From: Planktomarina sp.
GTDB lineage: Bacteria; Pseudomonadota; Alphaproteobacteria; Rhodobacterales; Rhodobacteraceae
Length of the DNA: 39,252 nucleotides
Assembly: GCA_028822275.1 (NCBI GenBank)
Contig: JAPKEA010000004.1
Location: forward strand, 1 to 39,252
Reading direction: 5' to 3'
The notes below the pieces were generated by a model that was given only the letters and a program-made list of their open reading frames with translations, did no database searches and was not told where the DNA came from. The translations under genes and the position numbers were made by a program. Position 1 is the stretch's first letter, and every line of letters starts with the position of its first letter. Below are positions 1 to 39,252 of the stretch, piece by piece.

Positions 1-329
1 CACCTCGTTAGGTCAACCTATCAGAGATAAGTTGCACATATCAGAATGTCGTAATTAAAACTCCACGTTCAGATCAGCTATCGCTTTATTATTAGCTTTG
101 GTTATTTCCAGCTAAACTGAACTAAACGCGTTGAAAAGGTTTAGCTGCAAGCCTTCGAAGAATTGAGCACCTGCAACATACCTGTTCAAACCAAAACAAA
201 TGTATTTATAGAACGAGAAACACTAATTAAGATACTTTGAAGTAGAGAGCTCGCCTTGACCTAAACTAAACTGATAGAGTTACATCCACCGTGAAAGTTA
301 TTTTTTAAAAATAAGATTGGTTGACCTTG

Positions 330-683
330 TTAAAAAATAGCCATGACTTGAACAACTGCTATCACAACAATAATCGAAGCAAAAACAAGTTTAAGTACGG
401 AAAATGGTATCGCACTAGTACCAGCTCCATAAACAGTTGCCTTCATTTTATCATCCATATCTCGTACGAGGTATTCCATATTCGTCAGTAAACGTATGAT
501 TGCGAAGGCCCCAATTAGTGATGGGCCAATTACTGATGCTGCCACAACAGGCTCTTTACCAGTAATATCGGCAAAAACGATTACCGTCATTGTTGTAAGC
601 TGAGCAACCGTAACCAGGCAAACAGATATAAGAAAATAAAAGAAAGTGCTCGTTTGAATTGAGGCTCTAAGGTTCTGATCCAT
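330..683 (-). CDS. hypothetical small membrane protein
   Basis: 117-aa ORF with several hydrophobic segments; no family recognised. Confidence 0.55.
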   Translation of the reverse strand: MDQNLRASIQTSTFFYFLISVCLVTVAQLTTMTVIVFADITGKEPVVAASVIGPSLIGAFAIIRLLTNMEYLVRDMDDKMKATVYGAGTSAIPFSVLKLVFASIIVVIAVVQVMAIF

Positions 684-1212
684 GGTGTTTTTTCCTAAGT
701 GTTTTTTATAAATTAAGATTGTATTTTTTTAAAGTACTTACAAAGCCTAATGCAAGGTAAATTAGTTCTTATAATCGATAAACTCGTTTTTTTGAACTTA
801 TCTAGCTTAATCCGTACTTTATACTAAATCCATTGAACGAGCTTTATTTCTAAAATAACCCGCGCAAGAGGGTCAAGAGATTGGGATTGTGAAATCACTT
901 AACAGAAGCTGCTAAAATCTACATTGCATCACTCTATAAGTAGCACCGAATAAAACATACTCATCAGCCATTATTCACCATAACCTCTGCTCTAAATGAT
1001 GCACATAATCAGTCCATATACCCCCAATTTTAAATATTAAAAACATATGACATACTCGACGCAGTCTTTAAAAGTGTAGTTGACGGGTTGAAAGCTGATG
1101 ATACTTTTACCGTATACAGCGACGTGTTTGCCAAAAATAAAGACTAATATCGCAAAACTTGGAGTGAAATTACTTAGCACTCGTATCTAGTAATAAATAA
1201 ATAGGTGAAAAC

Positions 1213-2046
1213 ATGACCAAGGCCCTAATTATAAAAGACATGAAATTATACTCAAAGGCAGCAAGTATAATTGCGGACTTGTCAGACTTGGGCTTTGAGC
1301 AGGGATCCCCTTTAGATTTTAACGAAGTGTGCAAAATAGATCAGCTCCATTATCATGGCGTCGCAAGCGTTCAACTTGCAATAGATGCCCTCACTATAGA
1401 GAAAAGTGCCAATGTATTAGAAATTGGCGCAGGTTGGGGTGGGCCATCAAGATTTATAGCTGGTAAAACAAATGCTCAGGTAACCGCTATAGAGTTACAA
1501 AAAGACTTTAATGAAGTCGCAGAAATCCTTACCGTAAGGTGTGGACTAGATACACTCGTGACCCACCGACAAATTGACTTTTTGCAAGCAGAGTTTCAGG
1601 ATCTTAAATTTGATCACATTGTGAGTTGGTTGGCGTTATTTCACATTCCAAAAAGAGAATTCTTTACAAAGAAAATACATGAGCTTCTCTCACCAGGTGG
1701 AACAATTTTTATTGAGGACTTAATGCAGGGAAGTGCTTACAAATGCGCAGATGTACAACTATTAAACAAAGAATTATTTGCAAATTCGCTTGTTGACGAA
1801 AACAATTATTTGCAAGGCTTGCGAGCTGCAGGCTTTGAAATTATTTCAGCAGAAAATATGACTTCAGATTGGTTTACCTTTACTTCAGAGCGATTGAATC
1901 TTTTTCTAAAAACCCACAAAAAATTCACCAAGTTGCATGGAGAAAAAGCATTTCAAGATAAAAGACACTTTTATAGTAAGATGGTTGAGTTTTTTTCTGA
2001 CTCATCAATTTCTGGTATTCGTGTAATTGCTAAAAAATTAGATTAA
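1213..2046 (+). CDS. class I SAM-dependent methyltransferase (small-molecule / glycine-sarcosine methyltransferase-like)
   Basis: Motif I VLEIGAGWGGPSRFIA, acidic post-I strand VTAIEL, later motif LLSPGGTIFIEDL. Confidence 0.85.
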   Translation: MTKALIIKDMKLYSKAASIIADLSDLGFEQGSPLDFNEVCKIDQLHYHGVASVQLAIDALTIEKSANVLEIGAGWGGPSRFIAGKTNAQVTAIELQKDFNEVAEILTVRCGLDTLVTHRQIDFLQAEFQDLKFDHIVSWLALFHIPKREFFTKKIHELLSPGGTIFIEDLMQGSAYKCADVQLLNKELFANSLVDENNYLQGLRAAGFEIISAENMTSDWFTFTSERLNLFLKTHKKFTKLHGEKAFQDKRHFYSKMVEFFSDSSISGIRVIAKKLD

Positions 2047-2061
2047 AAAAAGATAATATCG

Positions 2062-3318
2062 TTGTCAGACCCTGATTTTAACCTTGTAAGCGGCAGGGGT
2101 AATGTATCATTTCGGGGAATGAAGCTCACTGGTCCCTTTTTTTTCATTCTAACTACCTTGATGATTGACGCCATTGGAATTGGAATCGTATTTCCAATCA
2201 TGCCTGACTTAATGGACCGTGTGGGTGCTGGAAGCGCGGCAGAGGGGGCATTATGGGGTGGCATTATGATGTCTGCCTATGCAGCAGCAATGTTTATTTT
2301 TGGCCCTATTGTTGGTAGTCTTTCAGACACCTACGGGCGGAGACCTATCTTGATTGCTGCGTTGGCCACTTTGGCTGTTGATTATTTGATTATGGCAATG
2401 GCGGAGACCTATTGGGTGCTACTTACAGGTCGCGTGATTGCGGGAATGGCTGGTGCCACATATATCACGGCAACAGCTTATATCTCTGACATAACCAGGC
2501 CCGAGGAACGGGGTCCCGCCTTTGGTATGATTGGTGCTGCCTTCGGCATAGGTTTTGTTTTTGGACCAGCAATTGGAGGTATCTCATCAGGCTGGCATGT
2601 CACAGCGCCCTTCTGGATTGCAGCAGCGCTTTCAATACTCAATATGGTTTTTGGGTTCTTTATCTTGCCAGAATCTCTGAAAGAAGAAAATAGGCGACCA
2701 TTTGGCAAAAGGAACCTGAATCCCTTTGCTACTATCTTTCGAGCCTTTTTCATCCCAGGGCTTGCAATACCCCTGATCTGTATATTTGTTTTTGAGTTTG
2801 CAAATATGGTTTATCCAAGCCTTTGGGCTTTTTGGGGACGTGAGGTATTTGGTTGGAACGGGTTTACCATTGGGGTAACCCTTTCAGCCTATGGAATTCT
2901 GATCGCATTGGTGCAGGCTGGACTAATGCCACAAATAACTAAGCGAATTGGTGATTACAAAACCCTAATTATTGCTAGCATTGCGGCTGTGATTGGGCTT
3001 GTAGGCTTTGGGTTTTCCAACGCAGCATGGGCCGTCGCCATTGTTTTGCCTATTGCCGCCCTCTCAGACATGGCCCCCCCTTTGTTGACAGCCTTTGCCG
3101 CCAACAGCGTAGGCGATGATCAGCAAGGCCTAGTCCAGGGGGTGATTGCGTCTCTTTCATCCGTTGCAGCAGTCGCAGCACCACTCATTCTTACTGGTGT
3201 ATTCGAGCGGTTTGTAAATGACGAAGGTTTGTATTTTCCAGGTGCGCCATTTCTTATCGCAGCTTTGTTAACAATAATGATTATCCCACTAATGAAACGT
3301 TTAGATCCTCGAAAGTAA
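2062..3318 (+). CDS. MFS transporter, TetA/multidrug-efflux-like
   Basis: About 12 hydrophobic helices; DAIGIGIVFPIMPDL at helix 1 and GxLSDTYGRRP motif A. Listed start is TTG; ATG at 2119 (MKLTGPFFF) preceded by cggggaa is a likely alternative start. Confidence 0.85.
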   Translation: MSDPDFNLVSGRGNVSFRGMKLTGPFFFILTTLMIDAIGIGIVFPIMPDLMDRVGAGSAAEGALWGGIMMSAYAAAMFIFGPIVGSLSDTYGRRPILIAALATLAVDYLIMAMAETYWVLLTGRVIAGMAGATYITATAYISDITRPEERGPAFGMIGAAFGIGFVFGPAIGGISSGWHVTAPFWIAAALSILNMVFGFFILPESLKEENRRPFGKRNLNPFATIFRAFFIPGLAIPLICIFVFEFANMVYPSLWAFWGREVFGWNGFTIGVTLSAYGILIALVQAGLMPQITKRIGDYKTLIIASIAAVIGLVGFGFSNAAWAVAIVLPIAALSDMAPPLLTAFAANSVGDDQQGLVQGVIASLSSVAAVAAPLILTGVFERFVNDEGLYFPGAPFLIAALLTIMIIPLMKRLDPRK

Positions 3319-3652
3319 TCATTAAGACTTTGCCAAACTTTTATAAAAAATGGGTGAGTAAATATTTAAAATATAAATTTATAAGTGCACAGTGGTTCAA
3401 GTTAAAATTTCCATCCCCACAATGTTTAGTAATAGCCTATGCCTCACCAGTTGGTATTGATCAATAAAACTAACTTGAAGCCAATAGTACAACTTTGTAG
3501 CCTGAAATAATGGGCTATACACGAAGTGTAACTAACCTATCGCGTTTGTCATCAAAGCGTTATTAAAATGATCAAGGACCAGCCTAAATCTGTGGCTTCC
3601 TAAATTCGAACATCTATAAATAATTTTAAACAACATTCGTAAAGGTCCAAGC

Positions 3653-4696
3653 ATGCACAGTACAAAAGTCATCCACACAGTTTCTTGTCATGCAGAAGGA
3701 GAAGTTGGGGACGTGATTGTCGGTGGGGTATCCCCGCCACCTGGAGAAACCATTTGGGAGCAGCGTAAGTGGATTTCTGAGGACAACGTTCTACGAAACT
3801 TTATGTTAAATGAACCAAGGGGCGGGGTATTTCGCCATGTAAACTTGCTAGTTCCGCCTAAACACCAAGACGCTCAGGCTGCTTGGATTATTATGGAGCC
3901 CGAAGATACTCCACCAATGTCAGGGTCAAACTCTATATGCGTGGCTACAGTTTTGCTTGATACCGGTATCATCCCAATGCAAGAGCCCATTACAGATTTT
4001 ATTCTTGAGGCCCCCGGGGGCCTTGTGCGGGTGCGCGCCCATTGTGTAAACGGCAAAGCTGAGCGTATTGAAATCGAAAACCTGCCCTCCTTTGTAAGCA
4101 TGATAGGCGTACCACTTGAAATCGATGGATATGGTACAATCATGGTTGATACTGCGTTTGGCGGCGATAGTTTTGTCGTTGTTGACCCCACCTCACTTGG
4201 TCTCCACCTAGACGTAGATGAAGCCAAAAATTTGGCTGAACTTGGCGTGAAGATCACAAATGCCGCAAACGAGCAGCTAACGTTCCGCCATCCGCTACAA
4301 CCCGAATGGTGTCATCACTCTTTCTGCCTGTTTGCTGGTGCACTTGAACGCAGATCAGACGGCTTAAGATCAAAGTCGATCGTTTCCATTCAACCAGGAA
4401 AGCTAGACCGATCACCAACAGGAACAGCAGTCTCTGCTCGCATGGCACTACTTCATGCAACTGGCGAAATGAAGGTTGGTGAGAGCTTAACAGGTGTCTC
4501 AATAATTGGATCTGAATTTCATGGCAAAATATTGGGTGAAACAAAAGTTGGTGCAATCGAAGCAATTCGTCCACAAATAAGCGGGCGTGGTTGGGTTACT
4601 GGGACACACCAACACATGTTAGATCCAAACGATCCATGGCCGGAAGGTTATCGCATTGGGGACACATGGCCACGATATAAAAAGAGTATAATTTGA
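3653..4696 (+). CDS. proline racemase / hydroxyproline epimerase / trans-3-hydroxyproline dehydratase superfamily protein
   Basis: [19 protein letters not shown]-terminus, [12 protein letters not shown] and [12 protein letters not shown] active-site motifs. Confidence 0.88.
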
Positions 4697-5229
4697 AATA
4701 AAAGGCGCATCCTACCCTGGTAACGCCAAACAAAATTAGATCTACGCTTGGGTCGCTAACTTTCAATATCACTTTTTTAGCTGCACGGGCAGATAGAACA
4801 GTTAATAGCGTTTTATCTTAAGTTAAAATCACGACAGTCTTATACAAGAAACCACTATATAATCCAGAATTAGGCTTAAAACTTGCCAAGTGAACAAAAC
4901 GAGCTGAGCCTGCGTTAAAACTCAACAGAAGTATGGATGACAGGTGATAAACACTTGTTGCGCGACAGTGAGTGCTCGCTGTCTTTTGGTATGGACAGTA
5001 CATTGGGCCACGGTGTTTTTTGTGCTAAAAGTCTAATAGCATTAATGTTGACGGACACTTAAAAGTGTGACAAAGATTCCCAAGATTAGTTCCAAAATAA
5101 TGAACGCACCACCAAAAATTTTGTGTAACTTACTAAAAAATATCAATAAAAATAACTCTGAAAAAAATAAACACAGGCTTGAGAATTTTGTTATTGAGCC
5201 TGATTACTTTCAAAACGGAGGGAATCAAT

Positions 5230-5415
5230 ATGCTCAGTGCAGCATTTTATGAACGCATCATTGGTGCCATAGGCGAAGAAAACTTAAGCGGTTTGTCAGC
5301 CAGCCAGGAAGCTACTTTAATAAAAAAATATAAGGCATTGCTTAATAAAAAGGGAGGAGATTTAGACGAAATCACTTACGATGATCTCTTCGAGGTTTGG
5401 GCGCAGGTCAAATAA
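5230..5415 (+). CDS. hypothetical small protein (61 aa)
   Basis: ATG at 5230 preceded by a strong Shine-Dalgarno (cggagggaatcaatATG); MLSAAFYERIIGAIGEENLSGLSASQE...; preferred over the longer ORF start at 5179. Confidence 0.6.
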   Translation: MLSAAFYERIIGAIGEENLSGLSASQEATLIKKYKALLNKKGGDLDEITYDDLFEVWAQVK

Positions 5416-5725
5416 CCAGATAGTCCAAAAAAGCTAAAAGGTGAAAATGCATATAGGCAAGTTGGGAGGCTCCCAAAGCTGACTGTGGTTTCTGAACTCC
5501 AAACGCTTATGAGTAGTAATATTATCCGTGGTAGGGATTTCACTTCAAGTTACGTTGGAAGAATTTTTTTCATTACATTGCTGACTAGCCCAATTTTATT
5601 CCTAACCATATTTAAGTCACCTCTCAGACATTATTTAGTACATTAAATCATCAGTTTAAAAATTTAAATATTAATTAGTATTTCTAAGTTGTGGAAATAA
5701 CTTACGTCATGCAAAAGCATGTTTT

Positions 5726-6217
5726 ATGCAGAGCCACCTTTTAAAAACGTTCACTATAAATTTTGACCTAGACGAAGATCGCATTCGATTGGACTGCAGT
5801 CTGGTGGTTAAAAACCAAGCCCAGATATATTTTACAAATAAACTGAGCAAAATCTTCATAAATGAATTAGTTAATCAGATTAATAAAATTACTCATGTAA
5901 AAGGTTCACATGACATTGTTCATGACTTTGCAGTTGGCTCGAGAGACGCTCAAGAACCAGTCGTTATCACCTCAAAAAATACAAAAAAATGGCTAACAAA
6001 AAGTATAGATTTCGTTAGATTAGAGGAAGTTACCAGAATTATATTCAAAGACAATGAAACTAATGCGCTACACTTAGAAGGGGATGAAACCTTATTAAGG
6101 AATATTTTAGATATATTTTATCTGACTTTTAGAACCGCCAGCTGGAATACTGATATTTTCCCAAGTTGGGTCTATGATGTTGGCACTAAAAACAGCAAAT
6201 CAATCGTGATCCATTAA
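5726..6217 (+). CDS. hypothetical protein (163 aa)
   Basis: Uninterrupted ORF with protein-like composition; no obvious RBS; no family recognised. Confidence 0.5.
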   Translation: MQSHLLKTFTINFDLDEDRIRLDCSLVVKNQAQIYFTNKLSKIFINELVNQINKITHVKGSHDIVHDFAVGSRDAQEPVVITSKNTKKWLTKSIDFVRLEEVTRIIFKDNETNALHLEGDETLLRNILDIFYLTFRTASWNTDIFPSWVYDVGTKNSKSIVIH

Positions 6218-6225
6218 TTTTGTTA

Positions 6226-6351
6226 TTAATTAGCGTCTAACCACTTCCGTATTACCAGCGTTGCCAAACATTTATCACAGACACCTTCACGCAGGTGCTT
6301 AATCTCTAATGGCTTTTGGCACGATGAACAGTGTTGAAGTCTAGGGCTCAC
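6226..6351 (-). CDS. 41-aa CxxC...CxxC zinc-ribbon-like microprotein
   Basis: Manual translation of minus strand: (GTG)MSPRLQHCSSCQKPLEIKHLREGVCDKCLATLVIRKWLDAN*; aggagga Shine-Dalgarno just upstream of the GTG; absent from the supplied ORF track because of length. Confidence 0.6.
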   Translation of the reverse strand: MSPRLQHCSSCQKPLEIKHLREGVCDKCLATLVIRKWLDAN

Positions 6352-6521
6352 GCTTATCCTCCTAGCAAAATTTCATTAGCCAACTTACTGTTAGTATAAA
6401 CCACAATAAAAAAATTCAAACCATTCTGTAATTCGATTATTTTGCTCGATCCAAAATGTATGAAACTTGACTCCATTCGTAAACATGACAGTTTAAAGTC
6501 GTACTAACACGGAGTCTCATT

Positions 6522-7460
6522 GTGAATTTCCCTAAAGCTTCCATTAAGCTCGGATTGGCTTTTGCTGTATTGGCATTCTCAGCTCTTGCTCAAGGCACCT
6601 TTCAACCCATCCAGTTGGCAGGTACAGTCTTGGCCTACAATAAGACTGGATTATCTTATGGCGCTCGTGGCTGTATCAAGGGCTTTTCTCAAACTGCGGC
6701 TAAGACAGGGTTTGCAGCTAAGGGTGAAGTTTTGGTCGAGCTCAACGACCAAGCAGCAGCTTTAGTCGTCAAAACAGCTAAAGCGCGAGTCAGCGATCTT
6801 GAAGCCGCCGTAGCGGAACGCGACTTTGCAATAACAGCTGCGACCGCAGACATCGCCCGGATCAAAGAAGAGATGGATTTTGTGGGCCGTGAGTTCGATC
6901 GCACACAAGTATTATTCAAGCGTGGACTAGTCAATGAGACGACTTTAGAGACTATTGAACGGCGCAAGCTTGATGCGACCTTCACAGTTGAACGTTCAGA
7001 GGAAACACTCAAAAGGGCCCAATCTGCAAAAGTGCGCGCAATCATTGCTTTAGATATTGGAAAATTGGATGTCCAAGCTCGTGAATTGGATCTAGAAGAT
7101 TTGACTATACGCGCTCCCTTTGGCGGTGTGTTATTAAACTTCAAACCCAATATTGGTGAATGCGTATCCCAAGGAGAGCTTGCAGCGCAAATCTATGCAT
7201 CAGACGAGAAAAGTGTTGAAACATTTGTGTTCATGGATCGACTTTTGGACGCAGAATCTGTTGGAGTAATAGTAGGTAATCCTGTGAATGTGATCCGAAG
7301 CAACGGTAGTGCCTGCCAGGGTGTATTTTCATTGGTTGGGACAGAGGCGAATTTGGAAACACAAAACGTAAAAATTACGATCGATCTGGATGCAACTTGT
7401 GCTCCAACAATGTTCCTAAACGAAGCAGTTGAAATCGAAACTTTATCTAAAGACAGGTAA
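6522..7460 (+). CDS. HlyD/RND-type periplasmic membrane-fusion protein
   Basis: GTG start with ggag upstream; N-terminal signal-like helix; coiled-coil region; LTIRAPFGGVLLNFKPNIGECVSQGE lipoyl-like half-motif. Confidence 0.75.
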   Translation: MNFPKASIKLGLAFAVLAFSALAQGTFQPIQLAGTVLAYNKTGLSYGARGCIKGFSQTAAKTGFAAKGEVLVELNDQAAALVVKTAKARVSDLEAAVAERDFAITAATADIARIKEEMDFVGREFDRTQVLFKRGLVNETTLETIERRKLDATFTVERSEETLKRAQSAKVRAIIALDIGKLDVQARELDLEDLTIRAPFGGVLLNFKPNIGECVSQGELAAQIYASDEKSVETFVFMDRLLDAESVGVIVGNPVNVIRSNGSACQGVFSLVGTEANLETQNVKITIDLDATCAPTMFLNEAVEIETLSKDR

Positions 7461-7483
7461 GACAGGTAAGACAGGTAAGACAG
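7452..7483. repeat. 9-bp tandem repeat (gacaggtaa x3 plus partial)
   Basis: Direct reading: gacaggtaa gacaggtaa gacaggtaa gacag across the stop codon of the upstream CDS. Confidence 0.95.
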
Positions 7484-7786
7484 ACACTTTTAAAAATAGA
7501 GGTATTGTCGATCTAAAATTATTGGATCATCGCCCTTGAAGAACGATCTATCTTTTAGTGCAATCTTCTTTACTTAAGGCGCTACCTTGCTGAGCCTGCA
7601 AGTCAACTCCCGCTTCAGATGGTAAAGCTTTTTTAAAATTAGTGGGTATTATTTGTTTTTATACCAGCAGGTCAAGATTTAATGGCCCCTAAAGCGCAGC
7701 ATATCCTCACCTCAATTTGAGTTTAAATATGCCAGGCACACCTACGATTTTATCACAAAAAAATGAACGAGTAACACACTATCACG

Positions 7787-7809
7787 ATCGCAATCGCAAT
7801 CGCAATCGA
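7787..7809. repeat. 6-bp tandem repeat (atcgca x3 plus partial)
   Basis: Direct reading: atcgcaatcgcaatcgcaatcga. Confidence 0.9.
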
Positions 7810-7820
7810 TTAAATATAAA

Positions 7821-8150
7821 TCATCTTCCAAGCACTGCCTTTTCCACGGTGGAATCCCAGCCGAGGAACCATTTTCCTTGATATTGGATTACCGGGCGAG
7901 CCATGAGCTTAGGACGTGCAGAAATTTGAGCTTCAGATTCAGAATTTTTTAACCAATCATTTAGACTACGGTAGTCATTGGTCGTGCGGTCAACCAAGCG
8001 ATCACCAAATTCATTAAGTAATTCATTCAATTCCGACTCACTCAAGGGATCAGAACGAACATCACGAAACTCAATTTCTATACCTTCAGCCTCAAGCGTT
8101 TTGCACGCTCTTTGACAGACAACACAGGTGCTTAATCCATAAACCTTCAT
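7821..8150 (-). CDS. ArsC/Spx-family (thioredoxin-fold) protein
   Basis: MKVYGLSTCVVCQRACKTLEAEGIEIEFRDVRSDPLS and C-terminal ARPKLMARPVIQYQGKWFLGWD, typical of the ArsC-like family. Confidence 0.8.
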   Translation of the reverse strand: MKVYGLSTCVVCQRACKTLEAEGIEIEFRDVRSDPLSESELNELLNEFGDRLVDRTTNDYRSLNDWLKNSESEAQISARPKLMARPVIQYQGKWFLGWDSTVEKAVLGR

Positions 8151-8218
8151 CCCACCGTCTCCTCAAATACAACCGTTTCTGGGCTCAATTGGCCGCAATT
8201 CTCCGCTTTGTTAGGCAT

Positions 8219-10288
8219 TTAATCTATCGCAAGTTCGGTAACTTCTCGTCTGAATGGGAGCGCATCCCCAATGTCGTCGCCGTCCAATTCTCGAGCATAG
8301 CGGTGGCCCGCATATGTCGCCCAAGCGATTGGGCCAGGTGCATTTGCATCCCCAATCAGCTTGACCGTTTTAATACCAGCATCAGCCCATTCTCCCTCAC
8401 GCACTTTAAGATCATTGTAGACCCTGTTGTTTTCCAGCTTGGACGTCACCAACACGACAGCATCACATCCAATAGGCTGGGCTAGATCAGTAAATACACA
8501 GTTGGTCTCAATGTAATCTTTACCGATAGCTGTCACACCACGGTTAAGCTCAATTTTAACACCCATTTGTGCTAAACGGCGGTGTATCTCATGTTGCTCC
8601 AAGGTGTTTAGTGTCCACTCACTGACATAGGCCGCCGGGGTGACCAATGTCACACTGCATCCTTTTTGAATCAAAAGTTCGGCAATAACGCCACCCATGT
8701 AATAGTGATCATCATCAAAAATGACGATATGGCCAGTCGGATTGACCTCTCCCATTAAATCATCAGGCGTATAAATTTTCATCGCATCATCAGTTGGGAA
8801 AGGTACTACATGCTGCCGGGATACACCGTCGCGCCGCCATGAAGCACCCGTCGCAATACAAATATTTTCAAACCCAAATTCAAGAATACTTTCTGCATCC
8901 AACGCACTTTCAAAATAACTTTCAACATTTGCCTTTTGGCTGATCTGATACTCTCTGTAGTCGGCAACCCGTCCCCAAGCACTTAGGCCTGGAAGATGGC
9001 GTTCACGGGCCACGCGACCGCCTAATACCCTGCTGGCCTCAGCCAGAGCCACTTCATATCCACGTTCGGCCAATGCTCGTGTAGCCTCAAGCCCTGCTGG
9101 GCCTGCACCAATCACCAATGCATTGCTACTCACACCCTTGGCGTTCATCCGCTCTGGATGCCAACCTTTACGCCACTCCTCCATAAAAGTAGGGTTTTGA
9201 GTACAACGGCTGATCGACATAGTCATATCACCTGTGACACAAATATTGCATCCAATACACTCACGTATATCTTCAATGCGGCCTTCATCAATTTTATTTG
9301 GTAAAAAGGGATCAGCGATTGAAGGGCGTGCACAGCCGATAAAATCAAGTGTTCCACTGTTTATCATTTTTACCATAACGTCTGGACTAGTGAAGCGACC
9401 TACCCCAACAATAGGTCGGTCTGTGAGCTCATGTATCCCCTTAACCAAATCATGCTGTGCCGCCTCTTCCTTGAAGCGCGATGGGCCAGAGCAGTCTTCC
9501 CAAGTGCCTTGTGCCAAATCCCACAGGTCAGGTAAATTTTGGTTCATCTCTACAAATTCACGCACTTCAGCGTTAGAGAACCCCAAATCTCCAATGGTTT
9601 CATCCAAGGAAACTCTCAGAGTGATACCCATAGTATCGCCAATGGCATCTCGCATGTCCGATACAACTTCATTCACAAAACGTGCTCGGTTTTCGAGGCT
9701 ACCGCCGTATTCATCAGTCCGGTGATTTGTTGCTCGACTCAGGAAATGCTGGAAGATCCCAAAACCATGGGCACCATACAAACAGATCAAATCAAACCCT
9801 GCCTCCTTGGAGCGCTTTGCTGCGTTCACAAACCAACGACGCAAGTCTCGTATATCCTTTTTATCGAGGGCACGAGCCTGCACGGGATCATTGGTGAAAG
9901 TTCGAATAGGCTGCGCTGAGACCGCCAATGGGACCTCTTTAGTATACAGATTGGGACCATTTACACCGGAATAGGCTAATTGAATACCAGCCAATGCCCC
10001 ATGTTCCTTCATAGTCTCAGACATTTTTCGTAACATTGGGATATCTTTATCTTCCCAAAGACGCAGTTCGATAAATGGAGTGATTTCAGAGGTGTGATGC
10101 ATTTCACATTGTTCAGTGAAAATTACGCCCCACCCACCTTCGGCTTTTGATCCACGCATCGCAGCTGCAGCAGATGGGTCGCGGTAACCCCCTCCGTTGC
10201 AATGAGGCACTTGATAAAAACGGTTTTTGGCCATAACGGGACCAATTTTCATCGGCTCAAAAAGAATATCGTAACGAGGATCACGCAC
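8219..10288 (-). CDS. TMADH/DMADH/histamine dehydrogenase-family FMN/[4Fe-4S] amine dehydrogenase
   Basis: NRFYQVPHC (6-S-cysteinyl-FMN Cys30 in TMADH), ECIGCNIC...C iron-sulfur motif, ALVIGAGPAGLEATRALAERG nucleotide-binding domain; collinear with trimethylamine dehydrogenase. Confidence 0.9.
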   Translation of the reverse strand: MRDPRYDILFEPMKIGPVMAKNRFYQVPHCNGGGYRDPSAAAAMRGSKAEGGWGVIFTEQCEMHHTSEITPFIELRLWEDKDIPMLRKMSETMKEHGALAGIQLAYSGVNGPNLYTKEVPLAVSAQPIRTFTNDPVQARALDKKDIRDLRRWFVNAAKRSKEAGFDLICLYGAHGFGIFQHFLSRATNHRTDEYGGSLENRARFVNEVVSDMRDAIGDTMGITLRVSLDETIGDLGFSNAEVREFVEMNQNLPDLWDLAQGTWEDCSGPSRFKEEAAQHDLVKGIHELTDRPIVGVGRFTSPDVMVKMINSGTLDFIGCARPSIADPFLPNKIDEGRIEDIRECIGCNICVTGDMTMSISRCTQNPTFMEEWRKGWHPERMNAKGVSSNALVIGAGPAGLEATRALAERGYEVALAEASRVLGGRVARERHLPGLSAWGRVADYREYQISQKANVESYFESALDAESILEFGFENICIATGASWRRDGVSRQHVVPFPTDDAMKIYTPDDLMGEVNPTGHIVIFDDDHYYMGGVIAELLIQKGCSVTLVTPAAYVSEWTLNTLEQHEIHRRLAQMGVKIELNRGVTAIGKDYIETNCVFTDLAQPIGCDAVVLVTSKLENNRVYNDLKVREGEWADAGIKTVKLIGDANAPGPIAWATYAGHRYARELDGDDIGDALPFRREVTELAID

Positions 10289-10374
10289 AGTATTTACTCC
10301 TATTTACTTCTCGCTGTTAGCGGATCATGCCAGACTAATGGGGTAGGCTAAAGTAACGGTTCTAAAATCATGAC

Positions 10375-11325
10375 TTAGGCTATGCTTAACTTTTCTGTAG
10401 CAACTGGAAGGCCTGGGTAACCCCAATTCGAAAGGGTTTCAGTCGCATTATTTATAAAGGCATCAACGGATAAAATGCTTCGCGCGCCCTTGGTTAAAAC
10501 GAAGCCCAAGCGCATCGGACGTTGGGTGCCTTCAAGCGGAATATAGCATAATTCTTGCCCATCTGGTGATAGATCCGAGTGCGGCCGAATATTAGCAACA
10601 GAGAACCCAAATCCATTAGCCACAAGAGAACGCATGACAGCCATATCCCGCGTTCGTTCAACAATATTGGGTGTGCAGCCAACCCGTTCAAATACACTCA
10701 TAAAATAAGTACGGCTCATGGGTAGATCAAGCAAAACCATGGGAAATTCTACCAGATTTTCAACAGAAACGGTCTCACATTGCGCCAAAGGATGATCTAC
10801 TGCAAATACGGCATAAAGAGGTAATGAACGCAGCGGTATGAATTCTAAATCAGGCGGAATCTCCAAGTCATAAGTCAGCGCAATATCAATATCAGCATGG
10901 CGCATTTTCTCGATAAGAGTTTGCTGATCACACTCGATTTGCGACACCTGGACATCCGCATATTGGGCGTGAAACTTGCGCCGGATAGCTGGGAGCAACA
11001 CTTGTGCAAAAGTCAAAAGGCACCCAATACTTAGAGGACCTTGAACGTTGCCAGATATCGCTCCCGCAAGGCGGTTCAAACTATCAGCTTCAGCCAGAAC
11101 TTTTCGTGCCTGTTCCATAAATTGCTTGCCCGGCTGTGTAAGGCTTAGTCCATGTGCATGTTTTCGTACAAATAAGGGCAGTCCAAATTCTTCTTCAAGT
11201 TGCGAAATCGCAGCGGAAATTGAGGGTGATGACACATTGACCTGCATACTCGCCTGCGCAATTGAGCCGTTTTCGCCAACGCTGACGAAGTATTCCAATT
11301 GCCTTAGGGTAAAACGTAAAGTCAT
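10375..11325 (-). CDS. LysR-family transcriptional regulator
   Basis: N-terminal HTH RQLEYFVSVGENGSIAQASMQVNVSSPSISAAISQLEEEFGLPLFVRKHAHGLSLTQPG. Confidence 0.93.
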   Translation of the reverse strand: MTLRFTLRQLEYFVSVGENGSIAQASMQVNVSSPSISAAISQLEEEFGLPLFVRKHAHGLSLTQPGKQFMEQARKVLAEADSLNRLAGAISGNVQGPLSIGCLLTFAQVLLPAIRRKFHAQYADVQVSQIECDQQTLIEKMRHADIDIALTYDLEIPPDLEFIPLRSLPLYAVFAVDHPLAQCETVSVENLVEFPMVLLDLPMSRTYFMSVFERVGCTPNIVERTRDMAVMRSLVANGFGFSVANIRPHSDLSPDGQELCYIPLEGTQRPMRLGFVLTKGARSILSVDAFINNATETLSNWGYPGLPVATEKLSIA

Positions 11326-11450
11326 TATCGATTTATGCTCTGTCCCACTAAAACTTCAAGCCTCTATTACGGCATACCTTCTGTGTCATTTGTTTCGTTT
11401 ACACGCATCTTTAAAAGACTTTTTTGTGGCGAGCACTAATATCCATTTAT

Positions 11451-12950
11451 TTAACTCAAAGAGTACTTGATCCAAGTCGTTTTTAGCGCTGTGTATTTGT
11501 CAAAACTATGTAACGATAAATCACGGCCAAAACCAGATTGTTTCATCCCACCGAATGGCGTTTGCGCGCTGAGTGCGTCAACCGTATTCACGGAAACAGT
11601 TCCCGCCATCAATCGATCAGATACCCGCAAGGCACGGCTCAAATTGGCAGTCCAAACAGACGCAGCAAGGCCATAGATACTATCATTTGCCATACTGACG
11701 GCTTCTACTTCAGTGTCAAAAGGTATAACTGACAAAACCGGCCCAAAAATTTCATCACGCGCGAGGGGATCATCATGGCTCACATTGTCAAAGATCGTTG
11801 GCTGAACAAAGCACCCTTTGCCATCGACCTTCACCTGCGCACCCCCTGTTACAAGATTGGCAGTTTGCTTACCCGCCTCAACAAAACACATAATACTCTC
11901 TGTTTGTTTTCTATCCACAATAGCGCCCATTTTGGACGCCGGATCTAACGGATTACCCGGTTGCATTGCTTGCGCCCGCTCAATGAGTTTTTCTACAAAT
12001 TGATCTTTGACCGACCGCTCAACATAAAGTCGAGAATTTGCAGAGCAAACTTCTCCTTGGTTAAAGAAAATTCCCAACGCTGCCATGTCAGCTGCGGCAT
12101 CAAAATTTTCACAATCAGCAAAAACAAGATTTGGGCTTTTGCCACCAGTTTCGGGCCAGATTTGTTTCAAGTTAGATTGTCCAGAATATTCCATGAATTT
12201 CTTACCAATCGCTGTTGATCCAGTGAAGGCAACACAATCAACATCCATATGTAAGCCTAGGGCCCGGCCCGCTGTATGGCCGTAACCAGGCACAACGTTG
12301 AAAACACCGTCTGGAAGGCCAGCCTCACTCGCAAGTTCCGCAAGACGGAGAGCTGACAAAGGGGACTGTTCTGCCGGTTTCAAAACAACTGAATTCCCCG
12401 CAGCCAAAGCAGCGGCAACCTTCCATGTGGCCATATCCAGCGGAAAGTTCCAAGGGGTCACTGCCCCGATCACACCCAATGGCACTCGAGCAATGATTGC
12501 CAAATCTCCTGGACCGTTTGGCGCTACTTCATCATAAATTTTGTCAATCGCCTCAGCGTACCACTGAAAGAAATGCGCGGATCCCGGCGCATCAATAGTT
12601 GCCGCATCCATGACTAATTTTCCCATATCAAGACTATCCAGCAAAGCAAACTCTTCTAGGTTTTCACGAATAAGTTCAGCTAGTTTCAGGAGAATCACTT
12701 TGCGCTCTGCCGGCGCCGCACGTGACCAACTACCAACTTCAAATACTGTTCTTGCAGCATGTACGGCACGGTCCACATCTTCCATATCGCAGGACGCTAC
12801 ATTTGCCAAAAGACCATCGGTTGCTGGATTTATAGATTGGAATACCTCACCAGAGGCGGCATCCACAAACTTGCCTCCAATAAAAGCTTTGTTCCGCAAT
12901 CTTAGGCCAGAAGCGCGTTCGGTCCAATCAGCTTTTGTATAATCTAGCAC
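11451..12950 (-). CDS. NAD(P)-dependent aldehyde dehydrogenase (PuuC/GabD-like)
   Basis: GVIGAVTPWNFPLDMATWKVAAALAAGNSVVLKPAEQSP, PETGGKSPNLVF, FFNQGEVCSANSR catalytic Cys. Confidence 0.95.
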   Translation of the reverse strand: MLDYTKADWTERASGLRLRNKAFIGGKFVDAASGEVFQSINPATDGLLANVASCDMEDVDRAVHAARTVFEVGSWSRAAPAERKVILLKLAELIRENLEEFALLDSLDMGKLVMDAATIDAPGSAHFFQWYAEAIDKIYDEVAPNGPGDLAIIARVPLGVIGAVTPWNFPLDMATWKVAAALAAGNSVVLKPAEQSPLSALRLAELASEAGLPDGVFNVVPGYGHTAGRALGLHMDVDCVAFTGSTAIGKKFMEYSGQSNLKQIWPETGGKSPNLVFADCENFDAAADMAALGIFFNQGEVCSANSRLYVERSVKDQFVEKLIERAQAMQPGNPLDPASKMGAIVDRKQTESIMCFVEAGKQTANLVTGGAQVKVDGKGCFVQPTIFDNVSHDDPLARDEIFGPVLSVIPFDTEVEAVSMANDSIYGLAASVWTANLSRALRVSDRLMAGTVSVNTVDALSAQTPFGGMKQSGFGRDLSLHSFDKYTALKTTWIKYSLS

Positions 12951-12979
12951 TTTGGTACTCCTTTTTTATGTTCCAGATT

Positions 12980-13654
12980 TCATTCGTCCCCAGGAACTCC
13001 ATAGGATGGTGCATCTCGCGGATCGATAGCACGTTGGACGTAAGCGTCCATTTGAGGTTTGTAGACATTCCATGCTGCAGCTACGGTTTCAATTGGGCAA
13101 TCATCTGTCCAATCACAACGTAGTTCTGCCACAGGCCACGCCAATTTATCCACCATTAGCATCCCTGCAGAATGCAAGGGTCCAGCCTCTCCACCTGCGG
13201 CCAATCCCGCGCGCATCGCAACAATTAGGCGATCTCCAAGATGGCCAGAGCTTTCAAGAAATCCATTTACAATAGCCCGTGGAACAAGGTCATTCGCCAG
13301 CATGTTACCTCCAGAGGCTACGTCCATACCTTGAGCCTGCGTCCAAATTCCAAGTGAATTAGGACCAGAGTGGATCGCGGTTGCACCCTCTACGTCAACA
13401 GCCAAGACCTGACGGTATTCAATGAACTTTCCTTGCGCTTTGATGTATTCAATTGCTTCAGCTGACCCCATCCCACTTTGCATCAAATCGAGCGCCAATG
13501 GGCCCAAAGTAGGGTCAGTTACATTTTGCGACGCAACTGCGCCAACCCCTGCACGCGCGAAGGCACAACGTGCCGCGACCGCAGGTGACGATGACGATAT
13601 AGCTAAGCCAAACATGCCGGTCTCGGCACAACGAGCTACCAGTGAAAAAGTCAT
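12980..13654 (-). CDS. DUF1028 family protein (Ntn-hydrolase-like)
   Basis: TFSLVARCAETGMFGLAISSSSPAVAARCAFARAGVGAVASQNVTDPTLGP. Confidence 0.85.
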   Translation of the reverse strand: MTFSLVARCAETGMFGLAISSSSPAVAARCAFARAGVGAVASQNVTDPTLGPLALDLMQSGMGSAEAIEYIKAQGKFIEYRQVLAVDVEGATAIHSGPNSLGIWTQAQGMDVASGGNMLANDLVPRAIVNGFLESSGHLGDRLIVAMRAGLAAGGEAGPLHSAGMLMVDKLAWPVAELRCDWTDDCPIETVAAAWNVYKPQMDAYVQRAIDPRDAPSYGVPGDE

Positions 13655-14067
13655 TCCGGGATCACCGCAGTACCATCAATCTCAACAAGCCATTCTGGTC
13701 GAGCCAAGGCTTGCACGACGAGACCCGTAGAAACAGGGTGCACACCTTTGATGTACTCGCCCATTGTTCGATACACGGCCTCACGATGGCGTACATCAGT
13801 TATGTAGACTACTACTTTGACCAAATGTTCCATTGACCCGCCAGCCTCTTCAATTAGCTGACGAATGTTTTGCATCACTTTATGTGTCTGCTCAACGGGA
13901 TCATGGCTCATAATATTTTGAGCATCATCAAGGTTCTGCGGACATTGACCACGCAGCCAAACTGTCTTGCCGCCTTGGGTCACAACGGCCTGGCAAAGAT
14001 CATTATCTAGGCTTTGCTCTGGGTAAGTTTTTGCAGTGTTAAATTTTCGAATTCGAATGTGCTCCAT
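13651..14067 (-). CDS. RidA/YjgF/YER057c/UK114 family protein
   Basis: WLRGQCPQNLDD...NIRQLIEEAGGSMEHLVKVVVYITDVRHREAVYR...ARPEWLVEIDGTA; ATGA overlap with the DUF1028 gene. Confidence 0.88.
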   Translation of the reverse strand: MEHIRIRKFNTAKTYPEQSLDNDLCQAVVTQGGKTVWLRGQCPQNLDDAQNIMSHDPVEQTHKVMQNIRQLIEEAGGSMEHLVKVVVYITDVRHREAVYRTMGEYIKGVHPVSTGLVVQALARPEWLVEIDGTAVIPE

Positions 14068-14105
14068 TCTGGCTCCTTAATTAGCTTTGAGATCCTATTT
14101 ATGGA

Positions 14106-15383
14106 TTACTCTGCGCCGGCACTAACAACCGCCGCCTCACCGTTATAATCTGCATAAGCGCGTTGGATAGCAATTTGATCAGCGACGAATTTGGCGTCAT
14201 GCCAAACACCCCATAGAAAAGTTGAACCGCGGCGCGATTGCCATGGAAGACCTAAAAAATATAAACCAGGCTCTTTAGAAACACCCCGTTGATGAATTGG
14301 AGCGCCTTTCTCATCAAATGCATCAACTTTAAGCCAGCTAAAATCCTGCTTATAGCCCGTTGCCCAGATAATAGTTGTGACATTCTCGTCAGCAAGATTC
14401 AAACTACGCAAAGGATTACTCAGGCTTGAGGGTTCAGGCCAAGCCTTGCGTGCTTCAGGCTCTAAGGGCAAATCAAGCCCACTCGCTAAAACATAGGCAT
14501 CAGCGGCATCCAACATGTCTGCATAGTTTTTATCGCCAGCAGCAATATTCATGCTGGCATCATCAGCAAAAGAAAGGGTTCCATCTAAAAAGCTCTCCGT
14601 GCGACCAACCAGCATCACACCCTCACTGGCCAAACGCCGAAAATCCATCGTACTGCCACCATATGCTCCACTTACAGAAATGGTGACGTGTTCAGTTCCC
14701 GGTTTTTGCGCCGCTAAATCCCAAAGGCCTAAAACACCTAACCACCAAACAAAATCACGATTGCGATACCTGCGAGGTGGGCGGTCATGTGGACCAACTG
14801 AAAGAACTACCTTGCGGCCTGCCCTATTTAATTCATCGGCAATTTGCGCTCCTGACGAGCCAGCACCCACAACCATGACTGCCCCTTCAGGCAGTTGTTT
14901 TGGGTTACGGTATTGGGCAGAATGTATCTGTTTAATACCGAGTTTCTCAGGTACTATCGACGGAATAATAGGTTGCTGAAATGCCCCCGTAGCCGATACG
15001 ATCCGCCTTGCTTCGATCACACCTTGAGTTGTCTCAACGTGAAAGCCGGCGCGTTCAATAAAGGGTCGAGCGCTTAAAACTTCTACGCCCGAACGTACAG
15101 TCGCATTCACCATTTCGGCATATTCTTCAATATACGCTACAACACGCTCTTTACCTACAAATTCATCCGGCGCGTTGCCCTTAAATTCTAGGTTCGGAAA
15201 ACGGTCATGCCAGACAGGACCATTTGTCATCAAAGCATCCCAACGGGATGTCCGCCAAGCCTCAGCAATTCGACTTTTTTCCAACACCAAATATGGAATA
15301 CCTTGCTTGCCCAGGTGCTCACTTAAAGCGATCCCCGCCTGCCCAGCGCCTACTATCAGGGTATCTATTATTTCAACTGACAT
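14106..15383 (-). CDS. FAD-dependent monooxygenase, CzcO/FMO-like
   Basis: VGAGQAGIALSEHLG, KQIHSAQYRNP (FMO-like motif), VVGAGSSGAQIADEL second Rossmann motif, IIWATGYKQDFSWL. Confidence 0.88.
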   Translation of the reverse strand: MSVEIIDTLIVGAGQAGIALSEHLGKQGIPYLVLEKSRIAEAWRTSRWDALMTNGPVWHDRFPNLEFKGNAPDEFVGKERVVAYIEEYAEMVNATVRSGVEVLSARPFIERAGFHVETTQGVIEARRIVSATGAFQQPIIPSIVPEKLGIKQIHSAQYRNPKQLPEGAVMVVGAGSSGAQIADELNRAGRKVVLSVGPHDRPPRRYRNRDFVWWLGVLGLWDLAAQKPGTEHVTISVSGAYGGSTMDFRRLASEGVMLVGRTESFLDGTLSFADDASMNIAAGDKNYADMLDAADAYVLASGLDLPLEPEARKAWPEPSSLSNPLRSLNLADENVTTIIWATGYKQDFSWLKVDAFDEKGAPIHQRGVSKEPGLYFLGLPWQSRRGSTFLWGVWHDAKFVADQIAIQRAYADYNGEAAVVSAGAE

Positions 15384-15495
15384 TTTGAGGTCCCAATTAC
15401 TGAGTATAGCTAGTCAGATTTACCACCACACCACGATTTCTACTAACTATCCCTATTTTTGAGTGAATATAAAAGAATAGAATTCGTCACCTTTG

Positions 15496-15543
15496 CTTAG
15501 GTAATAGCTAATTGTCATAAAAATGACCAAGTTTTCGCCTAAG
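15496..15543. promoter_or_regulatory. nested inverted repeats in the divergent FMO/potA promoter region (candidate operator)
   Basis: CTTAGG (15496-15501) / CCTAAG (15538-15543) enclosing GTCAT-aaaa-ATGAC (15514-15527); dyad centres about 1 bp apart. Confidence 0.4.
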
Positions 15544-15697
15544 TCGGAATTCGCAAAATACGATTTTTTTTTGTGTAATCCAGAGCATAACCTCATCCCA
15601 ACATGTGATGATCGTTATCTATAATCTACAGCCTTTAAGATGAGGTGACAGATTGTAATGTGATCGCTAGGCTTAGAACGGATAGGGGATTCAAAGA

Positions 15698-16789
15698 ATG
15701 AAGGACCAAACGGACATTGCCGTCGAAGTACAAACCGCTGTAAAGCGTTATGGCAACTTTACGGCCTTGCACCGAATATCCCTCAGCATCCGTGATAATG
15801 AATTTTTCACATTGCTTGGGCCATCTGGCTGCGGCAAAACCACCCTTCTTCGGTTGATTGCTGGATTTGAAGATGTGTCTGAGGGTCAAATCTATTTGTT
15901 TGGAAATGAAATCGATACGCTTCCACCCCACAAACGCCCTGTGAATACAGTCTTTCAGAATTACGCCTTATTCCCTCACATGTCAGTTTTACAAAATGTT
16001 GCGTTTGGTCTTGAGATGCAAGGAAAATCATTGAGTAACGCGCGGAAACGTGCCGGAGAAATGCTTGAATTGGTCCAACTATCTCAGTACGCAAATCGAA
16101 AGCCTGCACAAATGTCAGGCGGGCAGCAACAGAGGGTTGCCCTAGCCCGTGCCCTTGCCCCACAGCCAAAAGTATTGCTGCTGGATGAACCTTTGTCAGC
16201 TCTTGATCTAAAGCTGCGAAAAGCCATGCAGCTGGAACTTAAGCACATTCAGCGTGAGACTGGGATTACTTTCATCTTTGTCACCCATGACCAAGAAGAG
16301 GCGCTCACAATGTCTGATCGAATTGCAGTCATGTCGAATGGAGCACTACAACAACTCGGAACCCCCAGGGATATTTACGAACAACCCCACAATATGTTTG
16401 TAGCCGATTTCATCGGTGATACTAATCTGCTTGAGGTTACTATTGAGGCGATCTCAGACGGGGATGCTAAGTGCCGTGTCGATGATAGTCACACGTTAAT
16501 ATGCCCCGCAGTTGAAACTGTTGCAGTGGGCGCGCGCCTTCACCTATCCATCCGGCCTGAGCGACTGTTTTTGACAGAGGAGGCAAGCGCGAACCAGAGC
16601 TTTAAGGGAACAGTCGTCGACAATATATTTATTGGGACAGATATCACAACAATCATAAAACTGGAAACCGGATCTCAAATAATGGTGCGAACATCAAACT
16701 CCGACAGGGGCAGCAAGCGCATCATCGACGTAGGGCATGATGCTTTCGTCAATATGGAATTAGGCGCCGCACGTCTACTGGCCGACTAA
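15698..16789 (+). CDS. potA: polyamine-type ABC transporter ATP-binding protein
   Basis: Walker A GPSGCGKTTLL, signature MSGGQQQRVALARAL, Walker B LLLDEPLSALD, C-terminal TOBE region. Confidence 0.93.
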   Translation: MKDQTDIAVEVQTAVKRYGNFTALHRISLSIRDNEFFTLLGPSGCGKTTLLRLIAGFEDVSEGQIYLFGNEIDTLPPHKRPVNTVFQNYALFPHMSVLQNVAFGLEMQGKSLSNARKRAGEMLELVQLSQYANRKPAQMSGGQQQRVALARALAPQPKVLLLDEPLSALDLKLRKAMQLELKHIQRETGITFIFVTHDQEEALTMSDRIAVMSNGALQQLGTPRDIYEQPHNMFVADFIGDTNLLEVTIEAISDGDAKCRVDDSHTLICPAVETVAVGARLHLSIRPERLFLTEEASANQSFKGTVVDNIFIGTDITTIIKLETGSQIMVRTSNSDRGSKRIIDVGHDAFVNMELGAARLLAD

Positions 16790-17718
16790 TGGCGAATGGC
16801 GACAGCAACTTAGGTGGATCATCCGCTACTGACGTCTATAGTAAAGCTCGCCATTGGTTATTGATGCCGTCTTGGGCAGTCCTGGGAACTTTTGTACTTG
16901 CACCTGTTTGCGTCATGTTAATCTATTCCTTCTTAACAAAAGAATTTCGTGGTGGCGTCATTTGGGATTTTTCCCTTGCCGCTTATGACCAGTTCTTTTT
17001 TGACCGAGGGCTGTTCGGCGATGGTGACCCAACATTACAATGGACCTATATAACAATATTCTGGCGTTCTATTTGGCAAGCAGGTTTAGCAACAATACTA
17101 GCATTACTAATTGGGTTTCCAACGGCTTATTATATAGCAACCCGACCCGAAAATACGCGCGCTCTATGGATCTTTTTGATCACCATCCCCTACTGGGTGA
17201 ATCTACTCATTCGAACCGTTTCGATGAAATTTCTGTTACGTGACGAAGGCCCTCTCAATGATTTACTCATAAGCACCGGCCTTATTGATGACCCCCTGCG
17301 TATTATCAATACGAACTTGGCAGTACAGTTAGGGTTATTTTATAGCTATCTACCTTTCATGGTTTTACCGATCTATGCCTCTGTTGAGCGGTATAATTTC
17401 ACTATGTCAGAAGCTGCGGCAGACCTTTATGCTTCGAAATGGAATACGTTGCGCCGTATTGTTCTACCTGCCGTGAAACCGGGTGTCGTTGCGGGGTGCA
17501 TTTTGGTATTTGTACCGAGCTTAGGAGCCTTTCTTGCACCTGATCTTCTAGGTGGTGCAAAAAACTTTATGATCGGTTCCTTAATTGAGGAACAGTTCAA
17601 AGGAAACGCAGGAAACTGGCCCTTTGGCGCTGCCGCTTCGATGATACTATTGACCTTGGTCATGACAGTCTTGCTTATCCTAGCGCGACCACAACGCAGC
17701 GCGGGGGCAAAAACATGA
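16789..17718 (+). CDS. potB: polyamine-type ABC transporter permease
   Basis: PotB-like membrane protein with EAAADLYASKWNTLRRIVLPAVKPGVVAG EAA loop; TAATG overlap with upstream gene. Confidence 0.92.
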   Translation: MANGDSNLGGSSATDVYSKARHWLLMPSWAVLGTFVLAPVCVMLIYSFLTKEFRGGVIWDFSLAAYDQFFFDRGLFGDGDPTLQWTYITIFWRSIWQAGLATILALLIGFPTAYYIATRPENTRALWIFLITIPYWVNLLIRTVSMKFLLRDEGPLNDLLISTGLIDDPLRIINTNLAVQLGLFYSYLPFMVLPIYASVERYNFTMSEAAADLYASKWNTLRRIVLPAVKPGVVAGCILVFVPSLGAFLAPDLLGGAKNFMIGSLIEEQFKGNAGNWPFGAAASMILLTLVMTVLLILARPQRSAGAKT

Positions 17719-18521
17719 GCCCCACCACAGACGTGAAGACTTATTCAGGTTTCAGACTGGCAACAATTTTTTGTATGGTGATACTCTATGCACCACTTAT
17801 AGTAGTAACTATCTATTCATTTAACGCATCAAACTCTATCACTGTTTGGAAAGGCCTGTCGTTCCGATGGTATGTGGACGTATTTATTGGCCCCGAAAGT
17901 ACTAAGTTCAAACAAGCAGCTTTAAATTCATTTTCTATCGCTTTCATTGCAGGCACTTTGGCCACATGCATTGCCACAGCGGCTGCAACAGCAATAGTAC
18001 GAGGCGGTCGATACCGACTGCGGGCTCCCTCCTTAGGCCTTATAACACTCCCAATCATGGTCCCTGAGATCGTGCTTGCTGTGGCAACATTAATCTTTTT
18101 TAATTCTATTGGATTTACGCGCGGCTATCTTACGATTCTCATTGCACACACTGCATTTTGTATTCCCTTTGCGTACTTGCCTATTCAAGCGCGGATGCAA
18201 GGGATCGAGGACAGTTTTGAGCATGCGGCTATGGATTTATATGCCACTAGGTCGCAAGCGTTCCGACGTATACTTTTTCCACTGATGTTGCCTGGCATCA
18301 TCTCAGGCTTCTTGCTGGCCTTTATTGTCAGCCTCGATGATTTCATCATCACCAACTTTGTTAAAGGGGCAGGTATTGAAACCCTCCCAACAGCAATCTT
18401 TGGCTCGGTGAAACAAGGGCTTAAGCCCAATATCATGGCGATCTCTACGATGCTTCTATGCCTCTCGATCGTGATGGTGACAATTTCCTACTTCATATCG
18501 AAGTGGGATAAAACAAAGTAA
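17715..18521 (+). CDS. potC: polyamine-type ABC transporter permease
   Basis: EHAAMDLYATRSQAFRRILFPLMLPGIISGFLLAFIVSLDDFIITNFVKG; ATGA overlap with potB. Confidence 0.92.
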   Translation: MSPTTDVKTYSGFRLATIFCMVILYAPLIVVTIYSFNASNSITVWKGLSFRWYVDVFIGPESTKFKQAALNSFSIAFIAGTLATCIATAAATAIVRGGRYRLRAPSLGLITLPIMVPEIVLAVATLIFFNSIGFTRGYLTILIAHTAFCIPFAYLPIQARMQGIEDSFEHAAMDLYATRSQAFRRILFPLMLPGIISGFLLAFIVSLDDFIITNFVKGAGIETLPTAIFGSVKQGLKPNIMAISTMLLCLSIVMVTISYFISKWDKTK

Positions 18522-18539
18522 AAACAAGGAGTTATATAA

Positions 18540-19568
18540 ATGAAACTTATGACAAAAACTGCTATGGCCTTAGCCTTGATAGCGAATTCTGCTGCTGCGA
18601 ATGGCGAACTCGTAATCTATCACTGGTTTGAGTATATGCCCGCAGAGTTGCTTGAAAAGTTCACAGCTGAAACAGGAATATCAGTCACCATGGATACGTT
18701 CGACTCGAACGAAGCCATGCTCGCATCACTGAAAGCCGGCGGCATGGGCACTTATGACGTTGCCGTACCAGGTGATTATATGGTTGCCATTATGGCAAAT
18801 CAGGGCTTGCTCGATACGATTGCAGACGGAGAGCTATCCAACAAAGGAAATATCTCACCCGCATGGGCAGACCCTTCTTTTGATCCAGGCCGCAAACATT
18901 CTATTCCTTATCAGTGGGGCTCAACATCCTTTTCGGTCAACACTGATGATTATGCTGGTGACATAAACACAACTGATATTCTGTTTAATCCGCCAGCTGA
19001 GCTTTCAGGCAAAATTAATATGCTCGACAGTCAAGGCGAAGTAATGGCTCTCGCATCACTACACATGGGCTTCCCACAATGCTCAAGTGATAGAGAGCAA
19101 TTACAGGCCCTAAATGATATGCTAGAGGAGGCAAAAAAGCATTGGGCGTCGTTCAATTCAGACACCGCACGTGAAGTTTTAGTATCGGGAGATGCATCTG
19201 TTGGAATGATCTATGACGGTTTCAGCGCAAAGGCCCGCGAAGAGCGCGCCTCCATTAAATACGCCTTCCCAACACAAGGCTACGTTGTTTGGATGGATAA
19301 CGTTGTCCTCTTAAATGACGCCCCAAACCGCGATAGCGCAATTGCGTTCATGGACTTCATGCTTGTACCAGAAAACATAGCGGCAGTTTCAAATTATGCG
19401 CGTTATGGCTTGGGTGTCTCAGGCGCCGAAGAATACCTTGATCCCGCATTGGCAACATTGCCAGAATCAAACCCACCAGCAACAGCAGGCGACGGAGCGT
19501 TTATCGAAGTTTGCGACCAGGCAACACAGACAATATATGACCAAATTTGGACGAACCTTAAAAACTAA
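18540..19568 (+). CDS. potD: polyamine-type ABC transporter substrate-binding protein
   Basis: Signal peptide then ELVIYHWFEYMPAELLEKFTAETGISVTMDTFDSNEAMLASLKAG. Confidence 0.92.
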   Translation: MKLMTKTAMALALIANSAAANGELVIYHWFEYMPAELLEKFTAETGISVTMDTFDSNEAMLASLKAGGMGTYDVAVPGDYMVAIMANQGLLDTIADGELSNKGNISPAWADPSFDPGRKHSIPYQWGSTSFSVNTDDYAGDINTTDILFNPPAELSGKINMLDSQGEVMALASLHMGFPQCSSDREQLQALNDMLEEAKKHWASFNSDTAREVLVSGDASVGMIYDGFSAKAREERASIKYAFPTQGYVVWMDNVVLLNDAPNRDSAIAFMDFMLVPENIAAVSNYARYGLGVSGAEEYLDPALATLPESNPPATAGDGAFIEVCDQATQTIYDQIWTNLKN

Positions 19569-19589
19569 GCTAACGTTGGTCCACCGATT

Positions 19590-19620
19590 GGCGGCCTTTT
19601 TCCGGAGGCCGCCATTTTTA
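19590..19620 (+). terminator. rho-independent terminator after potD
   Basis: ggcggcct-ttttccgg-aggccgcc followed by attttta. Confidence 0.85.
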
Positions 19621-19800
19621 ATTTAGGAGCAAGCTGATTAAATAATCATGGCTGCGCGTGCGAGGCACTAGCTCCCACGCAGGCCCACCCAGCAGATTAG
19701 CTTTCCTGACGCGGTAGCGGGTTGGATGAGTGCTTGGGTCAAGGTTAAATCTGATGTAATATAGAATAAATTAGTCATAATATCAGCGAGGCTGTCTAGC

Positions 19801-20490
19801 ATGAAAGCCGCATACAAGGATGTCAAATCGGACATCTTGTCAAAGATCACCAAAGGGGAATGGGCTCTGGGCAGCCTTATTCCCAATGAAGTAGATCTTG
19901 CCACGACTTATGGCTGCGTGCGTTCCACAGTAAACCGCGCGATGCGCGAGCTTGCTGATGAAGGCCTTATTGAGAGACGTAGAAAGGCAGGTACACGTGT
20001 TCGGATGACTCCAATCCGTCAAGCGCGGTTTGACATCCCCATTGTGCGTGCCGAAATCGAGGCAAAAGGCGCGGAATACCGTTATTCTCTTGTCAGCAGT
20101 TCTGTTGAACCAGCACCAGATTGGTTGCGCGCGCGGCTTAAACTATCCAAAAAAAGCGAAGTTTTGCGTTTAGTTTGCATGCATTATGCTGATGGTGATC
20201 CTTACCAGCACGAAGATAGATGGATAAATCTTGTTAGCTTGCCTCAGGCGCAAACAGTAAATTTTTCAGATGTAGGGCCGAATGAGTGGCTTGTTTCCAC
20301 AATACCATTTTCGGACGTTGAAATCAGTTTTTCGGCGGGGTTAGCTGATCAAAGACTGAATGATTACCTGACCTGCGCCTTGGGCGATCCAGTTTTTACC
20401 ATCGAACGGTCAACATGGTGGGAGGGGCAGGCAGTCACCTATGTTCGGCTTACGTACAAGCCTGGTCACCGTTTGACGACCCGGTACTAA
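19801..20490 (+). CDS. hutC: GntR-family (HutC subfamily) transcriptional regulator, likely histidine-utilisation repressor
   Basis: wHTH GSLIPNEVDLATTYGCVRSTVNRAMRELADEGLIERRRKAGTRV, UTRA-like C-terminal domain; adjacent to hut genes. Confidence 0.85.
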   Translation: MKAAYKDVKSDILSKITKGEWALGSLIPNEVDLATTYGCVRSTVNRAMRELADEGLIERRRKAGTRVRMTPIRQARFDIPIVRAEIEAKGAEYRYSLVSSSVEPAPDWLRARLKLSKKSEVLRLVCMHYADGDPYQHEDRWINLVSLPQAQTVNFSDVGPNEWLVSTIPFSDVEISFSAGLADQRLNDYLTCALGDPVFTIERSTWWEGQAVTYVRLTYKPGHRLTTRY

Positions 20491-20505
20491 ACCGAAAATG
20501 CACTA

Positions 20506-20538
20506 CTGCCATCATCTGACAGCAGCGCAATTTTTTTT
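20506..20538 (+). terminator. possible terminator between convergent hutC and hutU
   Basis: ctgcca-tcatc-tgacag imperfect stem followed by an 8-T run. Confidence 0.4.
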
Positions 20539-22204
20539 ATAAAATACCAGGGAGGTTCAGCCCACTTTCACGTGCGCAATCCAGCGCATCGCCATAGCCT
20601 GCATCAGCATGGCGCATCACACCTGTGGCTGGATCGTTCCACAGAACCCGCCCGATCCGGCGGTCTGCGTCCTCAGTGCCATCGCAGCAGATTACCATGC
20701 CAGAATGCTGCGAGAACCCCATTCCTACGCCACCGCCGTGGTGCAGGGAAACCCAAGTGGCGCCAGAGGCAGTGTTTAGGAGTGCATTCAACAAAGGCCA
20801 GTCCGACACAGCGTCGGAGCCATCTTTCATGCTCTCTGTTTCGCGGTTTGGCGAAGCAACGGAGCCAGAATCGAGGTGATCACGGCCAATGACAATCGGG
20901 GCGCTCAACTCACCCGTGCGTACCATCTCATTAAAGGCGAGGCCCAGCTTGTGACGGACACCCAGGCCAACCCAGCAAATGCGCGCGGGCAGACCTTGGA
21001 AGCTAATCCGCTCACGGGCCATATCGAGCCAATTATGCAAGTGCTTATCTTCAAAGAGGATCTCTTTGACCTTAGCATCAGTTTTATAAATGTCCTCAGG
21101 GTCGCCCGACAGCGCCACCCAGCGGAACGGGCCGATGCCACGACAGAACAGTGGGCGTATATAAGTAGGTACAAAACCGGGGAAATCAAAGGCATTCGCC
21201 AGTCCTTCTTCCAGCGCCATCTGGCGAATATTGTTTCCATAATCAACCGTCGGGATACCAGCAGCATGGAAATCCACCATCGCTTTGACCTGTACTTTCA
21301 TCGAGGCCCGGGCGGCTTTCTCAACGGCCTTTGGGGCGCTCTCACGTTTTTCTTTCCATTGCGCCATTGTCCAACTTTGTGGCAGATAACCATTTATTGG
21401 ATCGTGGGCCGAGGTTTGATCAGTCACGATATCAGGACGCACACCGCGTTTGACCAATTCAGGGAAGACGTCGGCCGCATTGCCTAACAAGCCGACGGAT
21501 TTAGCCTCGCCTGCGGCGGTCCAACGTTCGATCATCTCTAATGCTTCGTCTAGTGTTTCCGCCTTTTCGTCGACGTATTTTGTCCGCAGTCGGAAATCGA
21601 TGCTGTCGGGATTGCATTCCACAGCGAGGCAGCAGGCACCAGCCATTACCGCGGCTAATGGCTGGGCACCACCCATGCCACCAAGACCTCCCGTTAGGAT
21701 CCACTTCCCTTTGAGTGAGCCACCGTAGTGCTGGCGGCCAGCCTCGACGAATGTTTCATAGGTCCCTTGAACGATGCCTTGAGAACCAATGTAAATCCAA
21801 GAGCCAGCCGTCATCTGGCCATACATCGCAAGGCCCTTTTTATCGAGCTCATTGAAATGGTCCCATGTGGCCCAATGCGGCACTAGATTGGAGTTAGCAA
21901 TCAGGACACGCGGCGCGTCTTTATGGGTCTGGAACACGCCAACAGGCTTTCCAGATTGCACCAGCAACGTCTGGTCTTCTTCCAGTTCACGCAGGGAGGT
22001 GACGATCATGTCAAAGTCTTTCCACGTCCGTGCTGCGCGGCCGATGCCACCATAAACTACAAGTTCATGCGGGTTCTCAGCCACGTCAGGGTGCAAATTG
22101 TTCATCAGCATGCGCAGGGGCGCTTCGGTTAGCCAGCTTTTGGCAGTAAGTTCGTTGCCAGTAGCGGGAAAGATGTCACGGGTGTTCTTGCGCGGATCGC
22201 TCAT
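20537..22204 (-). CDS. hutU: urocanate hydratase
   Basis: [70 protein letters not shown]. Confidence 0.97.
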
Positions 22205-23001
22205 GATACGCCTTTCATGGTGGGGGCCAACGCGGCCAGTTGTGTCAGGATAGATTTAAGGTGTGGGCGCAGGCGTGCGGCCTTGCTCCGGTCAAAGGTC
22301 CACGGGCCAGCTTCTTTGGCTAGGTAGGTGCTCTGTGCAAGTTCCATCTGGATCGCGTGCAACCCTTCATCAGGGCATCCATAATGGCGCGTTGTCCAGC
22401 CACCTTTGAAGCGGCCATTGGTGATTGAGGTATAACCTACAGCAGTGTTGCACACCGCTTGGGTCGTCGACTCGATGTCACAGGCGCAGGTGGTACCAAG
22501 GTTTGTGCCAATGTTGAAATCAGGCAGGATGCCATCAAATAGAAATGGAATGTGTGAGCGGATTGAATGACAATCATAGAGGATCGCTAAGCCATGAAGG
22601 TTGCGAACCCGCTCCAACTCGGCCTGCAGGGCGGCGTGGTAGGGAGCGTGAAACATCCGTTGTCGGGTTCTGACATCACCCTCGTCAGGTGGAGTCTTCC
22701 AGATATCATGGCCGTCAAAATTGGTCAGTGGGACTAATCCTGTCGAGTTCTGCCCCGGATAAAGCGAGGCACCAGTTGGATCACGGTTGGCGTCAATAAC
22801 ATAACGATGAAAGGTGGCCCGCACAGTTGTAGCGCCCGCTAGTAGACCATTATAGAGAGTATGAATATGCCAATCGGTATCATCGAGACCACGTCCACAA
22901 AGGTTTAGATCTGCAATAATAGTATCGGGAATGTAAGTTCCAGTGTGCGGCAAACCGAGCACGATTGGGCTATTTCCCTGATAAATTTCTACCGGTTTCA
23001 A
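22201..23001 (-). CDS. hutG: N-formylglutamate deformylase/amidohydrolase
   Basis: [57 protein letters not shown] overlap with hutU. Confidence 0.94.
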
Positions 23002-24536
23002 GCGGAAAGTTCCGGCATGGCCACGCCTGCGGCGGTCACGATATCACCACTTGAAATGATTGCGGCAGCGAGTTCCAGATCTGGGGCCAGGTAGCGGTCT
23101 TCGCCCATGGTGGCCACATCCTCGCGAACCCGCGAAACAACACGCTGCAAAGTTTCACTCGTTTTTAGTGGTGCACGGAAATCGATACCCTGTGCGCCAC
23201 ATAGCAACTCAACCCCAAGAATAAACTCAAGGTTTGTGACCATTTGCCCCAAGCGTCTGGCGCCGTGTGCGGCCATGCTCACATGGTCCTCTTGGTTGGC
23301 GGAAGTCGGCGTGCTGTCGGTCACACATGGGTTTGCCAGATGTTTGTTTTCACTCATAAGGGCGGCGGTGGTGACTTCGGCAATCATATAACCACTGTTT
23401 AGACCCGGATTAGGCGTGAGGAACGGTGGCAGGTTAAAGCTGAGAACCGGATCGACAATGAGCGCGACCCGACGCTGCGCGATAGCACCAATCTCAGCGA
23501 TTGCCAGCGCGATCATATCAGCGGCAAATCCTACGGGCTCGGCGTGAAAGTTACCACCTGAGACGATTAAATCAGCTTCGACCAAAACCAATGGGTTATC
23601 CGTCGCGGCATTGGCCTCAATCTCGAGCGTATGGGACGCCATACGTAAAACATCCATTGCAGCACCAGTGACCTGTGGCTGGCAGCGGATGCAATATGGG
23701 TCCTGGACGCGTGCATCATCGACCATATGACTATCGCGGATTTTAGAGCCCACAAGAAGAGCAGACATGGTCTCACCCGCCTCGATCTGGCCACGGTGAC
23801 CACGAAGCAAGTGGATTTCGGGCTGCAACGGGGCAGTCGACCCCATGATTGCATCCGTGGACAGCGCCGATGTGATCAACGCCGCATGTGCGGCCCGCCA
23901 AGCACCAAATAGTCCGGCAAGGGCAAAAGCGGTGGAGAATTGTGTGCCGTTGATTAGCGCTAGGCCTTCCTTTGGGCCAAGATCAACAGGGGTTAACCCA
24001 GCGGCAGATAGCGCCTTGGAACCCGACATGACCTGACCCTCGAACTCAGCCTCGCCATAGCCCATCATGGCGGCGGCCATGTGCGCAAGGGGCGCCAGAT
24101 CGCCCGAGGCACCGACAGAGCCTTGCGCGGGAATGACAGGAGTGACCCCTTTCTCAAGCATCGCCTCAATCTGATCTACGATCTCAAGACGTACGCCAGA
24201 TGCACCACGCCCAAGGCTTAAAAGTTTAAGCGCCATTAAAAGCCGCACGTGGGGGCGTGGAATCGCAGGGCCAACACCGCAGCAATGCGATAAGATCAGA
24301 TTGCGCTGCAATGTGGCTGTGTCCTTGGAGGCTATTTTTACAGATGCAAGTTTGCCAAAACCCGTGTTTACGCCGTAAACTGCATCGGTGCCAGCGACAG
24401 CCTTTGCAATGCAGGCCTGAGCGCGTTCAATAGCTGGGCGGCACAGGGGGTCAAGACGCACTGCTGCCTCTGACCAATAGATTTTGGCCAAATCAGCTAG
24501 AGTGACAGCGCCGGGTATCAGCGTAAGTGTGGTCAC
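22998..24536 (-). CDS. hutH: histidine ammonia-lyase
   Basis: MIO motif [17 protein letters not shown] start at 24536 ([12 protein letters not shown]) with ggaggt upstream and GTGA overlap with the hutI stop; preferred over ORF-track start 24617. Confidence 0.96.
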
Positions 24537-25759
24537 AATATACCTCCAAAAATGCGAGAATGTAAGGGGTTGAAACCGATGCGGTAGGCGAGTTCTGCAG
24601 GGTGTTTGACGTCCCAAACGACCAGGTCAGCGCGCATACCTTTTTTGATAAGTCCCGTGTCGGAAAGCCCGAGTGCAAGTGCCGCGTTGATGGTAACGCC
24701 GCGCAGCGCCTCTTCTGGCGTCAGACGAAACAGGGTGCAGCCCATGTTAAGCGCCAGCAGCAAAGAGTGAAGCGGCGACGAGCCTGGATTGATGTCCGTG
24801 GCCAACGCCATGGGAACACCGTGTTTGCGCAATAGGTCGATCGGCGGCGCTTGGGTTTCTCGCAATGTGTAGAAGGCACCGGGCAAAATGACGGCAATTG
24901 TGCCCGCATCCACCATGGCTTTGACGCCATCTTCGTCAAGATATTCGATGTGATCTGCTGACAACGCGCCATAGCTGGCGGCCAGTTTGGCACCACCACT
25001 GTTTGAGAGTTGCTCTGCGTGGAGCTTCACGGGCAAGCCCAATTCACGCGCAACATCAAAAACGCGCGCAATCTGCGATGGGTTAAATGCAATGCCTTCG
25101 CAGAACCCATCCACGACATCTACCAGACCTTCGGCATGGGCGGCGCGGAGGGTCGGAATGCAGACCTCATCAATATAGTTGTCATCTCGGCCAGTGTATT
25201 CTGCAGGTGTGGCATGTGCCCCAAGAAAAGTGGTTTTTACCCGGATCTGGCGATTTTTGGCGATTGATCTAGCCACCCGTAGCATGCGCAGTTCGGTATC
25301 TGTTTCAAGGCCATAACCTGACTTGATTTCGATGCTGGTCACACCTTCAGCAATCAACGCGTCAACGCGGCGTAGGGCGTCGCGCAGGAGTGTGTCTTCT
25401 GAGGCAGATCGCGTTGCGGTTACGGTAGAGACAATTCCACCACCAGCGCGTGCCAACTCTTCATAGCTCGCACCCTTCAATCGCATTTCAAATTCCACCG
25501 AACGATCACCTCCATGCACAATGTGGGTGTGGCAGTCGATCAGACCGGGTGTAACAGTGCGACCATCAAAGCTTTCACGAGGCAGACTTGCGAAGGCTGT
25601 AGGTAATTCTGCGACTGGTCCAACCCACGCAATCACCCCTTCAGTTATGGCTATAGCCGCGTTTTCAATCATTCCATAGGCGTCTTGGTTCTCGCACATC
25701 GTTGCTGCGTTAAGGTCAACAAAGAGCTTGCTGGTTTTCATCATCTTCAGGTTATCCAT
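24533..25759 (-). CDS. hutI: imidazolonepropionase
   Basis: [82 protein letters not shown]. Confidence 0.97.
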
Positions 25760-25799
25760 GACACAAATTATTCTTTTATAATACGCAATAATCTGTATT

Positions 25800-25811
25800 A
25801 TGTCTATACAT
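25800..25811. promoter_or_regulatory. candidate HutC operator between hutI and hutF
   Basis: ATGTCTATACAT contains GT-N-TA-N-AC, the described HutC-subfamily core, in the 73-bp divergent intergenic region. Confidence 0.5.
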
Positions 25812-25832
25812 AAAGTTTGAAAAGGCGCCTAA

Positions 25833-27191
25833 ATGATTTTTGCAAAACAAGTCAAACTGCCTAGCGGTTGGGCGAAAAATGTGCGTTTGACCTTCACTAG
25901 CGGGCGGATCACCGCCATTGATGTTGGGCAGAACCCAGAGGCGTCGGATGTGGTGGTGGACACTGTTCTGCCGGCACTGGCCAACTTGCACAGTCACAGT
26001 TTTCAACGCGCGATGGCGGGTATGACCGAGTTTCGCATGGCTGGTAAAGATAGCTTCTGGACGTGGCGTGATTTGATGTATCGGTTTACGGCGAACCTTA
26101 CGCCCGATCATATCGAGGCTATTTCAGCTTTCGTCTTTCTGGAGATGCAAGAGGCGGGCTATGCCAGTGTTGGCGAGTTTCATTACCTACATCATCAACC
26201 AGGAGGTACCCCTTATGAAGATCCAGGTGAGTTATCAGCCCGCATTGCCGCGGCTGCGGAGAAGACGGGTATTGGCCTGACACATTTGCCGGTTCTATAT
26301 ACATATGGCGGGGCTGGGAAGGTGCCGCTTGAGGCGGGTCAGGCCCGATTTGGAAATTCCGTTGATCAGTTCAACGCCTTGGTTGGACGTGCCCAAGAGG
26401 TTGTAGCCGATCTGCCTGCAGACTGTCTTGTAGGCATAGCACCGCATTCATTGAGGGCCACGTCACCAGAAGATTTAAAGGCTGTCCTTAAGGTACATGG
26501 CTCTGGCCCCGTTCATATTCATATTGCAGAGCAACCCAAAGAGGTGGCCGATATTCAAGGTTGGCTTGGCGCTCGGCCAGTAGAATGGTTACTTGCCAAT
26601 GCCAATGTGACATCGCGTTGGTGCCTGATCCACGCGACCCACATGACCACAGAAGAGACCGTACATATGGCGCGGTCTGGCGCGGTTGCCGGTCTTTGCC
26701 CTGTGACAGAAGCAAATTTGGGCGATGGGGCGTTTAATGGTCCTGGTTACTTGGCCGAAAATGGGGTCTTCGGCATCGGGTCGGATTCAAATGTCTTAAT
26801 CTCGCTGACTGAAGAATTACGCACCTTGGAATATTCGCAGCGCCTGCGCGACATGGCGCGCAATGTAATGGTGGTGGGTGAAGGCCCTGTCGGCGAAGCG
26901 CTTTATATGGGTGCTGCAAAAGGTGGAGCGCAGGCTTTGGGTCGTGGCACGGGTACCATTGTCATCGGCGAATTGGCGGATCTGGTTGCGATCGACAGTA
27001 CATCGCCCACACTTTGCTACCTCCGCGATGACCAGCTTTTGGACGGGCTGGTCTTTGCCGCCAAAGATGCTGTTGTGACGGATGTTTGGTCAGCGGGACG
27101 TCATGCGGTCAAATCGGGGCGCCATATCAGCCACAATGAGATTACGACTGCTTACCGGGCCACGATGCAAAGCTTGATAGCACTACTCTGA
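25833..27191 (+). CDS. hutF: N-formimidoyl-L-glutamate deiminase
   Basis: LPALANLHSHSFQRAMAGMTEFRMAGKDSFWTWRDLMYRF, GIAPHSLRAT, HIHIAEQPKEV. Confidence 0.95.
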   Translation: MIFAKQVKLPSGWAKNVRLTFTSGRITAIDVGQNPEASDVVVDTVLPALANLHSHSFQRAMAGMTEFRMAGKDSFWTWRDLMYRFTANLTPDHIEAISAFVFLEMQEAGYASVGEFHYLHHQPGGTPYEDPGELSARIAAAAEKTGIGLTHLPVLYTYGGAGKVPLEAGQARFGNSVDQFNALVGRAQEVVADLPADCLVGIAPHSLRATSPEDLKAVLKVHGSGPVHIHIAEQPKEVADIQGWLGARPVEWLLANANVTSRWCLIHATHMTTEETVHMARSGAVAGLCPVTEANLGDGAFNGPGYLAENGVFGIGSDSNVLISLTEELRTLEYSQRLRDMARNVMVVGEGPVGEALYMGAAKGGAQALGRGTGTIVIGELADLVAIDSTSPTLCYLRDDQLLDGLVFAAKDAVVTDVWSAGRHAVKSGRHISHNEITTAYRATMQSLIALL

Positions 27192-27757
27192 GGCAAATAA
27201 GTAAGGCGGATTTCCATGAGTGCGTCGCCTGGATTGAGGTTGAGTATCGCCTTTGTCGTTTTGGCGAAAGCGGTGTCACCCAGGCCGAGCCGCGTTGCGT
27301 TTATGGAGGGCTTTCCTGACAGTACATGAAAGCCGACGATGCCATCTTTGGGCGGCGCGACAGCCATTGTGGACGGCCCGCGATGTGTGACCACCTCGCC
27401 CGTGCAATCGGTTGGGTCAAACATCAGGTTCAGGTCAATGAGTGGGCCGTCTCTAAGCTGCGATGAAATCTTAAGGCTTCCGTCAAATTGGACGGGTTGC
27501 CAAAGGTCAGCGTCAAGCATGCCCCCTGCATGTTTCAAAACCATGCCACCACCTGACACCACTGTCAGTATGCGCGTAAGACCTGCAAATTCCGAAAAGG
27601 CACCATCTTGGTCCACGTCTGCACGGCTTAGTCGCCATGCGGTCTTTTCATCCATCTTGCCTGCTGCAATTTCACGAGTCGTGCCACCACCATTTTTCCA
27701 AGGCACCTCAACAAGGTCACTGCAACGTAGAAAGTCCATTAGTTTCATTCCATCCAA
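27152..27757 (-). CDS. hutD: HutD family protein
   Basis: LVEVPWKNGGGTTREIAAGK...WRLSRADVDQDGAFSEFAGLTRILTVVSGGGMVL. Confidence 0.9.
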   Translation of the reverse strand: MDGMKLMDFLRCSDLVEVPWKNGGGTTREIAAGKMDEKTAWRLSRADVDQDGAFSEFAGLTRILTVVSGGGMVLKHAGGMLDADLWQPVQFDGSLKISSQLRDGPLIDLNLMFDPTDCTGEVVTHRGPSTMAVAPPKDGIVGFHVLSGKPSINATRLGLGDTAFAKTTKAILNLNPGDALMEIRLTYLPQSSAIKLCIVAR

Positions 27758-27970
27758 TTTTTAAAGCCACATCACTTGAGCAGATCTCAATTGAGACGCG
27801 CAAATTACAATAATATCATCTATGTGCGTTTTTTTAAATTATATTGATGAACTTATCATGTGGGTATATGGCAGATTGCCTCGAGTTTGAGCCACATTAA
27901 AAACAACTTGATTTTCTTATTATTCGTTTGAGAATGTTGAAAACTCACCCAACAATGGCAACATGATTAT

Positions 27971-28079
27971 GAGCAGGCAATACAAACTATCTATGAGCAA
28001 ATCTAGACGAACGTTAAAAACTAAGCCAACATTGGTCGAACACTAGGCGGCCTTTTCACGGAGGCCACCATTTCTATTT
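27971..28079 (+). pseudogene. decayed potD 3' end plus its terminator (second copy)
   Basis: Matches 19514-19624 at roughly 80% by eye; reading frame EQAIQTIYEQI*TNVKN* versus DQATQTIYDQIWTNLKN* (Trp codon replaced by TAG); terminator ggcggcct-tttcacgg-aggccacc retained. Confidence 0.85.
28046..28075 (+). terminator. terminator copied from the potD locus
   Basis: ggcggcct tttcacgg aggccacc atttct; one G-U pair in stem. Confidence 0.65.
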
Positions 28080-28090
28080 AAGGAATAGGT

Positions 28091-29122
28091 ATGGAAACTA
28101 TATTTACTGAACGTCATCAGCTGAGAAACTCTAAGACCGAATTGTTTGGTGGCGAACTTGTCGAACCCTTCGAACGCCCTTCGCGTGCTGAAGATATCAT
28201 CAGTAGAGTACATGACGTTACACTCGGGCCAGTCAATGTTCCAGATGATTTTGGACTAGGTCCAATTTTGGCCGTCCATGATGAAAGCTTCATCAATTTC
28301 CTACAAGTTGCTTGGAGTGATTGGCAAAAGGAGGGGTTCCAGGGCGAAGCAATTCCAACAGTTTGGCCGGCACGCCGCACGTCAACCCGCATTCCTAGGT
28401 TTATTGAAGGCCGGCTTGGCTATTACGCACTATCCTGTGAAACTTCAATTTCGGAAGGCACTTGGGAAGCCGCATACGCTTCAGCGCAGGTTGCACTCAC
28501 AGGGGCCGAGCGAATACGGCAAGGGGCACGTTCCGTCTTCTCGCTGTGCCGCCCCCCCGGACACCATGCCGCAATAGATATGTACGGAGGCTACTGTTTT
28601 ATAAATAATGCCGCTGTTGCGGCTCAATATTTACGCGATAATGGAGCTAAGCGTATCGCAATTCTTGATGTAGATTTCCATCACGGAAACGGCACGCAAG
28701 ACATCTTTTTTGCCCGGGATGATGTTCTTTTCATTTCATTGCATGGCGATCCAATGGATGCCTTCCCACATTTTCTAGGACACCGCGATGAGAAAGGCAC
28801 CGGTGCAGGTGAGGGCTTTACCGTCAACTACCCATTGCCTCCAGGCACAGATTTTTTAACTTGGCGCGCTGCTTTAGCCGAGGCGCTAATGCAAATATCA
28901 GATTATGCCCCAGATGTTCTAATCGTCTCACTTGGTGTCGACACATTTACGGCGGATCCTATAAGTTTTTTCAAACTCTGTTCAGACGATTTTACGACTT
29001 ATGGTGCGGATATTGCCACATTGAACCTCCCCACATTGTTCATCATGGAGGGCGGATATGACATTGCTGAAATAGGAGTGAACACGGTTAACGTTCTTAA
29101 AGGCTTTGAGAGTAATTTATGA
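28091..29122 (+). CDS. histone deacetylase family protein / acetylpolyamine amidohydrolase
   Basis: RPPGHHAAIDMYGGYCFINNAAVAA, AILDVDFHHGNGTQDIF, LIVSLGVDTFTADP, FIMEGGYDI. Confidence 0.93.
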   Translation: METIFTERHQLRNSKTELFGGELVEPFERPSRAEDIISRVHDVTLGPVNVPDDFGLGPILAVHDESFINFLQVAWSDWQKEGFQGEAIPTVWPARRTSTRIPRFIEGRLGYYALSCETSISEGTWEAAYASAQVALTGAERIRQGARSVFSLCRPPGHHAAIDMYGGYCFINNAAVAAQYLRDNGAKRIAILDVDFHHGNGTQDIFFARDDVLFISLHGDPMDAFPHFLGHRDEKGTGAGEGFTVNYPLPPGTDFLTWRAALAEALMQISDYAPDVLIVSLGVDTFTADPISFFKLCSDDFTTYGADIATLNLPTLFIMEGGYDIAEIGVNTVNVLKGFESNL

Positions 29123-31158
29123 ACATAGTAGAGGCTTCTATTGCAGATTTGCGTCATGCACTTGAAACAGGCGAAACAACCAGTGTCATAATTATTCGAG
29201 CCTGCCTTAATAGGATTGAACAGTTTGACCGCAACGGCCCTTGCCTGAACTCAGTGCCAGTATTGAATTCTGAAGCCATTGCTGATGCTGAAGCATCAGA
29301 CACCCGCCGACAAAACGGCAACATAAGGGGGCCTCTAGACGGTATTCCGTATACTGCTAAGAACAGCTTTAAAGTCAAAGGTCTCACCGTCGCGGCCGGA
29401 TCACCCGCTTTCTCAGATCTAATAGCAACAGACGATGCATTTGTAATCTCCCAATTACGAGCTGCAGGAGCAATTTTAATAGGTTTGACCAATATGCCCC
29501 CTATGGCAAACGGCGGAATGCAGCGCGGGCTCTATGGACGCGCAGAGTCCCCCTATAATGCCCAGTATCTAACGGCAGCTTTTGCTTCAGGTTCCTCTAA
29601 CGGATCAGGAACGGCAACGGCGGCCAGCTTCGCAGCCTTCGGTTTGGCAGAAGAAACTTGGTCAAGCGGCAGGTCCCCAGCTTCAAACAACGGTCTGTGC
29701 GCCTATACACCCAGCAGGGGAGTGATTTCTGTTCGAGGAAATTGGCCACTGGTCCCGACAATGGATGTTGTTGTACCACAGACAAGAAGTATAGCAGATA
29801 TGCTCGAAGTTATTGATATAATCGCCGTAGATGATCCAAACACACAGGGCGATTTTTGGCGAAGTCAGCCTTGGATAAAATTGCCTAAAGCATCACAATT
29901 GCGACCAAAATCATACCAAGATTTAGCAAACGCATCGCTTAAAGGTAAACGTTTTGGCGTTCCAGCAATGTATATAAATTCAGATACTCACGCCGGAACT
30001 GGTAGCGATCCAGGCATAGGCGGTGCGACAGGCCAACTTATTCAAACGCGGGCCTCTTTTATGGCCCTTTGGGATGCAGCACGTTGTGCTTTAGAGCATG
30101 CCGGCGCCGAGGTTGTCATCGTTGATTTCCCAGTCGTTTCGAATTACGAAGGCGACCGCCCCCACGCCTCAAAAATTCATTCGGCAGGCCGAGTATCTCC
30201 AGAATATCTCGCTCATGAGATCGTCGATTTATCGGTATGGGCCTGGGATGATTTTCTTGGAACCAACGGGGACCCCAGCTTGCGATGCCTGGCTGACGTC
30301 AAGGGCAGTAAAATATTTCCAACGCCTGAGGGAAGTTTACCTGATCGCTACACTGGGTTTGACGACGATATCTCACATTACCCAGACTATGCACGAAAAC
30401 AGAAAATCGAAAATTTCTTGGATATTCCTACTTTAGAAGACGGGCTAAAAGGTCTTGAAGAAACACGAAAGGTTGATCTCGACGCTTGGATGGACAAACA
30501 CAAGCTGGATGCAGTCATATTTCCAGCAGTTGCTGATATTGGGCTAGCTGATGCCGACACAAATCCGACATCAGCAGATCAGGCTTGGTCCAACGGCGCT
30601 TGGGTGGCTAATGGCAACCTAGCCATCCGGCATCTTGGCATTCCCACCGTTACGTTGCCTATGGGAATGGCGGCAGATATTGATATGCCGGTAGGCTTAA
30701 CCTTTGCAGGAAAAGCTTATTCGGATAACAAACTTTTAGGTATGGCTTTGGCGTTCGAACGAACTGGTTCTTATAGAAAAGAGCCCCCCAGAACTGCTAA
30801 AGATAGTAGTAATTCATTAGCCGAACAGGTTAGGACTTATCTGATCAAAAATGCAGCTGGAAAAATTCCAATGACCTATCAAGAACTGGCCAAAGCTTTA
30901 AACATCCCGTCACCGCATACTATTCACAAACTTACGGTCGCTTTAGAATGTCTCATTGAAGAAGATTCCACAGCAGGAAATCCACTGATTGCAACTTTTG
31001 TAATAAGCAAAACACGGGGTGGAATTCCTGCACCTGGCTTTTTTGATTGTGCCCGGAAAACTGGTCGCTTGACTGGTGAGCCGTTAGCATCTCAAGATGC
31101 AATCTTTTATGCAAACGAGCTGCAAAACGCGACTGTATTTTGGCATAAGGAAATGTAA
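29119..31158 (+). CDS. amidase-signature family hydrolase with fused small C-terminal domain
   Basis: GIPYTAKNSFKVKGL, SGSSNGSGTATAASFAAFGLAEETWSSGRSPAS; C-terminal IPMTYQELAKALNIPSPHTIHKLTVALECLIEEDS...GGIPAPGFFDCARKTGRL; ATGA overlap with upstream gene. Confidence 0.85.
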   Translation: MNIVEASIADLRHALETGETTSVIIIRACLNRIEQFDRNGPCLNSVPVLNSEAIADAEASDTRRQNGNIRGPLDGIPYTAKNSFKVKGLTVAAGSPAFSDLIATDDAFVISQLRAAGAILIGLTNMPPMANGGMQRGLYGRAESPYNAQYLTAAFASGSSNGSGTATAASFAAFGLAEETWSSGRSPASNNGLCAYTPSRGVISVRGNWPLVPTMDVVVPQTRSIADMLEVIDIIAVDDPNTQGDFWRSQPWIKLPKASQLRPKSYQDLANASLKGKRFGVPAMYINSDTHAGTGSDPGIGGATGQLIQTRASFMALWDAARCALEHAGAEVVIVDFPVVSNYEGDRPHASKIHSAGRVSPEYLAHEIVDLSVWAWDDFLGTNGDPSLRCLADVKGSKIFPTPEGSLPDRYTGFDDDISHYPDYARKQKIENFLDIPTLEDGLKGLEETRKVDLDAWMDKHKLDAVIFPAVADIGLADADTNPTSADQAWSNGAWVANGNLAIRHLGIPTVTLPMGMAADIDMPVGLTFAGKAYSDNKLLGMALAFERTGSYRKEPPRTAKDSSNSLAEQVRTYLIKNAAGKIPMTYQELAKALNIPSPHTIHKLTVALECLIEEDSTAGNPLIATFVISKTRGGIPAPGFFDCARKTGRLTGEPLASQDAIFYANELQNATVFWHKEM

Positions 31159-31392
31159 AAAATATTGTTTTTAAAACTTTGATGTTCTGGTTGCAAAGAC
31201 TACTTTGACCGCAACGCCTAAACACCCATTCTCTCCCAAATTCTTGATTGTGTACTCAGACTATTCGCTAATGAATCTCTGCATCACAATATTTACAAAT
31301 TCCTCACAATAGCGTTTAGGCTTTGGGCAATGTTATTGTGATCTCATACCAAAATGGGTAGTATTAAACTACAAACAAGAGGCCCTTATTTT

Positions 31393-32550
31393 ATGTATGA
31401 CGCTATCGAAACCTACACAGATGTCCGCGACGCTGTATCGAAGTTATGCACTCAGTTCCCAGGTGAGTATTGGCGCAAACTAGATCGTGAAATGTCTTAT
31501 CCAACTGAGTTTGTGTGAGCTTTAACCCAAGCAGGATGGTTAGCCGCCTTGATCCCTGAAGAATATGGTGGCGCAGGTCTTCCGCTTTCGGCAGGTGCTG
31601 TAATTTTGGAAGAAATACATAGATCAGGTGGAAATACTGGGGCTTGCCATGCACAAATGTATACAATGGGCACTCTCTTACGTCATGGCTCAGATACACA
31701 AAAACGGTATCTACCTGGCATTGCAGATGGATCATTGCGACTTCAGGCCTTTGGCGTAACGGAACCAAACTCCAGTACCGATACTGGCGCGCTGCAAACC
31801 ACCGCAAAACGTGAAGGTGATAACTACGTCATTAATGGTCAAAAGATATGGACAAGCAGAGCAGAACATTCCGACCTGATGATTTTATTAGCTCGCACTG
31901 CACCTATTACTGAGGGCACGAAAAAGACCAGCGGGTTATCCGTCTTACTGGTGGACATGCGCGAAGCCTTGGGGAAAGGCATGACTGTAAGACCAATCAG
32001 AACTATGATGAACCACTCGGCAACAGAAGTATTTTTCGATAACCTACTAGTGCCCACGGCAAACCTAATCGGTGATGAGGGCAAAGGCTTTCACTACATT
32101 CTATCGGGTATGAATTCTGAGCGCATATTGATTGCCGCTGAGTGTATCGGTGACGCAAAATGGCTGATCAACAAAGCCGTGAACTATGCCAATGACCGCA
32201 CAGTTTTTGGTCGCCCCATTGGACAAAACCAAGGTGTACAATTCCCAATTGCCAAGGCCTACGCAAATATGCGCGCAACCGAACTTATGGCGCAAGAAGC
32301 CCTGCGCCTCTACGAAGAGGGCAAAAATCCTGGTGCAGAAGCAAACATGGCTAAAATGTTGGCATCAGATGCATCCAACGAAGCGGCTAATGTCGCCATT
32401 CAAACTCACGGTGGGTTTGGGTTTGCGGAAAAATATGACATTGAGCAGAAATTTCGAGAAACACGCTTGTATCAAGTCGCTCCAATTTCAACAAATTTAA
32501 TTCTGTCTTACCTATCCGAACATGTCCTAGGGCTTCCACGAAGCTATTGA
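31393..32550 (+). pseudogene. acyl-CoA dehydrogenase gene with in-frame TGA (31516-31518)
   Basis: Frame from ATG 31393: MYDAIETYTDVRDAVSKLCTQFPGEYWRKLDREMSYPTEFV*ALTQAGWLAALIPEEYGGAGLPL...; remainder to 32550 intact with IQTHGGFGFAEKYDIEQKFRETRLYQVAPISTNL. Confidence 0.8.
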
Positions 32551-32617
32551 TTCCTGAAGAGAGCTAGCTTTGTAGATCTCATACCAAGTAACGCCATAGA
32601 GCATTTTAAGAAACTTT

Positions 32618-33484
32618 TTATTTGAAATAGAAGCGATTAGCCACTTCGCTAAATACAGACGAATGCCATTCATTCGGGATTATGTCTTGATAGCTATGAA
32701 CTAGTCGTTCGTAGTCTGAATAGAGACTATCTACCGGGAAGTTAGAACCAAACATGCAGCGATCTTCTCCGAATTGATCCAAGCAAACATCCACAATCGG
32801 CTTGATCTTTTCGGTAGTCCAAAAGTGGTCGAACATTCCTAGTCCTGAAAGTTTACAAGTCACATGGCTTAGTGCAGAGATTCCGCGCAGCTGATTTGTA
32901 TACCGCGAAAGTCCTATGGCGCTACGATCATGAGGGGACCCGGCATGGCAGAGTGCCACTTGAGTATTAGGTGCATCTTGCAATATTTCAGCGGTTGCGC
33001 TCATCAGCTCTGGAATAAGTTGTAGGTCAAAAGATAAACCTTTTTCTCCGATCAGTTGTAATCCACTCAATAAGGCATCAGATTTCAGGATTGCATTCGT
33101 TCCTGTTTGACCATCTTCCTCGGGCGACCGTCCAATAATCTGACGAACGCCCCGTACAGATGACAGCTTTAAATATTCAATTAAAATCTCATTAATATTG
33201 GGAGATGTCAGATCACAAAACACGACTTGGGCCATTGGCCAATTTGGATTAGCATCACAAATAGATTGAACCCACCTCGCCTCAGCCAGTCCATCATGAG
33301 CACCGACTTGGATGTGTACAGAGCTATCAAATCCATGCGCTGCTGCGTCCATGCAAAACTCCCCAATCAAATAATCTTTTTGAATCGGCGTTGGATCACC
33401 AAAAAATCTTTTAACACCTTGCGCATTAAGCCAGGGGTATTCGATCGCGCTCAAATCCCATAAATGGTGATGGGCATCTATCAT
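32618..33484 (-). CDS. amidohydrolase family 2 (TIM-barrel metal-dependent hydrolase, lactonase-like)
   Basis: MIDAHHHLWDLSAIEYPWL, VALCHAGSP, CMFGSNFPVDSLYSDYERLVHSYQ. Confidence 0.9.
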   Translation of the reverse strand: MIDAHHHLWDLSAIEYPWLNAQGVKRFFGDPTPIQKDYLIGEFCMDAAAHGFDSSVHIQVGAHDGLAEARWVQSICDANPNWPMAQVVFCDLTSPNINEILIEYLKLSSVRGVRQIIGRSPEEDGQTGTNAILKSDALLSGLQLIGEKGLSFDLQLIPELMSATAEILQDAPNTQVALCHAGSPHDRSAIGLSRYTNQLRGISALSHVTCKLSGLGMFDHFWTTEKIKPIVDVCLDQFGEDRCMFGSNFPVDSLYSDYERLVHSYQDIIPNEWHSSVFSEVANRFYFK

Positions 33485-33489
33485 TTTTA

Positions 33490-34488
33490 TTACCGCTTCT
33501 CTTTAAGATTTCCCAAAATATCTATCTTTTGCTGAGCAAAGAAATGCAGCATATCAATAAAAATCCAATTTTCTTTTAGTTTATCACCCTCACGGCGGTA
33601 TATATCAATAACTCTGAATTCGCAGGGTTTATCACTTGGTGGTAGGCCCATAAAACCACCAGTAGGTTTTGCTATAAAATTGGGCCACCCAAAAAACCCA
33701 CTATAATGTCCTTCACCGATACGGGCGATATGCCCTGTTGACGAGCGATCGCTCATCGCGGCACGAAAAGGCCCCGAATGCTGTTTGGCATACCGTTCAA
33801 TCGTATAGGATGCGCCTATGCCAGCCGGTCCCCACCATATCATGTCGTCATGCCAAGTCCGCGCCAATTCATCTACCAATGGCAAGCCTAAGCCCCATGT
33901 TCCAAGGTCGTTTATCATAGCATGCATTGCATCCATCGTCTTTTGACCCTCAGCTGCAGGAGCGTCTTCAAACAATAATCCATCGTGAGTGGCTGGACCA
34001 GGCTGCACCAAATGCATTGCAGTGGGCTTTTTGAAAGGTTCATAACCAGCCTGAATCATCAAATGCGGTATATCAAAATAAAAGGCTGTTTCTGCAATCT
34101 TGCCATTTTCAATTTTGTGAAACTCGGCGTAGCGCAACATTACAATTTTACCAGTTGGCTGAATACCGAGCCAGGGTTGGTCAAATAAACCCATCAAATG
34201 CCCCATGGAGCAAACCCAAACTGAAGCACCATCATCAATGGAGTTTTTACCAGCAAAAAATACATCCATGCGCCGTTGCATATGACGGATGGAATTCCGA
34301 AAGGGCTTCCAAAATGTTTCACCCACCGAATCTACACTGTTTTGCAAATGAAATGGATGAAAGGCGCGCCAAACATAACGGGGCGAGGTAAAGTCTCGCA
34401 AGACGCCTACTATTGCGTCATTCTGAGCCAAATCCAATGCTTCGTAGTAGTCACGGACAAGTCGCTTTTCTTTTTGAAAATTTGGCAT
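33490..34488 (-). CDS. SnoaL/NTF2-like (polyketide-cyclase-like) protein, probably two domains
   Basis: 332 aa; two NTF2-like halves, second half HDDMIWWGPAGIGASYTIERYAKQHSGPFRAAMSDR resembles the CDS at 38975. Confidence 0.7.
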   Translation of the reverse strand: MPNFQKEKRLVRDYYEALDLAQNDAIVGVLRDFTSPRYVWRAFHPFHLQNSVDSVGETFWKPFRNSIRHMQRRMDVFFAGKNSIDDGASVWVCSMGHLMGLFDQPWLGIQPTGKIVMLRYAEFHKIENGKIAETAFYFDIPHLMIQAGYEPFKKPTAMHLVQPGPATHDGLLFEDAPAAEGQKTMDAMHAMINDLGTWGLGLPLVDELARTWHDDMIWWGPAGIGASYTIERYAKQHSGPFRAAMSDRSSTGHIARIGEGHYSGFFGWPNFIAKPTGGFMGLPPSDKPCEFRVIDIYRREGDKLKENWIFIDMLHFFAQQKIDILGNLKEKR

Positions 34489-34553
34489 ATTGCGTCGAAG
34501 CTCCTACTATAAATCACATATTATTGAATCTATTTGCTTAAGCACCCTCAAAT

Positions 34554-34610
34554 TTGACAATAGCTCAAGAAGTGCTTGCCATACTCTATTCTTTTTGCAA
34601 ACGTATGCAA
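34554..34610 (+). promoter_or_regulatory. candidate promoter region with LacI-family-type operator
   Basis: TTGACA at 34554-34559; near-perfect palindrome TTGCAAACGTATGCAA at 34595-34610 with central CG. Confidence 0.5.
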
Positions 34611-34640
34611 TAATAGATTCTTTGCTTTTAGGGACCTGCA

Positions 34641-35690
34641 ATGGCCGAAATTAAGCTTCAAAATTTGTCAAAGCGGTGGGGATCCTTTGTTGGAGTTGAA
34701 AACTTCAATCTGACTATTGCAGATGAAGAGTTTCTAGTTTTGCTGGGCCCCTCTGGCTGTGGAAAAACAACAACAATGCGTATGATTGCAGGGCTTGAAG
34801 ACGCCACAGATGGTGATATTTTTATCGATGGTGAACGGGTAAATGACCTAGACCCAAAAGACCGCAACGTTGCGATGGTATTTCAATCTTACGCACTTTA
34901 TCCGAACATGAACGTTTATGAAAATATCCGTTTTCCCCTGAAAGTCCGAAAAGTTCCAGAATCTGAACATAAATCGCGCGTGATGCGCGCCTCCGCAATG
35001 GTTGAACTAGATGAGTTTCTTCACAGAAAACCTGCAGAACTTTCCGGGGGACAAAGACAGCGCGTAGCCTTGGCGCGGGCTATCGTGCGCGAGCCCAACG
35101 TTTTTTTAATGGATGAGCCTCTTTCAAATCTTGATGCGAAGTTACGAGTTTCGACAAGAGCGCAGATCAAAAACCTCAGCCATGAACTAAAAGTCACCAC
35201 AATCTATGTTACCCATGATCAAATTGAGGCAATGACCCTCGCGGATCGCGTTGTAGTCATGAAAGGTGGCGTAGTTCAACAAGTTGGCAGCCCAACTGAA
35301 ATATACGACCGGCCAGAAAATTCATTTGTTGCAAGCTTCATCGGCGCACCCGCCATGAATTTAGCTCGCGGGCACATATCTGCAGGCACATTCGACAGTG
35401 TTGACGTAACAGTTGTAGGATTTACCGCAAGCGATCAACCAGCGCAGCTTGGGTTTCGAGCTGAGGATGCCAGCATTGTAGAAGAGGGCGGTGAAATTCA
35501 TGCTGCGATCTACACAATAGAGCTTTTGGGTGACGCTACAATGATCACTGTTCGTGTCAACGGCGGTCTGGTCTCAGTAAAAGCACACAAAGATTACCGG
35601 GCGGGGATTGGCGACATGGTTCGCATATCCGTGCCTAAAGAAATTTGCCATTTGTTTGACGTTCAAACGGGTGCGCGGATTGGGGATTAA
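34641..35690 (+). CDS. sugar-type ABC transporter ATP-binding protein (UgpC/MalK-like)
   Basis: GPSGCGKTTTMRMIAGLE, LSGGQRQRVALARAI, FLMDEPLSNLDAKLR, C-terminal TOBE region. Confidence 0.93.
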   Translation: MAEIKLQNLSKRWGSFVGVENFNLTIADEEFLVLLGPSGCGKTTTMRMIAGLEDATDGDIFIDGERVNDLDPKDRNVAMVFQSYALYPNMNVYENIRFPLKVRKVPESEHKSRVMRASAMVELDEFLHRKPAELSGGQRQRVALARAIVREPNVFLMDEPLSNLDAKLRVSTRAQIKNLSHELKVTTIYVTHDQIEAMTLADRVVVMKGGVVQQVGSPTEIYDRPENSFVASFIGAPAMNLARGHISAGTFDSVDVTVVGFTASDQPAQLGFRAEDASIVEEGGEIHAAIYTIELLGDATMITVRVNGGLVSVKAHKDYRAGIGDMVRISVPKEICHLFDVQTGARIGD

Positions 35691-35770
35691 CCCCCTTAAA
35701 AGCCCCCATAAAAGGGGGATTCACGGAGAGATGATGCATCGTCGTCTTTCACGACATCAGGGAGAAACAA

Positions 35771-37006
35771 ATGTTTCTAAATAAAATAACATTAGCTGGG
35801 ACTTTTATGGTCTTTGGCACTACAGCAATGGCGGGATGCGGAATTTCTTCTGGTAACGTCAAAATTCTTTCAAATGACTTTCCTGCAATCCAATCGGTCA
35901 CAGCTGGCGCTAGTGCATGTGCCGGTGGGGGTGTAACGGTAGAGGCAAACCTAACCAAAGATCACAAAGACATCATGGTAGCCGCACTTACTGCAAATCC
36001 AGCCCAATACACATCAGTTATTGCAAGTAATTCAACATTAGTTACGCTGATGAATGACGGACTAGTGCGTCCTTTGGATGCTTTAGTAGCAAAGCACGGT
36101 GAAGGTTTAAACCCTAGCCAAATGATAACAGTAGACGGCAAAATTATGGCTGTCGCGTTTGGTGCTAATGCTCAGCATTTATTTTCACGCTCTGATATAT
36201 TGGAAAAAGCCGGCATAAATAGCATTCCAACAACATATGAAGATGTGCTTGCGGCGGCAAAGGCCATTAAATCTGCCGGTCTGATGGATTATCCAGTCGC
36301 ATTGAATACTGCTGCTGGCTGGAATCTTGGCGAAGAATTTGTTAACATGTACATGGGCACTGGCGGAGATTTCTTTAAGCCAGGAACTGCGGAAGTAGCA
36401 GTTAACAATGATCATGGTATTGCAACCTTGAATATGCTCAAGTCTTTAGTCGCCTATTCAAACCCAGATTACCTGACATACGACTCAAACGCCACGCAGG
36501 CTGAATGGGAAGCTGGCAACTTAGCATTAGCAACGATGTGGGGTACTCGTGGAGGTGCTGTTCTTGATGATGAAGGATCAACTAAAGCCGTATCATCAAA
36601 CACTGTGCTAACAGGAGCTCCGACATGGGGTAATAACGCACGTCCAGCGTCAACACTATGGTGGGATGGAATATCTATCTCAGCAAATATTTCTGACGAA
36701 GATGCTGAAGCGACATTTATTGCGATGATGAAGGGTATTTCATCCGATGTGATCAAAGCAAACAATAGTGATACTGTTTGGCTTGGTGCTGGATACACAC
36801 CAAGTGCAGCTTCAGCAGGAGTTTCTGCAACAGCAGCAGCTGGTGCGGCACCATATCCAATGCTTCCCTTTATGGGCACTTTGCACGGAGCACTTGGCGC
36901 TGAAATTTCAGATTTCTTGCAGGGTTCTGAAAGTGCAGAGCAGGCTTTGGCGGATGTCGAAGCGGCCTACACAGCAGCAGCAACTGAAAAAGGCTTCCTT
37001 AACTAA
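35771..37006 (+). CDS. sugar-type ABC transporter substrate-binding protein
   Basis: Signal peptide; extracellular solute-binding family 1 style (NSTLVTLMNDGLVRPLDALVAKHGEGL..., WEAGNLALATMWGTRG); located between ATPase and permeases. Confidence 0.85.
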   Translation: MFLNKITLAGTFMVFGTTAMAGCGISSGNVKILSNDFPAIQSVTAGASACAGGGVTVEANLTKDHKDIMVAALTANPAQYTSVIASNSTLVTLMNDGLVRPLDALVAKHGEGLNPSQMITVDGKIMAVAFGANAQHLFSRSDILEKAGINSIPTTYEDVLAAAKAIKSAGLMDYPVALNTAAGWNLGEEFVNMYMGTGGDFFKPGTAEVAVNNDHGIATLNMLKSLVAYSNPDYLTYDSNATQAEWEAGNLALATMWGTRGGAVLDDEGSTKAVSSNTVLTGAPTWGNNARPASTLWWDGISISANISDEDAEATFIAMMKGISSDVIKANNSDTVWLGAGYTPSAASAGVSATAAAGAAPYPMLPFMGTLHGALGAEISDFLQGSESAEQALADVEAAYTAAATEKGFLN

Positions 37007-37015
37007 GGATGCCTC

Positions 37016-37037
37016 GGGAAGGGGTTCGCCCCTTCCC
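37016..37037. other. strong intercistronic stem-loop (9-bp stem, TTCG loop)
   Basis: gggaagggg-ttcg-ccccttccc, no T-tract after it. Confidence 0.8.
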
Positions 37038-37065
37038 CACCCAATATTTCCAATAGGCTTTCATC

Positions 37066-38097
37066 ATGAAAAACCACACATTCTTTTGGTTTATTTTACC
37101 GTCGCTCGTGACGATGATGCTATTCATTGCGATGCCTATTGGCTCAGTATTTATTCAATCTTTGCACATCGAACACGGCGCAGTTCTCTCAGAGGTCAAA
37201 AACTGTGGCCCATTCGGATGCAAGATGGAAGTTCAAGTTGATGTTGAAGCCACAGCACAGCTGAAGGAAGCAAAACCTTTAGGTAAGTTCAATGGTTTTG
37301 GGACTTATAATAATCGCAATCACCTTGCGCTTGAGGAATTATCACAGGCTTGGAACGACAGCTCAGGTTGGGGAATATATTTTAAAAAAATCTATAATCT
37401 ACCATTCTACCGCGCACTAGCTTTCACCCTCACATACACATTTGTCGTAACACCGTTGGTTTTGGTTCTTGGGTTTTGTATCGCATTGGGCGTGAACACC
37501 TTACCCAAACGTATTAAAGGTCCAGCAATTTTTGTATCACTATTGCCGATGATCGTAACGCCCCTCATTGGATCATTAATCTTATTTTGGATGATAGATG
37601 CTGAAGGCATTCTGGGCGCAAGTTTACAATGGTTGTTTGAAGATCCAAACCTATCCCTCAAAGCCTCACCAAACCTGACTTGGATTATGTTGATAGTATA
37701 CGGAGTTTGGCACTCGGCGCCATTTGCCTTCATAATATTTTATGCAGGCCTTCAAACAGTTCCCGCCGACACGATTGAGGCCGCGATGATTGATGGCGCC
37801 TCTCGTTGGGAGCGGACGCGTTATGTAATTGTGCCCCATTTGGTACCTTTGATAGTGTTTATAACGCTTATTCAACTAATGGATAACTTCCGGGTTTTTG
37901 AGCCTATTGTGTCCTTTAAAGCTCAAGCAAATGCAACCTCACTGTCATGGATAATCTATAATGACCTTGCAGGTGGAGAGGGCAGCTTCTTTGGATCTGC
38001 TGGAGCTACATCCGTTCTCACGATCTTGGGCGTGGCTGTTTTATTGATCCCCGTCTTGTTTAGAACTTGGCGCGACTTCAAAGGTAAGGTCGTATAA
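37066..38097 (+). CDS. sugar-type ABC transporter permease (MalF-like)
   Basis: Multiple TM helices; EAAMIDGASRWERTRYVIVPHLVPLIVFITLIQLMDNFRVFEPI. Confidence 0.92.
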   Translation: MKNHTFFWFILPSLVTMMLFIAMPIGSVFIQSLHIEHGAVLSEVKNCGPFGCKMEVQVDVEATAQLKEAKPLGKFNGFGTYNNRNHLALEELSQAWNDSSGWGIYFKKIYNLPFYRALAFTLTYTFVVTPLVLVLGFCIALGVNTLPKRIKGPAIFVSLLPMIVTPLIGSLILFWMIDAEGILGASLQWLFEDPNLSLKASPNLTWIMLIVYGVWHSAPFAFIIFYAGLQTVPADTIEAAMIDGASRWERTRYVIVPHLVPLIVFITLIQLMDNFRVFEPIVSFKAQANATSLSWIIYNDLAGGEGSFFGSAGATSVLTILGVAVLLIPVLFRTWRDFKGKVV

Positions 38098-38978
38098 TGA
38101 CAGATTTAGTAAACCGCCGTCCTATGGGACTGAATATTGCCATTTGGGCCTTTGTGTTGTGCTGGATCATGATTGCAGGCTTTCCATTCCTTTGGACGAT
38201 GTGGGGATCCTTCAAAGTACAGGGTGATTTTTTCTCTAAAGCTGATTGGACCTACGCTTTGCATGGTGTTCGAACTCAAGCCGAAACTGGAGCCGCATTT
38301 ACGGGCGATGGCTATTTTGGTGCTTGGGTGACCAAGTCATTTTGGCATTCAGCCATAAATACAGCGATCGTGGTGGTTTCTGTTGTTATTATCTCACTTT
38401 CTTTGGGAACTTTGGGTGGATATGCTCTAGCTCGATCAGGTAAAAAATACGCTTTTTATCTGCTGATGCTTGCTTTGGTCTTTAGGGCCATGCCACATAT
38501 TACGCTAGTATCAGGCTATCTGCTTCCATTTTTTGAATGGAATCTTTGGGGTCATTTACCCACAGCAATTATTGTAATGGTCGCCATAAACCAACCATTT
38601 ACTTTATGGATGCTACACAGCTTCTTTCTCAATATTCCAAAAGATCTTGATGAAAGCGCAATGGTAGACGGCTGCACTCGTTTTCAAGCTTTTCGCCGAG
38701 TGATTGTGCCTGTGATGTGGCCAGGTGTCATTACCACTGGGCTATTTTCATTTCTGCTTGCCTATAATGACTTCACAGTCACAGCTACATTGTTGAGCCA
38801 AAGCAATCAGACGATGATCCCAAAAATCGCCAGCTTTTTAGGCACAACTCAGACCGAGGGAAATGTTATGTTCGCCGTTGCCGCAGTGGTGTCAGCAACC
38901 GTTCCTCTATTTGTCCTAGTCATGTTTTTTCAACGTCAAATTGTAAGTGGTTTAACAGCAGGAGCAGTTAAAGGATGA
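38097..38978 (+). CDS. sugar-type ABC transporter permease (MalG-like)
   Basis: DESAMVDGCTRFQAFRRVIVPVMWPGVITTGLFSFLLAYNDFTVTATLL; start/stop overlap with upstream permease. Confidence 0.92.
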   Translation: MTDLVNRRPMGLNIAIWAFVLCWIMIAGFPFLWTMWGSFKVQGDFFSKADWTYALHGVRTQAETGAAFTGDGYFGAWVTKSFWHSAINTAIVVVSVVIISLSLGTLGGYALARSGKKYAFYLLMLALVFRAMPHITLVSGYLLPFFEWNLWGHLPTAIIVMVAINQPFTLWMLHSFFLNIPKDLDESAMVDGCTRFQAFRRVIVPVMWPGVITTGLFSFLLAYNDFTVTATLLSQSNQTMIPKIASFLGTTQTEGNVMFAVAAVVSATVPLFVLVMFFQRQIVSGLTAGAVKG

Positions 38979-39252
38979 GTGGAGTAAGACCAGAACAGGC
39001 CGTTTTAAGCAGAGATACAGATATGACAAAAACAGCTGAAACTCGTGCAGTTATTGAGGGAATGGTAGATGGTCTAAATGACCATCGCATTGTCGATATT
39101 GATGAATTTTTTAGTGAGGGGTTTCGTTGGATGGGCAACACCGGTTGTGGCACCAAAGAGGGTATTCGTGCGTTTCAGGACAATTGGCAAAAACCTTTTC
39201 AAGCCGCCTTCTCAGACAAAGTCTGCGTTGACGAAGCACGGCTTTATATGGG
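38975..39252 (+). CDS. SnoaL/NTF2-like protein, truncated by window end
   Basis: Manual translation from ATG 38975 (ATGA overlap): MSGVRPEQAVLSRDTDMTKTAETRAVIEGMVDGLNDHRIVDIDEFFSEGFRWMGNTGCGTKEGIRAFQDNWQKPFQAAFSDKVCVDEARLYMG... Confidence 0.75.
   Translation, partial: MSGVRPEQAVLSRDTDMTKTAETRAVIEGMVDGLNDHRIVDIDEFFSEGFRWMGNTGCGTKEGIRAFQDNWQKPFQAAFSDKVCVDEARLYM

Follow-up and report, generated by a model that had tools for sequence, protein, structure and literature searches.

A histamine dehydrogenase gene of the Rhizobium type and its hin-like neighbours in Planktomarina sp., a probable histamine degradation cluster

In Pseudomonas, histamine is broken down by HinC, HinD, HinF, HinL, HinH and HinG, hinF-L-H-G form one operon, and the LysR protein HinK responds to imidazole-4-acetate (PMC8231116). 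HinF is an FAD monooxygenase, HinL an enamine deaminase, and HinH and HinG are amidases (PMC6467879). A different enzyme acting on histamine, histamine dehydrogenase (HDH), is characterised from Rhizobium sp. 4-9 (6DE6, UniProt Q60I59) and Nocardioides simplex (3K30). Substitutions at Tyr171, Phe176, Trp263, Asp265 and Asp354 of the Rhizobium enzyme mostly abolish activity on histamine; its pocket aspartate, Asp354, corresponds to Asp358 in N. simplex, and agmatine and 1,3-diaminopropane are also used, at ~10-13% of the histamine rate (PMC10180351). The open literature searched yielded neither a metabolic context for HDHs nor a description of an HDH-led hin-like operon. Here, we describe such a gene arrangement in the window, which is the whole analysed stretch of 39,252 nucleotides.

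The dehydrogenase and its active site

The open reading frame in question is a real gene:

8219..10288, minus strand, HDH of 689 aa with a GTG start, assigned by its 77% identity to 6DE6, its pocket and its position in a tree

The best match of its product among solved structures was 6DE6 (phmmer E = 0, 1256 bits), far beyond chance, and the 77% identity to this Rhizobium enzyme extends over the full length. The identity was 54% to the N. simplex enzyme, 45% to the 6-hydroxypseudooxynicotine amine oxidase HisD (6L6J) and 41% to trimethylamine dehydrogenase (TMADH, 1DJN), while the closest relatives of all (86-89%) were found in Octadecabacter, Lentibacter and Phaeobacter loci, which by homology places the source in the Rhodobacterales. 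In the databases, the plasmid genes nearest to it go under 'FAD-dependent oxidoreductase' or 'NAD(P)-binding protein', and no NCBIfam model reached its cut-off with the window protein, bearing out the expectation of the initial annotation that an automatic label would be generic. By sequence, the gene is a further HDH of an already known, crystallised enzyme type. A structure model of the protein was weak (mean pLDDT 71, with pocket loops below 50) and says nothing on pocket geometry.

The residues for both cofactors are in place. Cys30, in NRFYQVPHC, aligns with Cys30 of 6DE6, 3K30 and TMADH, as expected for 6-S-cysteinyl-FMN, and Cys344, Cys347, Cys350 and Cys362 form the CxxCxxC motif plus downstream cysteine of a [4Fe-4S] cluster. 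In the pocket, Gln60 lies in FTEQ, Trp263 in GTWEDCSGPSRF and Asp354 in CVTGD; together with Glu74, Asn110, Tyr171, His174 and Asp265, they make up the residue set of an HDH pocket. With Ile69, Phe72, Phe176 and Arg225 added, twelve pocket and catalytic residues were compared; the window protein agrees with 6DE6, which comes from a different organism, at all 12, and likewise at Cys30 and the four Fe-S cysteines. The N. simplex enzyme shares the Gln/Trp/Asp pocket and the Ile69, Phe72, Glu74, Asn110, Tyr171 and His174 positions, but has Tyr for Phe176 and Gly for Asp265 in our alignment.

The initial annotation had described an alignment to TMADH free of gaps both through residue 60 and across the iron-sulfur motif, with Gln, Trp and Asp at the positions of the TMADH Tyr60/Trp264/Trp355 bowl. 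The alignment is indeed uninterrupted up to residue 60, and the three pocket residues are present. However, TMADH carries three more residues right before its Trp264 and one more in the Fe-S loop, and therefore Asp354 adjoins the Trp355 column in the sequence alignment instead of standing opposite it. Because of these gaps, it is the published structure comparison, not the sequence column, that places the Asp at the Trp355 position.

Phylogenetic analysis (IQ-TREE quick mode, LG+G4) of 77 rows, among which there was no dimethylamine dehydrogenase (DMADH) of known activity, united the window protein, 6DE6 and 3K30 in one clade (SH-aLRT 99), whose rows carry Cys, Gln, Ile, Phe/Tyr, Glu, Asn, Trp and Asp at positions 30, 60, 69, 72, 74, 110, 263 and 354, respectively. 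TMADH paired with locus L148, far from the window protein, so that the separation from TMADH proposed as a check on the original assignment held.

Could the protein nevertheless be a TMADH, a DMADH or an amine oxidase of a nicotine pathway (HisD/Pno type)? All belong to one superfamily and have the cofactor motifs and the fold in common; Methylophilus TMADH (1DJN/2TMD) also shares Cys30, the Tyr/His pair and the Fe-S motif. DMADH is reported to carry Gln at position 60 too, and Gln60 alone is therefore weak, non-diagnostic evidence; among the homologues compared, Glu74, Asn110 and Asp354 discriminate better. These three residues, the tree position, the neighbouring genes described below and identities of only 41-45% to TMADH and 6L6J versus 77% to HDH make this group of alternatives extremely improbable. 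The TMADH identity itself was rejected, since TMADH lies on another branch and the window protein has Gln60/Trp263/Asp354 in place of the Tyr60/Trp264/Trp355 bowl. HisD, for its part, differs in having Ala at the flavin-Cys position, another pocket and another branch.

The neighbouring genes and the proposed pathway

Upstream of the HDH gene and co-directed with it lie five genes:

10375..11325, minus strand, LysR-type regulator, candidate HinK (imidazole-4-acetate sensor); Pfam LysR_substrate/HTH_1, best PDB matches 6m5f and 3fzv, the latter from P. aeruginosa (PMC2881104)
11451..12950, minus strand, aldehyde dehydrogenase of the PuuC/BADH type, candidate HinD; Pfam Aldedh 7e-163, NCBIfam PuuC 614 bits, below cut-off
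12980..13654, minus strand, DUF1028 protein, candidate HinH; PF06267 2.3e-58, Thr2 as candidate N-terminal nucleophile
13651..14067, minus strand, Rid-family protein (enamine/imine deaminase family), candidate HinL; PF01042 4.7e-20; shares 4 nt with the start of the DUF1028 gene
14106..15383, minus strand, FAD/NAD(P) flavin monooxygenase (FMO), candidate HinF (imidazole-4-acetate monooxygenase); Pyr_redox_3 7e-29, NCBIfam MSMEG_0569 family 360 bits, below cut-off

These genes correspond to Pseudomonas hinF-L-H, hinD and hinK by family, order and published description; the equation of HinH with DUF1028, likewise, is drawn from the agreement of gene order and description and not from direct sequence comparison. 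Putative roles and order match those of the hin pathway (HinA-L) of P. putida U and P. aeruginosa, while three differences are apparent: the Pseudomonas pathway starts with the transaminase HinC and the window set with HDH; HinA is a permease, whereas the window has an ABC transporter; and hinG, part of the Pseudomonas hinF-L-H-G operon, is not adjacent in the window. No hinG remnant was found 3' of HDH in the window, nor an intact hinG (M20/ArgE-type) in the draft genome (completeness 87%, contamination estimated at 7%). The genome does contain a 95-aa fragment, at which contig C390 ends, that shares 71% identity with the HinG-like proteins encoded next to HDH in Mesorhizobium. The order FMO-Rid-DUF1028-ArgE/M20, which matches hinF-L-H-G (PMC8231116, PMC6467879), is found again, as one unit, on plasmids of Klebsiella and Mycolicibacterium, and the same genes surround HDH in Parasedimentitalea.

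We consider it very probable that the window encodes an HDH of the Rhizobium type acting as the first step of an operon-encoded histamine degradation pathway. In the proposed scheme, HDH would stand in for the HinC transaminase and oxidatively deaminate histamine to imidazole acetaldehyde and ammonia using covalent FMN; the [4Fe-4S] cluster would relay the electrons, with electron-transferring flavoprotein (ETF) as the most likely acceptor. EtfB is present in the genome. By analogy with HinD, the candidate aldehyde dehydrogenase would convert imidazole acetaldehyde to imidazole-4-acetate, the HinF-like monooxygenase would oxidise the imidazole ring, and the HinH-like DUF1028 and HinL-like Rid proteins would act on the product by opening and deamination, leading towards formyl-aspartate and aspartate. 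Imidazole-4-acetate is probably the signal to which the HinK-like regulator responds.

The association of HDH with these neighbours was assessed in two comparisons. Of 88 loci encoding the HDH pocket, 67 have at least two of the FMO, Rid and DUF1028 genes nearby, versus 0 of 37 other TMADH-superfamily loci, the flank lengths differing somewhat between the two sets. Among 150 sampled genomes of the family, a DUF1028 gene was present in all 27 HDH-positive ones (HDH of at least 64% identity) versus 33 of 123 others (p = 2e-13, relatedness ignored).

Several HDH loci contain further genes of note. An EtfB-like gene lies near two clusters (L029:18716-19471; L031) and fits ETF as the electron acceptor. 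An HpaB-family (4-hydroxyphenylacetate 3-hydroxylase) gene near hinF/Rid in eight loci (e.g. L014:6118-7647) and a Rieske-type oxygenase, judged by eye, in seven (e.g. L086:943-2088) are possibly alternative ring oxygenases. In a Klebsiella plasmid (L088:4822-13498), hinF-L-H-G-like genes stand with a cytosine permease, a GMC oxidoreductase and an aldehyde dehydrogenase, and this cluster may serve the degradation of a different imidazole compound.

The DUF1028 protein has Thr as residue 2 in 69 of 69 homologues. Its structure model was confident (pLDDT 92.5), with 2IMH as the top fold match (TM 0.84) and weaker matches to proteasome subunits, HslV and class 2 asparaginase (E about 1e-3, TM 0.33-0.49); a literature search on DUF1028 found nothing. 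As modelled, the protein would fit a Thr N-terminal nucleophile (Ntn) hydrolase that either opens the ring or acts in a hydrolysis further on, the choice of step being a guess. A wider proposal, which we regard as tentative and a little short of evenly balanced, is that HDH-led hin operons constitute a widespread alphaproteobacterial histamine catabolism, with a dehydrogenase for the transaminase, in which DUF1028 is a Thr Ntn hydrolase opening imidazolone-acetate or hydrolysing formimino-aspartate.

Transporter, inserted genes and substrate

Upstream of the hinF-like gene lie a palindrome and a divergent set of transporter genes:

15497..15511, no strand assigned, palindrome TTAG-N7-CTAA, proposed from its recurrence in relatives as a candidate operator through which LysR would control the hinF-led operon
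15698..16789, plus strand, ABC transporter ATPase, PotA-like, candidate histamine importer; divergent from the operon and kept near HDH in many relatives
16789..17718, plus strand, ABC permease 1 (BPD_transp_1)
17715..18521, plus strand, ABC permease 2 (BPD_transp_1)
18540..19568, plus strand, periplasmic binding protein, PotD-like, candidate histamine-binding protein; PDB putrescine/spermidine-binding proteins 1e-53, NCBIfam PotD below cut-off

The palindrome is the sole exact copy in the window and is not significant alone (38 of 100 shuffles contain at least one). Among homologous genes, 36 of 62 for hinF and 36 of 81 for HDH have it in the first 350 nt upstream, against a background expectation of 0.025 per 350 nt. 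The PotABCD-like transporter is a candidate histamine importer.

Beyond the binding-protein gene, the window continues as follows:

19515..19628, plus strand, 114-nt direct repeat, copy 1, comprising the 3' end of the binding-protein gene and downstream sequence
19801..27757, no strand assigned, inserted histidine-utilisation (hut) block between the binding-protein and histone-deacetylase (HDAC)-family genes
19801-20490, plus strand, hutC
20537-22204, minus strand, hutU
22201-23001, minus strand, hutG
22998-24617, minus strand, hutH
24533-25759, minus strand, hutI
25833-27191, plus strand, hutF
27152-27757, minus strand, hutD
27971..28084, plus strand, 114-nt direct repeat, copy 2, on the far side of the hut block and 81% identical to copy 1; a broken leftover of the binding-protein 3' end
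28091..29122, plus strand, HDAC-family (acetylpolyamine amidohydrolase-like) hydrolase, which in relatives forms one continuous stretch with the ABC genes
29119..31158, plus strand, amidase-family protein (NF005127, 952 bits), contiguous with the HDAC-family gene in relatives

The GC content of the hut block is 0.51-0.56 versus 0.45-0.48 in its surroundings. In the relative G074, the genes run continuously as hinG-HDH-LysR-ALDH-DUF1028-Rid-FMO, ABC, binding protein, HDAC-family and amidase, and no hut block separates the binding-protein and HDAC-family genes. The hut block, with the 114-nt repeats on either side, appears to have been inserted inside the histamine cluster (window 19515-28084). 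Searches for hutH in G074, G072 and the same-genus genome G045 found none, and HDH was not found in G045 either; the absence of both from G045 makes the hut block and HDH look accessory. Elsewhere in the window, a trans-3-hydroxy-L-proline dehydratase gene was identified at 3653-4696 (NCBIfam equivalog, above cut-off).

Another question is whether histamine is the main substrate or a side substrate of what is mainly a polyamine or diamine dehydrogenase (agmatine, 1,3-diaminopropane, putrescine). The nearby polyamine-type ABC transporter and HDAC-family gene, the PuuC-like aldehyde dehydrogenase, and agmatine and diaminopropane as secondary substrates of the Rhizobium enzyme speak for the latter. 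Against it, the pocket matches a histamine-preferring enzyme residue for residue, and the conserved hinF/Rid/DUF1028 genes, for which we know of no role in polyamine breakdown, fit the breakdown of an imidazole ring; we thus regard a mainly polyamine-directed enzyme as very unlikely. Other amines may still matter in the cell, given the side substrates of the Rhizobium enzyme and the transporter nearby. The HDAC-family hydrolase and the large amidase might release histamine from N-acyl forms and so feed HDH, an addition compatible with histamine degradation. In G074, both genes continue directly from the ABC genes, and an HDAC-family match was found in 12 of 80 loci, but most HDH loci lack them within 10 kb and the substrates of both families are broad, so that such feeding seems rather unlikely. 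The initial proposal of a histamine-type substrate instead of trimethylamine is thus supported, as far as sequence can indicate, by the tree, the 77% identity, the identical pocket and the ring-degrading neighbours, and the last of these also favour histamine over methylamines or diamines.

Significance of the conserved neighbourhood

The enzyme type was already known, while the gene set around it carries only generic annotations; as a cluster, these genes resemble a nearly complete histamine route. HDHs serve as histamine sensors in food safety, and the conserved neighbourhood gives them a metabolic context along with ~80 further natural HDHs. A candidate regulator site also emerges from it, and the function of a DUF1028 protein becomes testable. 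In marine as well as soil bacteria, the generic label 'FAD-dependent oxidoreductase' masks a specific amine dehydrogenase, and, if the wider proposal is true, DUF1028, a family still labelled as unknown, would gain a function.
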